Shown here: positions 1 through 64,000 of the stretch, in pieces
How the letters are laid out: each line of letters starts with the position of its first letter
Numbering within the stretch: the first letter of the stretch is position 1
Origin: Terrabacter sp. MAHUQ-38
Lineage (GTDB): Bacteria > Actinomycetota > Actinomycetes > Actinomycetales > Dermatophilaceae
DNA: 64,000 nucleotides
Assembly: GCF_014518425.1 (NCBI RefSeq)
Contig: NZ_JACVCU010000007.1
Coordinates: 1 to 64,000, forward strand
Direction of reading: 5' to 3'
Notes under the pieces: generated by a model
What the model was told of the DNA's origin: nothing
Seen by the model: only the letters and a program-made list of their open reading frames with translations
Databases searched by the model: none
Made by a program: the position numbers and the translations under genes

Positions 1-1107
1 GAGACGCGGCTGCTGGACGAGGCGGTGCTGCCGGGGCTGGAGGCGGCGGTGCTGGCGCCGGCGCCGGATGGGTCGGTGGCTTCGCAGCGGTTGTTCGCGA
101 CGCGGCTGCGGCGGTGTGTGCGGTCGGCGGACGCGCGAGGTCTGGACGAGCGGCGGCGTTCCGCGGCGCGTCGGCGTACGGCGTATGGCCGGCTCGTCGA
201 GGACGGGATGGGCACGTTTACCGTCGTCGCGTCGGCGGAGCGGGTGGTCGGGGTGCTGGACCGGGCGGATGCGTTGGCGCGGGCCGCCCGGGCGGCGGGG
301 GACGGGCGCTCGTTGGAGCAGCTGCGTAGTGATGTGTTGTGCGACCTGGCCCTGTACGGCACCGTCCCGCCCGACACGCTCCCGGCGGAGGGCGACTCAC
401 GACCTGGTGCGTCACCGCCGGGCACTGTGACCGCCGGCCCCGGGACGTCCGGTGTGCCGCCGGTGTATGCGCGGCTGCTGGGGCAGGCGCCGGCGGCGGT
501 GGTTCGGATCGTGGTGCCGTTCGAGGTCGCGGCCGGGGTGTCCGACGCCGCGTGTGAGATCCCGGGCCACGGCTGGGTCACGGCGGGGCACGCGCGGTGG
601 ATCATGACCGCGGCCGGGTCGGTGTGGCAGCGGCTCGCGGTCGAGGTCGACTCCGGCCGGGCGTTGGAGCTCTCGACCGACTGTTATCGGCCGACGGCGG
701 CGATGGTCGCGCAGGTGCGCGCGGTGGACGGGGTGTGTCGGGCGCCGGGGTGTCAGGTGCCGGCGGAGCGGTGCGACCTGGACCACGTGGTGCCGTGGCC
801 GCGGGGTGAGACGCGTGTCTCGAACTTCGAGTCGCTGAGCCGGGTGTGCCACAACGGCAAGACCGCGGGGGCGTGGACGGTCGAGCGGGTCGAGGTTGAG
901 GGGCTGCGGTGGACCAGCCTCGCCGGCCGGGAGTACGTCACCTACCCGAGGGACTGGCGCGAAGCGCTACGCGATCCCGGCTCCAGCCCGCGACACACGA
1001 CACCCCGAGGAACACCTGACGACTCGCCCGGCGACCCGCCGGACCATGGGGCAGCGCGCGACGGCACGACTCGGGGCGAGCCCTCGGAGGATCCGCCACC
1101 CTTCTGA
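1..1107 (+). CDS. DUF222 / HNH endonuclease domain protein (13E12-type), 5' truncated by window edge
   Basis: The frame is already open at base 1, so the true start lies upstream of the window. The visible part carries the N-terminal DUF222-like helical region and a C-terminal HNH nuclease module: a zinc-type Cys-X4-Cys pair (codons near 736 and 751), then an LDHVVPW segment (about 778-798) with the HNH histidine, and a later CHNGK motif (about 850). The family is abundant, repeated and fast-evolving in actinobacteria (the 13E12 repeats of mycobacteria). Its cellular role is not established. The tail after the HNH domain (from about 990) is Pro/Asp/Arg-rich and looks disordered. No inteins or insertion-sequence ends are visible next to it. 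Family call is firm; nuclease activity is inferred. Confidence 0.85.
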   Translation, partial: ETRLLDEAVLPGLEAAVLAPAPDGSVASQRLFATRLRRCVRSADARGLDERRRSAARRRTAYGRLVEDGMGTFTVVASAERVVGVLDRADALARAARAAGDGRSLEQLRSDVLCDLALYGTVPPDTLPAEGDSRPGASPPGTVTAGPGTSGVPPVYARLLGQAPAAVVRIVVPFEVAAGVSDAACEIPGHGWVTAGHARWIMTAAGSVWQRLAVEVDSGRALELSTDCYRPTAAMVAQVRAVDGVCRAPGCQVPAERCDLDHVVPWPRGETRVSNFESLSRVCHNGKTAGAWTVERVEVEGLRWTSLAGREYVTYPRDWREALRDPGSSPRHTTPRGTPDDSPGDPPDHGAARDGTTRGEPSEDPPPF

Positions 1108-1244
1108 CGAAGCAGGGGTCTTGCGCGGAGCAGCTGCGCATCCCTAGCATCAGGCCGCCGCGGCTCACGCGCGCATGAGCAACAGGGGAGTCCACATGCG
1201 CGCGAGTCGGTGGACGTTGTGACCGCGCCACCCGGCATACGGGG

Positions 1245-1946
1245 TCAGTGGCGCTTGCGGCCGATCTCGACGATGCGCCAACCGCGCTCGCGGGCCAGCT
1301 CGCGCAGCTCCCGGTCCGGGTTGACGGCCACAGCCGTGCCGACCCGCTCCATCATGGGCAGGTCGCTGATCGAGTCGCTGTAGGCGGTGCTGCGCGCGAG
1401 GTCGTAGCCGCGCTCGGCGGCGAGCTTCTCGATCTCGATCACCTTGCCTGCGCCGTAACAGAACTCGCCCGCGAGATGACCGGTGTAGCAGCCCTGCTCG
1501 TCCAGCTCGCTTCGGGTGGCGACGGCACCCTCGAGCCCGAGCGCCGCCGCGATGCGGCTCACGAGCTCGATGGGGGAGGCCGACACGACGATCCGGTCCT
1601 GACCCAGCGCCCGCGCGTCGGACAGCAGCGTCATCGACGCGGGGATCGCCTTGCGCACGATGCCGGGCACGATCGCGTCGGTGAGGTGGATGATGTCGGA
1701 CTGCCTGATGCCGGCGACGGCCCTGAGGATGCGTTCGCGCAGTGCCTCGGAGCCCTCGTCGGTGGATCCCTTGCGGTGGAAGGAGATCGCGTTGACGGTG
1801 TCCTTGACGAGGTCACGCCACGGCACGTGACCGCCACGGAACGCGGCGATCGCGAGCGGGTAGTTGGCGGATCCCCGGATGAGCGTGCGGTCGAGGTCGA
1901 AGAACGCGGCCGTCGGCGCGGGTCGTGCCTCCGCCTCAGCCGACAC
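1245..1946 (-). CDS. HAD-IB family hydrolase (SerB-like phosphatase)
   Basis: This predicted cytoplasmic phosphatase has haloacid dehalogenase motif I FFDLDRT (nucleophile and acid Asp17/Asp19), motif II around VVSASP, a GKVIEIEK segment supplying the conserved Lys, and motif IV SDSISDLPM with the Mg-binding acidic residues. Length (233 aa) fits the HAD-IB subfamily, which includes phosphoserine phosphatases and lysophospholipid-type phosphatases; substrate cannot be read from sequence. I chose the GTG at 1946 because translation further upstream runs antisense-like through the desaturase C terminus with an Arg/Ser-rich non-protein composition. The start overlaps the last 11 bp of the desaturase gene, so it is probably translated as the third gene of the reductase-desaturase-HAD unit. 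Confidence 0.85.
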   Translation of the reverse strand: MSAEAEARPAPTAAFFDLDRTLIRGSANYPLAIAAFRGGHVPWRDLVKDTVNAISFHRKGSTDEGSEALRERILRAVAGIRQSDIIHLTDAIVPGIVRKAIPASMTLLSDARALGQDRIVVSASPIELVSRIAAALGLEGAVATRSELDEQGCYTGHLAGEFCYGAGKVIEIEKLAAERGYDLARSTAYSDSISDLPMMERVGTAVAVNPDRELRELARERGWRIVEIGRKRH

Positions 1947-3213
1947 TGGCCACCATCGGCAGGGCGGAGCGCCGCGGCGGGACCGGGGCATTGACGGCGT
2001 GGGCGGCGTTCTTCGGCAGCGGGCGCGGACGGTTCGGCAGGGCGAGGCGGAACACCTTGGCCCACGCCTGGTAGACCTGCTTGGGCATCGGGCCGGTCGT
2101 GTACGGCAGGCCGTAGCGCTGGCAGATCTCGCGCATCTCGACCGCGACCTCGGCATAGCGGTTGCTCGGCAGGTCAGGGAAGCAGTGGTGCTCGATCTGG
2201 TGGCTCAGGTTGCCGGTCATGATGTGCATGAGCTTGCTGCCGGAGATGTTGGCCGAGCCGAGCATCTGGCGGATGTACCAGTCGCCACGGGTCTCACCCT
2301 CGATCTCCTCCTCGGTGAACGTGTCGACACCGTCGGGGAAGTGGCCGCAGAAGATGACCGAGTGGGCCCAGACGTTGCGGATCGCGTTGGCGGTGAAGGT
2401 GCCGATGAGCGCCTGCTTGCCCGAGCCGAACGGCATGGCGGCGAGCGGCGTCGCGGCGTAGTCCTTGGTGAACTGGCGTACGACCTTGCGGCCGACGGCC
2501 TTGAGGTCACGCTTGAGGTCGTCCTTGGACTTCTCGCCGTCCTTGACCGCCTCGAGCTCGAGGTCGTAGATGGCGATGCCCCACTCGAAGAACGGCGCGA
2601 GGATCAGGTTGATGGCGGGGTTGAGGATGTTGAAGGGTCGCCACGGCTGGTCCTCGGCCATGCGCAGCGTCGAGTAGCCCACGTCCTTGTCCTTGCCCAG
2701 CACGTTGGTCCACGTGTGGTGCAGGTCGTTGTGGGTGTGCTTCCACGCGGCCGCGGGCGTGACGAAGTCCCACTCCCACGTCGTCGAGTGGATGTCGGGG
2801 TCGCGCATCCAGTCCCACTGGCCGTGCAGGACGTTGTGGCCGATCTCCATGTTCTCGAGGATCTTCGCGACCGAGAGCATCGCCGTGCCGGCGACGAAGG
2901 CGGACTTCTTCTTCGAAAGGAGCAGGGTCGCGCGGCCGACCACCTCGAGGGTGCGCTGGATGCGGATGACGCGTCGGATGTAGGCCGCGTCCTTGGCCCC
3001 GCGCGTCGAGATGATGCGGTCGCGCAGGGCATCGAGCTCCCGGCCGAGGCGCTCCACGTCGGCGTCGGTCAGGTGCGCGGCCGCGCTCGGGCGGTGGGCG
3101 GGTCCGCCCGTCGCCGCGAGGATCGGCTTCTTGGGCCGGATCGTCGTGGCGGCGCCGTCGACGGTGCCGACGCGGGTGGGCGTCGTCGTGGGTCGGTTCG
3201 TGGTGGCGGTCAT
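1936..3213 (-). CDS. Membrane acyl-CoA/acyl-lipid fatty acid desaturase, DesA3-like
   Basis: This is a diiron membrane desaturase of 425 aa. The three histidine boxes are clear: H126-N-V-L-H130, H161-N-D-L-H165-H166, and H338-Q-I-E-H342-H343. The HQIEHH form and the neighbouring reductase match the mycobacterial DesA3 (Rv3229c)/Rv3230c stearoyl-CoA delta-9 desaturase pair, so oleate-type monounsaturated acyl formation at the membrane is the likely job; regiospecificity is inferred. The ATG at 3213 is preceded by AGAAGGGA at good spacing. Only 13 bp separate it from the upstream reductase, and its 3' end overlaps the HAD phosphatase. Hydrophobic segments lie around residues 100-120, 200-215 and 275-290. 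Confidence 0.93.
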   Translation of the reverse strand: MTATTNRPTTTPTRVGTVDGAATTIRPKKPILAATGGPAHRPSAAAHLTDADVERLGRELDALRDRIISTRGAKDAAYIRRVIRIQRTLEVVGRATLLLSKKKSAFVAGTAMLSVAKILENMEIGHNVLHGQWDWMRDPDIHSTTWEWDFVTPAAAWKHTHNDLHHTWTNVLGKDKDVGYSTLRMAEDQPWRPFNILNPAINLILAPFFEWGIAIYDLELEAVKDGEKSKDDLKRDLKAVGRKVVRQFTKDYAATPLAAMPFGSGKQALIGTFTANAIRNVWAHSVIFCGHFPDGVDTFTEEEIEGETRGDWYIRQMLGSANISGSKLMHIMTGNLSHQIEHHCFPDLPSNRYAEVAVEMREICQRYGLPYTTGPMPKQVYQAWAKVFRLALPNRPRPLPKNAAHAVNAPVPPRRSALPMVASVG

Positions 3214-3226
3214 GGTGGTTCCCTTC

Positions 3227-4306
3227 TCAGATGTCCAGGTGGACGGGTCCGGCGGCCGCGTTGACGCAGGTCTGGATGAGCTCACCCTCGTCGCCGTGCA
3301 CCTCACCGGTGCGCAGGTCGCGGACCTTGCCGGCCACGAGGGGTGTGAGGCAGCTGCGGCAGATGCCCATGCGGCATCCACTCGGCATGACGACCCCGCA
3401 GTCCTCGCCGGCGTCGAGGAGGGGCACGTCGCCACCGACCTCGACCTCCTTGTCGCTCTTCTCGAACGTCACGAGGCCGCCTTCGCCGCCGACGCCGTCG
3501 AGCAGCACAGGGGCGAAGCGTTCGATGGTCAGGGCGGGCGCGTCGCCGACGGCGCCGTCCGCGCCCTCGCGCTGCCACAGCTCGGTGGCGGCGTCGAGGA
3601 AGTCAGTGGGACCGCAGGCGTATGCCGCCCGCTCGCGCCAGTCGGGACACAGGGTCTCGAGGTCGGCGACGCCGGAGAGGTCGAGGCGTCGGCCGCCTTC
3701 CTCGCGGGTGAACCAGTGGCGGACCTGCAGGCCCGGGAACTGGTCGGCGAGCTCGAGCAGCTCGTCGTGGAAGAGGGCGTCACCGCGGGTTCGCGCGGAG
3801 TGGATGAGCACGACGTCGGCATCGGGACGACGGGGGACGAGCGTGCGGATCATCGACATGACCGGCGTCAGTCCGCTGCCGGCCGTCAGCATGAGGAGAG
3901 GACGGGGGTGCTCGGGGAGCACGAAGTCGCCCTGCGGGGTGTCGAGGAAGAGGACGTCGCCCACCTTGGTGTCGCGGGCGAGCGCCGTCGACACGAAGCC
4001 GATGGCGGTGACGGTGACGGCGGGGTCGTGGCCCACCGCGGCCGACAGCGAGTAGCTGCGCCACTGGCGCACGCCGTCGATCTCGACGCCGATGCGGGCC
4101 CACTGCCCGGCCGCGTGCTGGTTCCAGCCGCGTCCGGGGCGGAAATGGATCGTCGTCGAGTCGGGCGTCTCGCGGACGACCTTCGTGACGACGCCGCGCA
4201 GCTGTCGCGAGGACACGAGCGGGTTGACCAGACCGAGGAAGTCCTCGGGCGTGCGCGGGGTCGTCAGGATCGACGCCACACGCCGTAGAGCTCTGATCTG
4301 GACCAT
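3227..4306 (-). CDS. Ferredoxin reductase-type oxidoreductase (FAD, NAD(P)H, [2Fe-2S]) for the desaturase
   Basis: The 359-aa protein has a flavin-binding barrel with an R-S-Y-S-L motif (about residue 83), an NAD(P)-binding half containing LMLTAGSGLTP, and a C-terminal plant-type ferredoxin domain whose cluster ligands read C311-X4-C316-X2-C319-X27-C347. Known homologues (Rv3230c) pass electrons from NADPH to DesA3, and the 13-bp spacing to the desaturase supports that role. The ATG at 4306 is the first plausible start; an AAGG stretch lies almost directly before it, so the start is not certain. The divergent PucR-type regulator begins 100 bp away and may control the pair. Confidence 0.92.
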   Translation of the reverse strand: MVQIRALRRVASILTTPRTPEDFLGLVNPLVSSRQLRGVVTKVVRETPDSTTIHFRPGRGWNQHAAGQWARIGVEIDGVRQWRSYSLSAAVGHDPAVTVTAIGFVSTALARDTKVGDVLFLDTPQGDFVLPEHPRPLLMLTAGSGLTPVMSMIRTLVPRRPDADVVLIHSARTRGDALFHDELLELADQFPGLQVRHWFTREEGGRRLDLSGVADLETLCPDWRERAAYACGPTDFLDAATELWQREGADGAVGDAPALTIERFAPVLLDGVGGEGGLVTFEKSDKEVEVGGDVPLLDAGEDCGVVMPSGCRMGICRSCLTPLVAGKVRDLRTGEVHGDEGELIQTCVNAAAGPVHLDI

Positions 4307-4406
4307 ACCTTCTATGTTCCCCGCTGGAGGGCGTTTGTATCTTGGGGCAGCGCGTACTCTTTGGAGCAAGAAACTATCGCGTCACGACAAAACTGAGGAG
4401 GTCGAA

Positions 4407-5597
4407 GTGGTGCACACCACGTCCGACCCGCCGTGGTTGTCTCTACCCGCCGAAGTGACGACCGTGCTACGGCCCGTCGTCGGCGACATCGTCGAGGCGA
4501 TCGTCGAGGGTATCCCTCGGGACGTGCCGGTCTATGCGATGCCCATGGAGGGCCGTTTCGGGCAGGGCGTCAGGCGCGGAGTGAGCATCGCGCTCAACCG
4601 GTTCCTCGACCTGCCGGGGACTCGTCTTCCCGCGCTGTCCGAGGACGGCAAATGGGTCTACGAGAACCTCGGACGTGGCGAGGTGCGCTCCGGGCGCAGC
4701 CTCGAGTCGCTGCTCGCCGCGTACCGCTACGGCGCGCGCGTCACCTTCCGGGCCATCTCGCGCACCATCGACGTCTCGCAGCTGCCGCCCGACGCGCTCC
4801 TCGCGCTCGGCGAGTCGCTCTTCGCGTACATCGACGAGCTGTCGGCGGCGAGCGCGCAGGGCTACGCCCAGGAGCAGTCCGAGCGGGCGGGGGAGCAGCT
4901 TCGCCTGCGCGGCGAGCTGCTCGAGATGATCCTGCGCGGCGACTCGAGCGACGGTGGCGTCGCTCGGCTCGCGGCCGCGGTCGGATGGACCCTGCCCGAG
5001 GTCGTCGTCGTGGCCCTCGTGCCGTTCCCGCACGTCGACGGTCTGCGCGGCGCCCTCGGTCCCGACGGGCTCGTGGCCGAGCGCGGGACCGACGTCGTCG
5101 TCGTCTTCCCGTTCGTGAACCGCAAGCCGCGGCGGCGCGACCTCGAGCGCGCGCTGCGGGGCCGCCGCGCCATCGTCGGACCGCCACGCTCGTGGCAGCA
5201 GGCGAGCGAGTCTCTCCACCTCGCGACGTCGGCCGGCGCGCACGGCGTCGGGCCGGGCCCCGATGAGCCGCACGTCAACGCGAAGCCCGTGTGGGTCGAG
5301 GAGCACCTCGCCGAGCTCGTCGTGCACGCCGAGCCGCTCGCCACCGACGACCTCGCCCGCACCCGGCTCGCGCCCCTGGAGGGGCTGCGTCCGGCCGTGC
5401 GGGAGCGGCTCACCGAGACCCTCTTCTCGTGGCTGCGTCACCAAGGCCAACGGGCACCGATCGCCGAAGAGCTCTTCGTGCACCAGCAGACGGTCGGCTA
5501 CCGAGTCGCGCAGCTCAAAGACCTCTTCGGCGACGCCCTCGACGACCCCGAGGTGCGGTTCGAGCTGGAGCTCGTGCTGCGCGCCGGCCGCCGCTGA
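4407..5597 (+). CDS. PucR-family transcriptional regulator with C-terminal HTH
   Basis: The C-terminal 70 residues (WLRHQGQRAPIAEELFVHQQ followed by TVGYRVAQLKDLFG) are the HTH_30 DNA-binding domain of PucR/CdaR-type regulators. The N-terminal two thirds form the usual helical sensory/GGDEF-like region without recognisable catalytic residues. GAGGAGG ends at 4401, serving GTG at 4407 (5-nt spacing) or GTG at 4410 (8-nt spacing); 4407 is given. It is divergent from the ferredoxin reductase-desaturase genes, with a 100-bp shared control region, so regulation of unsaturated fatty acid synthesis is a reasonable guess. No ligand can be proposed from sequence. Confidence 0.88.
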   Translation: MVHTTSDPPWLSLPAEVTTVLRPVVGDIVEAIVEGIPRDVPVYAMPMEGRFGQGVRRGVSIALNRFLDLPGTRLPALSEDGKWVYENLGRGEVRSGRSLESLLAAYRYGARVTFRAISRTIDVSQLPPDALLALGESLFAYIDELSAASAQGYAQEQSERAGEQLRLRGELLEMILRGDSSDGGVARLAAAVGWTLPEVVVVALVPFPHVDGLRGALGPDGLVAERGTDVVVVFPFVNRKPRRRDLERALRGRRAIVGPPRSWQQASESLHLATSAGAHGVGPGPDEPHVNAKPVWVEEHLAELVVHAEPLATDDLARTRLAPLEGLRPAVRERLTETLFSWLRHQGQRAPIAEELFVHQQTVGYRVAQLKDLFGDALDDPEVRFELELVLRAGRR

Positions 5598-5629
5598 CCG
5601 TCTGCCGTCCGGACGGCATACGCCCTCGG

Positions 5630-6586
5630 TCAGAGGGTGCGGACCGGAGAGCCGTCGAGGTATGCCGTCACGTCCTCGACGACGCCCGTGAAGAACGTCG
5701 CGTAGGCGTCCTGCGTGACGTAGCCGAGGTGCGGCGTCAGCAGCGTGCGGGGCGCGCGGCGCAGGGGGTGGCGGGCCGGCAGCGGCTCCTCGTCGAAGAC
5801 GTCGAGCCCGACGCCGTCCAGGTGGCCGCTGTCGAGAGCGGCGAGGAGGGCCCGCTCTTCGACGATCGGCCCACGAGAGGTGTTGACGAGCAGCGCATCG
5901 GGGCGCATCAGGCCGAGCTCGCGCTCACCGATGAGGCCGCGCGTCCCCTCTGCGAGGACGAGGTGGATCGAGACGACGTCGGAGGTCGAGAGGACCTCGT
6001 CGAGGGAGGCGGCGCGAGCGCCCGCATCGGCGGCTCGCTCAGACGTCAGGCTCCGGCTCCACGCGACGACGTCCATGCCGAACGCGCGTCCGACGGCGGC
6101 GACCTGGGTGCCGATGCGCCCGAGCCCGACCAGGCCGAGCGTGTGCCCCGCGAGGTCGCGCCCGACCGTGGTCTGCCACCCGCCGTCGCGTACCGCCGTC
6201 GTCTCCGTGACGAGGTGACGTGCCAGCCCGAGCACGAGCGCCCAGGTCAGCTCGGCCGGGGCGCTCGACAGGCTGTCGGTGCCGCAGACCGTGATGCCGG
6301 CCTCGGCGGCGGCGCCGGTGTCGATGCTCGGGTTGCGCCGGCCTGTCGTGACCACGAGCCGCAGCCGGGGCAGGCGGGTCAGGACCTCGCGGGGCAGCGG
6401 CGTGCGCTCGCGCATCACGACGACGGCGTCGTAGGGCTCGAGTCGGTCGACGAGCGCCGCCGGCTCGCTCACGTGGTCACGGAACACGTCGACCGTGCTC
6501 GGGGAGGTCGAGTGGTCGGTCACCGGCGACCAGTCGGCGCTGGTCAGGGCCACGCCCTGGTAGTCGTCGAGCACCGCGATCCGCAC
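5630..6586 (-). CDS. D-2-hydroxyacid dehydrogenase (NAD-dependent)
   Basis: A 318-aa oxidoreductase of the D-isomer-specific 2-hydroxyacid dehydrogenase family. The nucleotide-binding domain shows LGLVGLGRIG, and the catalytic triad is readable as Arg in NTSRGPI, Glu in DVFDEEPL and His in LTPHLGY. The family reduces 2-keto acids or oxidises phosphoglycerate-type substrates; the specific substrate is unknown. There is no ACT domain, so it is not a full SerA. The GTG start at 6586 has no Shine-Dalgarno, but TAGGGT lies exactly 6 nt upstream, fitting a leaderless transcript. It is convergent with the PucR gene 32 bp away. Confidence 0.92.
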   Translation of the reverse strand: MRIAVLDDYQGVALTSADWSPVTDHSTSPSTVDVFRDHVSEPAALVDRLEPYDAVVVMRERTPLPREVLTRLPRLRLVVTTGRRNPSIDTGAAAEAGITVCGTDSLSSAPAELTWALVLGLARHLVTETTAVRDGGWQTTVGRDLAGHTLGLVGLGRIGTQVAAVGRAFGMDVVAWSRSLTSERAADAGARAASLDEVLSTSDVVSIHLVLAEGTRGLIGERELGLMRPDALLVNTSRGPIVEERALLAALDSGHLDGVGLDVFDEEPLPARHPLRRAPRTLLTPHLGYVTQDAYATFFTGVVEDVTAYLDGSPVRTL

Positions 6587-6617
6587 GGGACCACCCTAGG
6601 AGAGCGCGGTGAACGCG

Positions 6618-6651
6618 AGAAGCGCCGCTCTCAGCTGAGAGCGGCGCTTCT
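6618..6651 (-). terminator. Perfect hairpin downstream of the tRNA operon
   Basis: A 15-bp perfect inverted repeat (AGAAGCGCCGCTCTC / GAGAGCGGCGCTTCT) with AGCT between the arms sits 9 bp past the 3' end of tRNA-Asp in the direction of tRNA transcription. There is no U-tract, which is common for actinobacterial terminators. It also lies 31 bp before the start of the dehydrogenase, so it would insulate that gene from tRNA read-through. Confidence 0.75.
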
Positions 6652-6659
6652 GTGTGAAG

Positions 6660-6733
6660 CGACCCCGACCGGGCTCGAACCGGCGACCTCCGCCGTGACA
6701 GGGCGGCGCGCTAACCAACTGCGCTACGGGGCC
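6660..6733 (-). tRNA. tRNA-Asp (anticodon GTC)
   Basis: Reading the minus strand gives a 74-nt cloverleaf without encoded CCA. The acceptor arms GGCCCCG and CGGGGTC pair (one G-U), the T arm contains GTTCGAGC, and the anticodon loop is CTGTCAC with GTC at the anticodon position. The discriminator base is G, as expected for tRNA-Asp. It follows tRNA-Glu by 32 bp and is probably cotranscribed. Confidence 0.95.
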
Positions 6734-6765
6734 TTACTGGGTGGTGCGTGTGGAACTGTACTGCG

Positions 6766-6838
6766 TATCCCCAACGGGATTCGAACCCGTGCTGCCGCCG
6801 TGAAAGGGCGGAGTCCTAGGCCGCTAGACGATGGGGAC
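6766..6838 (-). tRNA. tRNA-Glu (anticodon TTC)
   Basis: The minus strand gives a 73-nt cloverleaf without CCA: acceptor arms GTCCCCA and TGGGGAT, T loop GTTCGAAT, anticodon loop CTTTCAC with TTC in the anticodon position, discriminator A. It is the promoter-proximal gene of a two-tRNA operon. Confidence 0.95.
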
Positions 6839-6867
6839 CTGCCCGACCTATCCGTTGGGACGTCGAA

Positions 6868-6896
6868 ACTATAGGGGAGTTTCCGGCACCGGCCAA
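6868..6896 (-). promoter_or_regulatory. Sigma-70-type promoter of the tRNA-Glu/tRNA-Asp operon
   Basis: On the minus strand TTGGCC (6891-6896) and TATAGT (6868-6873) are separated by exactly 17 bp. The predicted start site falls about 25 bp before mature tRNA-Glu. TATAGT is close to consensus and unusually AT-rich for this region. Confidence 0.7.
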
Positions 6897-6917
6897 ATCG
6901 GCTCGGACCCCTCCGGA

Positions 6918-7964
6918 TCAGCCCTTCGCCCACGCCCGCACGTCATCGACCGGCCACGTCGTGACGATGCGTTCGGCGGGGATGCCCAGGTGCTCCGCGC
7001 GCTCGCAACCGTAGGACTTCATGTCGAGCTGGCCGGGCGCATGGGCGTCGGAGTCGATGGTGAAGAGGCACCCGAGGTCGCGCGCCAGCTCGATGAGCTC
7101 GTCGGGCGGGTCACGCCGCTCGGGCCGCGAGTTGATCTCGACGGCGACGTCCTGCTCGAGGCAGGCCTTGAAGACCTTCTCGGCGTCGAACTGCGAGGGG
7201 GGTCGCTTGCCGCGGCCGCCGGTGACGAGCTGGCCCGTGCAGTGTGCGAGCACGTTGGTGCGCGGGTTGCGTACGGCGGCGACCATGCGCGGCGTCATCT
7301 CGAACGACGGCTGGCGCAGCTTCGAGTGGATGGACGCGGTGACGACGTCCAGCTGGTCGAGCATGTCGTCGTCCTGGTCGAGGGTGCCGTCCAGGTGGAT
7401 GTCGACCTCGATGCCCTTGAGCAGCGTGAACGCGTCGCCCAGGCTCGCGTTGATCGCGTCGACCCGCTTCAGCTGGTCGGCGAGGCGCTCGCGGGAGAGG
7501 CCGTTGGCCACCGTGAGGCGTGGGGAGTGGTCGGTCAGGGCCATCCACTCCTGGCCGAGCTGGACGGCGGCGAGGACCATCTCCTCGATGGGGCTGCCGC
7601 CGTCGCTCCAGTTGGAGTGAGTGTGCAGGTCACCGCGCAGGGCGGCGTACAGCTCCGCTCCCTCCCACGTCAGGGGCTCGCCCTGCTTCTCCTCGAGCGA
7701 CAGCAGGTACGCGGGGATCACGCCACGGACCGCCTGCGCGATGATCGCGGCGCTGGAGTCGCCGATTCCCTTGATCTGCTTGAGGGTTCCGTTGTCGACG
7801 CGCTCCTTCAGCTCGGCGTCGGAGATCAGGGTGATGGCCTCGATCGTTCGCCGGAAGGCGTCGATGCGGTAGCTGCTCTCGCGGCCCCGCTCCAGGAGGA
7901 AGCAGATGCGACGCAGGGCGTCGATCGGGCTGATCGGCGCCTGCGGGGGGCTCGGCTGCTGCAT
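6918..7964 (-). CDS. PHP-domain phosphoesterase with N-terminal helix-hairpin-helix region
   Basis: The 348-aa protein starts with a PolX-like helical/HhH segment (LKQIKGIGDSSA near residue 65), followed by a PHP metal-binding domain: DLHTH (H114, H116), LTDHS (D145, H146) and a C-terminal DSDAHAPGQ. Such stand-alone PHP proteins resemble the C-terminal nuclease half of PolX and histidinol-phosphatases; no polymerase domain is present here. A role in DNA repair or phosphate-ester hydrolysis is possible, but the substrate is not known. The ATG at 7964 has TAGGCT 7 nt upstream and no Shine-Dalgarno, again suggesting leaderless transcription. Confidence 0.88.
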   Translation of the reverse strand: MQQPSPPQAPISPIDALRRICFLLERGRESSYRIDAFRRTIEAITLISDAELKERVDNGTLKQIKGIGDSSAAIIAQAVRGVIPAYLLSLEEKQGEPLTWEGAELYAALRGDLHTHSNWSDGGSPIEEMVLAAVQLGQEWMALTDHSPRLTVANGLSRERLADQLKRVDAINASLGDAFTLLKGIEVDIHLDGTLDQDDDMLDQLDVVTASIHSKLRQPSFEMTPRMVAAVRNPRTNVLAHCTGQLVTGGRGKRPPSQFDAEKVFKACLEQDVAVEINSRPERRDPPDELIELARDLGCLFTIDSDAHAPGQLDMKSYGCERAEHLGIPAERIVTTWPVDDVRAWAKG

Positions 7965-8003
7965 GCCGGCCAGCCTAACCGCGGGCGCCGACCCGAGCCG
8001 GGC

Positions 8004-8867
8004 TCACTGGTGGAGCGTCGGCAGGGTCGTCCCGTCGGGCAGCTTGCCGGGCGCGCCGGCGATCGCCGGCACGACGCGTACGACGTCGCCGTACTGCTGC
8101 GCGATGAGGCCGGCTGAGCTGCCCTCGTCGGCCATGACGACGACCTGGTCGCTGCGGCCGTCGAGGGTGACCCCGAGGATGTTGACTCCCTTGGAGCGCC
8201 ACAGCAGCGCCTCGTCGCGGATCTGCTGAGCGACGCGCTGCTTCTCCGCGTAGGAGTGTGTGACGACGACGAACTCCACGTCGCCCGGCGCAGGCATCGC
8301 CCCGGTGACGAGCGCCTCGAGCTCGGGGTCGTGGCGGGTGACGGCTACCGCGACGCGGGTGCCCGCGGTATCGACTGCGTACGCCCCGGAGAAGACGTCG
8401 GGCCAGCGAGACTCGAGGGTGGGCTCGACCGTGGCGAACGCGGTGGTCTGGGGCGTGGCCGGCCCCTCGAACCACTGCGACGACTCACGGGCCGACGGGA
8501 CGAGGCCCGGGTCGCTCGGCCGCTGGGTCCTGCTGAGCTCCACCGGGCCGGCGGCGCCGTTGTCGGACCCGGAGTCCTTCTGGGCCTCGGCGGCCGAGCC
8601 GGCTGACATGCTGCTCGGCGTCAGCCCCCGGTCGGCCGCGAACCACGTACCGCCCACTGCGCCGACGACGACGAAGGCGGCCGCGGCACCCAGCACCGCG
8701 GAGCGGCGGCGGGACGTGCGGGCGCGTCCGCGCAGGAGCGCGCGCTGGACGAAGAGGTCGTCGCGAGGTGGTTCGAGGTCGTTCATGGTGGCCAGCGCCT
8801 TTCGCAGCTGCAGCTCGCCCTCCTCGGGGGCGTTCGCCTCTGGCCCGCGCGTCGTGTCGTCGCTCAT
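8004..8867 (-). CDS. Single-pass membrane protein coupled to an ECF sigma factor (putative anti-sigma)
   Basis: The 287-aa product has a charged cytoplasmic N terminus (about residues 1-60), a run of small residues followed by one transmembrane segment (about 65-90, AAAAFVVVGAVGG core), and a long Ala/Ser-rich extracytoplasmic domain. Its ATG overlaps the TGA of the upstream sigma gene in an ATGA junction, so it is translationally coupled. This is the usual place and topology for a regulator of the partner sigma factor, but I see no zinc-binding anti-sigma motif (HxxxCxxC), so the anti-sigma role is inferred from context. Confidence 0.75.
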   Translation of the reverse strand: MSDDTTRGPEANAPEEGELQLRKALATMNDLEPPRDDLFVQRALLRGRARTSRRRSAVLGAAAAFVVVGAVGGTWFAADRGLTPSSMSAGSAAEAQKDSGSDNGAAGPVELSRTQRPSDPGLVPSARESSQWFEGPATPQTTAFATVEPTLESRWPDVFSGAYAVDTAGTRVAVAVTRHDPELEALVTGAMPAPGDVEFVVVTHSYAEKQRVAQQIRDEALLWRSKGVNILGVTLDGRSDQVVVMADEGSSAGLIAQQYGDVVRVVPAIAGAPGKLPDGTTLPTLHQ

Positions 8868-9367
8868 GAGACGGCTCCTGCCCCGGTCAGTGGTGGCTCG
8901 GCGAGCCGCTCGCGCAGGGCCGCGAGCCCGCGCGAGATCTGGCTCTTGATCGTGCCCTCGGCGACGCCGGTGCACTCGGCGATCTGGGGCACGGTGAGGT
9001 CCTCCCAGAAGCGGAGGACGAGGACGGCGCGCTGCTTCTCCGGCAGGTCACGCAGCAGGTCGCTCAGGGTCATCGCGAGCTCGCGGTCGTGGTCGGTCGT
9101 CACCGGCTCGGGTGCCTCGTCGGTGAGCACCTCGCGCCGCCGTTTGCGCTGGTCGTTGAGGTAGAGGTTCATCATCGTGCGTCTCGTGTAGGCGGTCTCG
9201 GCCCCCGTCGCGATGCGCGGCCACGCGACGTAGACCCGGGCCAGCGCCTCCTGGACGAGCTCGTCGCCGTCGGCCCAGTTGCCGCAGAGCAGGTAGGCGC
9301 GCCGGCGCAGCATGGTCTGCCGCTCCTCCACGAAGGCTCGGAACGCCGCCTCGTCCCTGCGTCTCAT
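8864..9367 (-). CDS. RNA polymerase sigma factor, ECF type (SigE-family, Streptomyces-like subgroup)
   Basis: The 167-aa protein contains sigma region 2 (ELVQEALARVYVAWPRI) and region 4 (VLRFWEDLTVPQIAECTGV plus a TIKSQISRGL recognition helix), with no region 1 or 3. The length and the region-2 wording match the compact SigE-family sigma factors found in multiple copies in Streptomyces and relatives. It directs core polymerase to a small regulon, and such genes are usually paired with a membrane partner as here. ATG at 9367 is preceded by GGGAGC at sensible spacing. Confidence 0.92.
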   Translation of the reverse strand: MRRRDEAAFRAFVEERQTMLRRRAYLLCGNWADGDELVQEALARVYVAWPRIATGAETAYTRRTMMNLYLNDQRKRRREVLTDEAPEPVTTDHDRELAMTLSDLLRDLPEKQRAVLVLRFWEDLTVPQIAECTGVAEGTIKSQISRGLAALRERLAEPPLTGAGAVS

Positions 9368-9469
9368 GTGCTCCCGCCGGTCTCGCTCGTCAGGGTCGTC
9401 ACTGTTTCGTACACCTGCTTGGACACCCGGGCACGCCGAACCGTTGCACGGGCGTCCCTCAGGCTGCGC

Positions 9470-10027
9470 TCAGGCCACCCGGCCCAGGGCCACGAGCGCG
9501 AGCATGAGCGCGGCGATCGTCTCGCCGTCGGTGAGCGCGCCGTCGCGCACGAGGTCGAGCACCGCCGCGACGGGTATGCGGTGGACGCCGGCGATGCCCT
9601 CCTCGGCGCGGACGCTCTCGCCGGTGTCGCCGTGAAACCCGGGCGCTGGTTGCAGGCCCGTGGCGAGATAGACGACCTCGGGCGCGCGGCACACCCCGTT
9701 GAGGGCGTTCACGGCGCCGACCTGCTGCCACTCGCGGGCCGCGAGCCCGGTCTCCTCGGCGAGCTCGCGCTGCGCGGCGACGAGTGGGTCCTCGCCGTCC
9801 GTGCCTCCGGCCGGGACCTCGAGGGACCTGCCGACGGTGTGGCGGTCGATCGTCACGAGGACGACCTCGTCGGCGTCGGTCAGGGCGACGACGAAGACGG
9901 CTGGGCGCTGCAGCTCGACGACGCCGAAGATCCCGTCGCTGCCGTCGGGCCGCACGACGGCGTCCTCCCGGACCCGGATCCACGCGTTCTCGTAGACGAC
10001 CCGCGTCTCGCGCACCGGCCAGCTCAC
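9470..10027 (-). CDS. NUDIX hydrolase, ADP-ribose pyrophosphatase-like
   Basis: The protein has the EVPAGG loop and helix QRELAEETG of a NUDIX box, as in ADP-ribose/nucleotide-sugar pyrophosphatases. The spacing between the first conserved Gly and Glu is G-X4-E rather than the usual G-X5-E, one residue short; the rest of the box (E-X7-R-E-L-X-E-E-X-G) is intact. Start is uncertain: GTG at 10027 (185 aa) gives a natural N terminus (SWPVRETRVVYENAW), and a longer form from 10075 is possible. It follows the ogt gene in the same orientation with a 54-bp gap. Confidence 0.85.
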   Translation of the reverse strand: MSWPVRETRVVYENAWIRVREDAVVRPDGSDGIFGVVELQRPAVFVVALTDADEVVLVTIDRHTVGRSLEVPAGGTDGEDPLVAAQRELAEETGLAAREWQQVGAVNALNGVCRAPEVVYLATGLQPAPGFHGDTGESVRAEEGIAGVHRIPVAAVLDLVRDGALTDGETIAALMLALVALGRVA

Positions 10028-10081
10028 GGGCGGTCTCGCTCTCGCATGTCCCGATCCTCCCAGTCGAGCGGCCACGTCCGG

Positions 10082-10690
10082 TCAGGCGGCGCGCTCCAGC
10101 TCGAGCAGTCGCTCCTTGGCCGGGAGCCCGCCGAGATAGCCGCCCAGGGTGCCGTCGGAGCGTACGACCCGGTGGCACGGCACGAGGATCGGCAGCGGGT
10201 TCGTCGCGCACGCGGAACCGACAGCGCGGACGGCCCTCGGGCTCCCTGCCGCGACGGCCACCTGGCCGTAGCTCTCGGTCGAGCCGTACGGGATCTCGCC
10301 CAGGTGCCGCAGCACCGCGAGCCGGAAGCCGTGGGCGAGCCGCAGGTCGAGCCGCACGTCGAAGTCGTGACGTCGCCCGCCGAAGTAGGCCTCGAGCTCG
10401 CGGGCCGCGTCGTCGAGCCGGTCGCCGCCGCGCAGGATCCGGGAGCCGATGCTCGCGCCGAGCGCGTCGAGCACCCGGTCGTGGTCCTCGACCTCGTAGG
10501 CGACCCGGACGACGCCGGAGTCGGTGGCGGCGAGCAGCAGACGACCGACCGGGGAGTCGACGATGCGGTACGTCGCGTCGACCACCGTCTCGGAGGTGGC
10601 CCTCCGGACAAGTGCCGCGTGCAGGGCCACGAGGCGTTCGTCGTCCGCGTCGGCGGACTGGGTCAGGAGCTGGATCGTCTTGTCAGACAT
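10082..10690 (-). CDS. Methylated-DNA--protein-cysteine methyltransferase (Ogt/MGMT), first copy
   Basis: The 202-aa protein has the suicide-enzyme active site PCHRV with acceptor Cys172, an ATR-type recognition segment before it (GEIPYGSTESYGQVA) and a C-terminal tail typical of Ogt. It removes O6-alkyl groups from guanine by transferring them to Cys172. A roughly 35-residue N-terminal leader (MSDKTIQLLT onward) precedes the usual Ogt start. Its ATG overlaps the stop of a sigma-factor gene by 8 bp, coupling DNA-repair protein and sigma factor. A paralogue lies immediately upstream of that sigma gene (11351-11863). Confidence 0.95.
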   Translation of the reverse strand: MSDKTIQLLTQSADADDERLVALHAALVRRATSETVVDATYRIVDSPVGRLLLAATDSGVVRVAYEVEDHDRVLDALGASIGSRILRGGDRLDDAARELEAYFGGRRHDFDVRLDLRLAHGFRLAVLRHLGEIPYGSTESYGQVAVAAGSPRAVRAVGSACATNPLPILVPCHRVVRSDGTLGGYLGGLPAKERLLELERAA

Positions 10691-11183
10691 GGGTGCTCAC
10701 CCTTCCGTGGGGTGCGTAGGTGGATCGGAGCCGGGCGATGCCATCGGCAGCTGCACGGCGCGCCGCCAGAGGCGTGCCGCCGACGATGCGCGCGACCTCC
10801 GCGTGTGGAAGCCCCGCCACGTGGTGGTAGGCCACGCACTGGCGTTGCTTGTGAGGCAGGGCAGCGAGAGCCGACCAGAGGTCATCGTCGGGGAGGGCCT
10901 CCTCCGGGTGGTCGCCGCGTGGGGCCCTGGTGTCCGGCACCGTCGCGACCGGAACGGCGTGACGGGTGCCCGCGCGGGCGACGTCGAGCGCCTTGCGGTG
11001 CGCGATGGTGACGAGCCAGGCCCGGACGTTCGCGTCGTCGGGCAGGTCGGGCCATGCGCGCAGGGCCGAGAGGAAGGTCTCGGACCACGCATCGTCGGCG
11101 TCGACGGGGCCGAGCACGGCGCGGCAGACGCGAAGCACCACGGCGCCGTGCTCGGTGACGGCCTGCTCGAACGGTCGCTTCAT
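10683..11183 (-). CDS. Sigma-70 family (ECF-type) RNA polymerase sigma factor linked to ogt
   Basis: A 166-aa short sigma-like protein. Region 2 is readable in DADDAWSETFLSALRAWPDL with the ARAWLVTIAHRKALDV continuation, and region 4 in LPHKQRQCVAYHHVAGLPHAEVA. The second helix of region 4 (IVGGTPLAARRAAADGI) is shorter and less canonical than in most ECF factors. It overlaps the downstream ogt start by 8 bp. Context suggests control of, or joint control with, alkylation repair; that is inference. ATG at 11183 is chosen because upstream translation has no protein-like character; the Shine-Dalgarno is weak. Confidence 0.85.
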   Translation of the reverse strand: MKRPFEQAVTEHGAVVLRVCRAVLGPVDADDAWSETFLSALRAWPDLPDDANVRAWLVTIAHRKALDVARAGTRHAVPVATVPDTRAPRGDHPEEALPDDDLWSALAALPHKQRQCVAYHHVAGLPHAEVARIVGGTPLAARRAAADGIARLRSTYAPHGRVSTHV

Positions 11184-11284
11184 GCCCTGTAGACGCTCCG
11201 GCCTGCGGAAGTGTGAGGTCACCCAGTGTGACGGATCGGCCGCTGCGGCTCCTCGACGGCACGACGGCACGACGGCTCTCGCGC

Positions 11285-11354
11285 GTCAGCTCGGTGGGTC
11301 AGCTCGGTGGGTCAGCTCGGTGGGTCAGCTCGGTGGGTCAGCTCGGTGGGTCAG
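11285..11354. repeat. 13-bp tandem repeat, five full units
   Basis: The unit AGCTCGGTGGGTC is repeated perfectly five times (11288-11352) with partial units at both edges. The stop codon of the second ogt gene (11351-11353 on the minus strand) lies inside the last unit. Length is not a multiple of three, so unit gain or loss would leave the reading frame unchanged but move downstream sequence. Just upstream on the plus strand a shorter GCACGACG repetition (about 11258-11277) is also visible. Confidence 0.9.
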
Positions 11355-11863
11355 AAGAGGCGGCCGACCTCGTCGGCGGCGGGCTCCTCCAGAGCGAGGA
11401 GGAAGCGCTTGCGGTCGAGCCCCCCGGCGTAGCCGACGAGGGAGCCGTCGGCGCCGATGACACGGTGGCACGGCACGACGACAGCGATCGGGTTGCGGCC
11501 GTTGGCCGTGCCGACGGCCTGGGCGAGGTTGCGGTCGCCGAGCGCCCGGGCCAGGTCGCCGTAGCTGCGGGTCTCGCCGTAGGGGATCTCGCGCAGCAGT
11601 GCCCAGACCCGCTGGTGGAAGTCGTCGCCGAGCGGCGCGAGCGGCAGGTCGAACTGCGTCAGAGCGCCCGTGAAGTACGCGGCGAGCTGCACCGCCGCCG
11701 CCGCGAAGGGCTCGTCGGCGGGGTCGCCCGCGTCGCCGAAGACGTCGGGGTCGGCGGGGCGGAACTTGGCGGCGTCCATGAGCAGGTGCGTGATGGCGCC
11801 GTCCTCGGCCACGACCGTGAGGTCGCCGATGGGCGAGGGCAGCACGACGTGGGAGCGGGTCAC
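11351..11863 (-). CDS. Methylated-DNA--protein-cysteine methyltransferase (Ogt/MGMT), second copy
   Basis: The 170-aa Ogt paralogue carries the PCHRV active site (Cys132), GEIPYG-equivalent REIPYGETRSYGDLA and the GYAGGLDRKR loop of the family. It lacks the long N-terminal leader of the first copy and differs clearly from it outside the catalytic core, so it is not a recent duplicate. The GTG at 11863 overlaps the stop of the cation transporter gene in a GTGA junction, so it is probably translated from the transporter transcript. Its stop codon sits within the 13-bp tandem repeat. Confidence 0.94.
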   Translation of the reverse strand: MTRSHVVLPSPIGDLTVVAEDGAITHLLMDAAKFRPADPDVFGDAGDPADEPFAAAAVQLAAYFTGALTQFDLPLAPLGDDFHQRVWALLREIPYGETRSYGDLARALGDRNLAQAVGTANGRNPIAVVVPCHRVIGADGSLVGYAGGLDRKRFLLALEEPAADEVGRLF

Positions 11864-12828
11864 CGTTCGTCCTGACCACGTGTCGTGGACCGGTGGGCCG
11901 CCACGATGTCGTCGTGAGTCGGCACGGGGTACTCGGCCGCGTAGTCGCCGTAGGCGCGGGGGTCCTCGGCGGGCTCGAGGTGACACGTCAGCGCGATCTC
12001 GCCGAACTCGCGGTGCACGGCATCCTCGACCTCCTCGACGAGGTCGTGGCCCTGCTGGACGGTCCAGGCACCCGGGACGAGGACGTGCACCTCCGCGAAC
12101 CGGTGGTGGCCGGAGAGTCGGGTGCGCAGCGCGTGGAAGTGCACCTCGCGCGTGACGAACCGGGCCAGGATCTCGGCGATCGCGCCGTTGTCCTCTTTGG
12201 ACATCGAGATGTCCATGAGGCCCTCGGTGGACTCACGGATGAGCTTCCAGGCGGCCCAGACGATGTTGACGCCGACGAGGAAGGCGATGACGGGGTCGAG
12301 CCGCTCGATGCGGGTGAGGGCGACGAGCAGGACACCGGCGACGACCCCGGCCGAGGTCCACACGTCGGTCATCAGGTGCTTGCCGTCGGCGGTCAGCGTG
12401 AGCGAGCGGTGCCGTCGCCCGGCACGCAGCAGCACGAACGCGACGGCCCCGTTGACGCCAGAGGCGACGACCGAGATCGCGAGACCCGTGCCGACGTTGT
12501 CGATGGGGCGCGGGTGGATGAAGCGCTCGACGGCCGTGGCCATGATGACCACGGCGGCGACGAAGATCATCATGCCCTCGAGGGCCGCGGAGAAGTACTC
12601 GGCCTTGGTGTGGCCGAAGTGGTGGTTCTTGTCGGCCGGCATCGCCGCGACCTTGAGCGCGATCAGCACCGCGACGGCCGCGACGAGGTTGACGACCGAC
12701 TCGGTCGCGTCGGAGAGCAGTCCCACCGAACCCGTGACCCGCCAGGCGATGACCTTGAGCGTGATCGTGACGACGGCAGCCGCGATCGAGAGGTACGCGA
12801 AGCGGCTGAGGTCGCGTGGCTGCTGCAT
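11860..12828 (-). CDS. Cation diffusion facilitator (CDF) family metal exporter
   Basis: The 322-aa protein has about six transmembrane segments and a cytoplasmic C-terminal domain (from about residue 215). The metal-site motifs are LLSDATESVVN (Asp/Thr-Glu form of HxxxD) in TM2 and GKHLMTDVWTS in TM5, with a DKNHHFGHTKAEY loop after TM2; these resemble FieF/CDF proteins that export Zn, Fe or Mn by proton antiport. Metal specificity is not decided. ATG at 12828 gives a normal N terminus. The gene is cotranscribed with the second ogt (4-bp overlap). Confidence 0.92.
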   Translation of the reverse strand: MQQPRDLSRFAYLSIAAAVVTITLKVIAWRVTGSVGLLSDATESVVNLVAAVAVLIALKVAAMPADKNHHFGHTKAEYFSAALEGMMIFVAAVVIMATAVERFIHPRPIDNVGTGLAISVVASGVNGAVAFVLLRAGRRHRSLTLTADGKHLMTDVWTSAGVVAGVLLVALTRIERLDPVIAFLVGVNIVWAAWKLIRESTEGLMDISMSKEDNGAIAEILARFVTREVHFHALRTRLSGHHRFAEVHVLVPGAWTVQQGHDLVEEVEDAVHREFGEIALTCHLEPAEDPRAYGDYAAEYPVPTHDDIVAAHRSTTRGQDER

Positions 12829-13007
12829 GCGTCCGGATCCGTCGGAAGCTCTGGCGGGTGGTGCTGGCACCACTACAGTCTCGCAAAGGGCACTGACGCT
12901 GTGTGACCTGCGACTCGTCGCTGGACACCTGCCGTCGTACGCCGGTGCGGATCATCCGCCATCGGGTAGGGGACGGATATCCGAACGGAGCCGAAAGGAG
13001 CCCTGAC

Positions 13008-13202
13008 GTGGGTACTGAAGACAAGGCCAAGAACCTCGGAGAGAACCTCAAGGGCAAGGCCAAGGAAGCCACCGGAAAGGTCACCGACGACGAGCGACTC
13101 GAGGCCGAGGGCGAGCGAGACCAGGCCTCGGCCGACCTCAAGCAGCGGGGTGAGCGGCTCAAGGACGCGGGCGAGGACGTCAAGGACGCCTTCAAACGCT
13201 GA
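13008..13202 (+). CDS. CsbD-family small stress protein
   Basis: A 64-aa hydrophilic protein rich in Lys, Glu and Asp with the family core NLKGKAKEATGKVTDDERLEA. CsbD proteins are abundant, general-stress-induced small proteins of unknown biochemical role (SigB-controlled in Bacillus). Start is GTG at 13008, set by AAAGGAG (12994-13000) with 7-nt spacing. It is monocistronic, followed by a strong hairpin. Confidence 0.9.
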   Translation: MGTEDKAKNLGENLKGKAKEATGKVTDDERLEAEGERDQASADLKQRGERLKDAGEDVKDAFKR

Positions 13203-13217
13203 CTCTTCCGGAGTGGG

Positions 13218-13248
13218 GTGGGCCGGTCCCCGATGGGGGCCGGCCCAC
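13218..13248 (+). terminator. Intrinsic-type hairpin after csbD
   Basis: A 14-bp stem (one G-U pair) GTGGGCCGGTCCCC / GGGGGCCGGCCCAC with loop GAT begins 15 bp after the CsbD stop codon. No U-tract follows. Confidence 0.8.
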
Positions 13249-13336
13249 TGCGTGCCACCAACCGAGCCCTTGCCAGTGGATGCAGCGTCGGTGAGGCTCT
13301 GAGGACGATCTCTTCCCTCTCGAGAGGCGAGCTGCC

Positions 13337-15760
13337 GTGACGACGACCCCGACACCGGTGACCAGGACTCCCGTGCCCCAGACATCCGTGCCCCCGCCCA
13401 CCGCCGACGAGATCGCGTCTATGGACGCCTGGTGGCGGGCCAGCAACTACCTGACGATCGGGCAGATCTACCTGCAGGACAACGCCCTCCTGCGACGCCA
13501 TCTCATCGAGGACGACATCAAGCCCCGGCTCCTCGGCCACTGGGGCACGAGCCCCGGCCTCTCCTTCGTCTACGCGCACATGTCGCGGGTGATCCGGCAC
13601 ACGGGTCAGCAGACGATCTATCTGACCGGGCCCGGGCACGGCGGCCCCGCGCTCGTCGCCGCCGGCTATCTCGAGGGCAGCTACACCGAGACCTACCCAC
13701 GAGTGACGTGCGACGAGGCCGGCGTGAAGCGGCTGTTCCGGCAGTTCTCTGCGCCTGGCGGCATCCCCAGCCACGTGTCGGTGACGACGCCCGGGTCGAT
13801 CCACGAGGGCGGCGAGCTCGGCTACGTGCTCGTCCACGCATTCGGCGCGGTCATGGACAACCCCGACCTGCTCGCGCTCGCGGTCGTCGGCGACGGGGAG
13901 GCCGAGACCGGCCCTCTCGAGGGCTCGTGGAAGGGCATCTCGTTCCTCAACCCGCGCCGCGACGGTGCAGTGCTGCCGGTCCTGCACCTCAACGGTGCCA
14001 AGATCGCCGGTCCGACGGTGCTCGGCCGCAAGGACCCTGCCGAGGTGCGCAGCCTCCTCTCGGGCCACGGCTACGAGGTCCTCGAGGTCGAGGGTGACGA
14101 CCTGCCCGGCATGCACGAGCGTTTCGCGGAGACGCTCGCGACGGCATACGGCCGGATCAGGCAGATCCAGGCGGACGCGCGCGCGGACGGCTGGGAGCCG
14201 GAGCGTCGGCCGCGGTGGCCGCTCATCGTCCTGCGTACGCCGAAGGGCTGGACCGGGCCCGCCGAGGTGGACGGCGTCCCGGTCACCGGCACCTGGCGTT
14301 CGCACCAGGTGCCGCTCTCGGGCGTCAAGGACAACCCGGAGCACCTCGAGCTCCTCGAGACGTGGATGCGTTCCTATCGCCCCGAGGAGCTCTTCGACGA
14401 GTCGGGTGGCCCCGTCGACCTCGTGCTGAGGGCCAACCCGGAGGGCGACCTGCGGATGAGCGCGTCCCCCCACGCGAACGGCGGCGTGCTGACGCGGGAC
14501 CTCGACCTGCCCGACTTCCGCGACTTCGCCCGCGACGTGCCCGCGCCCGCGACGGTGCGTGCCGAGTCGACGCGTGCGCTCGGGGAGCTGATGCGCGAGA
14601 TCTACGTGCGCAACCCCGAGACGTTCCGCCTGTTCAGTCCCGACGAGGTGGACAGCAACCGCGTGGGCGCCGTCTTCGACGTCTCGAACCGGATGACGGC
14701 CGAGCGGGTCGAGGCCGAGGACGTCAAGCTGTCTCACGACGGGCGCGTCATGGAGGTGCTCTCGGAGCACAACTGCCACGGGTGGCTCGAGGGCTACACG
14801 CTGACGGGTCGTCACGGGCTCTTCGCGACGTACGAGGCGTTCGCCATGGTCAGCGCCTCGATGACGGTGCAGCACTGCAAATGGCTCCAGGAGGCCAACC
14901 GCCTCGACTGGCGCGCCGAGGTGCCGAGCCTCAACATCCTGCTCACCTCGACGGCGTGGCGCAACGACCACAACGGCTTCTCGCACCAAGGGCCGGGCCT
15001 CATCCAGACCGTCCTCAACGCCCGGGGCGACGTGTCACGCGTCTACCTGCCGCCGGACGCGAACTGTCTTCTGTCCGTGGCCGATCACTGCCTCCGGTCG
15101 AGGAGCTACGTCAACCTGCTCGTCATCGACAAGCAGCCGCAGCCGCAGTGGCTGACGATGGACGAGGCCGTCGAGCACTGCGCGGCCGGCGCGGGCACCT
15201 GGGACTGGGCGGGCAACGACGACGGCACCCAGGACCCCGACGTCGTCCTCGCCTGTGCCGGCGACGTCGTGACGATGGAGGTCGTGGCGGCCGCGCAGAT
15301 CCTGCGCGAGAAGCTGCCGCAGCTGCGGGTCCGTGTCGTCAACGTCGTCGACCTCATGACGCTCCCGCGGCCGCGGAGCCACCCGCACGGCATGGACGAC
15401 AGCCGGTTCGGCGAGCTCTTCACCAACCATGTCGACGTCGTCTTCGCCTTCCACGGCTACCACGGCGCCGTCCACCAGCTCGTCCACGGGCGCCCCGAGG
15501 CCGACCGCTTCCACGTGCGCGGCTTCAGCGAGGAGGGCACGACGACCACACCCTTCGACATGGTCGTGCGCAACGGCGTCGACCGCTACCACCTCGTCAT
15601 GGACGCCATCAACAACGCCGGCCGGCAGGTGCGCGGGTCGAGCGAGGTCAAGGCCTGGTGCGAGAGGCAGCTGGAGGAGCACGAGCGCTACATCGTCGAG
15701 CACCTCGAGGACATGCCCGCGGTGCGCGACTGGGTCATCACGCACCCGCTCGAGGGGTGA
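13337..15760 (+). CDS. xfp: Xylulose-5-phosphate/fructose-6-phosphate phosphoketolase
   Basis: The 807-aa thiamine diphosphate enzyme cleaves xylulose 5-phosphate or fructose 6-phosphate with phosphate to acetyl phosphate plus glyceraldehyde 3-phosphate or erythrose 4-phosphate. Family landmarks include LTGPGHGGPA near residue 97, the GDGEAETGPLEGSWKG ThDP-binding stretch near residue 180, and the C-terminal FSEEGTTTTPFDMVVRNG motif. Length is typical. It is monocistronic; its stop lies 3 bp from the stop of the convergent DeoR gene. The GTG at 13337 follows GAGAGGCGAG. In aerobic actinobacteria the enzyme supplies acetyl phosphate alongside glycolysis. Confidence 0.97.
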   Translation: MTTTPTPVTRTPVPQTSVPPPTADEIASMDAWWRASNYLTIGQIYLQDNALLRRHLIEDDIKPRLLGHWGTSPGLSFVYAHMSRVIRHTGQQTIYLTGPGHGGPALVAAGYLEGSYTETYPRVTCDEAGVKRLFRQFSAPGGIPSHVSVTTPGSIHEGGELGYVLVHAFGAVMDNPDLLALAVVGDGEAETGPLEGSWKGISFLNPRRDGAVLPVLHLNGAKIAGPTVLGRKDPAEVRSLLSGHGYEVLEVEGDDLPGMHERFAETLATAYGRIRQIQADARADGWEPERRPRWPLIVLRTPKGWTGPAEVDGVPVTGTWRSHQVPLSGVKDNPEHLELLETWMRSYRPEELFDESGGPVDLVLRANPEGDLRMSASPHANGGVLTRDLDLPDFRDFARDVPAPATVRAESTRALGELMREIYVRNPETFRLFSPDEVDSNRVGAVFDVSNRMTAERVEAEDVKLSHDGRVMEVLSEHNCHGWLEGYTLTGRHGLFATYEAFAMVSASMTVQHCKWLQEANRLDWRAEVPSLNILLTSTAWRNDHNGFSHQGPGLIQTVLNARGDVSRVYLPPDANCLLSVADHCLRSRSYVNLLVIDKQPQPQWLTMDEAVEHCAAGAGTWDWAGNDDGTQDPDVVLACAGDVVTMEVVAAAQILREKLPQLRVRVVNVVDLMTLPRPRSHPHGMDDSRFGELFTNHVDVVFAFHGYHGAVHQLVHGRPEADRFHVRGFSEEGTTTTPFDMVVRNGVDRYHLVMDAINNAGRQVRGSSEVKAWCERQLEEHERYIVEHLEDMPAVRDWVITHPLEG

Positions 15761-15763
15761 GGG

Positions 15764-16552
15764 TCAGTCGCGACGCGGCGCCACGACCACCTCGACGTCG
15801 TGGTCTCGAAAGGCTTGCAACGCAACGGGATCGGCGGAGTCGTCGGTGACGAGCGTCCAGCGGCGGGGCATGACGGCCCAGGCGTGGAACGGGGACTGGC
15901 CGAGCTTGTCGGCGTGCGCGAGGACGTACGTGTGCTCGGCCCGGCCCATCATGAGCTCCTTCAGCCGGGTCTGCTCGAGGTCGGCCTCGCAGATCCCCCG
16001 CTCCGCGTGCACGCTGTCAGCGCCCATGAAGGCGCGGTCGAAGCTGAGGCGCTGCACGGCGGCCTCGGCGAGCGGTCCGACGAAGGCCTGGCTCAGGGGC
16101 CGCAGCCGTCCGCCGAGGGCGATGACATCGATGCCGACGCTGTCGGCCAGGGTCGCCATCGCGCCGATGCCGGCGGTCACGACGGTCAGCTCGGTCAGCT
16201 CGGGGGTCTTGGTGATGGCGTCGGCGAGGGCGGCGGTGGTGGAGCCGGCGTCGAGCAGCACCGTCTCGCCCGGCTCGATCTGGGCGGCGGCCCAGTGGGC
16301 GATGTCGCGCTTGGCCGCGTGGGCCTCGCCGAGGCGCTGGCGGAGCGAGGCCTCGGGATGGTGGGCGAGACTCATGACGCCGCCGTAGGTGCGCGCGAGC
16401 TTGCCCTGCGCGGTCAGCTTGGCGAGGTCACGCCGGATCGTCGAGGCTGTCACGCCCAGCTGGTCGGACAGCTCCTCGACGCTGGCGAGGCCGCTCGTCG
16501 TCGCGAGGCGGACGATCTCGCCCCGTCGAGTCTGCGCGGTGTGCTTCGCCAC
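15764..16552 (-). CDS. DeoR/GlpR-family sugar-responsive repressor of the acid-sugar locus
   Basis: The 262-aa regulator has an N-terminal winged HTH (GLASVEELSDQLGVTASTIRRDL, residues about 18-45) and a C-terminal DeoR sensor domain with the GRLRPLSQAFVGPLAE and DRAFMGADSV motifs that bind a sugar phosphate. GTG at 16552 is preferred over GTG at 16561 because AAGG lies 8 nt before the former and abuts the latter. It begins just after the stop of PdxA2 and closes a kinase-PdxA2-DeoR operon, so it is probably the local repressor. The two palindromes at 18803-18821 and 19045-19063 are its best operator candidates (inference). Confidence 0.92.
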   Translation of the reverse strand: MAKHTAQTRRGEIVRLATTSGLASVEELSDQLGVTASTIRRDLAKLTAQGKLARTYGGVMSLAHHPEASLRQRLGEAHAAKRDIAHWAAAQIEPGETVLLDAGSTTAALADAITKTPELTELTVVTAGIGAMATLADSVGIDVIALGGRLRPLSQAFVGPLAEAAVQRLSFDRAFMGADSVHAERGICEADLEQTRLKELMMGRAEHTYVLAHADKLGQSPFHAWAVMPRRWTLVTDDSADPVALQAFRDHDVEVVVAPRRD

Positions 16553-16562
16553 GCTCGGCACC

Positions 16563-17570
16563 TTAGGCGTCCACGGGCCGCGGCGCCATCTCCGCCCCGA
16601 GCCGCAGCGCCTCGATCATCGAGCGGTGGTCGGCGACGCCGGTGCCGGCGATGTCGAAGGCCGTGCCGTGGTCGACGGACGTGCGGATGACCGGCAGGCC
16701 GATCGTGACGTTGACGCCGGCCTCGAGGCCGAGCACCTTGACCGGTCCGTGGCCCTGGTCGTGGTACATCGCGACGACGAGGTCGTAGTCGCCCCGGCCG
16801 GCGAGGAAGAAGAGCGTGTCGGCGGGCAGCGCGCCGTGGACGTCGATGCCGTCGGCGCGGCAGACCTCGACCGCGGGGTTGATCTTCGTCTCCTCCTCAC
16901 CGTGGCCGAAGAGGCCGTTCTCGCCGGCGTGCGGGTTGATGCCGCAGACGCCGATCTTCGGGCGGGGGTTGCCGGCGTCGACGAGGGCCTGGTGCCCGCG
17001 CCTGATGGTCCGCTCGACGAGGCCAGGCTCGATGCGGGCGACGGCGTCGAGGAGGCCGATGTGGGTGGTCACGTGGATGACCTTGACCCGCTCTGTCGAG
17101 AGCATCATGGACACCTCGGGCGTGCCCGTGAGCTGGGCGAGCAGCTCGGTGTGGCCCGGGAAGACGTGACCGCCGGCGTGCAGCGCCTCCTTGTTGAGCG
17201 GAGCCGTGCAGATCGCCTGGACCTTGCCGGCCATCGCGAGCTCGCAGGCGACGCGGATGTAGTGGTATGCCGCGTCGCCGGCCACAGCGGACAGCCGGCC
17301 GAACGGCAGGTCCTCCGGCAGGAGCCCGAGGTCGATGACGTTGATCCGGCCCGCGAGCTCGAGGGCGTCGTCGACGTCGGTGACCGTCACGATGTCGACC
17401 GAGACGCCGGCGAGGTCGGCGGCCTGCTTGAGGCGCAGGGCGTCACCGACGACGACGGTGCGCGCCATCGTCGCGACGTGCGGGTCGGCCAGGGCCTTGA
17501 CGATGATCTCCGGGCCGATGCCGGCGCCGTCTCCCATCGTCACGGCGATACGGGGAAGGACGGCGCTCAT
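16563..17570 (-). CDS. pdxA2: PdxA2-type 4-phosphotetronate dehydrogenase (PdxA family)
   Basis: The 335-aa enzyme is a PdxA-family NAD-dependent dehydrogenase: TMGDGAGIGPEI at the N terminus, HVFPGHTELL and the later YHDQGHGPVK and DHGTAFDIAG motifs carry the metal and substrate ligands. In biosynthesis PdxA acts in the vitamin B6 pathway, but PdxA2 proteins coded beside DUF1537 kinases oxidise 4-phospho-D-threonate or -erythronate, giving DHAP and CO2. The ATGA overlap (4 bp) with the acid-sugar kinase strongly favours the catabolic role. AGGAG precedes the ATG by 5 nt. Confidence 0.9.
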   Translation of the reverse strand: MSAVLPRIAVTMGDGAGIGPEIIVKALADPHVATMARTVVVGDALRLKQAADLAGVSVDIVTVTDVDDALELAGRINVIDLGLLPEDLPFGRLSAVAGDAAYHYIRVACELAMAGKVQAICTAPLNKEALHAGGHVFPGHTELLAQLTGTPEVSMMLSTERVKVIHVTTHIGLLDAVARIEPGLVERTIRRGHQALVDAGNPRPKIGVCGINPHAGENGLFGHGEEETKINPAVEVCRADGIDVHGALPADTLFFLAGRGDYDLVVAMYHDQGHGPVKVLGLEAGVNVTIGLPVIRTSVDHGTAFDIAGTGVADHRSMIEALRLGAEMAPRPVDA

Positions 17571-18892
17571 GGGTTCTCCTCGGTGGTGGCGCTGGGGGCG
17601 TTGGTGGTGGCGCTGGGGGCGTTGGTGGTGGCGGCGGGGTGGTTCTGTGCGGTGCGGCGGGTGCCGGTGAGCAGGTGCGTGATGACGCGGACGAGCGAGT
17701 CGGCGTCGCCGAAGCTGCCGGGGCGCGTCACGACGGTCCGGCCACCGGGTCGGCGGCTGACGACGGTGCCGGTCTCGATCTCGTCGACGATCTCGAGCGA
17801 GTGGACGCCGAGCCGGTCGAGGACCGCGCGGGCGGTCTCTCCGCCGGCGAGGAACGCCGCGTCGTAGCCCTCGAGCAGCGGCGTGACCGCGTCGACCAGG
17901 GCCCCGGTGAGGGCACGCGAGCGGCTGGGGTCGGCGGGGGCCGCAGGGTCGAGCGCGACGACGACGGTGCCGTCAGTAGGCAGACCGGACAGGCGCGCGG
18001 CCGTGCCGGAGGGGTCGGCGAGCAGCTCGTCGGGCTGGAGCAGCACGGTCTCGGACGCGAGGGACCCGACCTGCGCGATCTGCGCGGGCACGCCCGGCGC
18101 ACGCGTGCCCAGGACCATGAGCATGGACCGCGCCGCGCCGACGCCGCCGGGGCGAGACTGGCGCTCGGGCGGTTCGGCAGGGGTCAGGTCGGGCAGTGCC
18201 CGCACGGCCACGGCGACGAGTGCGCCGGAGCCGACGAGCAGGCTCGGCGAACCGGAGCGGGTCGCGGCCGCGTGCACGACCTCGAGGTCGGTGTCGGTGA
18301 CGGCGTCGCACACCGCCACGACGCCGGAGTCCGCTGCGGCGGCGAGGGCGTCGGCCACGGCGTCGATGCCGAGCGCGATGACGGCGTGCGGGACCAGGAC
18401 CGTCGGCATGGGGTGCAGGGCCTCGGCCACCCGCGTCGGGGCGGCGTTCGGCTCGACGCCCCAGAGGTCGGAGTCGTGCAGTGGCGTACCGCCCACGTGC
18501 AGCACACCGTCGCGCACGACGCGGTCGAGGGCCGGGTTGGCGACGGCGACGACGGGCGTGCGCCGCAGCACCTGCGCGAGCGCGGCCACCTCGGCGGCGA
18601 CATGCCCGCGCAGCAACGAGTCGACCTTCTTGACGACGACCGGCGTGTCGGACACCAAGGCGGCGGCCACGCGGACCGCCCGCACGGCCTCGTCCGTGGG
18701 CAGCCGGCGCGAGTCGGTGTCGACCGTGACCACCGCTGCGTCCGAGGACGTCGTGACGGCGACCGCCTCACCCGCGGCGGAGAGTCCTGCCAGGACGACC
18801 ATGCTGCGCGAAACGCGCAGCAATGCATGTGAAGCACACTCGGCGGCGCCGCTCAGGTCGTCCGCGACGATGCCTAGGGTCCGTGCTGCCAT
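17567..18892 (-). CDS. Four-carbon acid sugar kinase (DUF1537; DtnK/DenK-like)
   Basis: The 441-aa protein opens with GIVADDLSGAAECA, the substrate-binding Asp-Asp motif of DUF1537 kinases, and has a C-terminal nucleotide-binding half with FLAGGETARAVLDRLGV. Family members phosphorylate D-threonate, L-threonate, D-erythronate or 3-oxo-tetronate at O4; which one cannot be told here. It is the first gene of a leftward operon with PdxA2 and DeoR. Two oddities: a 7-residue repeat (NAPSATT, twice) forms a low-complexity C-terminal tail, and a palindrome sits in the coding sequence about 70-90 bp past the start codon. Confidence 0.9.
   Translation of the reverse strand: MAARTLGIVADDLSGAAECASHALLRVSRSMVVLAGLSAAGEAVAVTTSSDAAVVTVDTDSRRLPTDEAVRAVRVAAALVSDTPVVVKKVDSLLRGHVAAEVAALAQVLRRTPVVAVANPALDRVVRDGVLHVGGTPLHDSDLWGVEPNAAPTRVAEALHPMPTVLVPHAVIALGIDAVADALAAAADSGVVAVCDAVTDTDLEVVHAAATRSGSPSLLVGSGALVAVAVRALPDLTPAEPPERQSRPGGVGAARSMLMVLGTRAPGVPAQIAQVGSLASETVLLQPDELLADPSGTAARLSGLPTDGTVVVALDPAAPADPSRSRALTGALVDAVTPLLEGYDAAFLAGGETARAVLDRLGVHSLEIVDEIETGTVVSRRPGGRTVVTRPGSFGDADSLVRVITHLLTGTRRTAQNHPAATTNAPSATTNAPSATTEENP
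17582..17633. repeat. 21-bp direct repeat in the 3' end of the acid-sugar kinase
   Basis: Two complete 21-bp units (17582-17602 and 17603-17623) plus a 10-bp partial third. Because 21 is a multiple of three, the repeat encodes tandem NAPSATT heptapeptides in the kinase tail. Confidence 0.9.
18803..18821. promoter_or_regulatory. Intragenic palindrome, second candidate operator
   Basis: GCTGCGCG-AAA-CGCGCAGC is an 8-bp perfect inverted repeat inside the kinase coding region. It shares the 15-bp core TGCGCGAAWCGCGCA with the palindrome at 19045-19063; the centres are 242 bp apart. This spacing and identity suggest an auxiliary repressor site. Confidence 0.55.
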
Positions 18893-19033
18893 GACTCCTC
18901 CTCACCGTGCTCGTGAAGCAGTAACGCCTGTGTGGCAAGGGGATTGGCGACCTTGCCGGTGGAATGAAGGGAGGGTGCTCCAGTCTGGGAGACTGGCCCG
19001 GACGGCATACGGCGAACCGTTCCTTCACAAAAA

Positions 19034-19062
19034 ACGCTACAGGTATTGCGCGAATCGCGCAA
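19034..19062 (-). promoter_or_regulatory. Promoter of the kinase-PdxA2-DeoR operon
   Basis: On the minus strand TTGCGC (19057-19062) and TAGCGT (19034-19039) are 17 bp apart. The -35 hexamer lies inside the right arm of the palindrome at 19045-19063, so a bound repressor would block it. The predicted leader to the kinase ATG is about 135 nt. Confidence 0.55.
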
Positions 19063-19063
19063 T
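19045..19063. promoter_or_regulatory. Perfect palindromic operator between the divergent acid-sugar operons
   Basis: ATTGCGCGA-A-TCGCGCAAT has 9-bp perfect arms around a single base. It lies in the 247-bp region between the kinase start (18892) and the substrate-binding protein start (19140), overlapping the leftward promoter. Nothing else resembling a gene is seen in this intergenic region. Confidence 0.65.
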
Positions 19064-19139
19064 GGTGTCAAGGTTGAGGAACCCGAGGGGCGCAGCGTGC
19101 GCCACCGACGGAGAGGCCACCGCTCAACGAGGAGTCCCG

Positions 19140-20768
19140 ATGCCCCAGCAGCCTGCACTGCTTCCCCCGTCTGACCACCCGACGCGGGAGGTCTCGCGTC
19201 GCTCGATCCTCAAGCTCGCCTCGCTGGCCGGTGCCGGAGCCATCTTCGCTCCCGCGCTCGCCGCGTGTGCAGGGCCCAAGTCCGCCAGCAACGCGAGCAC
19301 CGCCGGGGCGGGCGCCGCGGGTGGCGCCCTGAGCATCGTGCTCAACCGCAACCTGGTCAGCCTCGACAACAAGCTGAACCAGTACGACGCGGCCGTCACC
19401 GTCCAGCGCGCTGTGCGCGAGGCCCTGACGAAGATCGGCGACGACCTCAAGCCCGAGCTCGTCCTCGCAGAGTCGTTCGAGCAGAGCAAGCCCACCGAGT
19501 GGACCGTAAAGCTGCGCAGCGACATCCACTACTCCGACAAGTCGCCCGTGACGGTCGAGGACGTCGAGACCGCGCTCAAGCTCTACTTCGAGGTCAAGGC
19601 CGGCTACGTCGCGTCGCAGTTCCCCGAGCAGCCCACCTTCGCCAAGGTCGACGACAAGACCTTCACGCTCACGACCAAGAACCCCGTCGTGACGCTCGAC
19701 TCGCTCATGTCGAACATCCTCATCACGCCGGCCAAGGACAACAAGGCAGAGGAGCTGAGCACCGGCCTGGGCACAGGGCCGTTCGTCATCGCGAACGCCG
19801 ACACCGGCACCGGCACGTACAAGCTGACGCGCAACGACAACTACTGGGGCGAGAAGGCGAAGCTCCAGGAGGTCAACGTCTCCTACCAGGAGGAGGAGGG
19901 CGCCCGCGTCATCGCGATCACGTCCGGCCAGGCCGACGTCATCGACACGATCACCCCCGAGTCCGCGGCCGCGCTCAAGACGAACGCCGACATCGACGTC
20001 ATCGAGACGCCGGGCACGCGCCTGATCCACCTCTTCTTCAACTTCCGCAAGCCGAAGGGTCACCCGCTCGCCAACCCGAAGGTGCGCGAGGCGCTCTCCT
20101 ACGCGATCGACCACGACTCGCTCATCAAGGCCCTCATGAACAACCAGGTCACGTCGGCCGAGGGCGTCGTTCCCAAGACCCTCGCGGGCTTCGCGAAGAC
20201 GGGCGACTACACGTACGACCCGGCGAAGGCCAAGAGCATGCTCGCCGACAACGGTGCGAGCGGCCTCAAGCTCACCTTCATCTGGGAGGACTCGGAGTTC
20301 GCGGGCGCCTCGCGCGTCCTCGAGGCCGTCTCGCAGATGCTCGCGGCCGTGGGCGTCACCGCGACGCTGAAGATGATCCCCAAGGGCGGCGAGATCAACG
20401 CGTGGCGTCGCGGCGAGGCGGGCGACTGGGACGTGCTGGCCAACGGCTACGGCAACCAGACGGGCCTGGCCCTGACGAACCTCCAGGGCCAGTACGGCGG
20501 CACGGCGGAGAAGGAGAAGACGCGTGACACCTACCACGGCTTCGTCGTCCCCGAGATCACGGCGCTGCTCGACCAGGCGGGCGCCGAGGCCGACGAGACC
20601 AAGCGCAACGACCTGCTGAAGCAGGCGCAGGAGAAGATCTGGGCTCTGTGGCCGGCCATGTGGGCCTGGACGCCCAACAACGTCCTCGCCAAGCGCAAGC
20701 GCGTCGGCGGCCTCAAGCTGCGCGCCATCAACTCCTACGACCTCGACGCCGTGACGGTCTCGGCCTGA
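19140..20768 (+). CDS. ABC transporter substrate-binding lipoprotein (family 5, DppA/OppA-like)
   Basis: The 542-aa solute receptor has a twin-arginine-like signal (SRRSILKLAS, R20-R21) followed by a lipobox LAAC with Cys43, so it is probably exported and lipid-anchored. The mature part is a family-5 binding protein (motifs SDIHYSDKSPVTVEDV and the later KPKGHPLANPKVREALSYAI). The family binds peptides, nickel chelates, opines and also oligosaccharides or sugar acids. ATG at 19140 is set by GAGGAG just upstream. It leads an operon with two permeases, two ATPases and sugar-acid enzymes, so an acid-sugar glycoside ligand is inferred. Confidence 0.93.
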   Translation: MPQQPALLPPSDHPTREVSRRSILKLASLAGAGAIFAPALAACAGPKSASNASTAGAGAAGGALSIVLNRNLVSLDNKLNQYDAAVTVQRAVREALTKIGDDLKPELVLAESFEQSKPTEWTVKLRSDIHYSDKSPVTVEDVETALKLYFEVKAGYVASQFPEQPTFAKVDDKTFTLTTKNPVVTLDSLMSNILITPAKDNKAEELSTGLGTGPFVIANADTGTGTYKLTRNDNYWGEKAKLQEVNVSYQEEEGARVIAITSGQADVIDTITPESAAALKTNADIDVIETPGTRLIHLFFNFRKPKGHPLANPKVREALSYAIDHDSLIKALMNNQVTSAEGVVPKTLAGFAKTGDYTYDPAKAKSMLADNGASGLKLTFIWEDSEFAGASRVLEAVSQMLAAVGVTATLKMIPKGGEINAWRRGEAGDWDVLANGYGNQTGLALTNLQGQYGGTAEKEKTRDTYHGFVVPEITALLDQAGAEADETKRNDLLKQAQEKIWALWPAMWAWTPNNVLAKRKRVGGLKLRAINSYDLDAVTVSA

Positions 20769-20805
20769 TCGACAGCGCTGCACCCGACGGCACCAAGGTG
20801 ATCCC

Positions 20806-21738
20806 ATGTTGACCTACGTCCTCAAGCGCATCGGGCAGACCGTGCTCACCGCGTTCCTCGCGACCGCGACGGTCTTCGTCCTGCTGCGGATGGCCCCGGG
20901 CGACCCGGCGGCGAACTACGCCCCGCCGAACCCCACCTCGGCCCAGCTCGAGGCCATCCGCCAGCAGTTCGGACTCGACCAGTCGATCCCGGTGCAGTTC
21001 GTGACCTTCCTGCAGCACCTCCTCCAGGGTGACGTCGGCACCTCGTTCTTCTTCAAGCGCCCCGCGCTCGAGGTCGTCATGGAACGCCTGCCCTACACCA
21101 TCACGCTGGCGGTGGCCGCGATCGTCGTCACGGCGGTGGTCGCGATCCCCCTCGGCGTGTGGATGGCCCGCCGGGCCAACACGGCACAGGAGCTCGGAGC
21201 CAACATCGCGACGATCGCCGGCCAGTCGATGCCCGACTTCTGGATCGGCTTCGTGCTGCTCATCATCTTCGCCGTCAACTTCGGCTGGTTCTCGCCGGCC
21301 GGGTTCAACTCGGCGAGCTCGATCGTGCTGCCGACCGTGACGATCGCGATCCTGCAGGTGGCCCTCATCTCGCGGCTCGTGCGCCGAGAGATGGTCGTCA
21401 ACCTCGCCTCGCCGTACCTCACGGTGGCGCGGTCACGTGGCATCTCGGAACGCGCACTGACGTGGCGCTACGCGTTCGGCAACTCGGCCATCCCCGTGGT
21501 CACGGCGCTCGGCACCCGGTTCGCAGCGATGCTGAACGGTGTGGTCATCGTCGAGGTCGTCTTCAAGTGGCCCGGTGTGGGGGAGCTCGTCGTCAACGCC
21601 CTCAAGCAGCGCGACTTCCCGCTCATCCAGGCCACGGTCCTCGTCACGGTCGTGCTGGCCCTCGTCGTCCAGCTCCTCGTCGACCTGCTCTACCCGCTCA
21701 TGGACCCGCGGGTCCGACTCGGAGAGGCCAGCGCATGA
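20806..21738 (+). CDS. ABC transporter permease (DppB/OppB-like)
   Basis: The 310-aa membrane protein has about six transmembrane helices and the BPD_transp_1 domain, starting with the typical LKRIGQTVLTAF first helix, the MAPGDPA loop, and an EAA-type cytoplasmic loop around RGISERALTWRYAFGNS. It pairs with the next permease to form the channel of the importer. The stop overlaps the next ATG (4 bp). Confidence 0.94.
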   Translation: MLTYVLKRIGQTVLTAFLATATVFVLLRMAPGDPAANYAPPNPTSAQLEAIRQQFGLDQSIPVQFVTFLQHLLQGDVGTSFFFKRPALEVVMERLPYTITLAVAAIVVTAVVAIPLGVWMARRANTAQELGANIATIAGQSMPDFWIGFVLLIIFAVNFGWFSPAGFNSASSIVLPTVTIAILQVALISRLVRREMVVNLASPYLTVARSRGISERALTWRYAFGNSAIPVVTALGTRFAAMLNGVVIVEVVFKWPGVGELVVNALKQRDFPLIQATVLVTVVLALVVQLLVDLLYPLMDPRVRLGEASA

Positions 21739-22661
21739 CCACCTCCACGCCGAACCTCAGCGAGGTCCCCGGCTCGATCCTCGGTCGCGAGTCGGCCGTC
21801 ACCAGGCTCCTGCTGCGCCGCTCGGCCGCCGCTCGCCGCGCCCGCTACAGCACCATCAAGATCTGGGTCGGCGTCGTCTGCGCCGGGCTCGTCGTCATCC
21901 CCGTGGCGCTCGCCCAGGTGCTGCCGCTGCCCGACCCGATCGTCGGCGCCCTGTCGGAGTCGTCGCTGCCGCCGTTCAGCCCGGGGCACCTCTTCGGCAC
22001 CGACCCCAACGGTCGCGACCTGCTCAGCCGCATCCTGCACGGTGGGCAGACCTCGCTCGTCATCGGCGTGCTCGCCATCATCGTCTCGGGCCTCGTCGGC
22101 ATCGCGGCGGGGGCTGCGGCGGGCTACTTCGGCGGCTGGGTCGACACGATCGTCTCGCGTCTGCTCGAGGCCCAGATGTCGCTGCCCCTGCTGCTCATGC
22201 TGCTGCTCGTCGTCGCGCTCTTCGGCCCGTCGATCCCGGTCATCACGCTCGTCATCGCGTTCGCGCAATGGCCCGAGCCCGCCCGCATCACCCGGGCGCT
22301 CGTGCTCGTCGAGCGGGAGAAGCCCTACGTGGCGGCCGCCCGCGTGCTGGGGCTGCACCGCGTCTCGATCATCGCCAGGCACGTCATCCCCAACGTGCTC
22401 CAGCAGGTGCTCGTCGTCGTGCTGCTGCTCCTCGCCCAGGCTGTGCTGCTCGAGAGTGCCCTGAGCTTCCTCGGCGCCGGCGTCCAGCGGCCCTACCCGA
22501 CGTGGGGCGGCATCATCTCCGACGGCCGCGAGCTCTTCGTCACCGGCAAGTGGTGGCTCGTCACCATCCCGGGTGTCGTCATCGCCCTGCTCGTCGTCGG
22601 TGTCAACCTCGTCGGAGACGGCCTGCGCGACCGCGTCCGCCGCGCGAAGGGAGACCAGTGA
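21735..22661 (+). CDS. ABC transporter permease (DppC/OppC-like)
   Basis: The 308-aa partner permease has the DppC-type N-terminal extension and first helix (VGVVCAGLVVIPVALAQ), the GTDPNGRDLLSRI periplasmic motif and an EAA loop (AAARVLGLHRVSIIARHVIPN). The ATG at 21735 overlaps the previous stop, and its TGA shares one base with the following ATG, so translation is tightly coupled. Confidence 0.94.
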   Translation: MTTSTPNLSEVPGSILGRESAVTRLLLRRSAAARRARYSTIKIWVGVVCAGLVVIPVALAQVLPLPDPIVGALSESSLPPFSPGHLFGTDPNGRDLLSRILHGGQTSLVIGVLAIIVSGLVGIAAGAAAGYFGGWVDTIVSRLLEAQMSLPLLLMLLLVVALFGPSIPVITLVIAFAQWPEPARITRALVLVEREKPYVAAARVLGLHRVSIIARHVIPNVLQQVLVVVLLLLAQAVLLESALSFLGAGVQRPYPTWGGIISDGRELFVTGKWWLVTIPGVVIALLVVGVNLVGDGLRDRVRRAKGDQ

Positions 22662-23530
22662 TGAGTGTCTTAGAGGTCAAGAACCTCCAGGTCGAGCTGA
22701 TGACCGGCTCGAGCGTCGTCCGCGCCGTCGACGGGGTCAGCTTCCACATCGACAAGGGTGAGACCGTCACGATCATCGGCGAGTCCGGCTCGGGCAAGTC
22801 GACGACGGCCATGGCCGTCCTCCGGCTGCTGCCCGACGACCTTGCGGTCATCTCGGGTGAGGCGCGCATCGCGGGCCAGGACGTCACCGGCAGCCGCAAG
22901 GTCATCGACAAGCTGCGGGGGCGCGCCGTCGCGCTCATCCCGCAGGACCCGATGACGGCGCTCAACCCGATCCGCACGATCGGGGCGCAGATGACCGAGG
23001 CCGTCCGCGTGAAGTACCCGAAGCTGGGCAAGGCGGAGGCGAAGGCGCGGGCGCTGTCGCTCATGGAGCAGGTCCACATCCGCAACCCCGCCAAGCAGTT
23101 CGACGCCTACCCGCACCAGCTGTCGGGCGGCATGCTGCAGCGCGTGCTCATCGCGATGGCGGTCTCGACCGACGCCGACCTCATCGTCGCCGACGAGCCC
23201 ACGAGCGCCCTCGACGTCACGGTCCAGGCCGGCATCCTCGACCTGCTGCTCGAGCTGCAGGAACAGACAGGAATCGCGCTGCTGCTCATCACGCACGACC
23301 TCGGCGTCGCGCGCCTCATGAGCGACCGCGTCCACGTCATGAAGTCGGGCGCGTTCGTCGAGGGCGGTCCCGTCACCGACGTGGTCGACCACCCCCAGCA
23401 CCCGTACACCCAGAAGCTGCTCGGTGCGATCCCCGAGCTGGGCCCGTGGGAGGACCCCGCGCTCGCGCAACCCGAGGCGTATGCCGTGAGCGACGTCCCC
23501 GGGCTCGACAAGGAGGCCAGCCATGGCTGA
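22661..23530 (+). CDS. ABC transporter ATP-binding protein (DppD/OppD-like)
   Basis: The 289-aa ATPase shows Walker A GESGSGKST, signature LSGGMLQRV, Walker B LIVADEPTSALD and switch His in LITHDL. A C-terminal HPYTQKLLGAIPEL segment is the oligopeptide-type tail. GTG at 22658 is in frame directly before the ATG at 22661; the ATG is preferred, with GAAGGGAG upstream. Confidence 0.94.
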   Translation: MSVLEVKNLQVELMTGSSVVRAVDGVSFHIDKGETVTIIGESGSGKSTTAMAVLRLLPDDLAVISGEARIAGQDVTGSRKVIDKLRGRAVALIPQDPMTALNPIRTIGAQMTEAVRVKYPKLGKAEAKARALSLMEQVHIRNPAKQFDAYPHQLSGGMLQRVLIAMAVSTDADLIVADEPTSALDVTVQAGILDLLLELQEQTGIALLLITHDLGVARLMSDRVHVMKSGAFVEGGPVTDVVDHPQHPYTQKLLGAIPELGPWEDPALAQPEAYAVSDVPGLDKEASHG

Positions 23531-24371
23531 CGACCTGCTCACCGTCCGCAACCTCGTCGTCGAGTACCGCACCGGCAAGGAGGTGTTCCGCGCCGTCGAC
23601 GACGTGTCGTTCAGCGTGCCGCGGGGCGGCACCCTCGCCATCGTCGGCGAGTCGGGGTGCGGCAAGTCGACGATCGCCAAGGCGCTGGTGCGGCTGCTCA
23701 AGCCGACGTCGGGTCAGATCGACCTCGACGGCACCGACCTCGCCCAGCTCCCCGAGAAGCGACTGCGACCGCAGCGGCACCGCGTGCAGATGGTCTTCCA
23801 GGACCCGTACGGCTCGCTCGACCCGCACCTGACGGCCCAGGAGATCGTCGCCGAGCCGATCGCCGTCCGCGGCGAGAAGTCGCGAAAGATCCAGCGCGAC
23901 AAGGCCGCCGAGCTCATCGACCGCGTCGGCCTGCCCAAGACGGCGCTCGAGCGCAAGCCGCCGGAGTTCTCCGGTGGGCAGCGCCAGCGCATCGGCATCG
24001 CCCGCGCTCTCGCGTCCGGCCCGGAGCTGCTCGTCTGCGACGAGGCGACGAGCGCGCTCGACGTGTCGGTGCAGGCCCAGGTGCTCGAGCTGCTCGCCGA
24101 CATCCAGAAGGAGACCGGCCTGACCTACCTCTTCATCTCGCACAACCTCGGCGTGGTGCGGGCCATCTCGCAGGACACCCTCGTCATGCGGGCCGGCCAG
24201 ATCGTCGAGAGCGGCCGCACCGACGACCTGCTCTCGCGCCCGCAGGAGGAGTACACCCAACGGCTGCGCCGCTCGGCCCTCGAGCCGGGTCTCATGACCG
24301 GTATCAAACCGCGACACCTCATCCGACACATCGCCGCCTCCCGGACGGCGGAGACCGAGAAGGCCTCATGA
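23523..24371 (+). CDS. ABC transporter ATP-binding protein (DppF/OppF-like)
   Basis: The 282-aa second ATPase has Walker A GESGCGKST, signature FSGGQRQRI and Walker B LLVCDEATSALD. It overlaps the preceding ATPase gene by 8 bp and the next gene by 4 bp. Together with the two permeases and the lipoprotein it completes a five-component importer. Confidence 0.94.
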   Translation: MADDLLTVRNLVVEYRTGKEVFRAVDDVSFSVPRGGTLAIVGESGCGKSTIAKALVRLLKPTSGQIDLDGTDLAQLPEKRLRPQRHRVQMVFQDPYGSLDPHLTAQEIVAEPIAVRGEKSRKIQRDKAAELIDRVGLPKTALERKPPEFSGGQRQRIGIARALASGPELLVCDEATSALDVSVQAQVLELLADIQKETGLTYLFISHNLGVVRAISQDTLVMRAGQIVESGRTDDLLSRPQEEYTQRLRRSALEPGLMTGIKPRHLIRHIAASRTAETEKAS

Positions 24372-25351
24372 CCCTCCCCACCATCGACCTGCCCGGCCTC
24401 GACCGGCCGCTCTCCCAGCTCGTGCTCGGCACGATGACCTTCGGCGACACCGTCGACCTCGACACCGCCCGCACGATGGTCGACACGGCGCTCGACGCCG
24501 GCATCACCTCGATCGACACCGCCAACGGGTATGCCGCCGGGCGCAGCGAGGAGATGCTCGGCGAGATCCTCGCCGGCCGGCCACACGCGGCGACGGTCGC
24601 CACCAAGGCCGGCATCTACCCCGGTGACGCCGGTGACGCGCCGCTGCTCTCCGCGGCGGGGCTTCGCTCGTCGCTCGAGGCGAGCCTGCGCCGGCTGCGC
24701 ACCGACCACGTCGACGTCTACTACCTGCACCAGCCCGACCGGGCCGTGCCGATCGACGAAACCGTGTCCGCCCTGGGCGAGCTCGTCAAGGAGGGCAAGG
24801 TCCGCGCCATCGGCGTCTCGAACTTCTCCGCGTGGCAGATCGGCGACGTCTTCGCGGCCTGCGACGCGCTCGGAGCGCCACGGCCGATCCTCGCCCAGCA
24901 GCTCTACAACCTCGTCGCCCGGCGCATCGAGGCCGAGTACGCCGAGTTCGCCACGACCAAGGGGCTCGCGACGATCGTCTACAACCCGCTCGGCGGCGGC
25001 CTGCTCACCGGGCGGCACTCGTTCGCCGAGTCGCCGACCGAGGGCCGCTTCGGCTCGTCGGCGCTCTCGACGATGTACAAGGACCGCTACTGGAACGCCG
25101 AGACGTTCGCGGTCGTCGAGGCGCTCGGCGCGATCGCGTCGGACGCCGGCATCACCCTTCCCGAGCTGTCGCTGCGCTGGCTGCTGAGCAAGCCGGTCGT
25201 GTCGTCGGTGCTGCTCGGTGGATCCAAACCACACCAGCTGGAGGCCAACATCACTGCTGCACAAGCCGGTCCGCTCCCCGACGACGTCGTCGCCGCGTGC
25301 GACGAGGCCGGCCTGGCGATCGCCGGGTCGATGCCGGGGTACAACCGATGA
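24368..25351 (+). CDS. Aldo/keto reductase
   Basis: The 327-aa NADPH-dependent reductase has the TIM-barrel AKR signatures: Asp in SIDTANGYAAGRSEEMLG with catalytic Tyr, Lys in VATKAG, His in YYLHQPD and a C-terminal RWLLSKPVVSSVLLGGSK cofactor loop. Members reduce sugar aldehydes or ketones; a step between the imported sugar acid and the tetronate kinase substrate is plausible but unproven. ATGA overlaps on both sides place it firmly in the operon. Confidence 0.92.
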   Translation: MTLPTIDLPGLDRPLSQLVLGTMTFGDTVDLDTARTMVDTALDAGITSIDTANGYAAGRSEEMLGEILAGRPHAATVATKAGIYPGDAGDAPLLSAAGLRSSLEASLRRLRTDHVDVYYLHQPDRAVPIDETVSALGELVKEGKVRAIGVSNFSAWQIGDVFAACDALGAPRPILAQQLYNLVARRIEAEYAEFATTKGLATIVYNPLGGGLLTGRHSFAESPTEGRFGSSALSTMYKDRYWNAETFAVVEALGAIASDAGITLPELSLRWLLSKPVVSSVLLGGSKPHQLEANITAAQAGPLPDDVVAACDEAGLAIAGSMPGYNR

Positions 25352-26142
25352 GCACGGCGATGCAGCGCAGTCGCGAGCGTGTGCTCGACTACGCCCGACG
25401 GGTGCGGGCGCGAGAGACGATCCTCGGCTACTGGGTCATCATCGACTCGCCGGTGTCGACGGAGCGGATCGCCCGGCTCGGCTACGACTACGTCTGCTTC
25501 GACGCCCAGCACGGGCTGTTGGACTACAAGGGCATCCTCGCCGGGATGACGGCGATCGACGCCGGCGGCGAGTCGGTCGGCATGGTGCGGGTCGGCGCCA
25601 ACGACCCGTTCCTCATCGGCCAGGCCCTCGACTCGGGCGCTGCCGGCATCATCGTGCCGCTGGTCAACACGGCCGAGGACGCGGCTCGTGCGGTGTCGTT
25701 CGCGAAGTACCCGCCGGACGGCATCCGCTCCTACGGCCCGATGCGCTCGCAGCTGCGCATCGGCCCCAACCCGGCCGACTCGAACGCCGCGACAGTGGTG
25801 CTCGCGATGATCGAGACGCCACAGGGCCTCGAGAACGTCGAGGCCATCGCGGCGACGCCGGGCATCGACGGGCTCTACATCGGTCCGTCCGACCTGCGCA
25901 TCGCCGTCGGTGGTGCGACGTCGACCGACCCAGCCGTCGGCGAGGCGTTCGAGTCAGCTGTCGAGCGGGTCCTGCGGGCGGCCGAGTCGGCGGGCATTGC
26001 TGCCGGGTTCCACACTCCCAGTGGGGAGGTCGCGGCCAAGCGTCTCGGCCAGGGCTTCACGCTCGCCACGGTCTCCTCCGACCTCATCCACCTCGAGCAG
26101 GCGGCGACCGCCCACCTCAAGGCCGCCCGGGGAGCGTCGTGA
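25348..26142 (+). CDS. HpcH/HpaI-family class II aldolase
   Basis: The 264-aa protein matches metal-dependent aldolases of 2-keto-3-deoxy sugar acids (GarL, YfaU, HpaI). Visible are FDAQHGLLDY with the catalytic His55, an Arg in MVRVGAND, the metal-binding Glu of AMIETPQG and Asp of YIGPSDLRIA. These enzymes release pyruvate and an aldehyde (for example tartronate semialdehyde or lactaldehyde). In this operon it probably performs the retro-aldol step on the breakdown product. It overlaps its neighbours by 4 bp at each end. Confidence 0.92.
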   Translation: MSTAMQRSRERVLDYARRVRARETILGYWVIIDSPVSTERIARLGYDYVCFDAQHGLLDYKGILAGMTAIDAGGESVGMVRVGANDPFLIGQALDSGAAGIIVPLVNTAEDAARAVSFAKYPPDGIRSYGPMRSQLRIGPNPADSNAATVVLAMIETPQGLENVEAIAATPGIDGLYIGPSDLRIAVGGATSTDPAVGEAFESAVERVLRAAESAGIAAGFHTPSGEVAAKRLGQGFTLATVSSDLIHLEQAATAHLKAARGAS

Positions 26143-27368
26143 GCCTGGCCGGCGCCGGCACGATCCCGGCCGACGGTGTCCTGCGGCCGCGTGACGGGGG
26201 CGGCCGCACGGCATACCTCCCGACCCCGACGGTGCAGTGCCACGCGGCCAACCTCGCGTGGCTGCCCAACGGCGACCTCGCGTGCGCCTGGTTCGGCGGG
26301 ACGCAGGAGGGTGTCAGCGACATCACCGCGTACCTCTCGCGTATGCCGTCCGGCTCGGACACGTGGCTCGACCCGGTGCCGCTCAGCGACGACCCCTCGC
26401 GCTCGGAACAGAACCCTGTCCTCTTCACGGCACCCGACGGCGACCTGTGGTTGCTCTACACGGCTCAGCTCGCCGGCAACCAGGACACCTCGGAGGTGCG
26501 CCGGCGTGTGTCGCGTGACGGCGGCGACACCTGGGAGCCTCCGACGGTGCTGCTGCCGGCGACGTCGGCCGGCGGTGTGTTCGTGCGCCAGCCGCCCGTC
26601 ACGCTGGCGAGTGGCCGCATCCTGCTGCCCGTCTTCAACTGCGTGACGGTGCCGGGGGAGAAGTGGGTCGGCAACGCGGACACGTCGAGCGTGTGGTGGA
26701 GCGACGACGGTGGCGCCACGTGGGCCGAGACGGCGGTGCCCGGGTCGCTGGGCTGCGTCCACATGAACATCATCGTGCGACAGGACGGCTCGCTCTGGGC
26801 GTGCTTCCGCAGCCGCTGGGCCGACCACATCTGGGAGACGACGTCGACCGATGAGGGGTTGACGTGGGCCGCGCCGACGCCGACCGGGCTGCCCAACAAC
26901 AACTCCTCGATACAGGCCGCCGGCCTCGGTGGAGAAGAGGTCGCGCTCGTCTTCAACCGAAGCTCGTCGGCCGATGCCACCGAGCGCCGGATGTCGCTCT
27001 ACGACGAGATCGACGACGAGGGCGTGCGTGACGGGCTCGAGGGTCCGGTCGTCGCGGAGCCGTCGCCCGAGACGGCCGAGGGCCGGCGGACCGCCTTCTG
27101 GGGTGCTCCGCGAGCACCGATGACGCTCGGCCTCAGCCCGGACGACGGGCGCTCGTGGCCGGTCACCGTCGACCTCGAGACCGGCGACGGCTACTGCATG
27201 TCCAACAACTCGCGCGACGGCCTCAACCGCGAGCTCTCCTATCCCTCGGTGCTGCCCGGCCGTGACGGCGACCTGCACGTCGCCTACACGTACCACCGGC
27301 GGGCCATCAAGCACGTGCACCTGCCCGCCGACGTCGTCGACCGCTTCCGAGCGAGCGCATCGCGGTGA
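26139..27368 (+). CDS. Cytoplasmic Asp-box (BNR/sialidase-fold) glycosidase- or lyase-like protein
   Basis: The 409-aa protein has a sialidase-like beta-propeller signature: four Asp-boxes of the form S-x-D-x-G-x-T/S-W at about residues 125, 188, 236 and 333 (SRDGGDTW, SDDGGATW, STDEGLTW, SPDDGRSW). The wording resembles the BNR_2 'exo-alpha-sialidase' group. There is no signal peptide, so it should act on an imported substrate. No N-acetylneuraminate lyase, epimerase or NagA/NagB-type gene is nearby, so a true sialidase role is doubtful; uronic-acid glycosides are an alternative. GTG at 26139 overlaps the aldolase stop (GTGA). Confidence 0.82.
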   Translation: MSLAGAGTIPADGVLRPRDGGGRTAYLPTPTVQCHAANLAWLPNGDLACAWFGGTQEGVSDITAYLSRMPSGSDTWLDPVPLSDDPSRSEQNPVLFTAPDGDLWLLYTAQLAGNQDTSEVRRRVSRDGGDTWEPPTVLLPATSAGGVFVRQPPVTLASGRILLPVFNCVTVPGEKWVGNADTSSVWWSDDGGATWAETAVPGSLGCVHMNIIVRQDGSLWACFRSRWADHIWETTSTDEGLTWAAPTPTGLPNNNSSIQAAGLGGEEVALVFNRSSSADATERRMSLYDEIDDEGVRDGLEGPVVAEPSPETAEGRRTAFWGAPRAPMTLGLSPDDGRSWPVTVDLETGDGYCMSNNSRDGLNRELSYPSVLPGRDGDLHVAYTYHRRAIKHVHLPADVVDRFRASASR

Positions 27369-28069
27369 GGGATCCCGCAGCACGCAGCGCGGTCGTGACG
27401 GGGGCCAGCTCGGGCATCGGGCTCGCCATCGCCCACGACCTCGTAGCGGCCGGGTGGGAGGTGCTCGGCCTGAGCCGCTCGCGCGGCGCGCTGTCGGACG
27501 CCGCCACGTGGGTGCCCTGCGACTTGGCCGACCTCACGTCGACCGGCGAAGCCGTGCAGGCGGTGCGCGAGGCCCTGGCCGGCGGCGTCGGCGCCGTCGT
27601 CCATGCCGCCGGGCTGCAGTACTCGGCCGGAGTCGGGCGCCTGCGGCCCGACCACGGCGGGCAGATGTGGGCCGTGCACGTGCGCGGGGCCGAGCTCGTG
27701 GTCGGCGGGCTCGTCGATGCCCTCGTCGACGACTGCCGCGTCGTGCTCGTCGGCAGCCGGACGATGACCGGCGTGCCCGGCAAGAGCCAGTACGCCGCGA
27801 CGAAGGCCGCGCTCGCCGCGATGGCCCGCGCGTGGGCGGCCGAGCTCGCACCGCGTCGGATCACCGTCAACGTCGTGGCGCCCGGGCCGACGCGCACGGC
27901 CATGCTCGACGACCCGAACCGTGCGTCGGTGCCGCCCGTCCAGCCGCCACTCGGCCGTCTCGTCGAGCCGTCCGAGGTGGCGGCGCTGACCCGGTTCCTG
28001 CTCGAGCCGACCGGTGCGATGGTGACCGGTCAGACGATCGTCATCTGCGGCGGCGCCTCGCTGGGCTGA
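27365..28069 (+). CDS. Short-chain dehydrogenase/reductase (SDR)
   Basis: The 234-aa classical SDR has the cofactor motif TGASSGIG (residues 12-19), a catalytic Ser in VGSRTMTG and the Y-x-x-x-K pair in QYAATKAAL. It is the last gene of the nine-gene acid-sugar operon, overlapping the Asp-box gene by 4 bp. A dehydrogenase acting on the released sugar or sugar acid is inferred; family members vary too much to name the substrate. Confidence 0.9.
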   Translation: MRDPAARSAVVTGASSGIGLAIAHDLVAAGWEVLGLSRSRGALSDAATWVPCDLADLTSTGEAVQAVREALAGGVGAVVHAAGLQYSAGVGRLRPDHGGQMWAVHVRGAELVVGGLVDALVDDCRVVLVGSRTMTGVPGKSQYAATKAALAAMARAWAAELAPRRITVNVVAPGPTRTAMLDDPNRASVPPVQPPLGRLVEPSEVAALTRFLLEPTGAMVTGQTIVICGGASLG

Positions 28070-28125
28070 GCGGTAGCGCCGCAGAGGTCCGTACTTGCGA
28101 CCCCGAGCTGCGCGTCGGGTCCCGG

Positions 28126-29322
28126 TCAGGCTGTGACGTTCTCGAGGACCACGGCCAGACCCTGGCCGACCCCGATGCAGATGCACGCGACGCCCCAGCG
28201 CCCGCCCGAACGCTGGATGCTCCGGGCGAGGGTGCCGAGGATGCGGCCGCCCGAGGCGCCGAGCGGGTGGCCGATGGCGATGGCGCCGCCGTGGCGGTTG
28301 ACGATCTCGGGGTCGATGCCCCACGCATCGAGGCAGGCGAGCGACTGGGCGGCGAAAGCCTCGTTGAGCTCGACCGCTGACACGTCGCCCCAGCCGATGC
28401 CGGCGCGGGCGAGTGCGATGTCCGCCGCCTCGACGGGTGCGAAACCGAAGAACTGCGGGTCGATCGCGCTCGCGCCGCGGCCGGCGATGCGGGCCAGTGG
28501 GGGAAGCCCGAGGCGCTCCTGCGCGCGCTCGCTGCCGAGCAGGACCGCGGAGGCGCCGTCGTTGAGCGGCGAGGCGTTGCCGGCCGTGACGGTGCCACCC
28601 TCCGTGCGGAAGGACGTGCGCAGCCCGGCGAGGCGCTCGGGTGTCGTGTCCGCCCGGATCGACTCGTCGCGCGCGAGGTCGACACCCGGGACGGGCACGA
28701 CGAGGTCGTCGTAGAAGCCATCGGCCCAGGCGGCGTCGGCGAGCCGGTGGGACCGCGCGGCGAACGCGTCCTGCCGCTCCCGTGTTATGCCGTGCCGCTC
28801 ACGCAGCTGCTCGGTCGCCTCGCCCAGCGACACGGTCCATTCGGACGGCATCCTCGGGTTGACGAGCCGCCAGCCGAGGGTCGTCGATGAGAGGTCCAGG
28901 TTGCCTGCGGGATAAGGCTTCTCGGTCTTCGGCAGGACCCACGGCGCACGGCTCATCGACTCGACGCCGCCGACGAGCACGACGTCGGCATCGGCCGTCG
29001 CGATCTGGCGGGACCCGATCATCGCCGCGTCGAGGCTCGACCCGCAGAGGCGGTTGACCGTCGAGCCCGGGATGCTGGTCGGCAGGCCGGCCAGGAGTGT
29101 GGCCATGCGCGCGACGTTGCGGTTCTCCTCACCGGCGCCGTTCGCGTTGCCGAAGACCACCTCGTCGACCTGCCCGGCGCCGTCGCCGGCGAGGCCGGGG
29201 GAGCGGTCGACGACCGACCGCACGACGAGGGCGGCGAGGTCGTCGGGTCGGGTCCCCGCCAGGGCGCCGCCGTAGCGGCCGAACGGAGTGCGGACGGCGT
29301 CGTAGACGAACGCGTCGATCAC
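28126..29322 (-). CDS. Thiolase (acetyl-CoA C-acyltransferase, PcaF-like)
   Basis: The 398-aa thiolase has the acyl-accepting Cys93 in NRLCGSSLDAA, the His352 of GHPLGASG and the second active-site Cys382 in CICIGVGQG. Wording is closest to beta-ketoadipyl-CoA thiolases (PcaF/PaaJ) and related degradative thiolases. It is monocistronic, so the pathway is not indicated by neighbours. GTG at 29322 is used; GAGGAAG lies upstream, and the longer reading frame would run toward the tRNA-Lys region without similarity. Confidence 0.92.
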   Translation of the reverse strand: MIDAFVYDAVRTPFGRYGGALAGTRPDDLAALVVRSVVDRSPGLAGDGAGQVDEVVFGNANGAGEENRNVARMATLLAGLPTSIPGSTVNRLCGSSLDAAMIGSRQIATADADVVLVGGVESMSRAPWVLPKTEKPYPAGNLDLSSTTLGWRLVNPRMPSEWTVSLGEATEQLRERHGITRERQDAFAARSHRLADAAWADGFYDDLVVPVPGVDLARDESIRADTTPERLAGLRTSFRTEGGTVTAGNASPLNDGASAVLLGSERAQERLGLPPLARIAGRGASAIDPQFFGFAPVEAADIALARAGIGWGDVSAVELNEAFAAQSLACLDAWGIDPEIVNRHGGAIAIGHPLGASGGRILGTLARSIQRSGGRWGVACICIGVGQGLAVVLENVTA

Positions 29323-29386
29323 GGTCGGGGACTTCCTCGTCGGAGCGGACGGCATGCGGCAGGGCGCATGCCACAGCAGGTGCTCG

Positions 29387-29459
29387 TGGGCCCCGTCGGG
29401 CTCGAACCGACGACCAGCGGATTAAAAGTCCGACGCTCTACCGACTGAGCTAGAGGCCC
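29387..29459 (-). tRNA. tRNA-Lys (anticodon TTT)
   Basis: A 73-nt cloverleaf on the minus strand without encoded CCA: acceptor arms GGGCCTC and GGGGCCC, D arm AGCTCAGTCGGTAGAGC, anticodon loop CTTTTAA with TTT, T loop GTTCGAGC, discriminator A. The outermost anticodon-stem pair is a T-C mismatch. No integrase or att repeat is seen beside it. Confidence 0.94.
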
Positions 29460-29591
29460 GGGACGTCGCAGTGTTGCACCAGCAACGGTAGGAACATCCG
29501 TCGGGTGGTTCCAGTCGTGCGCCGTCGTGCCGCCCAGTATGCACGACACCGACGGCGTGCCCACCGCGTCCCCACCGGTCCTCACACGTCC

Positions 29592-30839
29592 TCACCGATG
29601 CCCGGACCACCGGGCGGGAGCCTCACCCGTCGCGCAGGCGAGCAGCGCCGCAGCGGTCGAGACGGCTGCGAGCAGCCAGAACACGTTCGGGGAGCCGCCC
29701 AAGGGGGTGGTCAGCGCTGCCCCGGCCCACGGGGCGAGGGCGCCGGCGATGGTGACTGGGGCGGCCAGGGTGGCGGTGAGTCGCCCGTAGGCCACGGTGC
29801 CCCACCGGTCCGGAACCGCGGTCGCCTGCAGGAGGGTCAGGTTGCCGCGGACCACGCCGGCCGCCATCGCTGCCACGGTCAGCAGCCAGATGGGGCCGGA
29901 GACGGCAGTGAGCAGCGCCGTGGTCGCTCCGCCGGCCAGGATGAGTGCGGCCGTCCGGGTCCGCGCACGGGTTCGCGCGGCCAGTGGCGCGTAGAGGATG
30001 CGGCCGAGGGTCTGTCCGAGGCCACCGAGGCCGAGCCCCCACGCGGCCTCGCTGGTGGTGGCGCCACGGTGTGTCAGCAGCGGGATGAGCCCGAAGACGA
30101 CGGCATACATGGCGAACCCCGACAGGGTTAGCGCCGCGGCCAGGAGCAGGAAGTGGCGGCTGCGGACGATGCTCGTGGAGACCTCGTCGGTTCCGGGGCC
30201 CTCCGGCGAGCCGTGGGACCGGTGCTGGGGGACCAGCGGTGCCCAGGGGCCGCGGAGAGCGACCGCGTGCAGGGGCGCCGCGACGACGAGGACGACGAAG
30301 GCCAGCACGAGACCGGCCTGGCGCCACCCGAGCGTGTCGGTCAGGGCGGCCGTGACGGGGGCGAAGACGGTGCTGGCGAGGCCGCCGGCGAGCGTGACGG
30401 TCGTCAGGGCGCGGACGGGCTGGGGGCCGTACCAGCGGGTGAGGGCCACGAACGCCGGCTGGTAGAACGTCGCGGCCATCGCGAACCCGGCCAGCACCCA
30501 CGCGGCAGCGAACACGGGCAGGCTCCCGGCGGTGGCGATCACTGCGAACGCCACCGCCCCGAGCACTGAACCGAGGGCCATCACCCGGCGTGGGCCGGTG
30601 CGGTCGACGAGGTGCCCGACGGGGATCCCGACCACGGCGGAGACGACGAGCGCCGTCGAGAAGGCCGCCGTCACGGACGTCGGTGACCACCCGGTGTCGC
30701 GGGTGATCGTGGGCAGCATGACGGGGAACGCGTAGTAGAGCACGCCCCAACCGACGACCTGCGTGACGCACAGCGCCGGCAGCGCCAAGCGTGGTCGCGC
30801 CGCCCGGCTCGCCGACCGCCGGGTGTCCGACGTCAGCAT
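29592..30839 (-). CDS. Major facilitator superfamily transporter in the arsenic cluster
   Basis: The 415-aa protein has about 12 transmembrane helices, the MFS loop 2-3 motif HLVDRTGPRR, and a central cytoplasmic loop (about residues 195-225). It begins within the last 7 bp of the ArsO-like flavoprotein gene, so the two are cotranscribed. MFS proteins in other ars operons (ArsK, ArsJ) export arsenite or organoarsenicals; the same role is inferred here, and direct similarity to either was not established. No ArsB or Acr3 arsenite pump is found in the cluster. Confidence 0.88.
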   Translation of the reverse strand: MLTSDTRRSASRAARPRLALPALCVTQVVGWGVLYYAFPVMLPTITRDTGWSPTSVTAAFSTALVVSAVVGIPVGHLVDRTGPRRVMALGSVLGAVAFAVIATAGSLPVFAAAWVLAGFAMAATFYQPAFVALTRWYGPQPVRALTTVTLAGGLASTVFAPVTAALTDTLGWRQAGLVLAFVVLVVAAPLHAVALRGPWAPLVPQHRSHGSPEGPGTDEVSTSIVRSRHFLLLAAALTLSGFAMYAVVFGLIPLLTHRGATTSEAAWGLGLGGLGQTLGRILYAPLAARTRARTRTAALILAGGATTALLTAVSGPIWLLTVAAMAAGVVRGNLTLLQATAVPDRWGTVAYGRLTATLAAPVTIAGALAPWAGAALTTPLGGSPNVFWLLAAVSTAAALLACATGEAPARWSGHR

Positions 30840-32263
30840 CCGCCGGATCCGGCGGCTCCTGCGCTCGACGGGGCGCCGATCTGGATCAGCTGGGGCGCGG
30901 CGGAGCAGCAGCCGCCCGGGGCGCCGCTCCCGTCGGCCTTGGCGGCATCCGGCTCGTCGAAGAGCCCGGCGCCGCCGCAGACACCGGTCTCCGGGAGGGT
31001 GAGCTCGACGCGCGAGGCAGCCTCGTGGTCGCCCGCGAGCGCGGCGGTGACAGACCGGACCTGCTCGTAGCCGGTCATCGCGAGGAACGTCGGCGCGCGT
31101 CCGTACGACTTCATCCCGACGACGTAGACGCCCTGCTCGTCGTGGGTGAGCTCGGCCGCCCCGTGCGGGTAGACGGTGCCGCACGAGTGCACGTTGGGGT
31201 CGATGAGCGGTGCGAGGCCGACGGGAGCCTCGAGCCGGTCGTCGAGGCGCAGGCGCAGCTCGGACATGATCGAGTGGTCGGGCCGGAAGCCGGTCAGGCC
31301 GATGACCTCGTCCAGGCCGTCGACGCGGCGCCCGTCCTCGCTCACGAGGCTCATCGTCACGTCCTCCGCGTCCGTTCCGTCGAGCTCGACGACTTCGGTG
31401 CGGAAGCCGGCGACGACCTCGACGTGTCCTGCCGCCACCGCGTCGCGGGCGCGCAGCCCGAGAGCGCCGCGCGCGGGCAGCTGGTCGGAGTCGCCGCCTC
31501 CGTATGCGTTGCCCACCGTTCCCCGACGCAGCACCCAGACCGCGCGGGTGCCCGGCACCTGCTCGGCGAGCGCGGCCAGGGCGACGAGGGCGGTCAGCGC
31601 GGAGTGGCCGGATCCGACCACGGCGGTGCGCCTGCCGCCGAACCGGGCGAGGTCGCCGGGGTCATGCGTGTCCGGGACCCGATAGGAGACCCGTTCGGCG
31701 ACGGCGGGGTCGTGCTCGCCGTCGGCGGGGTAGCCGTCGCTCCCGAGTGGGTTGGGGCGCGTCCATGTGCCGGACGCGTCGACGACGGCGGTGGCGATGA
31801 GGCGCCGCGTGCGCCCGTCGGGGTGGTGCACGTGGATGGTGAAGGGCTGACTGTCGCGACCCGAGTCGACGACGCGGTCACGACCTAGCCGGGCGACGCC
31901 CGTCACGGTGACGCCGTACTCGACGCGGTCGCCCAGGGCGTCAGCGAGCGGCTGCAGGTACCGCTCGGCCCACTCGGCGCCGGTCGGGTAGCGCGCCGGG
32001 TCGGGCTCGCTCCAGCCGCGCCGGGAGAGCAACCTCCGAGCGGCCGGGTCGACGAGCTCGGCCCAGCGGGAGAACAGCCGCACGTGGCCCCACGAGGCCA
32101 CGGACGCCCCGGCGCGGTTCCCCCGCTCGAGCACGACGGGCTCGAGGCCGCGCTCGAGCAGGTGCGCCGCGGCGGCGAGGCCGATGGGCCCGGCTCCGAT
32201 GACCACAACGGGTGCGGCGGCGTTCGGGCCCGGTGACGGGGCGAGGGTGGGCGTGCTGCTCAT
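30833..32263 (-). CDS. Flavin-dependent monooxygenase-like oxidoreductase (ArsO-like) with Cys-rich tail
   Basis: The 476-aa flavoprotein has an N-terminal FAD Rossmann motif VIGAGPIGLAAA and a second dinucleotide motif VVGSGHSALTAL. ArsO proteins of this type are coded in actinobacterial ars operons (for example the Streptomyces plasmid pHZ227 cluster) and are proposed arsenic-related monooxygenases. ATG at 32263 is set by GGAGG 5 nt upstream. The C terminus is unusual: CGG, GGCCSA and a terminal GGC give at least four cysteines in the last 60 residues, which may bind metalloid. Transcribed from a promoter overlapping the arsR operator. Confidence 0.85.
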   Translation of the reverse strand: MSSTPTLAPSPGPNAAAPVVVIGAGPIGLAAAAHLLERGLEPVVLERGNRAGASVASWGHVRLFSRWAELVDPAARRLLSRRGWSEPDPARYPTGAEWAERYLQPLADALGDRVEYGVTVTGVARLGRDRVVDSGRDSQPFTIHVHHPDGRTRRLIATAVVDASGTWTRPNPLGSDGYPADGEHDPAVAERVSYRVPDTHDPGDLARFGGRRTAVVGSGHSALTALVALAALAEQVPGTRAVWVLRRGTVGNAYGGGDSDQLPARGALGLRARDAVAAGHVEVVAGFRTEVVELDGTDAEDVTMSLVSEDGRRVDGLDEVIGLTGFRPDHSIMSELRLRLDDRLEAPVGLAPLIDPNVHSCGTVYPHGAAELTHDEQGVYVVGMKSYGRAPTFLAMTGYEQVRSVTAALAGDHEAASRVELTLPETGVCGGAGLFDEPDAAKADGSGAPGGCCSAAPQLIQIGAPSSAGAAGSGGC

Positions 32264-32345
32264 GGGAACCTCCGGGCACCGTGGTCGCTCAGGGGAAACG
32301 GCCACCTGGTTTGATTCGACGGCTGTCGATGTCCTGACAGGCGCC

Positions 32346-32390
32346 ATCTTGCGCCTCGTATCGACAGATGTCAACATAGACATATGTCGA
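32346..32390. promoter_or_regulatory. Divergent arsO/arsR promoter region with ArsR-type operator
   Basis: Leftward promoter: perfect TTGACA (minus strand, 32369-32374), 17 bp, CAAGAT (32346-32351). Operator: TCGACAGATGTC (32361-32372), 6 bp, GACATATGTCGA (32379-32390), an 11/12-bp inverted repeat that covers the leftward -35 and the arsR start codon. Rightward: TTGCGC (32349-32354), 17 bp, CAACAT (32372-32377), predicting transcription to begin at or near the arsR ATG. A single bound repressor would shut both genes. Confidence 0.7.
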
Positions 32391-32752
32391 ATCTGCTGCC
32401 GGTCCTCGATGTGTCGTCCAGCGCCACTGCTGTCGCCGAGCCGTGCTGCACGCCGCTGACTCGTGCGCCTCTCGCAGTGGAGGACGCGGAGCGCGCCGCC
32501 GGCATGTTCAAGGCGCTCGGCGACCCTGTGCGGCTGCGCCTCTTCTCGAACGTCGCCTCAGCGGACGGTGGCGAGACCTGTGTGTGCGACATCCAGGACG
32601 TCGGGGTGTCACAGCCGACCGTCTCGCACCACCTGAAGAAGCTGCGCGAGGCCGGGCTCCTCGAGTCGGAGCGTCGCGGTACGTGGGTGTACTACCGGGT
32701 CGCGCCCGGGGTCCTGGCCGTCATGGCCGCGCTGCTCACTCCCGACGCGTGA
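32384..32752 (+). CDS. arsR: ArsR-family arsenite-responsive repressor
   Basis: The 122-aa winged-helix repressor has the metalloid-binding helix ETCVCDI (Cys66, Cys68), plus vicinal Cys21-Cys22 near the N terminus that could supply a further ligand, and recognition helix QPTVSHHLKKL. Binding of As(III) to the cysteines releases DNA in known ArsR proteins. The ATG lies inside the operator and has no Shine-Dalgarno, so the message is probably leaderless. Its 3' end overlaps the convergent arsC by 17 bp. Confidence 0.93.
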   Translation: MSNLLPVLDVSSSATAVAEPCCTPLTRAPLAVEDAERAAGMFKALGDPVRLRLFSNVASADGGETCVCDIQDVGVSQPTVSHHLKKLREAGLLESERRGTWVYYRVAPGVLAVMAALLTPDA

Positions 32753-33182
32753 CCGGTGCGAGCTCGACGGGCTCGACCCCGAGCTCGGTGAGCAGCGTGC
32801 GCACGCGCTCCTTGATCTCGTCGCGGATCGGACGGACGGCGTCGACGCCGTGCCCGGCCGGGTCGGCGAGCTCCCAGTCCTCGTAGCGCTTGCCGGGAAA
32901 GATCGGGCAGGTGTCGCCGCAACCCATGGTGATGACGACGTCGGAGGCCCGAACGGCATCGGTGGTGAGGATCTTGGGCGTCTCGGTCGAGATGTCGATG
33001 CCCTCCTCGAGCATCGCCTCACGGACGGCGGGGTTGACCTCGTCGGCGGGCGCCGACCCGGCCGAACGCACCTCGACGGCGCCCCCGGACAGGTGGTGCG
33101 TGTAGGCCGCTGCCATCTGCGAGCGACCTGCGTTGTGGACGCAGACGTAGAGCACGCGGGGGCGGGCGGTGTCGGAGGTCAT
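32736..33182 (-). CDS. arsC: Arsenate reductase ArsC (low-molecular-weight phosphatase fold)
   Basis: The 148-aa reductase carries the P-loop C14-V-H-N-A-G-R20-S, catalytic Asp107 in LADPAG, and Cys88/Cys92 in TMGCGDTCP. It reduces arsenate to arsenite. Either the thioredoxin-linked triple-Cys mechanism or the actinobacterial mycothiol/mycoredoxin route is possible; mycothiol genes (mshD) are in this window. ATGA overlap with the upstream aquaporin gene shows cotranscription. Confidence 0.94.
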   Translation of the reverse strand: MTSDTARPRVLYVCVHNAGRSQMAAAYTHHLSGGAVEVRSAGSAPADEVNPAVREAMLEEGIDISTETPKILTTDAVRASDVVITMGCGDTCPIFPGKRYEDWELADPAGHGVDAVRPIRDEIKERVRTLLTELGVEPVELAPVTRRE

Positions 33183-33946
33183 GGCTGTCCTTCCAGGTCG
33201 ATGTAGTCGGTCCGGGACGTGCTGGCGTGGGGGAGGACGACGTCGTCGGCACGCGTACTCGCGTCGGGTTGCAGGACGAGGGTCACGCCGACGCCGGCGG
33301 CGAGTCCCACAGCCTGCATGGCGATGAAGGCGGCGGCCGAGCCGGGTGCGATACCGGCGAACGTGTCGGAGAAGATGCGGCCGACGGTCACGGCGGGGTT
33401 CGCGAACGACGTCGAGCTGGTGAACCAGTAGGCGGCCCCGATGTACGCCCCGACGGCCGGGGCGGCGACCGCACCCCGGCCCGACCTGGCCAGCGCGAAG
33501 ACGAGTGCGACGAGGAACGTCGTCGCGACGACTTCGGCGACAAGGGTGCCCGTGGAGGCGCGGCTCTTCGTCGAGACCGACGTGCCGACCTCGAACATCA
33601 CGTTCGCCAGCACGGCGCCCACGACGCCGCCCACGACCTGTGCGGCGACGTAGGCGCCCACCTCGCGCAGGGTGAGCCCGTGCCCGGTACGGCGACCCAG
33701 CACCCAGTCCGCCATCGAGACGACCGGGTTGAAGTGCGCCCCTGACACCGGGCCGAACAGCAGGATCAGCGTGGTGAGCCCGAATGCCGTGGCGGTGCTG
33801 TTCTCGAGCAGCTGGAGCCCGGTGTCGCCGGGCGAGAGCCGCTGCGCGGCGATGCCGGAGCCGACGACGACCACGACGAGCATGGCCGTGCCGACGAGCT
33901 CCGCGAAGAGCCTGCGGCGCAGGTCGGGGGCGGGAGGGGTGCTCAC
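33179..33946 (-). CDS. MIP-family aquaporin/aquaglyceroporin in the arsenic cluster (AqpS-like)
   Basis: The 255-aa channel has six predicted helices and the two half-helix motifs, the first as NPV (HFNPVVS, not NPA) and the second as NPA (FANPAVT). In ars operons AqpS-type channels let arsenite leave the cell after ArsC reduction, replacing an active pump; the 4-bp overlap with arsC supports this. GTG at 33946 is chosen because translation further upstream is antisense to the fusion gene. Confidence 0.9.
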   Translation of the reverse strand: MSTPPAPDLRRRLFAELVGTAMLVVVVVGSGIAAQRLSPGDTGLQLLENSTATAFGLTTLILLFGPVSGAHFNPVVSMADWVLGRRTGHGLTLREVGAYVAAQVVGGVVGAVLANVMFEVGTSVSTKSRASTGTLVAEVVATTFLVALVFALARSGRGAVAAPAVGAYIGAAYWFTSSTSFANPAVTVGRIFSDTFAGIAPGSAAAFIAMQAVGLAAGVGVTLVLQPDASTRADDVVLPHASTSRTDYIDLEGQP

Positions 33947-33976
33947 GCGCCCATGTTGACGGCTGACAACTGGCTC

Positions 33977-33990
33977 AGTCAAACTTGACT
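33977..33990. promoter_or_regulatory. Palindromic ArsR-type operator between aquaporin and the ArsR-ArsC fusion
   Basis: AGTCAA-AC-TTGACT is a perfect 6-bp inverted repeat, extended to 7 of 8 positions by flanking TC/CA. It lies 3 bp before the fusion gene ATG and 31 bp before the aquaporin GTG. Its sequence differs from the arsR operator at 32361-32390, implying a different repressor. Confidence 0.6.
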
Positions 33991-33992
33991 CA

Positions 33993-34682
33993 ATGAATGC
34001 TGAGCGAACGTCTCCCCTGGAGCGGCGGGCTGACGTCCATGCCGCCCTCGCGGACGTGTCGCGGCTGCAGATCGTCGACCACCTCGCGGTGACCGACGCG
34101 TCAGCATCCGAGATCGGGGTCGAGCTCGGGCTCCCCTCGAACCTGCTCGCCCACCACCTCAAGGTGCTCGAGCGGGTCGGGCTCGTCACCCGCCGGCGAT
34201 CCGAGGGCGACGCCCGACGGTGGTACTACTCGTTGGCCGTCGGCGACTGCGTTGCCGACCCGGCCGGCGGGCCCCGCCGCCCCACCCGCATCCCGCAGCG
34301 GCTCCTCTTCGTCTGCACGGCCAACACGGCCCGGTCGCATCTGGCCGCCGCACTCTGGCGACGCGCGAGTGGACTCGAGGCTGGTTCGGCCGGCACCCAC
34401 CCGGGCGAGGCGATCAACCCCCGGGCCATCGCCACCGCGGCACGTCACGACCTCGACCTGCCGCAGGTCGCTCCCTGCCGGCTCGATGACGCGAGCCGGC
34501 CCGGCGACCTGCTCATCACCGTCTGCGACCGGGCCCACGAAGAGCTCCGTGGCCTGGCCTGGGCGCACTGGTCGATCCCCGACCCGGTGCCGGACGGCAG
34601 CGACGACGCGTTCGACCGCGCCGTCGAGGATCTCGCGAGCCGCGTGGAGAGCCTCGCGCCTCGCCTGACCGCGAGCGCCTGA
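33993..34682 (+). CDS. ArsR-ArsC fusion: HTH repressor joined to a low-MW phosphatase/arsenate reductase domain
   Basis: The 229-aa protein has an N-terminal ArsR-type winged helix (LADVSRLQIVDHLAV onward; recognition segment NLLAHHLKVLE, residues about 50-60) and a C-terminal LMW-phosphatase fold beginning at residue 103 with P-loop C108-T-A-N-T-A-R114-S. The ArsR half lacks the CxC arsenite site of the neighbouring ArsR (only Cys86 is seen), so signal sensing, if by arsenic, would differ. Asp in the IPDPVPDG loop is a candidate general acid. It is divergent from aqp-arsC and is likely their regulator. Confidence 0.85.
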   Translation: MNAERTSPLERRADVHAALADVSRLQIVDHLAVTDASASEIGVELGLPSNLLAHHLKVLERVGLVTRRRSEGDARRWYYSLAVGDCVADPAGGPRRPTRIPQRLLFVCTANTARSHLAAALWRRASGLEAGSAGTHPGEAINPRAIATAARHDLDLPQVAPCRLDDASRPGDLLITVCDRAHEELRGLAWAHWSIPDPVPDGSDDAFDRAVEDLASRVESLAPRLTASA

Positions 34683-34734
34683 GAAGCTCCACGCCATCGG
34701 CCAGGAGCCGCCCCCCGTGAGGACCTGACCGTGG

Positions 34735-35277
34735 TCAAGGATGGCGGCCGCGGACCCAGTCCTCGAGCGTGCCGTCGACGCGGCCCCGCATCGTCAGTGC
34801 CCACACGAGCACCGCTGCGGCGAACTCGCCCATCGGGGCGAGCGACGCCACGCTGTCGCGGGCAGCGGTGAAGCTGGGTTCGTCTGCGGGCCAACGGAAC
34901 CGGAGCCGCGGTGATGCGAGCACGGCGGCCCGCGCGCTCTCGGGCAGGCTCTCGACCGTGGCCGGCCGGGCTGCCGCCGCGGCTCGGCGCTTCCTGACCG
35001 CGCGTAGGCGGAGCAGCCCGCCGACCACCACACCGACGGCCGCGGCGGCGAGCACGACGACGCTGCCGAACGCGTAGTCGGACCGCCGGATCGGCCACCG
35101 CCAGGCGACGGCGACCGCAGCCGCACCCAGGGTCAGGGCGAGCAGGAACGGCCACGCCAGGCGCCACCACGCGGCGTCCTGCTCCAGCCGCTCCTGTTCG
35201 TAGAGGCGGGCGGCCCACTCCCGCACGGCGAAGACCGGGAAGCCAACCGTTGAGACCGAGCCCGACTCCTGGTTCAT
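34735..35277 (-). CDS. Hypothetical protein with two transmembrane segments
   Basis: I do not recognise a family. The 180-aa product has a soluble N terminus (about 1-40), two adjacent transmembrane helices (about 43-63 and 70-92), an Arg/Ala-rich cytoplasmic linker and a C-terminal soluble region with a weak hydrophobic stretch ([13 protein letters not shown]). ATG at 35277 follows AGGGG by 5 nt, better than the in-frame GTG at 35283. It is convergent with the ArsR-ArsC gene and has no operon partner. Confidence 0.65.
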
Positions 35278-35465
35278 GGACACCCCTGTCGCATTTGTCC
35301 GTTTCTCGTTTCAGGGTAACCGCGGCCGGCTCGATCCGTGCGGACGTCACGCTGATCTGCTCCGACGCGCCGGCGCACCGCCCCCGCACCGCACGCGCGC
35401 GCGCCACACGGCATACGGCGTCGGTGGGTATGGTGCAGACGTCGACGACTTCGCAGGAGGACCGC

Positions 35466-35987
35466 ATGAGCCTCGACCGACCGGTCGCACCGAACCCGTA
35501 CGAGCTGCTGCCCCAGGTGCCCTCGTTCACCGTCACCAGTGACGACGTCACGGACGGTGCGCCCCTCAAGGACGACCAGGTCGCCGACGCGGGCAACACG
35601 TCGCCGCAGCTGTCGTGGAGCGGCGCACCCGAGGGCACCCGGAGCTACGTCGTGACGTGCTTCGACCCCGACGCCCCGACACCGTCCGGGTTCTGGCACT
35701 GGGTGCTCGTCGACCTGCCGGCCGACGTGACTTCCCTCGAGGCCGGCGCTGCGTCAAAGGCTTTGCCCGGCAATGCTTTCCACGTGCGCAACGACGGCGG
35801 TGAGGCGGGTTTCATGGGTGCCGCTCCGCCCAAGGGAGACATGCCGCACCGCTACTTCTTCGTCGTGCACGCCGTGTCGGAACCGGCGCTCGGCGTCGAG
35901 GAGTCGGCCTCACCTGCCGTCGTCTCGTTCAACCTCGCCTTCAAGACGCTGGCGCGCGCCGTGACCCACGGGACCTACCAGCACTGA
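35466..35987 (+). CDS. YbhB/YbcL-type PEBP family protein
   Basis: The 173-aa protein belongs to the phosphatidylethanolamine-binding/Raf kinase inhibitor-like family: [24 protein letters not shown] (first part), [11 protein letters not shown], and the HRYFFVVHA strand. Ligand-pocket Asp and His residues (DPDAP, WHW, H of PHRY) are in place. Bacterial members are cytoplasmic and of unclear function. GCAGGAGGA precedes ATG at 35466. The 3' end runs into the antisense DinB gene for 78 bp. Confidence 0.92.
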
Positions 35988-36605
35988 GCGCGCGTCGTGC
36001 GTCGCGGGCGAGCCGCGTATGGCGTCAGGCAGGCGGAAGCCCCCGGACGTCGCGGTCCAGCCCTCCGGAGGGTCCTCGCCGACGCGCCCGTCGACGGCCT
36101 CGCGCAGCAGGTCGATGTGCCCCGTGTGCCGCCCGTACTCCTCGACGAGGTCGAAGACGAGGCGGCGCAGGCTCGCGTGCGTGCCGTCGGGCATGGACAC
36201 GTGGACGAGCTGGTCGAGCCCACCGTCGGCGAGCGCGGCCGTGAGGCGCTCGCGGGACCGGTCGACCGCGCCGTCGTAGAAGGCGTACAGCTGCTCGGGT
36301 GAGTCGTCGGCAGCCGACTGGAACTCCCAGTCGTTGCTGCCGTCCCAGTCGGTCGCGTCCCACGGCGCCCCCATCGGCTCGCCGCGCAGCTTGTGCGTGA
36401 AGGTGTAGTCCTCGCAGGCCGCGAGGTGTTTGAGCAGTCCACCGATGGTGAGCGTCGACGCACCGATGCGCTCCTGCAGCCCGGGGGAGTCGAGGCCGTC
36501 CGCCTTGTAGCGGAACGTCGTGCGGAGGCGTTCGAGCGCGCCGACGAGGTGCTCGACCTCGGTGCCGGCGAGCGGTGGTTCCCAGGGGGTCGCGTTGGTC
36601 GTCAT
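35910..36605 (-). CDS. DinB-family protein (DUF664, possible mycothiol-dependent enzyme)
   Basis: The 231-aa four-helix-bundle protein has the DinB/DUF664 core: [17 protein letters not shown] (first metal His), and [12 protein letters not shown] (two His of the metal triad). Family members include mycothiol-dependent maleylpyruvate isomerase-like enzymes. ATG at 36605 has TACGGT exactly 6 nt upstream and no Shine-Dalgarno. The last ~40 residues (after GEDPPEGW) extend beyond the usual end of the family and are coded antisense to the 3' end of the PEBP gene. Confidence 0.87.
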
Positions 36606-36684
36606 GGACCGACCGTACGACCCGTTGCGGACGATCCGCGTCCGCAACGGGTCGTGCCGTCGTCGACCAGGTGTCGGGCCGGCC

Positions 36685-37473
36685 TCAGGCGCTGAGGAGC
36701 TCCGCGGACTCGAGCTGCTCGCGCAGCTCGGCCAGCACGCGGCGCAGGAGCCGGCTGACCTGCATGGGGCTCAGGCCCAGGAGCTCGCCGATCTCCGACT
36801 GTGTCAGGTCGTGCGTGAAACGCAGCTCGACGAGCTTCTGGTCACGGGCCGGCAGCCGGCGCAGGGCCGTGCGCACGACGATGCCCTCGTCGAGCCCCGG
36901 GTCGGACCGGCGGTCGGCGCGAGCGTCGACGAGGTCGAGCACCGGCCGGCCGCCATCGGCCGTCGTCGCGTCGAGAGACGTCGGTCGCAGGTTCGTCGAG
37001 GCCACCTGGGCCTCCTTGACCTCGTCCACCGTCAGCCCGAGGGCGTCGGCGAGGTCGCCCTGGTCCGGTTCGTGGCCGAGCCGCTGCTCGAGCCGCGCGC
37101 GGGCGTCGGTGACGAGCTGACGCCGCTCCTGCAGGCCGCGCGGAGGCCTCACGAGCCAGCCGTGGTCGCGGAAATGGCGGCGCAGCTCGCCGGTGATCGT
37201 GGGCGTCGCGTAGGCGCCGAACTCCGTCTCCTGGTCGAGGTCGAACCGGTGGATCGCCTTGAGCAGGGCCAGGAACGCCACCTGCTCGAGGTCCTCACGG
37301 TCGAGTCCCTTGCCCGTGTAGCGATGGGCGAGGGACCGGGCGAGCGGCAGGTGCAGCTGGGTCACGGTCTCGAGCGCGCGTGACCGCTCGGCCTCGCTCG
37401 GTGCGGTGCGGAAGGTGGCGATGAGCTCTCGGGTCCAGGCGTCCTTGCGGGGGGCACGGCGAGGGTCTGTCAT
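36685..37473 (-). CDS. RNA polymerase sigma factor, SigB/SigF group
   Basis: The 262-aa protein has regions 2, 3 and 4 of a group-3 sigma factor: LARSLAHRYTGKGLDREDLEQ, ATPTITGELRRHFRDHGW, RPPRGLQERRQ, and region 4 VELRFTHDLTQSEIGELLGLS with QVSRLLRRVL. Group-3 sigma factors of this kind control general stress, osmotic or developmental genes. No anti-sigma or anti-anti-sigma gene is adjacent; an RsbW-like ATPase protein is coded at 61879-62865. GGAG precedes ATG at 37473. Confidence 0.93.
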   Translation of the reverse strand: MTDPRRAPRKDAWTRELIATFRTAPSEAERSRALETVTQLHLPLARSLAHRYTGKGLDREDLEQVAFLALLKAIHRFDLDQETEFGAYATPTITGELRRHFRDHGWLVRPPRGLQERRQLVTDARARLEQRLGHEPDQGDLADALGLTVDEVKEAQVASTNLRPTSLDATTADGGRPVLDLVDARADRRSDPGLDEGIVVRTALRRLPARDQKLVELRFTHDLTQSEIGELLGLSPMQVSRLLRRVLAELREQLESAELLSA

Positions 37474-37523
37474 GTCGTCTCCATCCAGAGTGGGTGGCGG
37501 CGCTTTCTTGACCGACAGGCAGA

Positions 37524-37552
37524 ACGCTAGACAAAGACTGAACACTTCACAA
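37524..37552 (-). promoter_or_regulatory. Promoter of the SigB/F-type sigma gene
   Basis: Minus strand TTGTGA (37547-37552), 17 bp, TAGCGT (37524-37529), giving a leader of about 45 nt to the ATG at 37473. This is a housekeeping-type promoter rather than a SigB/F-type GTTT/GGGTA element. Confidence 0.55.
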
Positions 37553-37626
37553 GTCCCCGAGACGTCACGGCTGGGTCACGCGCGAGCCGCCGGTGTCGCG
37601 TCTGGCCCGAGGTCTAGCCTTCAGAG

Positions 37627-38238
37627 ATGAGTGAGAGCGACCACCGCGCCCCCAGGCGGCCCGCCTTCTTCAGCGAGGCCGCGCTCGAGGCGCACGGCCC
37701 CGCCTACGACCCCACCGAGCAGATCCACGTCGCCCACGAGACGGCTCTCGCACTCGTGCACGCCGGCCGTGCCGCTGCCGACCCCGCCGTCACCCAGAAG
37801 CTCGTCGCGCTGGTTGACGACATCGGCCTCTCCACCCTCGCCGAGCTCTGGTCCCAGCGCCCCGCCCGGTCGCTGCCCGGCGCGCTGTGGCGCCTCTACG
37901 TGCTGCGTGAATGGGTGCAGCGGGCCCCTGACGAGGCGAGCCGTGAGTATGCCGCCGGCATCCGCTTCACGGGCCCCAACCACGCCGTCGCCGGAGCCGC
38001 CGAACCGCCCGGTCCTCAGGAGATGGGCCGGGTCATCGACGAGGTCCTCCAAGGCGTCTTCGAAGGTGACCTCGCGGTGGCCCTCGAGCGAGCGGCCGCG
38101 TTCTGCCGCGTGGTGTCCGCGGGTCGCGCCGACATCTCGTCGGGTGACGAGAGCGCCGAGCAGGCCGCCAACGTCCTCGTCATGGCCGAGGACCTCACGG
38201 TGTGCGCCCGGCTCTGGCGCGCCGGCACACTGGACTGA
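37627..38238 (+). CDS. Conserved-looking hypothetical protein, helical
   Basis: A 203-aa mostly alpha-helical acidic protein without transmembrane segments; I do not recognise a domain. Notable segments are LSTLAELWSQRPARSLPGALWRLY cut by Pro residues and a C-terminal NVLVMAEDLTVCARLWRAG. TAGCCT lies exactly 6 nt before the ATG and there is no Shine-Dalgarno, so transcription is probably leaderless. It is divergent from the sigma-factor gene. Codon usage is normal for the region, which supports it being real. Confidence 0.8.
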   Translation: MSESDHRAPRRPAFFSEAALEAHGPAYDPTEQIHVAHETALALVHAGRAAADPAVTQKLVALVDDIGLSTLAELWSQRPARSLPGALWRLYVLREWVQRAPDEASREYAAGIRFTGPNHAVAGAAEPPGPQEMGRVIDEVLQGVFEGDLAVALERAAAFCRVVSAGRADISSGDESAEQAANVLVMAEDLTVCARLWRAGTLD

Positions 38239-38508
38239 ACGCGCCCAGGGCTTGCATTCTGACGTCTTTGGTGATCGCGGCGGACCGCCTTTATCCTTGG
38301 CTGCGCGTCGGGTCGTGGTAGCCCCGGGTCCCAAATTCAGCCGCTACGAGCGGCCCTGTGCCGAGAGGCGCTCCCGACCCGACGCAACCTCTCCCGCCAC
38401 CCCCAGGGCGTCCTCGCGTCGGCGGCCGACCACGGGCCCAGCCCGTCTCGCCCCATCTCGTTGCGGACTTACGCACACGGGTCGCCCGCGGGCCCTTAGA
38501 TTGATCCC

Positions 38509-38736
38509 ATGACGCCCGAGGACGAGCGGACCGGAGACCTGCTCGACGTCGCACTCGCCGACGAGATCGAGCTGGTGAGCGACCTCGTCGTCGCTGCGTC
38601 GTCCAGCCCGCGCCACTTCACGCCCGACGAGGTGGACGAGCTGCTCGGGATCATCGATCGCGGAGCGGACGATCCGGCGCTCGCCGGCCCCGCCGCCGTG
38701 CCCGAGAGCCCCTCGGTGGCCGACCCCGCGGACTAG
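38509..38736 (+). CDS. Small acidic hypothetical protein
   Basis: A 75-aa, strongly acidic protein (HFTPDEVDELLGIID core) with a Pro/Ala-rich tail; no family recognised. TAGATT ends 6 nt before the ATG, matching the leaderless pattern seen elsewhere in the window. The 270 bp before it (38239-38508) hold no gene I can support. Confidence 0.55.
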   Translation: MTPEDERTGDLLDVALADEIELVSDLVVAASSSPRHFTPDEVDELLGIIDRGADDPALAGPAAVPESPSVADPAD

Positions 38737-38856
38737 CGCAAGGTGCCCGCCGCGCGCGGGCGACGTGAACGCCGGATGGCGGCTCGGTTGCGCTGGAGCG
38801 ACGACTACGCCGTAGCATCTTCCCCGGACCAGACCCCGATCGACCGGAGCAACCCC

Positions 38857-39477
38857 GTGGGTTTTCGCATCACACCCCAGGACACGAGCTTTTTCACCCT
38901 CTTCACGTCCTCTGCACAGCTGCTTGTCGATGCCACCCGTGAGCTGACCCGCTTCCTCGAGGTCGAGCCCTCGAAGCGCACGGCGGTGGCCGACCGGCTC
39001 AAGGAGCTCGAGCACGCGGCCGACGAGGCCACGCACGAGCTCATCAACAAGGTGAACAGCTCGTTCATCACGCCCTTCGACCGCGAGGACATCCACAACC
39101 TCGCGGCCTCGCTGGACGACTGCATGGACCTCATCGAGGAGACCGCCGACCTCATCGTGCTCTACCGCGTCGGTGAGATCCCGGACGGGCTGGCCGAGCA
39201 GTTCGAGATCCTGGCGCGCATGGCCGAGGTGACCGCCGAGGCCATGCCGCGGCTGCGCTCGCTCAAGGACCTCAAGAGCTACTGGATCGAGATCAACCGC
39301 CTCGAGAACCAGGCCGACTCGCTCCACCGCAAGATGGTGGCCAGCCTCTTCAACAACTCGCCGGACCCGGTCGAGCTGATCAAGGTCAAGGCCATCGTCG
39401 ACGGCTTCGAGAACGCTGCAGACGCGTTCGAGAAGGTCGCACACGTGGTCGAGGGCATCGCGGTCAAGGAGTCCTGA
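38857..39477 (+). CDS. DUF47 / PhoU-like Pit accessory protein
   Basis: The 206-aa helical-bundle protein shows the PhoU-like repeats LKELEHAADEATHELI and later INRLENQADSLHRKM, both with acidic metal-binding residues. DUF47 proteins are routinely encoded just before low-affinity phosphate transporters of the Pit family, as here (7-bp gap), and are thought to modulate them. GTG at 38857 follows CCGGAG with 8-nt spacing; upstream in-frame residues are not protein-like. Confidence 0.92.
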   Translation: MGFRITPQDTSFFTLFTSSAQLLVDATRELTRFLEVEPSKRTAVADRLKELEHAADEATHELINKVNSSFITPFDREDIHNLAASLDDCMDLIEETADLIVLYRVGEIPDGLAEQFEILARMAEVTAEAMPRLRSLKDLKSYWIEINRLENQADSLHRKMVASLFNNSPDPVELIKVKAIVDGFENAADAFEKVAHVVEGIAVKES

Positions 39478-39484
39478 CCCCCTG

Positions 39485-40489
39485 ATGGACACGAGCATCT
39501 CGGTCCTGGGAGTCGGTGCTGTCATCGCACTGGCCATGGGCTTCAACTACACCAACGGCTTCCATGACGCGGCCAACGCGATCGCGACCTCGGTGTCGAC
39601 GCGAGCGCTCACGCCCCGGGTGGCCCTCGGCATGGCCGCCATCGCCAACCTCTTCGGGGCCTTCTTCGGCGCGAAGGTCGCCAAGACGATCGGCTCGGGC
39701 ATCATCGAGCAGCCGATGGGCGTCAACGGGTTGTGGCTCGTCGCGGCAGCCCTCGTCGGCGCCATCGGCTGGAACCTGCTCACCTGGTGGTTCGGCCTGC
39801 CGTCTTCGTCCTCGCACGCCCTCATCGGCGGTCTCGGCGGCGCGGCACTCGTCGCCGGCGTCGCCGTCCAGTGGACCGTCATCTGGGAGAAGGTCGTCAT
39901 CCCGATGATCGCCTCGCCGATCATCGGCCTCGGGCTCGGCTACCTGGTCATGTCGGCGATCCTGTGGATCTTCCGCAACGCCAACCCCGGGCGAGTCTCC
40001 CGCGGCTTCCGCACCGCCCAGACCGCCTCGGCCGCGGCGATGGCCTTCGGCCACGGTCTCCAGGACGCCGCCAAGACCGCCGGCGTCGTCGTGCTGGCCC
40101 TCAACATCTCGGGCCACCACGACAGCGACAGCATCCCGATCTGGGTGCTCGTGCTGTCGGCCATCGTCATCTCCCTCGGCACGTATGCCGGTGGGTGGCG
40201 CATCATGCGCACGCTGGGCCGCCGCATCATCCACATGACGCCCCCGCAGGGCTTCGCGGCCGAGACGACCGCCGCGGCGATCCTCTACGTCGCCGGTCTC
40301 GCGTTCGGTGCGCCGATCTCGACGACGCACACCATCACCTCGTCCATCATGGGCGTCGGCGCGACGAAGCGGTTCTCCGCCGTCCGCTGGGGCGTCGCGA
40401 GCAACATCGTCGGCGCGTGGGTCCTCACCTTCCCGGGCGCCGGCCTGGTGGCCGTCATGGCCTGGTACGCCACCGCCATCTTCCGCTGA
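39485..40489 (+). CDS. pit: Low-affinity inorganic phosphate transporter (PiT family)
   Basis: The 334-aa integral membrane protein has the duplicated Pit signature: GFNYTNGFHDAANAIATSVSTRA in the first half (read as GFNYTNGFHDAAN) and GLQDAAKTAGVV in the second, with about ten helices. It couples metal-phosphate uptake to protons. Cotranscribed with the DUF47 partner. The paired convergent pst operon gives this locus both low- and high-affinity uptake. Confidence 0.95.
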   Translation: MDTSISVLGVGAVIALAMGFNYTNGFHDAANAIATSVSTRALTPRVALGMAAIANLFGAFFGAKVAKTIGSGIIEQPMGVNGLWLVAAALVGAIGWNLLTWWFGLPSSSSHALIGGLGGAALVAGVAVQWTVIWEKVVIPMIASPIIGLGLGYLVMSAILWIFRNANPGRVSRGFRTAQTASAAAMAFGHGLQDAAKTAGVVVLALNISGHHDSDSIPIWVLVLSAIVISLGTYAGGWRIMRTLGRRIIHMTPPQGFAAETTAAAILYVAGLAFGAPISTTHTITSSIMGVGATKRFSAVRWGVASNIVGAWVLTFPGAGLVAVMAWYATAIFR

Positions 40490-40523
40490 CGGGACCGCAC
40501 AAGTCGGCGGTGTTGCCGTACCG

Positions 40524-40664
40524 AAGTGACCACTCGACCTCTTCACCCGTCGAGTGGTCACTTTCGTACGCGAGGTGGGGCGTACCGAAGTGACCACTCG
40601 ACCTCTTCACCCGTCGAGTGGTCACTTTCACGCGAGGTGGGGCGTACGGAACTGACCACTCGAC
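40524..40664. repeat. 64-bp tandem units with perfect hairpins between pit and pstB
   Basis: Unit 1 has arms 40524-40538 and 40549-40563 (AAGTGACCACTCGAC and its complement, 15 bp, loop CTCTTCACCC). Unit 2 repeats this exactly at 40588-40602 / 40613-40627, 64 bp later. A third copy begins at 40650 but has only the left arm with one mismatch. The linker CGCGAGGTGGGGCGTAC is also repeated. The element lies between convergent genes and may end transcription from both sides. Confidence 0.85.
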
Positions 40665-40689
40665 TCGGAGGGGATGTGTTGGCGCCGGA

Positions 40690-41466
40690 TCAGCCGAAGC
40701 GGCCGGAGATGTAGTCCTCCGTGGCCTGCTGGGTCGGGTTGTTGAAGATCCGGGTCGTGTCGTCGATCTCGATGAGGCGGCCCGGTTCGCCCGTCGCCTT
40801 GAGGTTGAAGAACGCGGTGCGGTCGGAGACGCGGGCCGCCTGCTGCATGTTGTGCGTGACGATGACGATCGTGTACTCGCTCTTGAGCTCGTTGACGAGG
40901 TCCTCGATGGCGAGCGTCGAGATCGGGTCGAGCGCCGAGCACGGCTCGTCCATGAGCAGCACCTGCGGCTGCACGGCGATGGCCCGGGCGATGCAGAGGC
41001 GCTGCTGCTGACCGCCGGAGAGGCCGGCCCCGGGCTTGCCCAGGCGGTCCTTGACCTCGGTCCAGAGGTTGGCGCCCTTGAGCGAGGTCTCGACGATGCC
41101 GTCGAGGGTCTTCTTGTTCTTGACGCCGTTGAGGCGCAGGCCCGCGGCGACGTTGTCGTAGATCGACATCGTCGGGAACGGGTTGGGTCGCTGGAAGACC
41201 ATCCCGACGGTGCGGCGGACCGTGACGGGGTCCATGCCGGTGGCGTAGAGGTCCTGGTCGTCGAGCATGACCTTGCCTTCGACGCGACCGCCGGGGATCA
41301 CCTCATGCATGCGGTTGAGGGTGCGCAGGAAGGTCGACTTGCCGCATCCGGAGGGGCCGATGAAGGCCGTGACGGACCGGGGCTCGACCGTCATCGAGAC
41401 GCCCTCGACGGCCTTGAAGGAGCCGTAGTAGACGTTGAGGTCGGTGATGTCGATTCGCTTTGCCAT
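40690..41466 (-). CDS. pstB: Phosphate ABC transporter ATP-binding protein
   Basis: The 258-aa ATPase has Walker [10 protein letters not shown], signature LSGGQQQRL and Walker [15 protein letters not shown], with the PstB-typical [16 protein letters not shown]. It powers high-affinity phosphate uptake with PstA/PstC and PstS. It is last in the pstSCAB order on this strand, 20 bp after pstA. ATG at 41466; the Shine-Dalgarno is weak. Confidence 0.96.
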
Positions 41467-41486
41467 CGCTATGGGTTCGCTTTCTC

Positions 41487-42449
41487 TTACTTCTTGACCG
41501 AGCCGTAGTGCGCGATGACCCGGCCGATGAGGTTGAGCAGCAGGACGAGGATGATGAGGGTGAGCGCCGCGCCCCACATGCGCTCGGCGGCGGTCTCCAG
41601 CGCGAAGTCGCCCCGGTCCTGGTTGATCATCATCGGGAGCGTGGGGAAGTTGCCGCTGAAGAGGTCGCGCTGGAAGTTCTTGGTGTACGGCGCGAGGATC
41701 AGCAGCGGCGCCGTCTCACCCATGACGCGGGCGATGCCGAGCAGCACACCCGTGACGATGCCGGAGAACGCGGTTCGCAGGACGACCTTGACGACGGTGA
41801 CCCACTTGGGCACGCCGAGCGCGTACGACGCCTCGCGCAGCTCGTTGGGCACGAGCTTGAGCATCTCCTCGGTGGAGCGCACGACCACGGGGATCATGAG
41901 CAGCACGAGGGCGAGCGACGCGGCGAAGCCCGAGCGGCCGATACCGAGCGTCGTGACCCACACGGCATAGATGAAGAGTGCCGCGACGATCGAGGGGACA
42001 CCGGAGAGGATGTCGACGGTGAAGCTGATCGCCTTGGCGAGGCGACCGCGACCGTACTCGACGAGGTAGACGGCGGTGAGGATGCCGATCGGCACGGCGA
42101 TGAGCGCCGTGAGACCGACCATCTCGAGCGTGCCCTCGATGGCGTGCCGGGCGCCGCCGCCGAAGTCGTCGGAGTTGATGTTGCGCTGGTTGCCCGTCCA
42201 CCACGTGGCCGTCGTCAGCATGTGGGCGCCCTTGCCGATGACGGTCCACAGGATCCACACGAGCGGGACCATTGCGAGGGCGAAGGCTCCCCACATGACG
42301 ATCCGGGCCACGACGTCCTTGACCGCGCGAGCCCGGTGCGGGCTGCGCATCTCGGCGAGCGCGTCTCGGCCGGGACGTCCGCCCGGCGGCGTCACGGCGT
42401 CGTCCGGCACGATCGCGTCGTCCGGGCGCCGGTCGGTGGCGATGCTCAT
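41487..42449 (-). CDS. pstA: Phosphate ABC transporter permease
   Basis: The 320-aa permease has a charged 45-residue N terminus, about six helices and the PstA motifs [14 protein letters not shown] and the EAA loop [21 protein letters not shown] at 42449 overlaps the pstC stop (ATGA). Confidence 0.95.
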
Positions 42450-43453
42450 TCGGTGAAGGCCTTCCTGCGCTCGATGACGACGCGGGCGATGCTGTTGACG
42501 ACGAAGGTCAGCAGGAAGAGGACGAGGCCGGCGGCGATGTACGCGCCCGTCTTGCTCGGGTTGCTGAACTCGGCCGCGTTGTTCGCGATCTTGGAGGCGA
42601 ACGTCTCGCCCCCGTTGAAGAGCGACCACGTCCAGGCGGTGCCGTCGGACAGTGCGGACACGAGGAACGTGACCGCGATGGTCTCGCCGAGCGCCCGGCC
42701 GAGGGCCAGCATCGCGGCCGAGATGACGCCGGGCCGGCCGAAGGGGAGGACCGCGGTGCGGATCATCTCCCACTGGGTGGCGCCCAGCGCGAGCGCGCCC
42801 TCCTTGTGGGTGACCGGGGTCTGGTCGAACACCTCGCGCGAGAGCGCGGTGACGATCGGCAGGACCATGATCGACAAGACGATGCCGATGAAGAAGATCG
42901 TGCCGCCCGAGATGCCCGTGGAGGAGAAGAGCGGGAACCAGCCCAGCGCGCCCTCCATCCAGGCCTGAACCGGCTTGAAGAACGGGCCGAACGTGACCAG
43001 GCCCCACAGGCCGTAGACGATCGAGGGCACCGCGGCGAGCAGGTCGACCAGGCCGGCCGCCGGCTTGCGCATCCACGTGGGTGCGTACTGCGTGAGGAAG
43101 AGCGCCACGGCGACGCCGACGGGCACGGCGATGAACATCGCGATCGTCGAGGCCGAGATGGTCGTCCAGAGGAACTCGAGGATGCCGAACGCCGGCTGCT
43201 CGCCCCCGGGCGCCCAGACACGGCTCGTGAAGAAGTTCGCGTCATTGTCCATCAGGGCCGGCACGGCCTGCACGATGAGGAAGACCGCGATGAGGCTGAC
43301 GATGGCGATGACGATGACGCCGGAGAGGGTGGCGGCCCCGCCGAAGAGACGGTCGCCGAGGCGTCCGGTGGAGGCGCGGTCGCCCTCGAGGGGCCGCTTG
43401 CCGTCGGGGCCGGGGAGCTCGTCCGCGGCGGACGCACCGGTCAGTGTCGACAC
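42446..43453 (-). CDS. pstC: Phosphate ABC transporter permease
   Basis: The 335-aa permease has the PstC pattern: long N terminus, AAVPSIVYGLWGLV and EAA loop EGALALGATQWEMIRTAVL. GTG at 43453 follows GAAGGAAGAGG. A 119-bp gap containing GC-rich sequence separates it from pstS. Confidence 0.95.
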   Translation of the reverse strand: MSTLTGASAADELPGPDGKRPLEGDRASTGRLGDRLFGGAATLSGVIVIAIVSLIAVFLIVQAVPALMDNDANFFTSRVWAPGGEQPAFGILEFLWTTISASTIAMFIAVPVGVAVALFLTQYAPTWMRKPAAGLVDLLAAVPSIVYGLWGLVTFGPFFKPVQAWMEGALGWFPLFSSTGISGGTIFFIGIVLSIMVLPIVTALSREVFDQTPVTHKEGALALGATQWEMIRTAVLPFGRPGVISAAMLALGRALGETIAVTFLVSALSDGTAWTWSLFNGGETFASKIANNAAEFSNPSKTGAYIAAGLVLFLLTFVVNSIARVVIERRKAFTE

Positions 43454-43572
43454 GTGGTGGCCTCTTCCTTCAGTTGGTTGAGGGGGACTGGCGCAGGGGC
43501 GGACGCCGAGTGCGGCGCCCGCCCCTGCGACGTGGGCTGGTCCGGATCGCGCCGGACCAGCCGGACGGCTGG

Positions 43573-44694
43573 TCAGGAGATCGCGTCGACCGCGGCCTTG
43601 ACCTTCGTGGCCACCTCGGCCGGCAGCGGCGCGTAGCCCTGCTCGGCGAGGCTCTTCTGCACGTCGTCGGACGCGAAGGTCTTGAGGAAGCTCTTGACCT
43701 TCTTGCCGGTCTCGGCGTCGGCGTACTTCGAGCAGACGATCTCGTAGGTCACGAGGACGATCGGGTAGGCACCCGCCTCCTTCGTGGCGTAGTCGATCTT
43801 GAGCGCGAGGTTGTTGCCGGTGCCGGTCTGCTTGGCGGTGGCGATCGTCTTGCCGGCCGACTCGGCGGTCAGCTCGACGGGACCGGCCCCGGTGTCGATG
43901 GCGGCCGTGTTCAGCTGGTTCTGCTGGGCGTAGGAGAGCTCGACGTAGGTGATGCCGCCGTCCTGGCCCTTCGTCGCGGTGGCGACGCCGGCCGACTTCT
44001 CCTTGCCCTCGCCCTTGCCGGTCCACTTCTTGCCGGTCTCGTAGGACCAGGCGTCGGGGGCCGCGCCCTTGAGGTACTTCGTGAAGTTCTCGGTCGTGCC
44101 GGACTCGTCGGAGCGGAAGTAGACCTTGATCGGCGTCGAGGGCAGCGTGACGCCCGAGTTGAGCGCGGCGATGGCCGGGTCGTTCCAGGCCGTGATCTTG
44201 CCGTCGAAGATCTTCGCGGCGACCTCGGCGTTGAGCGTGAGCTTGTCGACGCCCTTCACGTTGTACGCGATGGCGATGGGGCCGGTGACCATGGGCAGGT
44301 TCCACGCCTCGGAGCCGCAGGCGGCCTTCGCGTCGTCGGCCTCGATCCTGCCGTCCTTCGGCTCGGTCTTGAGCGCCGAGTCGGAGCCGGCGAAGTCGAC
44401 CTGCTTGGCGATGAACTGCTTGATGCCGGCGCCCGAGCCCGTGGGCTGGTAGTCGATGTTGGCGTCGCTGCAGGCTTCCTGGTACGCGGAGATGGCCTCG
44501 TCGATGGCGTTCTTCTGGGCCGAGGAGCCCTCGGCCTTGAGGTCGCCGGTGAAGCAGTCGCCCGCGGCGGTCGAGCCGGCGGCGGTCGAGCCGGCGCCAG
44601 GGGTGCCACCGTTGTTCTCGGACGCACACGCCGAGAGCGCAAGAGCGCCGGACAGGGCGATGGCGCCGAGAGCGCTGATACGCGAAACAGACAC
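43573..44694 (-). CDS. pstS: Phosphate-binding lipoprotein
   Basis: The 373-aa receptor has a lipoprotein signal peptide ending LSAC-AS, a Gly/Ala/Ser linker with a short GSTAAGSTAAG repeat, and the PstS fold (KAEGSSAQKNAI and FAGSDSALK contribute phosphate ligands). GTG at 44694 follows GAGAGGGAAC. It is first in pstSCAB, behind a PHO box, so phosphate-starvation induction by PhoP is expected. Confidence 0.95.
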   Translation of the reverse strand: MSVSRISALGAIALSGALALSACASENNGGTPGAGSTAAGSTAAGDCFTGDLKAEGSSAQKNAIDEAISAYQEACSDANIDYQPTGSGAGIKQFIAKQVDFAGSDSALKTEPKDGRIEADDAKAACGSEAWNLPMVTGPIAIAYNVKGVDKLTLNAEVAAKIFDGKITAWNDPAIAALNSGVTLPSTPIKVYFRSDESGTTENFTKYLKGAAPDAWSYETGKKWTGKGEGKEKSAGVATATKGQDGGITYVELSYAQQNQLNTAAIDTGAGPVELTAESAGKTIATAKQTGTGNNLALKIDYATKEAGAYPIVLVTYEIVCSKYADAETGKKVKSFLKTFASDDVQKSLAEQGYAPLPAEVATKVKAAVDAIS

Positions 44695-44778
44695 GAGTGT
44701 GTTCCCTCTCGATGGGATGTTCTGGGTGGTCGTTCGGGACGTTGCCGAGCGACTCTGCTGGACGGTTGATCCATCGCG

Positions 44779-44832
44779 AAGATAGGCGCGCAGGATGACC
44801 AGCCGCCCACGTGCGGTTAACGCAGGGTGAAC
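44779..44832 (-). promoter_or_regulatory. PHO box and promoter of pstSCAB
   Basis: On the minus strand two adjacent 11-nt direct-repeat units, GTTCACCCTGC (44822-44832) and GTTAACCGCAC (44811-44821), match the PhoP-binding pattern of Streptomyces (conserved GTTCACC). A weaker unit CGTCGACCGCC precedes them. TATCTT (44779-44784) lies 26 bp downstream as the likely -10. Confidence 0.8.
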
Positions 44833-44910
44833 GGCGGTCGACGGGTTGGCGTCCGGGTCCGGCTCAGGATGCGGGGCCGCGCGAACAGGCCGACCATGAA
44901 GGTTTAGCAG

Positions 44911-45861
44911 TCAGGTGTGGATGCGCTCGACGTCGACGACGCGGGCGTCCTCGCCCTTGCCGACGACGTGGCAGACGAGCACTTCGCCCTTGTGCAAGGA
45001 GCCGTCCGCGGCGGTCCGCAGCAGATCGGCGACGACGGGGCCGCGTTCGGGGGAGTGGAGGACCCGGGCGTGCAGTATCTCGATGATGGCCGGCAGGACG
45101 GGCCCGTGGCTGCACAGGGCTGACGGGTCGCCCTTCTCGAGGAGCCGCGTGACCTGGGCGAGTGCCCCCGCGGGGCTCTCGGCGAAGTGCTCCTCCGAGA
45201 GCGCGTCCCGCGTGCGCAGGCGCAGCCCGCGCGCCACGGCATACGGCTCGACGCTGGCGACGCATCGCTGCGACGAGGACGACACCACGCGCGTCACGCC
45301 GTAGGCCCCCAGCACGCCGGCCACGGCGCGAGCCTGCTCGCGGCCGACGGCGTCGAGGGGGCGTTGCCGGTCGTCGCCGTCCCACTTTCCGCGCGGCGTC
45401 GCCTTGGCGTGCCGCACGAGCGCGAGTGGCCAGGTGCGAAGCTCATCGGCGCGGTCGGCGCGGACGAGCGCGAGGAGCTGCTCGCGATCGCGCGCGTAGT
45501 CGAGGCGGTCGTGTGCCGTGCGCACGTCGACCCAGGCCACCTCGTCGATCTCGTGCTCGAGCACGCCGCTGCCCCCGACGACCTTGGCGGCCCAGTAGTG
45601 CACCTGCTTCGTGGCGGGTCCACCGGTCGCGTCGAGCACGGGGTACTCGGCCGGCGGCAGCGGCAGACCGAGTCGGACGACGAGACCGGTCTCCTCGAGC
45701 GTCTCGCGGACGGCGGCCACACTGGGGTCCTCGCCGGGGTCGAGCTTGCCCTTGGCCCACGACCAGTCGTCGTACTTCGGCCGGTGGACGATGGCGACCT
45801 GCAGCTGTCCGTCACGACGGCGCCACGGCAGCGTGCCGGCGGCTGGGATCACTGAGGCCAC
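44911..45861 (-). CDS. NUDIX hydrolase fused to histidine phosphatase (MutT1-like)
   Basis: The 316-aa two-domain protein has an N-terminal NUDIX domain (box GKLDPGEDPSVAAVRETLEE, residues about 40-60) and a C-terminal histidine-phosphatase domain with RHAKATPRG (catalytic His) and a later SHGPVLPAI. The architecture and length match mycobacterial MutT1, which degrades 8-oxo-(d)GTP and dinucleoside polyphosphates. GTG at 45861 is used; GTG at 45852 is possible. In related genomes it neighbours ppk as it does here. Confidence 0.92.
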   Translation of the reverse strand: MASVIPAAGTLPWRRRDGQLQVAIVHRPKYDDWSWAKGKLDPGEDPSVAAVRETLEETGLVVRLGLPLPPAEYPVLDATGGPATKQVHYWAAKVVGGSGVLEHEIDEVAWVDVRTAHDRLDYARDREQLLALVRADRADELRTWPLALVRHAKATPRGKWDGDDRQRPLDAVGREQARAVAGVLGAYGVTRVVSSSSQRCVASVEPYAVARGLRLRTRDALSEEHFAESPAGALAQVTRLLEKGDPSALCSHGPVLPAIIEILHARVLHSPERGPVVADLLRTAADGSLHKGEVLVCHVVGKGEDARVVDVERIHT

Positions 45862-45927
45862 GCGCGTCAGTCTGCCCGACACGGACGCCGAACGGGCCCC
45901 ATGCGCGCGGTGTGCCCGTATGCCGGT

Positions 45928-45985
45928 CAGTGCAGCAGTCCAGTGCAACTGTCGGTGCAACCGGTCAGTGCAAGCAGTCAGTGCA
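45928..45985. repeat. Degenerate 13-bp-period tandem repeat
   Basis: The heptamer CAGTGCA (once CGGTGCA) recurs at 45928, 45941, 45953, 45966 and 45979, a period of 13, 12, 13 and 13 bp. The minus-strand stop codon of the next gene (45978-45980) lies at the last unit. Confidence 0.75.
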
Positions 45986-47363
45986 GGAGGTCGTCGAGCG
46001 CTCCGTCGAGCGTGGGGTGGGCGAAGGTGAAGCCGGCGTCGCGCAGCACGTCCGACGTGCAGTGCCGGCCGGTGAGGCCGAGAGCGGGGTCGGTGCGCAG
46101 CGGGATGCTGCCGAGGCGCACGAGCAGCTCCGGCGTCGGCGGTGACGTCGGGCGGCGGAGGTGGCGACGCAGGCTCGCCATGAGCTCGGCGTTGCGCACG
46201 GGCTCGGGCGCCGCGCCGACGACCACCCCGGCGGGCACCGTGACCTGCCGGTCGAGCCCGAGCGCGGCCCTGACGAGCGTCAACCAGTCCTCGATGTGGA
46301 TCCAGCTGAACCACTGGCGACCCGACGCCACGCGGCCACCGAGCCCGGCGCGCGTGAGACCGGCCAGCCGATCGAAGGCGGGCGAGCCCGACTGCATGAC
46401 GATCGAGGTCCGCAGCACGACGAGGTGGTCCGTCGCGGCGCCGTGCGCGGCGGCCTCCCACGGCGCAGCCACGCCGGTCATCTGCGGCAGGGCCGCCGGC
46501 CCGGTCGGCAGCGGGGTCGCCTCGGTGACCCTGGCCTCACCGGCGTCGGACCAGATCGCGGTCGTCGAGCCCTGTACCCAGCGGGCCAGCGGCCGCTCGA
46601 GCGCTCTGCTCGCCTCGACGAGGGCCTGCGTGGGGCGGACCCGCGATTCGCGGAGGTCGGCGACGTTGGCCGGGGTCGGGCGCGTGTCGACGAGCCGCCC
46701 CGCGAGGTTGACGACGGCGGTCCGCTCCGGGTCTGCCAGCTCGCTGGTCCACGGCCCCTGGCGCACGCCGTCCCACTGGACCTGCCGGTACGGCAGGGCC
46801 GCGTCGGCGCGGCGGGTGAGGACGACGACCTCGTGGCCACGCGCCATCAGGTCACTTGCGAGAGCCCGTCCGAGCGTGCCAGAGCCGCCGGCGACGACGA
46901 CCTTGAGCAGCCCGGTCGAGGTCGGGACGACGAGCGTCGCCAGGCGAGCGACCTGCTCGGGCCAGCCGTCCGCGAGGGCACGCGCGACGCCCAGGACGAC
47001 GGGAGCGGTCAGCGGCCCGGTGACGCGCACCCGCTGGCTCAGCAGCGTGCCGCCGCGGTCGACTGGCGTGAGGGACCACTCGACACGCATCACCCCACCC
47101 GGGTTGGGCTGCTCGAGCACGAGGGTCCGCGGCGCCGCGACGGTGACGAGACGCAGCGGCGGTGCCGTGCGACGGTGCAGCTCACGCGCCCAGCCCGCCG
47201 CGGGCAGGAAGCTGCCCGAGCCGCCGCTGCGGGGCTCTCCGTCGAGCTTGACCGAGTGGGTGGTCGCGCACCACTCCGGCCAGCGGCGCGGGTCGCCGAC
47301 GACCGACCACACCGCCTCCGGGTCGGCGGTGAGCTGCTGGGTGCTCGTGCGCTGCCACCTCAT
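45978..47363 (-). CDS. SRPBCC domain fused to TIGR01777-type epimerase
   Basis: The 461-aa protein joins an N-terminal SRPBCC (polyketide cyclase/START-like) domain, residues about 1-150, to an SDR-like NAD(P)-binding epimerase domain starting at GGSGTLG (159-165). The C-terminal end carries the DUF1731-like tail (residues about 410-460). TIGR01777 proteins are nucleotide-sugar epimerase relatives of unknown substrate. ATG at 47363 has TACGGT exactly 6 nt upstream with no Shine-Dalgarno, so it is probably leaderless. No operon partner is needed. Confidence 0.88.
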   Translation of the reverse strand: MRWQRTSTQQLTADPEAVWSVVGDPRRWPEWCATTHSVKLDGEPRSGGSGSFLPAAGWARELHRRTAPPLRLVTVAAPRTLVLEQPNPGGVMRVEWSLTPVDRGGTLLSQRVRVTGPLTAPVVLGVARALADGWPEQVARLATLVVPTSTGLLKVVVAGGSGTLGRALASDLMARGHEVVVLTRRADAALPYRQVQWDGVRQGPWTSELADPERTAVVNLAGRLVDTRPTPANVADLRESRVRPTQALVEASRALERPLARWVQGSTTAIWSDAGEARVTEATPLPTGPAALPQMTGVAAPWEAAAHGAATDHLVVLRTSIVMQSGSPAFDRLAGLTRAGLGGRVASGRQWFSWIHIEDWLTLVRAALGLDRQVTVPAGVVVGAAPEPVRNAELMASLRRHLRRPTSPPTPELLVRLGSIPLRTDPALGLTGRHCTSDVLRDAGFTFAHPTLDGALDDLLH

Positions 47364-47428
47364 GGCCTCACCGTAGGCGGCACGACCTGCACCACCCCCG
47401 GGGGAGGGCGCCGGCGTCCGGGGTGCCG

Positions 47429-49753
47429 TCAGCGGCGGCGGGCCTTGCGGCGCCGCTTGTCGTGGCGCTCGATGAGCTTCTCCTGGAGGTCGTCGAGGGG
47501 CTCGCCCGACTCGGCGAGGTGGTGGCGCACCCAGCGGCCGTCGGAGCCGAGGTCCCAACGCGATGTCGTCTCGGCGAAGGCGAGGTCGATGAGGTCGGCG
47601 AGCTCCGCGATGTGCCCCGGGTCGGCGATGCGCACGAGGGCTTCGACGCGGCGGTCGAGGTTGCGGTGCATCATGTCGGCGCTGCCGATGTAGACCTGTG
47701 GGTCGCCGCCGTGCTCGAACCAGAAGACCCGCGAGTGTTCGAGGAAGCGGCCGAGGATCGAGCGCACGCGAACGTTCTCGGACAGCTCCTCGACGCCCGG
47801 ACGCAGCGCGCAGATGCCCCGCACCCAGATGTCGACGTGGACCCCGGCCATGCTCGCCCTGTAGAGGGCGTCGATGAGCGCCTCGTCGACGATCGAGTTG
47901 GCCTTGAGCACGATGCGGCCGGGCTCGGCGCCCTTGGCGCGCGAAGCGTGGATGGCGATCTCCTCATCGATGAGGTCGACGAGCCCCGAGCGCACCGACC
48001 GGGGAGCGACGAGCAGGCGCTTGAACTTGCTTCGCGGCGCGAAGCCCGACAGCAGGTTGAACAGGCGCGAGAGGTCCTCGCCGACCTGCGGGTCGGTCGT
48101 GAAGAGGCCGAAGTCCTCGTAGACGCGGGCCGTCTTGGGGTTGTAGTTGCCCGTGCCGATGTGGCAGTAGCGCACGAGGCCGTCGGACTCCTGGCGCACG
48201 ACGAGGCACAGCTTGGCGTGCGTCTTGAGGCCGACGACCCCGTAGACGACGTGAACGCCTGCCTCCTCCAGCTTGCGGGCCCACGAGATGTTGTTGACCT
48301 CGTCGAAACGGGCCTTGATCTCGACGACCGCGAGCACCTGCTTGCCGGCCTCGGCGGCGTCGATGAGGGCGTCGATGATGGGCGAGTCACCTGACGTGCG
48401 GTAGAGCGTCTGCTTGATCGCGAGGACCTTCGGGTCGTTCGCGGCCTGCTCGATGAACGCCTGCACCGACGTCGAGAAGGAGTTGTAGGGGTGCTGGACG
48501 AGGACGTCCTTGTGGCGCACCGCCGTGAGCAGGTCGATGGCCTTCGCGCTCTCGGTCGGCGCGAAGTCGGGGTGGGTGCGGGGGAAGAACTTCGGGAACT
48601 CGAGGTCGGAACGGTCGACGTCGGCGATGGTGAACAGGCCGCGCAGGTCGAGCGGAGTCGGGAGGCGGTAGATCTCGCGCTCGCTGATCTGCAGCTCGCG
48701 AGCGAGCATGTCGAGCACCTTGGGGTCGATCTCCTCCTCGACCTCGAGACGGATCGGCGGACCGAAGCGGCGCCGGGTCAGCTCCTTCTCGAGCGCGGTG
48801 AGGAGGTTCTCGGCGTCGTCCTCCTCTACCTCGAGGTCCTCGTTGCGGGTGACCCTGAAGGAGAAGTGCTCCTGCACGATCATGCCGGGGAAGAGCTGGT
48901 CGAGGTGGCTGGCGATGACGTCCTCGAGCGGCACGAAGCGCTTGCGGTCGACCTCGGAGTCGAGGTCCTCCTCGACGAGGATGAAACGGGGCAGGCTCGG
49001 CGGCACCTTGACGCGGGCGAAGTGCTCGCTGCCGGTCTTGGGGTTCTGCAGCAGCACCGCCAGGTTGAGCGACAGGCCCGAGATGTAGGGGAACGGGTGC
49101 GCGGGGTCGACGGCGAGGGGCGTCAGCACCGGGAAGACGCGGTCGGCGAAGAAGTAGTGCAGTGGCTCCCTGTCGTCGTCGTCGAGGTCGTCCCAGCGCA
49201 CGATGGTGATGCCCTCGTCGTCGAGCGCCGGGCGCACGTCCTGCTGGAAGACGCCGGCGTGCTGGTGCATGAGCTCGTGCGCGAGCCGGGCGATCCGCTC
49301 GATGAGCTCGCGAGGCTCGATGCCGGCAGCGGTGCGCACCGCGAGGCCGGTCGCGATGCGTCGCTTGAGGCCGGCGACACGCACCATGAAGTACTCGTCG
49401 AGGTTGTCGGCGAAGATCGCGAGGAACCGGGTGCGCTCGAGGAGCGGCACGGCCGGGTCCATCGCGAGCTGGAGCACCCGCTCGTTGAACTGCAGCCAGG
49501 ACAGCTCGCGCTCGAGGTACCGGTCGGCCGGCAGGTCGCCCACGTGGTCGGGTGCGACGCCCGGGCCGACGAACCGGCCGTTGGGAGCCCGGGCCGTGAC
49601 GCGACGGGTCGGGACGGTGCTCGTGAACGAGCTGACCTCGGCGGCCTCCGAGCCCGCCTCGGCCGTCGCGTCGTCGGCGAGCTCGTCGGGCGCGTCAGCG
49701 GGCGACGTGCCGTGCTCGTCGAGGTCGGGCGTGGTGAGGCTGCCGGTGCTCAT
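47429..49753 (-). CDS. ppk: Polyphosphate kinase 1
   Basis: The 774-aa enzyme makes inorganic polyphosphate from ATP. The conserved start [15 protein letters not shown] is near residue 83, and the C-terminal phospholipase-D-like domains include [10 protein letters not shown] and [18 protein letters not shown] with the catalytic His region. The first ~70 residues are acidic, low-complexity and possibly not translated: the ATG at 49753 has a poor Shine-Dalgarno. Context (MutT1-like, PstSCAB, Pit) places it in the phosphate block, as in Streptomyces. Confidence 0.95.
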
Positions 49754-49770
49754 GCGTTCATCGTGGCACC

Positions 49771-49792
49771 GAAAGGCAACGGGAGGGTGAAC
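49771..49792 (-). promoter_or_regulatory. Candidate PHO box before ppk
   Basis: Minus strand GTTCACCCTCC (49782-49792) is identical in its first eight bases to the first pstS PHO unit; the following 11 nt, CGTTGCCTTTC (49771-49781), match weakly. The box lies only 18-39 nt before the annotated start codon, which is too close unless translation begins further in. Confidence 0.4.
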
Positions 49793-49797
49793 TCGTC

Positions 49798-50748
49798 TCA
49801 GCGCTCACCGGGCTCGGCCCCCGTACGGTCCGCGGGTGGCCGGGCGTACTGGCGGTGCACCTCGAGGTCCTCGAAGCCGAGCGCCGCATAGGTGCGTACC
49901 GCCGCGACGTTGTCCTCGTCGACGTAGAGCACCACCCGGTCGAGGCCGAGCCCGCGAAGGTGGTCGAGGCCGAGCACGGTGACGGCCCGCCCGAGACCCT
50001 GGCCCTGCCGGTCCGGCGAGACCGCCACGACGTAGACCTCGCCGACCTCGCCTCCGGGCGGGTCGACCTTCGTCCAGTGCGACGCCGCGAGCACGTCGGG
50101 GTGGTCGGCCTCGACGACGAGGATGAGCCCGGCCGGGTCCCACCAGGGCTCGGCCATCCGCTGCTCGAGGTCGGCGCGGCGCAGCGACCCCTGCTCCGGG
50201 TGGTGCGCGAACGCCGCCGCGTTGAGCGCCAGCCACGCGTCCTCGTCACGCCCCGGCACGAAGGAGCGCACGGCATACCTGGGGTCGAGCGACGGAGCCG
50301 GCCACGCGGGTCCGCGGCGCAGCGAGCGGCCCATGACATGGAGCGAGCGCACGGGCACGAGGCCGTTCGCCACGGCGAACGCCGATGCCACCGACGCCGC
50401 GTCGCCGGTCGCGTGGCTCCACACGCGTATGCCGTCCGGCAGGCCCCGGAGCAAGGCCGTGCCGACGCCCGTCCGCCGGGCTGCCGGCGCCACGACGAGC
50501 TCGCCGGACGGCAGGCCGTCACCGGACCGGCCCTGTGCGTAGCCGACGACGACACCGTCGGGGGAGTGGGCGAGCAGGTGCACGACGCCGACGTGCTCGC
50601 GAGACCGCACGGCCAGGAGGAACTGCTCGGACAAGGGCTGCGAGCCGTCGGCCGCCGCGGCGTCGCCGGCCAGCGCCAGCACAGCCTCTGACTCGTCGGG
50701 GCTGAGCGGAGTGATCGCGTCGCGCAGGGCGACCGTCGGGCGCGGCAT
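49798..50748 (-). CDS. mshD: Mycothiol synthase (MshD)
   Basis: The 316-aa protein has two tandem GNAT domains: the N-terminal half with [15 protein letters not shown] and the C-terminal catalytic half with [21 protein letters not shown], both acetyl-CoA-binding loops. MshD acetylates Cys-GlcN-Ins in the last step of mycothiol synthesis. ATG at 50748 lies inside one of the frequent GTATGCC motifs. It is 44 bp upstream of ppk on the same strand. Confidence 0.95.
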
Positions 50749-50982
50749 ACGGCGATTCCACCACAGTCCCTCGCAACCCCCCGGAGGCGGCTGTTTGGGG
50801 TTAAGGTCCGCGTCAGGGGGCAACGGGGAGCCCGCTGACACCTGAAGAAGTCGAGGCGAACGGCACGCCGGACTGCACTCACGAGACCTGCACGTGCCCG
50901 AGCCCCGTTTCGCCCGCACCGGGGGATCACCCTCCGCCGGTGTGCCCACGGCACGATCACCATCGATGAACAAGGGGAAGAC

Positions 50983-52833
50983 ATGTCCCGTTCCACCCGC
51001 CGCATCGCCGGCGTCGCCATCGCAGGTGCCTGCGTCGCGGCGCTCGCGGCACCCGCTCTGGCGGCACCGACCGCCGCGCCGGACGCGAGCAAGGCGCCAG
51101 GCAAGTCGCAGATCGACATCCAGATCCTGTCGTTCAACGACTTCCACGGAAACCTCGAGACGCCGAGCGGATCGAGTGCCCGTGTCGTCACGGGCCACTT
51201 CGTCGATGTCAATGACACCGACAGGGACGGCAACGTGACCGAGATCCTCGAGTCCGGGCCGAACGCCGGTGGCGTGGAGTACCTCGCGACGCACCTCGCG
51301 CAGGCCCGCGCCGGGCACGAGAACACCGTCACCGTCGCCGCGGGCGACCTCGTGGGCGCCACGCCGCTGCTCTCCGCGGCCTTCCACGACGAGCCGTCGA
51401 TCGAGGCGATGAATGAGCTGGGCCTCGATGTCGCGGCGGTGGGCAACCACGAGTTCGACGAGGGCTTCCGCGAGCTGCAGCGCCTCGACGCGGGCGGGTG
51501 CATCGACGACGGTGACGGCGCCGCGAACCAGAACTCGTGTCCCGACGGCTCCTTCGCCGGCGCATCCTTCCCCTACCTCGCCGCCAACGTCGTCGAGATC
51601 GCCACGGGCAAGACGATCCTGCCGCCGTACGCGATCAAGACGTTCAACGGCGCGAAGGTCGCCTTCATCGGCATGACCCTGGAGGGCACGCCGAGCATCG
51701 TCACGGCCGCGGGTGTCGCAGGGCTCACGTTCAAGGACGAGGCCGACACCGCGAACGCCCTCGTCCCGGTCCTGAAGGAGCAGGGCGTCAACGCGATCGT
51801 GGTCCTGCTCCACGAGGGTGGCAACCTCAGCCGTATGCCGTGGACCGACCCGGCCACCGGTGTCACCTCGCAGGTCAGCGCCGACTACGACTACGTCTGC
51901 GGTCGCGGCGGCACGCTCTCGGGCGCGCTCCTCGACATCAACAGCCGGCTCGACCCGGCCATCGACATGATCGTCTCCGGTCACACGCACCAGCCCTACG
52001 TGTGTGCGCTGCCCGACAAGGCCGACAACCCGCGCCTCGTCACGTCCGCCTCGTCGTTCGGTCGCCTCTACACCGAGACCAACGTCAAGTACGACCGTCG
52101 CACGTCCGACATCATCCGCCCGACGATGGCCGACTCGGTCAACCGGATCGTCTCGCGGGACGTGGCGAAGGACGCCGGCGAGTCCGCGCTCATCGCCAAG
52201 TACAAGACGCTCGTGGCATCGATCGCCAACAAGGTCATCGGCCAGGTGTCCGGCTCCTCGGTCAGCCGCACGGCCAACGACGCAGGCGAGTCCCCGCTCG
52301 GGGACCTCATCGCCGACGCCCAGCTCGCCGACCCGTCGACGATCCCGCCGGGTGGCGTAGCTCCGGTCGTGTCGTTCATGAACCCGGGCGGCATCCGGGC
52401 AGACCTGTTGGAGAACGCTGCGGGCGACGTGACCTACGAGGCCGCGTTCACGGTGCAGCCGTTCAACAACTACCTCGTCTCACTGAACCTGACGGGGCAG
52501 CAGATCGTGAACGTGCTGAACCAGCAGTTCGTCAACTCCTCGGGTGCGCCGACCCGTCCCTACGTCCTCGCGACGAGTGCGGGACTGACCTACACCCATG
52601 ACCGGGCGACGGTCAGCAACGTCCAGATCAACGGTGCTCCGATCGACCTGGCCGCGACGTACAGGGTGGTGACCAACAACTTCCTCGCGGACGGTGGAGA
52701 CGGGTTCCCGGCGTTCCGGGACGGGACCGGCAAGTACTTCGGTGGGCTCGACATCGACGCGTTCGCCAACTACCTCGAGGCGCACTCGCCGTACGTTCCC
52801 GGCCCGCTCGACCGGGTCACGTTCGTCCCGTGA
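50983..52833 (+). CDS. Secreted 5'-nucleotidase / 2',3'-cyclic phosphodiesterase-like metallophosphatase
   Basis: The 616-aa protein has a Sec signal peptide (RRIAGVAIAGACVAALAAPALA-type core, cleavage near residue 28-32), a calcineurin-like domain with SFNDFHGN, AGDLVGATP, GNHEFDEG and SGHTHQPY metal ligands, and a C-terminal 5'-nucleotidase domain (FMNPGGIRADLLE; FNNYLVSLNLTG). It probably scavenges phosphate from extracellular nucleotides. AAGGGGAAG precedes the ATG. No LPxTG or transmembrane anchor is seen. The 234 bp before it show no clear PHO box. Confidence 0.94.
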   Translation: MSRSTRRIAGVAIAGACVAALAAPALAAPTAAPDASKAPGKSQIDIQILSFNDFHGNLETPSGSSARVVTGHFVDVNDTDRDGNVTEILESGPNAGGVEYLATHLAQARAGHENTVTVAAGDLVGATPLLSAAFHDEPSIEAMNELGLDVAAVGNHEFDEGFRELQRLDAGGCIDDGDGAANQNSCPDGSFAGASFPYLAANVVEIATGKTILPPYAIKTFNGAKVAFIGMTLEGTPSIVTAAGVAGLTFKDEADTANALVPVLKEQGVNAIVVLLHEGGNLSRMPWTDPATGVTSQVSADYDYVCGRGGTLSGALLDINSRLDPAIDMIVSGHTHQPYVCALPDKADNPRLVTSASSFGRLYTETNVKYDRRTSDIIRPTMADSVNRIVSRDVAKDAGESALIAKYKTLVASIANKVIGQVSGSSVSRTANDAGESPLGDLIADAQLADPSTIPPGGVAPVVSFMNPGGIRADLLENAAGDVTYEAAFTVQPFNNYLVSLNLTGQQIVNVLNQQFVNSSGAPTRPYVLATSAGLTYTHDRATVSNVQINGAPIDLAATYRVVTNNFLADGGDGFPAFRDGTGKYFGGLDIDAFANYLEAHSPYVPGPLDRVTFVP

Positions 52834-52863
52834 GACTCGGAGGACACTGACAGCAGAGAGCGG

Positions 52864-52893
52864 CGGCCCGGTCCCCACAAGGGGGCCGGGCCG
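52864..52893. terminator. Bidirectional hairpin between the nucleotidase gene and glnR
   Basis: CGGCCCGGTCCCC / GGGGGCCGGGCCG, a 13-bp stem with one G-U pair and loop ACAA, lies between the two convergent stop codons. Confidence 0.8.
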
Positions 52894-52898
52894 TCCGC

Positions 52899-53627
52899 TC
52901 AGTCGACCGGGTAGGTCGTCGCCGGCTGGGGGCTGCTGGCGGGGGCGTCCGCCCCGGCGCGGTCGGGTACAAGGCGGTAGCCGACGTTTCGGACCGTGCC
53001 GATCAGCGCCTCGTGGTCGGGCCCGAGCTTCGCCCGCAGGCGACGCACGTGGACGTCGACGGTGCGCGTGCCGCCGTAGTAGTCGTAGCCCCAGACCTCC
53101 TGCAGCAGCTGGGCACGCGTGAAGACACGGCCGGGGTGCTGCGCGAGGTACTTGATGAGCTCGAACTCCTTGTAGGTCAGGTCGAGCGGGTGCCCACGGA
53201 ACCTCGCCGAGTAGCTGGCCTCGTCGATGACGAGCTCACCCGAGGTGATCGGCATGTCGAGGTCGGCCTCGTCGTCCTGCCCCTTCGTCATGGCCAGGCG
53301 CAGCCGTGCGTCGACCTCGGCCGGGCCCGCGGAGTCGAGGAGTACGTCGTCGAGCCCCCACTCGGCCGTGAGGCCGGCGAGGCCGCCCTCGGTGAGGACG
53401 GCCAGCAGGGGGGTGCCGATCCCGGTCGTGCGCAGGACCCGGCAGAGCGAGCGGGCACTGGCCAGCTCCCGCCGCGCATCGATGATGACGACGTCGCAGT
53501 CGGGCGAGTCGACGAGCGCGGTGGCCTCGGCGGGCAGGATGCGCACCGTGTGGCTCAGCAGCCCGAGGGCAGGCAGCACCTCGGCGCTCGGAGCGAGCGC
53601 GTTGGTCAGCAGCAGCAGTCGGGCCAT
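52899..53627 (-). CDS. glnR: Nitrogen-response regulator GlnR (OmpR family)
   Basis: The 242-aa regulator begins [21 protein letters not shown], nearly the Streptomyces GlnR N terminus (split here by my reading), and has the receiver phosphorylation-site region [11 protein letters not shown] and C-terminal winged helix [20 protein letters not shown]. GlnR controls ammonium assimilation and nitrate genes without a paired sensor kinase. TATCCT lies 7 nt before the ATG, while GGAG abuts it, so it is probably leaderless. Confidence 0.94.
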
Positions 53628-53693
53628 CTCCTGCAGGATAGGCGAGACTGGTCACGCAGGGACCAGACCCGATGAACCTTGAGACGGAGCGAG

Positions 53694-53942
53694 ATGCGCG
53701 CGACGACGACCGTGACGGTGCGCTACTGGGCCGCGGCGCGTGCGGCTGCGGGCACCGACGGCGAAGTCCTCCCCGGCGGCACGGTCGGTGCGGTCGTCGA
53801 CGCTGCCGTGGCAGCGCATCCCGAGCTCGCCCGCGTGGCACGGGTCGCGAGCTTCCTGCTCGACGGCCGCAAGGTCACGCGCGAGGCTCCCGTCAGCGAC
53901 GGCGCGACGGTCGAGGTCCTGCCGCCGTTCGCCGGCGGGTGA
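53694..53942 (+). CDS. MoaD/ThiS-family sulfur-carrier protein
   Basis: The 82-aa ubiquitin-fold protein ends in the diagnostic Gly-Gly (PPFAGG) that is adenylated and thiocarboxylated in the family. VTVRYWAAARAAAGT matches the MoaD first strand and helix. No other molybdopterin genes are close. ATG at 53694 (GGAG 4 nt before it) is preferred over TTG at 53679. Confidence 0.88.
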   Translation: MRATTTVTVRYWAAARAAAGTDGEVLPGGTVGAVVDAAVAAHPELARVARVASFLLDGRKVTREAPVSDGATVEVLPPFAGG

Positions 53943-53948
53943 TGCACA

Positions 53949-54806
53949 ATGGCCCCCGTGCCTGAGGACAGTGCGGCCCTCCGCGAGCCCGGCCCCGACG
54001 ACGACGGGGCCTCGCGTGACGTCCCGGGCGGCGTCCTCGGCGGGTCGCTCCGGCTGCCCCTCACGCCGGTCGGCGCGGACCGCGTCCGCTGGGCGAGCGT
54101 CGCGGCCACGCTCGTCGCCGCGGTCGCGCTCCTGGTCGCCCAGGGCACCGGGTATGCCGCCACGTTGGCCGTGACGCTGGTGCTGGCCCTCGCGGTCGCC
54201 TGGGGATGGCCCGTCCTCACCGGGTCGTTCACGCCGTCGGCGACGACCGGGGTGCTCGCCGTCGCCGCCGTCGCGATGGTGCTGAGCGCGCTCCGAGAGG
54301 ACCTCTTGTGGGTGCCGGCCGCCGCCGCGTTCGGCGTCGTGCTCGCCTTCTTCGGTCAGCTCGTGCGCCGTACCGGCCGCGAGGGGCTCGTGCTGACGCT
54401 CCTGTCGGCGTTCGGCGGGCTCGTCATCATCGCGTCGGGCACCACGGCCGTCGTCGCCGCCAACAGCGACCGTGGCCAGGCGGTGGCAGTCGTGGCGATG
54501 GCCGCCGTCGGCGCCGCCGTCGTCACCGACCTGCTGGCCGGGGTGCGGGCCGCCGCGCCGCTGCTCGGAGCCGTCGCGCTCGTGGTTGCCGTGCTCGCCG
54601 CCGTCGTCGCGACCACTCGCGTCGCCGAGGTCGGTGCGCTCGAGGCTGTCGGCATCGGGGCCGCCGTCGGCACCGTCTCGTGGTCGTTCCGCAGGGTCCT
54701 CGCGCTCCAGCCCGCGATGCTGACGCTGCGCGGCCAGATCGGGGCAGGCGCGGGCTCTGTGCTCGCGGTCGGCGCCGTCGTGCACGTCTTCTCCGTCCTC
54801 ACCTGA
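53949..54806 (+). CDS. Hypothetical integral membrane protein
   Basis: A 285-aa protein with an acidic Gly/Pro-rich N terminus (about 1-45) and six to eight Ala/Val-rich transmembrane helices. No family function is recognised; similar proteins are seen downstream of glnR in other actinobacteria (from memory). It follows the MoaD-like gene by 6 bp and is probably cotranscribed. Confidence 0.8.
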   Translation: MAPVPEDSAALREPGPDDDGASRDVPGGVLGGSLRLPLTPVGADRVRWASVAATLVAAVALLVAQGTGYAATLAVTLVLALAVAWGWPVLTGSFTPSATTGVLAVAAVAMVLSALREDLLWVPAAAAFGVVLAFFGQLVRRTGREGLVLTLLSAFGGLVIIASGTTAVVAANSDRGQAVAVVAMAAVGAAVVTDLLAGVRAAAPLLGAVALVVAVLAAVVATTRVAEVGALEAVGIGAAVGTVSWSFRRVLALQPAMLTLRGQIGAGAGSVLAVGAVVHVFSVLT

Positions 54807-54851
54807 CCCGCGCTCTGCACCGTCTGAGGCCAGACGTCGGGGCCTGACGGA

Positions 54852-55223
54852 TCAGTAGACGAGGGCCTGGGCGCCCGGCGTCAGGACCTCCTCGACGAAG
54901 ACGGCCGCGCCCTTGATGACGGCGCCCTCGACCAGCTGCTCCTCGCTGAGCTCGCGCCGGGCCGCGCACTGCGTGCAGACGGTGAGCCGGCCACCCGCGA
55001 GCACCGCGTCGCGCAGCTCGACGAGCGGGGCGGCATACGGCAGCTCGAACTGCTCGGCACGACCGGGGACGGCCATCCAGGTCGACTCGCCGGTCAGCCA
55101 GAGCGACACGTCGACCCCGCTCGCGACGGCCGTGGCGGCGACCGTGAACGCCTGCGAGAGACGCTCTGGCGCCTCGGTTCCGGCGGTGACCTTGACGACG
55201 AGTGAGCGCGCGGGGGAGTCCAT
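54852..55223 (-). CDS. DsrE/DsrF-like family protein
   Basis: The 123-aa protein has the DsrE fold wording (LVVKVTAGTEAPERLSQAF; VELRDAVLAGGRLTVC) and a CTQC motif at about residue 80, candidate for sulfur or redox chemistry. ATG at 55223 has TAGCCT exactly 6 nt upstream. It is divergent from the nitrobindin-like gene with only 23 bp between start codons. Confidence 0.88.
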   Translation of the reverse strand: MDSPARSLVVKVTAGTEAPERLSQAFTVAATAVASGVDVSLWLTGESTWMAVPGRAEQFELPYAAPLVELRDAVLAGGRLTVCTQCAARRELSEEQLVEGAVIKGAAVFVEEVLTPGAQALVY

Positions 55224-55246
55224 GGGATCAGGCTACGATCGGGCGC

Positions 55247-55744
55247 ATGTTCAACCTCGACCAGGACATCCCGGAGCCGCTGCGCCCCCTCGCGTGGCTC
55301 ATCGGACGCTGGGAAGGCGCCGGGGTCGTCGGCTACCCGACGATCGAGTCGGCGCACTTCGGCCAGGAGGTCGAGGTGACGCACGACGGGCGCGGCTTCC
55401 TCAAGTGGGAGAGCAAGGCGTGGATCCTCGACTCCGAGAACGGCGCCAAGGTGCGACCGGCCGCCGTCGAGTCCGGCTTCTGGCGCCCGCTCGAGAACGG
55501 CGAGGTCGAGCTGCTCCTCGCACACCCGACCGGCATCCTCGAGCTCTACTACGGCCAGATCGAGCCGGCCAAGATCCAGCTGCGCACCGACGGCGTACTG
55601 CGCTCGCCCGGGGCAAAGGAGTACAACGCGGCGACGCGGATGTACGGCCTCGTCGAGTCACAGCTGATGTGGGTCATGGACATGGCTGCCGTCGGCAAGG
55701 AGCTCCAGAGCCACGTGTCCGCCACCCTCAAGCGCGTGGAATGA
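55247..55744 (+). CDS. Nitrobindin-like heme-binding beta-barrel protein (FABP/DUF1794)
   Basis: The 165-aa barrel protein has the family GxWxGxG motif (IGRWEGAG) near residue 20 and a C-terminal LMWVMDMAAVG strand. Nitrobindins bind ferric heme and NO or isomerise peroxynitrite; the heme-ligand His is probably in ESAHFGQEVE or AHPTGILELYY. TACGAT lies 7 nt before ATG. Followed 10 bp later by ygfZ. Confidence 0.9.
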   Translation: MFNLDQDIPEPLRPLAWLIGRWEGAGVVGYPTIESAHFGQEVEVTHDGRGFLKWESKAWILDSENGAKVRPAAVESGFWRPLENGEVELLLAHPTGILELYYGQIEPAKIQLRTDGVLRSPGAKEYNAATRMYGLVESQLMWVMDMAAVGKELQSHVSATLKRVE

Positions 55745-55754
55745 GGCGTACGCC

Positions 55755-56846
55755 GTGAGCGTTCCACCCCACATGAGCGACGTGGAGCTGCCCACCCGGC
55801 CGACCCCCCCGACGGCCCCGACGGCCCCGACGGCATCGAGGAGTCCACTGCTGTCACGGCCCGGAGGCGTGGCCGGCGAGGGTCTCGAGGCGAGCGTCGC
55901 CCTGCACTACGGCGACCCGATGCGCGAGCAGCGCCTCCTCGAGGAGGGCCTCGCCGTCGTCGACCTGTCGCACCGCGACGTCGTCACCGTGACCGGCCCC
56001 GACCGGCTCAGCTGGCTCCACTCGCTGACCACGCAGCACCTGCTCGGACTCGAGCCGCGCCAGTCACGCGAGGCGCTGATCCTCTCCCCCAAGGGCCACG
56101 TCGAGCACTCCCTGCACGTCGTCGACGACGGCGAGACGACGTGGATCACGACCGAGCCCGGCGCCGGCCAGGCGCTCGTCGACTGGCTCGACCGCATGCG
56201 TTTCATGCTGCGGGTCGAGGTCGCGCTCGTCACCGACGCCTGGGCCGTGCTCGGTGAGCCGCACGCGAGTGAGTCGGCCGCCGGAGAGCCGCTCGCGTGG
56301 CGCGACCCGTGGCCCGACCTCGTCGGCGACACGACGGCATACGGCCCGGTCGACCAGCACCCCGGCACCGAGCGGGCTTGGCGCGAGGTCATCGTGCCGC
56401 GCGCGGATCTCGTTGCGGCAGTAGCGGATCGGCCCCTCGCCGGTCTCTGGGCCGCCGAGGCGTTGCGTATCGCGGCCTGGCGTCCCCGGCTCGGTCTCGA
56501 GACCGACCACCGCACCATCGTCCACGAGGTCGACTGGCTGCGCACCGCCGTGCACCTGCACAAGGGCTGCTACCGCGGGCAGGAGACCGTGGCGCGCGTG
56601 CACAACCTCGGGCGGCCGCCTCGGCGTCTCGTGTTCCTCCACCTCGACGGCTCGGGACACGTCCTGCCGGCGCGGGGGAGCGAGGTCCGCGCGGGTGACC
56701 GCGTCGTCGGCCACGTCACGTCGGTGGGCCGTCACCACGTCGACGGGCCGATCGCGCTGGCCCTCATCAAGCGCAACACCGACCCCGCGCTCGAGCTGCT
56801 CGTCGAGGACCTGTCGGCGGCGCAGACGACCATCGTCGCCCCCTGA
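55755..56846 (+). CDS. ygfZ: Folate-binding protein YgfZ
   Basis: The 363-aa GcvT-like protein has the defining K-G-C-Y-x-G-Q-E motif (HKGCYRGQETVARV). It assists iron-sulfur cluster assembly or repair with tetrahydrofolate. The N terminus is unusual: a PTPPTAPTAPTAS low-complexity stretch (residues about 14-32) precedes the domain, so a later start is possible. The GTG start lies 10 bp after the nitrobindin-like gene. Confidence 0.93.
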   Translation: MSVPPHMSDVELPTRPTPPTAPTAPTASRSPLLSRPGGVAGEGLEASVALHYGDPMREQRLLEEGLAVVDLSHRDVVTVTGPDRLSWLHSLTTQHLLGLEPRQSREALILSPKGHVEHSLHVVDDGETTWITTEPGAGQALVDWLDRMRFMLRVEVALVTDAWAVLGEPHASESAAGEPLAWRDPWPDLVGDTTAYGPVDQHPGTERAWREVIVPRADLVAAVADRPLAGLWAAEALRIAAWRPRLGLETDHRTIVHEVDWLRTAVHLHKGCYRGQETVARVHNLGRPPRRLVFLHLDGSGHVLPARGSEVRAGDRVVGHVTSVGRHHVDGPIALALIKRNTDPALELLVEDLSAAQTTIVAP

Positions 56847-56881
56847 CCGAGGGCGTCCCGGGCGCTGGCAGGATGTGCGGC

Positions 56882-57736
56882 ATGAGCACCGCACGCACCG
56901 CCGCGAGCACCCTGATCACCGTCGCCCCGACCGGCGCCGAGACCGCGAAGGCGGACGTCCCGGCGCTCCCGACGACACCGGAGGAGCTGGTCGAGACCGC
57001 CGTGGCGTGCGAGCGCACCGGTGCGGCGCTCATCCACATCCACGTGCGTGACCGCGAGCACCAGCCCACTCTGGACGCGGTGTTCCTCAAGGAGGCCGTC
57101 GCCGGGGTCCGCGAGGCGACCGACCTGGTCGTCCAGCTCTCGACGGGCGGCTCGATCACCGACCCGCTCGAGCAGCGGTTGACGGTCCTCGACGCCGACC
57201 CCGACTCGTGCTCGTTGACGTGCGGCACGACGAACTTCGGCGACGGGGTCTTCCTCAACCCGTGGGGGTTCATGGTCGACCTCTACACGCAGGCCCAGGA
57301 GCGTGAGGTCGTGCCGGAGTTCGAGCTCTTCGAGCTCGGCCACGTCCACGCCCTGCGCCGGCTCATCGACGAGTGCGGCCTCCCCTTCGGCGGCAAGGTG
57401 CACGTCGACTTCGTGACCGGGGTGCCGGGTTCGATGCCGGGTACGCCGCAGGCGCTGCTCGCCGGCGTCGCGATGCTGCCGCCCGAGGTGACGAGCTGGT
57501 CGGCGACCGGAATCGGCCGCGCGCACCTGCCGATCCTCGCCGCGGCACTCTCGGCCGGCGGTCACCTGCGCGTGGGCATGGAGGACAACCTCATGTACGC
57601 CAAGGGTCGGCCGGTCGAGCACAACAGCGAGCTCGTGGCCCGCGCGGCGCAGATCGCGACGATCATGCAGCGTCCGCCGATGTCGACGACCGAGGCCCGT
57701 GCGGTCCTGGCCATCAAGGACCGCCGCACCCGCTGA
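56882..57736 (+). CDS. BKACE-family beta-keto acid cleavage enzyme
   Basis: The 284-aa TIM-barrel enzyme has the zinc ligands of the family: LIHIHVRD (HxH) and the later GGKVHVDFVTG. BKACE enzymes condense a beta-keto acid with acetyl-CoA to give acetoacetate and a new CoA thioester; the founding member cleaves 3-keto-5-aminohexanoate in lysine fermentation. No lysine-fermentation genes are nearby, so the substrate is open. ATG at 56882 with AGGA 8 nt upstream is preferred to ATG at 56873. Confidence 0.88.
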   Translation: MSTARTAASTLITVAPTGAETAKADVPALPTTPEELVETAVACERTGAALIHIHVRDREHQPTLDAVFLKEAVAGVREATDLVVQLSTGGSITDPLEQRLTVLDADPDSCSLTCGTTNFGDGVFLNPWGFMVDLYTQAQEREVVPEFELFELGHVHALRRLIDECGLPFGGKVHVDFVTGVPGSMPGTPQALLAGVAMLPPEVTSWSATGIGRAHLPILAAALSAGGHLRVGMEDNLMYAKGRPVEHNSELVARAAQIATIMQRPPMSTTEARAVLAIKDRRTR

Positions 57737-57749
57737 GCTCAGCCATGTT

Positions 57750-57847
57750 TCGCGCGCTCATGCGATGAGCGCGCGATCCGTCCCGGGGCGCGCGAAACTC
57801 CGCGCGTGCGAGTGATGCTTCGCGCGCTCGGATCATGAGCGCGCGAA
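57750..57847. repeat. Two tandem GC-rich hairpins, about 70-bp period
   Basis: Hairpin A: TCGCGCGCTCAT / ATGAGCGCGCGA (57750-57761 and 57765-57776, loop GCG). Hairpin B: TTCGCGCGCTC / GAGCGCGCGAA (57819-57829 and 57837-57847). A further GGGCGCGCGAAACT lies between them. The element fills most of the 178-bp gap between the BKACE and XRE genes. Confidence 0.8.
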
Positions 57848-57914
57848 ACGGTGTGGGCGGGGTCACGCTGTCCGGAGTTTGCATTTTGCTTGCTCGAGTT
57901 AGCACAATGGAGGT

Positions 57915-58388
57915 GTGAGCAAGCTTCCGCTACCCGACCTCGGGGCCTACTTGCGCGAGCAGCGCGAGAGTGCCCAGCTGTCGCTGCGCCAGCTTGCCGA
58001 GATGGCGGGCGTCTCCAACCCCTATCTGTCGCAGATCGAGCGCGGGCTGAAGCGGCCGAGCGCCGAGATCCTGCAGCAGATCGCCAAGGGACTGCAGGTC
58101 TCCGCCGAGTCGCTGTACGTCCGGGCCGGCATCCTCGACGAGAGGGTCGCCGACCACGACCCTGCGGCCGCGCCCGACGTCCTCTCCGCCATCGCCGCCG
58201 ACCCGGTCCTCACCGACCGGCAGCGCGGGGTGCTCGTCGACATCTACCTGTCGTTCGTCGGCGAGGACGAGACGACGTCCCGAAGCACGCCCAGGACCAG
58301 ACCCGCGCCGGCCGCAGCACCCCGCCGGCGCCCGTCGCGCAGCGCCACCGCTGACGCGACCCCCGAGCTCAACGAGAAGGAGAACTGA
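57915..58388 (+). CDS. XRE-family HTH regulator (Rv0474-like)
   Basis: The 157-aa protein has an N-terminal Cro/C1 HTH (SLRQLAEMAGVSNPYLSQIERG, residues about 22-45) with the PSAEILQQIAKGL extension, and a Pro/Arg/Ala-rich C terminus. It directly precedes the HbhA-like gene (2-bp gap), as Rv0474 precedes hbhA. CACAAT (57903-57908) ends 6 nt before the GTG and TTGCAT (57879-57884) is 18 bp further up, predicting a leaderless transcript; GGAGG touches the start codon too closely to act as Shine-Dalgarno. Confidence 0.9.
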   Translation: MSKLPLPDLGAYLREQRESAQLSLRQLAEMAGVSNPYLSQIERGLKRPSAEILQQIAKGLQVSAESLYVRAGILDERVADHDPAAAPDVLSAIAADPVLTDRQRGVLVDIYLSFVGEDETTSRSTPRTRPAPAAAPRRRPSRSATADATPELNEKEN

Positions 58389-58390
58389 GC

Positions 58391-59317
58391 ATGGCTCTCA
58401 ACAAGAAGATCACCCAGGCCGTGAAGGACGCCCAGAAGCAGGCCGAGGCGGTTGTCGCCGACGTGCGTGGCCAGCTCGGCCACCTCGACGGCAAGCTGCC
58501 CGAGGTCACGGTCGACCCGACGCCGTTCTACGCGGTCGTCGGCGCCGCGAACATCGCGATCGACACCGTCCGCGCCGCCAGCGAGCAGCTCGAGGCCGCC
58601 CGCCGGCAGGCCAAGGGCGTCGACGTGCGCAAGGGCGCCAAGAAGGAGACCGACCAGCTCCAGAAGGACCTTCAGAAGCGGATCGCCGACCTGCAGGGCC
58701 GCACGCTCGAGCTCCAGAAGCTCGCCACGAAGTATGCCGACCGCTTCGTCGCGCAGGCCCAGGAGCTCCCGACCCGCGTCCTCAACGAGGGTCTCGTCAT
58801 CGCGAGCAACGCCAAGGACCAGTACGACGCCGCTGCGGCCCGCGGTGAGAAGGTCGTCACCGACCTGCGCGCCCAGAGCGAGCGCACCGCGTTCGACCTC
58901 GCCGAGCGCGGCACCGCAACCGTGACCCGCGGCCGTCACGTCGCCGAGACCGCCGTCAGCGAGGGCGAGAAGGTCGCGCAGAGCCTGCTCGACGTCGTCG
59001 TCAAGGACGCCTCGAAGGTCGGCGCGCAGGTCTCGACGTCGGCCGACGCCATCGAGTCCGCCGCCGCGCCGGTCGCGCCGAAGCGCACCGCCGAGCACGA
59101 GAAGGCGGTCCGCTCGTCCACCGCGAAGAAGGCTGCAGCGACGCGCAAGGCCAACGAGACCGAGGCCACGACGACCCGCAAGGTCGCCGCCCGCACCTCG
59201 TCCGCCTCGTCCGCCGCGTCCTCGACGAAGGCTCCGGCCAAGAAGGCGACGACGACCACCGCCGCGAAGAAGGCCCCTGCCAAGAAGGCCGCCAAGAAGG
59301 CCGCCAAGAAGGCCTGA
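58391..59317 (+). CDS. Heparin-binding hemagglutinin-like protein (HbhA-like)
   Basis: The 308-aa protein has an N-terminal segment like HbhA (PFYAVVGAANIAIDTVR), a long heptad-rich coiled coil (residues about 60-150) and a C-terminal Lys/Ala-rich tail with KKAPAKKAAKKAAKKA repeats. In mycobacteria HbhA is a surface adhesin also tied to lipid inclusions; its Lys-rich tail binds heparan sulfate and is methylated. There is no signal peptide, as in HbhA. AAGGAG precedes ATG at 58391. Confidence 0.85.
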   Translation: MALNKKITQAVKDAQKQAEAVVADVRGQLGHLDGKLPEVTVDPTPFYAVVGAANIAIDTVRAASEQLEAARRQAKGVDVRKGAKKETDQLQKDLQKRIADLQGRTLELQKLATKYADRFVAQAQELPTRVLNEGLVIASNAKDQYDAAAARGEKVVTDLRAQSERTAFDLAERGTATVTRGRHVAETAVSEGEKVAQSLLDVVVKDASKVGAQVSTSADAIESAAAPVAPKRTAEHEKAVRSSTAKKAAATRKANETEATTTRKVAARTSSASSAASSTKAPAKKATTTTAAKKAPAKKAAKKAAKKA

Positions 59318-59330
59318 CCGACCAGCAGGA

Positions 59331-59364
59331 ACGAGGCCGTCACCCACCCGGGTGGCGGCCTCGT
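59331..59364 (+). terminator. Hairpin after the HbhA-like gene
   Basis: ACGAGGCCGTCACCC / GGGTGGCGGCCTCGT, a 15-bp stem with one G-U pair and loop ACCC, begins 14 bp after the stop codon. Confidence 0.8.
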
Positions 59365-59421
59365 CGTTGTCGCCGGGGCTGGGCGCGGGCAGGTCACGGG
59401 CGCTCCGGCATACTGCGGGAC

Positions 59422-60417
59422 GTGTCCGAACACCATGCGTCCCTGTCCACCAGCCCCGCCAGCGCAGCCGTCGCGGCCGCGCCGGTCGTCGCGCACGTCG
59501 TCCGTGGCGGATTCGTCGAGTCGGTCCACCACGGCACCGCGGTCGTCACCGCGCCCGACGGCTCCGTCGAGCTGCAGGTCGGCGACGCGAGCGGTCCCGT
59601 CTTCCCGCGAAGCTCGAGCAAGCCGCTCCAGGCGCTCGCCATGGTGCGGCATGGCCTGCAGACCGACGGCCGGCTGCTCTCGCTCGCGTGCGCGAGCCAC
59701 TCGGGCGAGCCCTTCCACGTCGAGGCGGCCCGGGAGATCCTCGCCGGCGCCGGCCTGACCGAGACCGACCTGCAGAACACCCCGGACTACCCGTACGACG
59801 ACGCCGCGCGCACCGCGTGGATCGCCGACGGCCGGCCGAAGCAGTCGATCGTGCAGAACTGCTCCGGCAAGCACGCGTCGATGCTCGCGACGTGCGTCGT
59901 CAACGGCTGGGACCTGGCGACCTACCGCGACCCCTCCCACCCGCTCCAGGTCGCCGTGGCCGACACCGTGCGCGAGCTGACCGGTGTCGAGCCCAGCGCG
60001 GTGGCCGTCGACGGCTGCGGGGCCCCCATCCACGCCGTGCCGCTGCGCGCCCTGGCCCACTCGTTCGGGCGCCTCGCCGCCGCCACCGAGGGGCCGGAAG
60101 CCAAGGTCGCCACCGCCATCCGCGAGTTCCCCGAGTACCTCGGCGGAGCCCACCGCGACGTGACCGCGCTGATCCGAGGCATCGACGGGCTCGTCGCCAA
60201 GGACGGCGCGGAGGCCGTCTATGCGGTGGGCCTGCGCGATGGCCGCGGCATCGCAATCAAGGTCGCCGACGGATCGTCACGCGCGCGCAGCGTCCTGCTC
60301 GCGGCCGTCCTGCGCCGCATCGGCGTCGGCGGTGACGAGGTGCTCGCGGTGCTCGAGCGGCAGCCGGTGCTCGGCCACGGCCAGCCGGTCGGTGCGGTCG
60401 TCGCCGTGGGCGTCTGA
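59422..60417 (+). CDS. Asparaginase (type II, AnsA-like family)
   Basis: The 331-aa protein matches the Rhizobium-type L-asparaginase family: [14 protein letters not shown] near residue 65, [11 protein letters not shown], and [13 protein letters not shown] carry conserved Ser, Lys and Cys. It hydrolyses L-asparagine to aspartate and ammonia. GTG start; CATACT ends 7 nt upstream and there is no Shine-Dalgarno. dtd follows 7 bp after. Confidence 0.92.
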
Positions 60418-60424
60418 GGCCGCC

Positions 60425-60850
60425 ATGCGGGCGGTGCTCCAGCGCGTCACGAACGCGCGGGTCGAGGTCGACGGTGAGGTCGTCGGCGCGATCGAGCGAC
60501 CCGGCCTGCTCGCCCTCGTCGGGGTGACGCACGACGACGGCCCGGAGCAGGTCGACCGAATGGCCCGCAAGATCGCCGAGCTGCGCATCCTGCGCGACGA
60601 GCAGAGCCTGGCCGATGCCGGGGCGCCCGTCCTCGTCGTCAGCCAGTTCACCCTGTACGCCGACACCCGCAAGGGGCGCCGGCCGTCGTGGAGCGCCGCC
60701 GCGCCCGGGCCGGTCGCCGAGCCCGTCATCGCCGACCTCGTCGCCGCACTGCGGGCCCGCGGTCTCGAGGTCGAGCAGGGCCGGTTCGGCGCGATGATGG
60801 AGGTCTCGCTCGTCAACGACGGGCCCGTCACGCTCGTCGTCGACGCCTGA
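60425..60850 (+). CDS. dtd: D-aminoacyl-tRNA deacylase
   Basis: The 141-aa protein has both DTD signature motifs: SQFTLYAD (residues about 78-85, S-Q-x-T) and NDGPVT near the C terminus that supplies the Gly-Pro. It removes D-amino acids from mischarged tRNA. Cotranscribed with the asparaginase gene. Confidence 0.95.
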
Positions 60851-60923
60851 CCCTGCGCCCACGGCCCCGGAGACCACCCTCGGACCGGACCCGTGCGGCA
60901 TACGGCCGGGTTACGCTTCCCCC

Positions 60924-61238
60924 ATGCAGCTGTACGCGGGATTCCAGAGCGTCGTCCTCACGATCCTCGGCGCCGTCGCCCTGGGCTGCGAGGTGTTCGC
61001 GTTCGTGGACTCCCTGCGCCACCCCGACAACGCCTACGTGGCCGCCGGCAAACGCACGCGGACCTTCTGGCTCGTCCTGCTCGGCGTCGCGCTGGCGATC
61101 GGCTTCGTCACGCTCTTCAACCCGCTCAACCTCTTCGGGCTGATCGCGTTCGTCGGCGCCGCGGTGTACCTCGCCGACGTGCGTCCCGCGCTGCGCCAGG
61201 TGCGTGGCCTCGGGGGTCGTTCGAACACCGGCTGGTGA
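60924..61238 (+). CDS. DUF2516 membrane protein (Rv0476-like)
   Basis: The 104-aa protein has three transmembrane helices (about 8-30, 48-68, 70-88) and the conserved FNPLNLFGLIAFVGAAVYL. Function is unknown. In mycobacteria the homologue follows hbhA; here asparaginase and dtd are between. TACGCT ends exactly 6 nt before ATG, with no Shine-Dalgarno. Confidence 0.9.
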   Translation: MQLYAGFQSVVLTILGAVALGCEVFAFVDSLRHPDNAYVAAGKRTRTFWLVLLGVALAIGFVTLFNPLNLFGLIAFVGAAVYLADVRPALRQVRGLGGRSNTGW

Positions 61239-61313
61239 CCCTCGCGCCAGCGCTGGGGGCACCGGGTCTGCCGCGTACGGCACACTGGTGCACTCACAAC
61301 CGATAGGAGAACC

Positions 61314-61778
61314 ATGTCCGACCAGCAGCCCGCTGCTGCCGTCGTCGAACACGAGCTCGACGCCCACGGCCACCGTCACGAGTCGACCCCGAGCCACACG
61401 CCGGACGACTACGACCTGGGCGACCGCAACCCGACCGACGACATCTTCGTCGCGGAGCGTCCGTGGGGTGAGTTCCAGCAGTTCGTCTCCAACGAGCAGG
61501 TCACCGTCAAGATCATCACGGTGCAGCCCGGACACCGGCTCTCCCTCCAGCGTCATGACCACAGGGGCGAGATGTGGCAGGTCCTCGACGTGCCGATCGA
61601 CGTCACGGTCAACGACAACACGTGGAGTGCGCAGCCCGGTGAGACCGTGTGGGTGCCCCGCGGGGCCATCCACCGTATGGGCAACTCGGGTGACGAGCCC
61701 GGTCGTCTCCTCGAGGTCGGCTTCGGTCACTTCGACGAGACCGACATCGAGCGCCTCGAGGACGACTACGTCCGCTGA
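61314..61778 (+). CDS. Cupin-domain protein, type II mannose-6-phosphate isomerase-like
   Basis: The 154-aa protein has a charged His-rich N terminus (DAHGHRHES) and a cupin with the isomerase-type motifs RPWGEFQQF, GHRLSLQRHDHRGEMW (metal His/Glu) and WVPRGAIHRMGN. This is the C-terminal domain of bifunctional mannose-1-phosphate guanylyltransferase/isomerases, here alone. Substrate is probably a sugar phosphate. TAGGAGAACC precedes ATG. Confidence 0.9.
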   Translation: MSDQQPAAAVVEHELDAHGHRHESTPSHTPDDYDLGDRNPTDDIFVAERPWGEFQQFVSNEQVTVKIITVQPGHRLSLQRHDHRGEMWQVLDVPIDVTVNDNTWSAQPGETVWVPRGAIHRMGNSGDEPGRLLEVGFGHFDETDIERLEDDYVR

Positions 61779-61801
61779 CGCCGGCGCCCACAACGCCACA
61801 C

Positions 61802-61838
61802 CACGTATGCCGCCGGGCCCGGCCCGGCGGCATACGTG
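61802..61838. terminator. Strong bidirectional hairpin
   Basis: CACGTATGCCGCCGGGCC / GGCCCGGCGGCATACGTG, an 18-bp perfect inverted repeat around one C, lies between convergent genes. Each arm contains the frequent GTATGCC/GGCATAC 7-mer. Confidence 0.85.
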
Positions 61839-61878
61839 TACCCCGTCGTGGTGCGTTCCCGCGGCTCGCCGACCCGCG

Positions 61879-62865
61879 TCAGCCGGCGCGCGTCGGGTTC
61901 GCCTTGAGCGAGAGCTCGGCCCAGACGACCTTGCCGCCGGGGACCGGGCTGTAGCCCCAGCGCCGCGAGAGCGCCTCGACGATCGTGACCCCGCGTCCGC
62001 TGATGTCGTCTCCGGCGGCCTCCCGACGCTCGAGGGGCGTGCGCGTCGCGTCCTCGACGCCGATGCGCAGGCCACCCCGGCGCCGGTCCACCACGGCGCG
62101 GAAGGGCGAGGCCGCATGGTGCAGGGCGTTCGTCGCGAGCTCGGACACGATGAGGGCCGCGTCGGCGGCGAGCTCGTCGTGCCCCCACGACCGGAGCACG
62201 TCGACGACGAAGTGCCGGGCCGCCGGGACCGACTCGGGCGTCGGCAGGTAGACGCGCGAGCAGGCGTGGCCCCCCGCCGCCGCAGCGGTGTCGGTCGTCT
62301 CGGGAGAGCCCGTGGACGTCAGGTCGGTGTGCAGGTCGCAGACGCGACGCACGTCGACGAGCTCGGCGCGGTCGAGTGTGTCCGTGGGATAGGCGCAGAG
62401 GAGGGAGAACTCGTGCTCGCTGAGGATCTCGTTCCAGAGCAGCTCGAGGTCGATGGCGGCATCGACCTCGCCGTCCTCCCAGAGGATGGCGACCATCTCG
62501 CCGAAGGCACGGACGGGGCGGCCCGCGGCCGACGCCTCGGTCAGCACCTCGCCGACCCGTCCCATAAAGTGCTCGGGGTCGATGTGGCCCTCGACGAGCA
62601 GCTCACGCAAGGTCTCGTGCGCGTCGAGGACGAGGTAGCGGCCCGCGTCAGCGCGGGCGAGCGGGTCATAGCCCTGGCTCACGAGTCGGTCGTCGACAGC
62701 CAAGCGGTGCGCCTGCGTACACACGAGGACGACGCACTCATCGAGGTCCCACCCGGACGCGACGAAGCGCGCGACCGCGTCCATACCCTCACTGTCGAGC
62801 TCGTAGAACCCCACTGCATGACCGGGCCCCGACGCAGCCATGCCGCCGTGCGACATGGCTGTCAT
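61879..62865 (-). CDS. MEDS sensory domain fused to RsbW-like ATPase domain
   Basis: The 328-aa protein has an N-terminal MEDS-type domain (GHAVGFYELDSEGMDAVARFV, residues about 15-35; later EILSEHEFSLLCAYP) and a C-terminal GHKL/HATPase domain of the anti-sigma type (IVSELATNALHHA, GISVED-type ATRTPLERRE, GRGVTIVEALSRRWG). Such proteins are candidate anti-sigma factor kinases with a built-in sensor; the SigB/F-type sigma at 36685-37473 is a possible partner. Several in-frame ATG codons make the exact start uncertain. Confidence 0.87.
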   Translation of the reverse strand: MTAMSHGGMAASGPGHAVGFYELDSEGMDAVARFVASGWDLDECVVLVCTQAHRLAVDDRLVSQGYDPLARADAGRYLVLDAHETLRELLVEGHIDPEHFMGRVGEVLTEASAAGRPVRAFGEMVAILWEDGEVDAAIDLELLWNEILSEHEFSLLCAYPTDTLDRAELVDVRRVCDLHTDLTSTGSPETTDTAAAAGGHACSRVYLPTPESVPAARHFVVDVLRSWGHDELAADAALIVSELATNALHHAASPFRAVVDRRRGGLRIGVEDATRTPLERREAAGDDISGRGVTIVEALSRRWGYSPVPGGKVVWAELSLKANPTRAG

Positions 62866-62974
62866 CGTACGCCGGCAGCACGGCGCGCGACCGCGACACG
62901 ACGTACCGAATCAGCGCCCGTACGGCGCGCAGAACCCGCCCGAACCGGGCCGAACCCGCGCGAAACGGGCTGGC

Positions 62975-63775
62975 TCAGCGGGCGAGCGGTGCGACAGCGG
63001 ACCAGTCCACGGTGAGCTCGCCGAGTCGCCAGCGAGGTGGTCCGTCGAGCAGCGGCCAGCGCTCGCGCACCTCTCCCGCCATGGCGAGGAAACGCTGCCG
63101 GGCACCCCATGACGACTGCGGCGCGCTCCGCGCCCAGGCGCGGTCGAGGTCCGCAAGAAACGCGTGGACGGGCTCGCCCGGCACGTTGCGGTGGATCAGC
63201 GACTTCGGCAGGCGCTCCGCGACATCGGACGGGCGCTCGAGCCCGCCCATGCGCAGGGAGATCGTCAGACTCACGGGGCCGGTCGCGTCGACGGCGACCC
63301 ATGCAGCGCGGCGCCCGATCTCGTCGCAGGTCCCGTCGACCAGGAGGCCGCCCGGTGCGAGGCGTCCCTGCACCAGGGCCCATGCGGCTGGCACCTCCTC
63401 CTCGGGGTACTGGCGCAGCACGTTGAAGGCGCGCACGACGGTGGGGCGGGCGCCATCGTCCAGAGGGACCTCGAAGCCGCCGAGCCGGAAGGTGAGCCCC
63501 TCGCGCTCGAGCGGGCGTCCGGCGGTGACCCGCTCGGGGTCGATCTCGACGCCGACGACCTGCACGTCCGCGCGCACGCGACGGAGCCGGTCGTGCAGCT
63601 CCACCGCGGTGATGGGCGACGCCCCGTAGCCGAGGTCCACGACGACCGGGGCGGTCGGGCTGCGCCGGAGCCGCCACGCCTCGGGGCCGGCGATCCATCG
63701 GTCGCACCGACGCAGCCGGTTGGGGTTCGTCGTGCCTCGTGTGATGGTCCCGACGGGACGTCCTCGGCCGGCCAC
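62975..63775 (-). CDS. SAM-dependent methyltransferase-like protein
   Basis: The 266-aa protein has a class I motif I VVDLGYGASPITAVELHDRL and motif II GVEIDPERV; the acceptor substrate is unknown. A basic N-terminal 30 residues (GRGRPVGTITRGTTNPNRLRR) are conserved-looking in style. GTG at 63775 has TAGGCT exactly 6 nt upstream, another leaderless candidate. It is divergent from the probable mshA. Confidence 0.85.
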   Translation of the reverse strand: MAGRGRPVGTITRGTTNPNRLRRCDRWIAGPEAWRLRRSPTAPVVVDLGYGASPITAVELHDRLRRVRADVQVVGVEIDPERVTAGRPLEREGLTFRLGGFEVPLDDGARPTVVRAFNVLRQYPEEEVPAAWALVQGRLAPGGLLVDGTCDEIGRRAAWVAVDATGPVSLTISLRMGGLERPSDVAERLPKSLIHRNVPGEPVHAFLADLDRAWARSAPQSSWGARQRFLAMAGEVRERWPLLDGPPRWRLGELTVDWSAVAPLAR

Positions 63776-63962
63776 GTGGGCAGCCTACGCGTCGGCCCGT
63801 GACCCTGATGGCAGGTCCGGACGGTCGGTCGAGGGGTGTCGTGGTCCGGTGTGACAGCGTGGCGAGGTCGCGGCGCCCCGCCCCGGGAATCGGCAGGGCG
63901 CGAGACGGGTTGTCGGTTGGAGTGGTCAGGCAGGAGCATGGCCAGATGAAGAGAGGACGTCG

Positions 63963-64000
63963 ATGACGGCGGAGCCGAGACGCGTGGCGATGATCAGCGT
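63963..64000 (+). CDS. mshA: Start of probable D-inositol-3-phosphate glycosyltransferase (MshA), 3' truncated
   Basis: Only 12 full codons are visible, reading MTAEPRRVAMIS then V. The RRVAMISV start resembles MshA, the first enzyme of mycothiol synthesis, and GAGAGG lies 6 nt before the ATG. The rest is outside the window, so the call is tentative. Confidence 0.5.
   Translation, partial: MTAEPRRVAMIS

Follow-up and report, generated by a model that had tools for sequence, protein, structure and literature searches.

A cluster of twelve genes lies at positions 15764-28069 of the window, i.e. the 64,000-nucleotide stretch of Terrabacter sp. MAHUQ-38 DNA analysed here. Genes for a DeoR-family regulator, a PdxA2-type dehydrogenase and a DUF1537 kinase diverge from those for an Opp-type importer, an aldo/keto reductase (AKR), an HpcH/HpaI aldolase, a BNR_2 protein and an SDR oxidoreductase. 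Identities rest on open frames at the coordinates below and, the two ATPases excepted, on Pfam matches above the curated cut-offs, in agreement with the preliminary description of a DUF1537/PdxA2/DeoR group facing a nine-gene operon. From the second permease gene onward, successive plus-strand genes overlap by a few bases.

15764..16561, minus strand: DeoR-family regulator (Pfam DeoRC 139 bits, HTH_DeoR 56 bits)
16563..17570, minus strand: PdxA2-type dehydrogenase (Pfam PdxA 345 bits)
17567..18892, minus strand: DUF1537 four-carbon acid sugar kinase (Pfam SBD_N 114 bits, NBD_C 54 bits)
19045..19063, no strand: candidate DeoR operator, a perfect 9-bp inverted repeat with a 1-bp spacer, between the divergent units
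19140..20768, plus strand: SBP_bac_5 solute receptor (Pfam 235 bits; lipoprotein-like leader by eye; best PDB relative 5u4o)
20806..21738, plus strand: ABC permease 1, OppB-type (Pfam BPD_transp_1 118 bits)
21735..22661, plus strand: ABC permease 2, OppC-type (Pfam BPD_transp_1 84 bits)
22661..23530, plus strand: ABC ATPase 1, OppD-type (frame, recognised from sequence; conserved in relatives)
23523..24371, plus strand: ABC ATPase 2, OppF-type (frame, recognised from sequence; conserved in relatives)
24368..25351, plus strand: AKR, proposed C4-semialdehyde reductase (Pfam 239 bits)
25348..26142, plus strand: HpcH/HpaI aldolase, proposed to release pyruvate (Pfam 116 bits)
26139..27368, plus strand: BNR_2 protein, cytoplasmic, sialidase fold, GTG start (Pfam 215 bits)
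27365..28069, plus strand: SDR oxidoreductase, accessory (Pfam adh_short_C2 122 bits)

Conservation of the cluster was followed in a non-random sample of 95 loci, made up of the best 80 BNR_2 matches listed in one scan, 11 chosen plasmid loci and four whole-genome loci (L014, L015, L016 and L128). Six loci with short flanks were left out before counting, leaving 89. The best 80 include many close relatives (Arthrobacter, Pseudarthrobacter), and all counts therefore refer to loci and not to events known to be independent; L014 and L057 each come from a contig of 668,980 bases and are probably one place counted twice, and other whole-genome loci may repeat named ones. In 77 of the 89 loci of this best-80-based sample, the 12.5 kb around BNR_2 hold a DUF1537 kinase and PdxA together with a pyruvate aldolase and an aldehyde reductase. 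Of the best 80 loci, 55 yielded all twelve genes; a search there for further conserved flanking genes gave a commonest other family in only 8 (rough gene calls), and the cluster is therefore a real unit rather than a chance assembly. The SDR was detected in 75 of the same 89 loci; those in which it went undetected include every locus counted from Rhizobium/Sinorhizobium/Agrobacterium (four) and from Curtobacterium/Microbacterium (five). Among the departures from the pattern, L130 (Pantoea sp. Nvir) lacks all four partners in the neighbourhood of BNR_2, and in L097 the DUF1537 and SDR genes are missing in place, with three DUF1537 matches elsewhere in the genome.

The gene set extends well beyond one organism, being seen in Actinobacteria and on rhizobial and Agrobacterium plasmids, including those of Rhizobium johnstonii 3841, Sinorhizobium meliloti and Agrobacterium fabrum; some of its carriers are thus strains in common use. 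BNR_2 relatives occur on 302 of 72,556 plasmid records, many from near-identical strains, and 237 of the 302 belong to Rhizobium, Sinorhizobium, Agrobacterium, Ensifer or Neorhizobium; among the matches listed, many Actinobacteria carry them also. The distribution is thus patchy yet wide, covering many soil and plant-associated bacteria.

Individual parts of the cluster are exchanged one for one. In the best-80-based 89 loci the aldolase is of the HpcH type in 62 and of the DapA type in 18, and the reductase is an AKR in 71 and an Fe-ADH in 14; the two types never occur together in either case, and all four aldolase/reductase pairings are found (60, 12, 5 and 2 loci). These swaps suggest a reaction order in which a 2-keto-3-deoxy acid yields pyruvate and an aldehyde, the aldehyde a C4 aldonate, the aldonate its 4-phosphate and the latter DHAP, and this order would therefore place a C7 2-keto-3-deoxyaldarate at the start. 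The importer is also variable. An Opp-type receptor was detected in 70 of the 89 loci, and among other loci with a related BNR_2 its place is taken by transporters of four further kinds: sodium:solute symporters (SSF), CitMHS carriers, MFS carriers and NMT1-type ABC importers. Because the importers come in five kinds, the substrate would more probably be a small acid than a glycoside, contrary to the glycoside uptake first envisaged; against this, Opp-type importers can carry larger ligands. Seven Streptomyces loci among the best 80 contain no aldolase in the cluster, and an HpcH protein 65-68% identical is present elsewhere in all seven genomes.

The adjacent DUF1537 kinase and PdxA-family dehydrogenase genes, both above Pfam cut-offs, reproduce the arrangement of the C4 acid-sugar pathway. 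For the window PdxA, TIGR00557 (pdxA) scores above its cut-off; the D-threonate 4-phosphate dehydrogenase model is next, with 340 bits against a cut-off of 583. The best NCBIfam model for the window DUF1537 protein is D-threonate kinase, which likewise stays under its threshold (90.5 versus 450 bits). The latter model outscores 3-oxo-tetronate kinase in all five DUF1537 proteins scanned, each below cut-off. The PdxA of the Pantoea ananatis cluster passes the D-threonate 4-phosphate dehydrogenase equivalog cut-off (668 versus 583 bits), and no DUF1537 was found on either of the two Pantoea plasmids tested, the P. ananatis plasmid that carries this PdxA included. In Caballeronia, DUF1537 and PdxA are fused. 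The window PdxA is the sole PdxA match in the Terrabacter genome, which by itself would be compatible with a vitamin B6 role; that role was set aside as the gene sits in an acid-sugar cluster, and Actinobacteria make vitamin B6 by another route. By homology, the window PdxA2 is putatively a 4-phospho-D-threonate/D-erythronate 3-dehydrogenase. The two families include D-threonate/D-erythronate kinases and 4-phosphate 3-dehydrogenases (KEGG entries excerpted in PMC13185595; PMC10971088). What the cluster shares with the DtnK/DenK-PdxA2 pathway is these families and, as proposed here, the two closing steps that lead to DHAP; the known route, in the excerpts of PMC10971088 and PMC13185595, begins with the free C4 acid, whereas here BNR_2, aldolase and reductase are conserved beside the pair.

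The window aldolase shares the HpcH/HpaI family with the class II pyruvate aldolases HpaI and GarL, but scores far under both equivalog cut-offs (133 versus 369 and 145 versus 407 bits). HpaI, which by its model name cleaves a C7 4-hydroxy-2-keto diacid, is among its below-cut-off NCBIfam relatives. Similarly, the DapA-type aldolase of L099 matches dapA first and a second C7-diacid aldolase model, TIGR02313, next, below cut-off; against the NanA models it reaches 84 versus 382 and 91 versus 281 bits, far below the equivalog cut-offs. Pantoea clusters add a YhcH-family gene, and in an excerpt of PMC8141875 YhcH acts on a cyclic 2-keto-3-deoxy acid, opening its ring to supply a DapA-family aldolase.

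The AlphaFold2 model of BNR_2 (pLDDT 89.4) has the sialidase beta-propeller fold, as indicated by its top Foldseek matches, which are sialidases (E 3e-17; query-normalised TM 0.67 for 7lbu and 0.66 for 1eur). Four Asp boxes of the form S-x-D-x-G-x-[TS]-W are present, whose S, D and W show little or no variation across 30 sequences. By eye there is no leader sequence, and in nine proteobacterial plasmid loci that carry annotation the start assigned to the gene likewise allows no space for one. The active site was compared with that of those five of 11 BNR_2 proteins that have an RIP motif, by a profile alignment spanning residues 61-340 only. Within it R224 lies opposite the second arginine of the three-arginine site; the third arginine falls at a gap, its counterpart being R284 or, by motif and by eye, R325, and the invariant His35 occupies the place of the first (by eye). 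The Glu partner of the sialidase Tyr nucleophile meets a gap next to H208-M-N210, and Y368 takes the Tyr position by eye only. Part of the sialidase active site seems to be absent in this alignment, which was made partly by eye. We propose that BNR_2 is a hydrolase or hydratase yielding a 2-keto-3-deoxy acid. The Bacteroides thetaiotaomicron Dha hydrolase GH143 is likewise described as a propeller enzyme; it acts on Dha with a Tyr-Glu pair, but is five-bladed and works on RG-II chains (excerpts of PMC6811678).

Taken together, the cluster may serve the uptake of a small acid, best matched by a C7 plant relative of sialic acid (Dha or daucic acid), and its splitting into pyruvate and a C4 acid that enters glycolysis. 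We infer every reaction here, as well as substrate, direction and order, and judge the chances that the scheme is right to be evenly poised. The acid would enter through the ABC importer, and cytoplasmic BNR_2 would generate the free acid, 2-keto-3-deoxy-heptarate, either by cleaving a Dha ketoside or by hydrating the formal glycal, daucic acid. The HpcH/HpaI aldolase (DapA-type elsewhere) would cut this into pyruvate and a C4 semialdehyde acid, which the AKR (Fe-ADH elsewhere) would reduce to D-threonate; DUF1537 would phosphorylate O4, and PdxA2 would oxidise C3 with loss of CO2 to give DHAP. DeoR would control both divergent units, and the SDR would be accessory. One natural C7 2-keto-3-deoxyaldarate is Dha of pectin RG-II, and daucic acid stands formally to a Dha-type acid as DANA does to sialic acid, being its glycal or 2,3-dehydro form. 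Stereochemistry derived by hand leads from Dha to D-threonate, a DUF1537/PdxA2 substrate, and the modelled BNR_2 fold is that of enzymes binding cyclic 2-keto-3-deoxy acids. Against the scheme, neither the window kinase nor the window PdxA reaches its substrate-specific equivalog cut-off, D-erythronate would suit these enzymes as well as D-threonate, the SDR has no step, and the seven Streptomyces loci, L130, L097 and the Pantoea plasmids on which no DUF1537 was found are exceptions. KDO and sialic acid were rejected as substrates since their retro-aldol cleavage gives arabinose and N-acetylmannosamine, respectively, and not a C4 acid. Catabolism of sialic acid (Nan) is otherwise similar in combining a sialidase-fold protein with a pyruvate aldolase, in some loci with an SSF or MFS carrier and in Pantoea with the YhcH-family protein; it differs in that the aldolase product would here enter the C4 acid kinase and PdxA2, in the proposed acid being C7 and not C9, and in the low NanA scores.

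The conserved kinase/PdxA/aldolase/reductase set supports the earlier view of an acid-sugar catabolic locus, where the presence of a pyruvate-type aldolase implies that the substrate has more than four carbons. It was further suggested that an imported uronic- or aldonic-acid glycoside is hydrolysed by cytoplasmic BNR_2, the aldolase and DUF1537/PdxA2 branch degrading the freed parts. The Opp-type receptor in 70 of the 89 loci and the leaderless sialidase fold are consistent with this, but the carrier replacements are not, and none of the conserved genes would process the other sugar of such a glycoside (commonest extra family in 8 of the best 80 loci); we consider it unlikely. The cluster may instead combine two activities in one regulon, D-threonate/D-erythronate being handled by DUF1537-PdxA2 and an unrelated keto acid by aldolase, reductase and BNR_2. 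A Streptomyces locus (L123, L127) with PdxA2-AKR-HpcH and no BNR_2 would fit, as would the separate HpcH of the seven Streptomyces; that 77 of 89 loci retain all four partners near one another, even though parts are exchanged, makes such a division distinctly improbable.

There is a slim chance that the cluster acts on 3-deoxy-D-arabino-heptulosonate or another C7 aldonic keto acid, the aldolase then giving pyruvate and erythrose and the oxidoreductases converting the latter to D-erythronate. PdxA2/DenK also serve D-erythronate (KEGG names in an excerpt of PMC13185595), and most of the 89 loci have two oxidoreductases. The AKR/Fe-ADH swap, however, fits aldehyde reduction better than oxidation to an acid. 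The latter usually takes an aldehyde dehydrogenase, which is absent among the twelve genes. Least credible, and hardly to be expected, is a peptide or opine importer cluster with enzymes for amino-acid derived substrates: the structurally known SBP_bac_5 relatives named in the PDB match table include binders of peptides, opines, nickel and other ligands, but none of the twelve genes encodes a peptidase or amino-acid enzyme, and the enzymes are of acid-sugar types.

A bolder version of the C7-acid scheme, tentative and in our view more apt to fail than to hold, is that BNR_2 is a hydratase of daucic acid and not a glycosidase, that the cluster is the first daucic acid and Dha route in soil and plant-associated bacteria, and that many 'exo-alpha-sialidase' genes of rhizobia and their relatives are misnamed. 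The gene bears this name in 32 of the best 40 plasmid records and in 19 of 40 spread over the ranking, and the C7-acid scheme, if true, would correct this common name. It would also provide enzymes for the breakdown of Dha, which an excerpt of PMC12168206 counts as one of the two sugars that in plants have been met nowhere but in pectin RG-II, or of daucic acid, whose conjugates with phenolics (carrot) and with chlorophyll catabolites (banana) are described in literature excerpts. In agreement with the preliminary description, which knew of no pathway with this exact set, no described pathway matching the cluster was found in the open-licence literature.

Finally, DeoR is present in most of the best 80 loci, in some at the opposite cluster end. 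The 9-bp inverted repeat recurs identically in L021, L025 and L026 and in similar form in some other loci, while in many no such repeat was found. Among the best 80 loci, a few small flanking gene families span genera.

All 12 genes of the cluster named in the preliminary description are present at 15764-28069 and fill this interval of the window (~71% GC), arranged and bordered as follows.

Gene cluster and its edges
13337-15760: phosphoketolase (XFP), beyond the cluster end
15764-18892, minus strand: DeoR, PdxA2 and DUF1537 kinase, facing the nine-gene plus-strand series
19140-28069, plus strand: nine genes, for an SBP_bac_5 receptor, two permeases, two ATPases, an aldo/keto reductase (AKR), an HpcH/HpaI aldolase, the BNR_2 protein and an SDR
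28126-29355, opposite strand: thiolase, beyond the other cluster end

The phosphoketolase gene (13337-15760) converges on deoR with the gene ends 4 bases apart, and is not one of the conserved 12. The closest relatives of BNR_2, a cytoplasmic sialidase-fold protein (26139-27368), among the matches listed in named genomes are from Terrabacter and Humibacillus. The distribution of BNR_2 is patchy: within the genus, 8 of 9 genomes have it (E <= 1e-10; the ninth genome is 74% complete), as do 3 of 396 genomes sampled across the phylum (E <= 1e-20) and, in the class to which a proteobacterial relative belongs, 2 of 289 (E <= 1e-40), each count including the genome that served as centre. Among the best 80 loci of the matches listed in a named-genome scan with BNR_2, the full set of 12 genes was detected in 55 and the gene order of the window is kept in most, with rearrangement in Rhodococcus and deoR at the opposite end in some Arthrobacter; the most frequent additional gene family recurs in only 8 of these 80. 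The set also occurs on annotated plasmids of Azospirillum sp. B510, Caballeronia, Comamonadaceae and Roseicitreum, on R. johnstonii 3841 pRL9, S. meliloti pSymA, A. fabrum pAt and R. etli p42b, and, without a detected kinase, on a Pantoea ananatis plasmid. From such sequence comparisons, a conserved 12-gene unit is well supported.

Several variations were observed within the unit. The DUF1537 kinase (17567-18892) is its fastest-changing protein, with 29–34% identity in Arthrobacter-type loci where PdxA2 retains 69–75%. A second DUF1537 gene of the same genome (G000 C11:913328-914005, L001) matches the family much more strongly than that of the window (262 versus 116 bits). In Caballeronia sp. 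SBC2 (L133 8046-10352) DUF1537 and PdxA are apparently fused into one gene, and in Azospirillum sp. B510 (L131 13230-13994) a fumarylacetoacetate-hydrolase family gene lies between BNR_2 and the SDR.

Partner genes were sought within 12.5 kb of BNR_2 in the 89 of 95 relative loci that had enough flank. DUF1537, PdxA, aldolase and reductase all lie within this distance in 77 of the 89. The aldolase is of the HpcH type in 62 loci and DapA-type in 18 (both, 0; neither, 9), and the reductase is an AKR in 71 and an Fe-ADH in 14 (both, 0; neither, 4), paired as HpcH with AKR (60), DapA with Fe-ADH (12), DapA with AKR (5) and HpcH with Fe-ADH (2). HpcH and DapA-type proteins have pyruvate aldolase chemistry in common, as AKR and Fe-ADH have aldehyde reduction. 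The importer is exchanged as well: Curtobacterium and Microbacterium loci combine a CitMHS carrier with a DapA-type aldolase and a small VOC-fold protein, and no SDR was detected there; an MFS carrier occurs in three loci of Sinomonas and one of Pseudarthrobacter; in Bosea the importer is of the NMT1-type ABC kind, the reductase an Fe-ADH and the aldolase a distant HpcH; and Methylobacterium and Rhodopila loci have a sodium:solute symporter, a DapA-type aldolase and Fe-ADH. Unrelated enzymes are interchanged in one fixed slot, and the reaction at that slot would therefore be fixed, such that the part swaps suggest the chemistry of the unit. A predicted reaction logic from aldolase to reductase, kinase and PdxA is well supported by these comparisons. 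The small VOC-fold protein lies near the DapA-type aldolase at 12706-13062 in L030 and 6470-6817 in L029, loci in which the SDR was not detected.

At least one of the four partners is missing in 12 of the 89 loci. Seven Streptomyces loci have no aldolase in the cluster, and one of them (L080) also has no reductase; DUF1537 was not detected near BNR_2 in L097 and L132; none of the four partners is near BNR_2 in L130 (Pantoea sp. Nvir); and the exceptions include L016 and L139, whose BNR_2 proteins are only 38% and 29% identical. An HpcH 65–68% identical to that of the window was found elsewhere in 7/7 of these Streptomyces genomes, with a DeoR homologue (53–54% to the cluster DeoR) within ~3 kb of the separate HpcH in 6/6 surroundings examined, and for the reductase that L080 lacks there is an AKR in a second locus, PdxA2-AKR-HpcH. 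DUF1537 was not found on two Pantoea plasmids in a search of the plasmid sequences, and in the L097 genome other contigs carry three DUF1537 matches. Two Streptomyces loci (L123 and L127) are of a second kind, with PdxA2 facing AKR-HpcH and without BNR_2; of the genes that follow these in L123, by eye, one resembles a 2-hydroxyacid dehydrogenase and another an NRAMP-like carrier.

D-threonate and D-erythronate are described for DUF1537 and PdxA2 proteins (PMC10971088, PMC13185595). If the reductase product feeds DUF1537/PdxA2, the aldehyde would be a C4 semialdehyde acid. The aldolase would then split a C7 2-keto-3-deoxyaldarate, and the reductase would convert the C4 semialdehyde acid for DUF1537/PdxA2. 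Dha has been described as an analogue of sialic acid with seven carbons (PMC6811678) and, in plants, is known from RG-II only (PMC12168206). Three hints fit a C7/Dha scheme. The PdxA of the Pantoea ananatis cluster scores 668 bits with the D-threonate 4-phosphate dehydrogenase equivalog model, above its cut-off of 583; the cluster aldolases match C7 diacid aldolase models below cut-off, with dapA and GarL models scoring somewhat higher; and the Pantoea clusters contain a YhcH-family protein. The E. coli representative of that family converts cyclic sialic acid to the open form used by a DapA-family aldolase (PMC8141875). D-threonate and D-erythronate are not told apart by the scheme on sequence. 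A C7 substrate is the best reading we can infer, and our confidence in it is evenly balanced. No pathway of this kind was found in targeted searches of open-licence papers or among those listed for Dha and daucic acid, in line with the earlier impression that no described pathway has this exact set.

The predicted BNR_2 model (pLDDT 89.4) has sialidases as its best structural matches, and the protein was compared with five actinobacterial proteins carrying the sialidase RIP motif, chosen from eleven BNR_2 proteins. In a profile alignment covering residues 61-340, R224 is opposite the second triad arginine and the position of the sialidase glutamate is gapped next to H208-M-N210; by eye only, R325 fits the third arginine, Y368 fits the tyrosine and His35 occupies the place of the first arginine. 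His35, His208, R224, R325 and Y368 are invariant across 30 BNR_2 sequences. Because of this His35/Glu-gap pattern, aligned in part by eye, BNR_2 is probably not a canonical sialidase, and it may either cleave a Dha ketoside or hydrate a Dha glycal.

The composition of daucic acid equals Dha minus water, as judged by mass, and we take its skeleton (not its configuration) to be that of the Dha glycal. Carrot conjugates yield it as a fragment of m/z 203.02 (PMC7589261), and it also occurs in banana pigments (PMC3499688, PMC4950323). The SDR has no place in the proposed steps. In E. coli the glycal of sialic acid is processed by an NAD enzyme via keto, presumably 4-keto, intermediates (PMC7315737), and by analogy the cluster SDR might act likewise, but no SDR was detected in the loci from rhizobia.

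Between the two divergent units lies a perfect inverted repeat (19045-19063), a candidate regulatory element and the sole exact site within the 64 kb. With 3 mismatches allowed, 3 sites occur in the 64 kb, which is not beyond chance (8/100 shuffles reach 3). No such repeat was found in many other loci searched; the same repeat is present in three relative loci (L021, L025 and L026), and similar repeats in Arsenicicoccus and several Arthrobacter-type loci.
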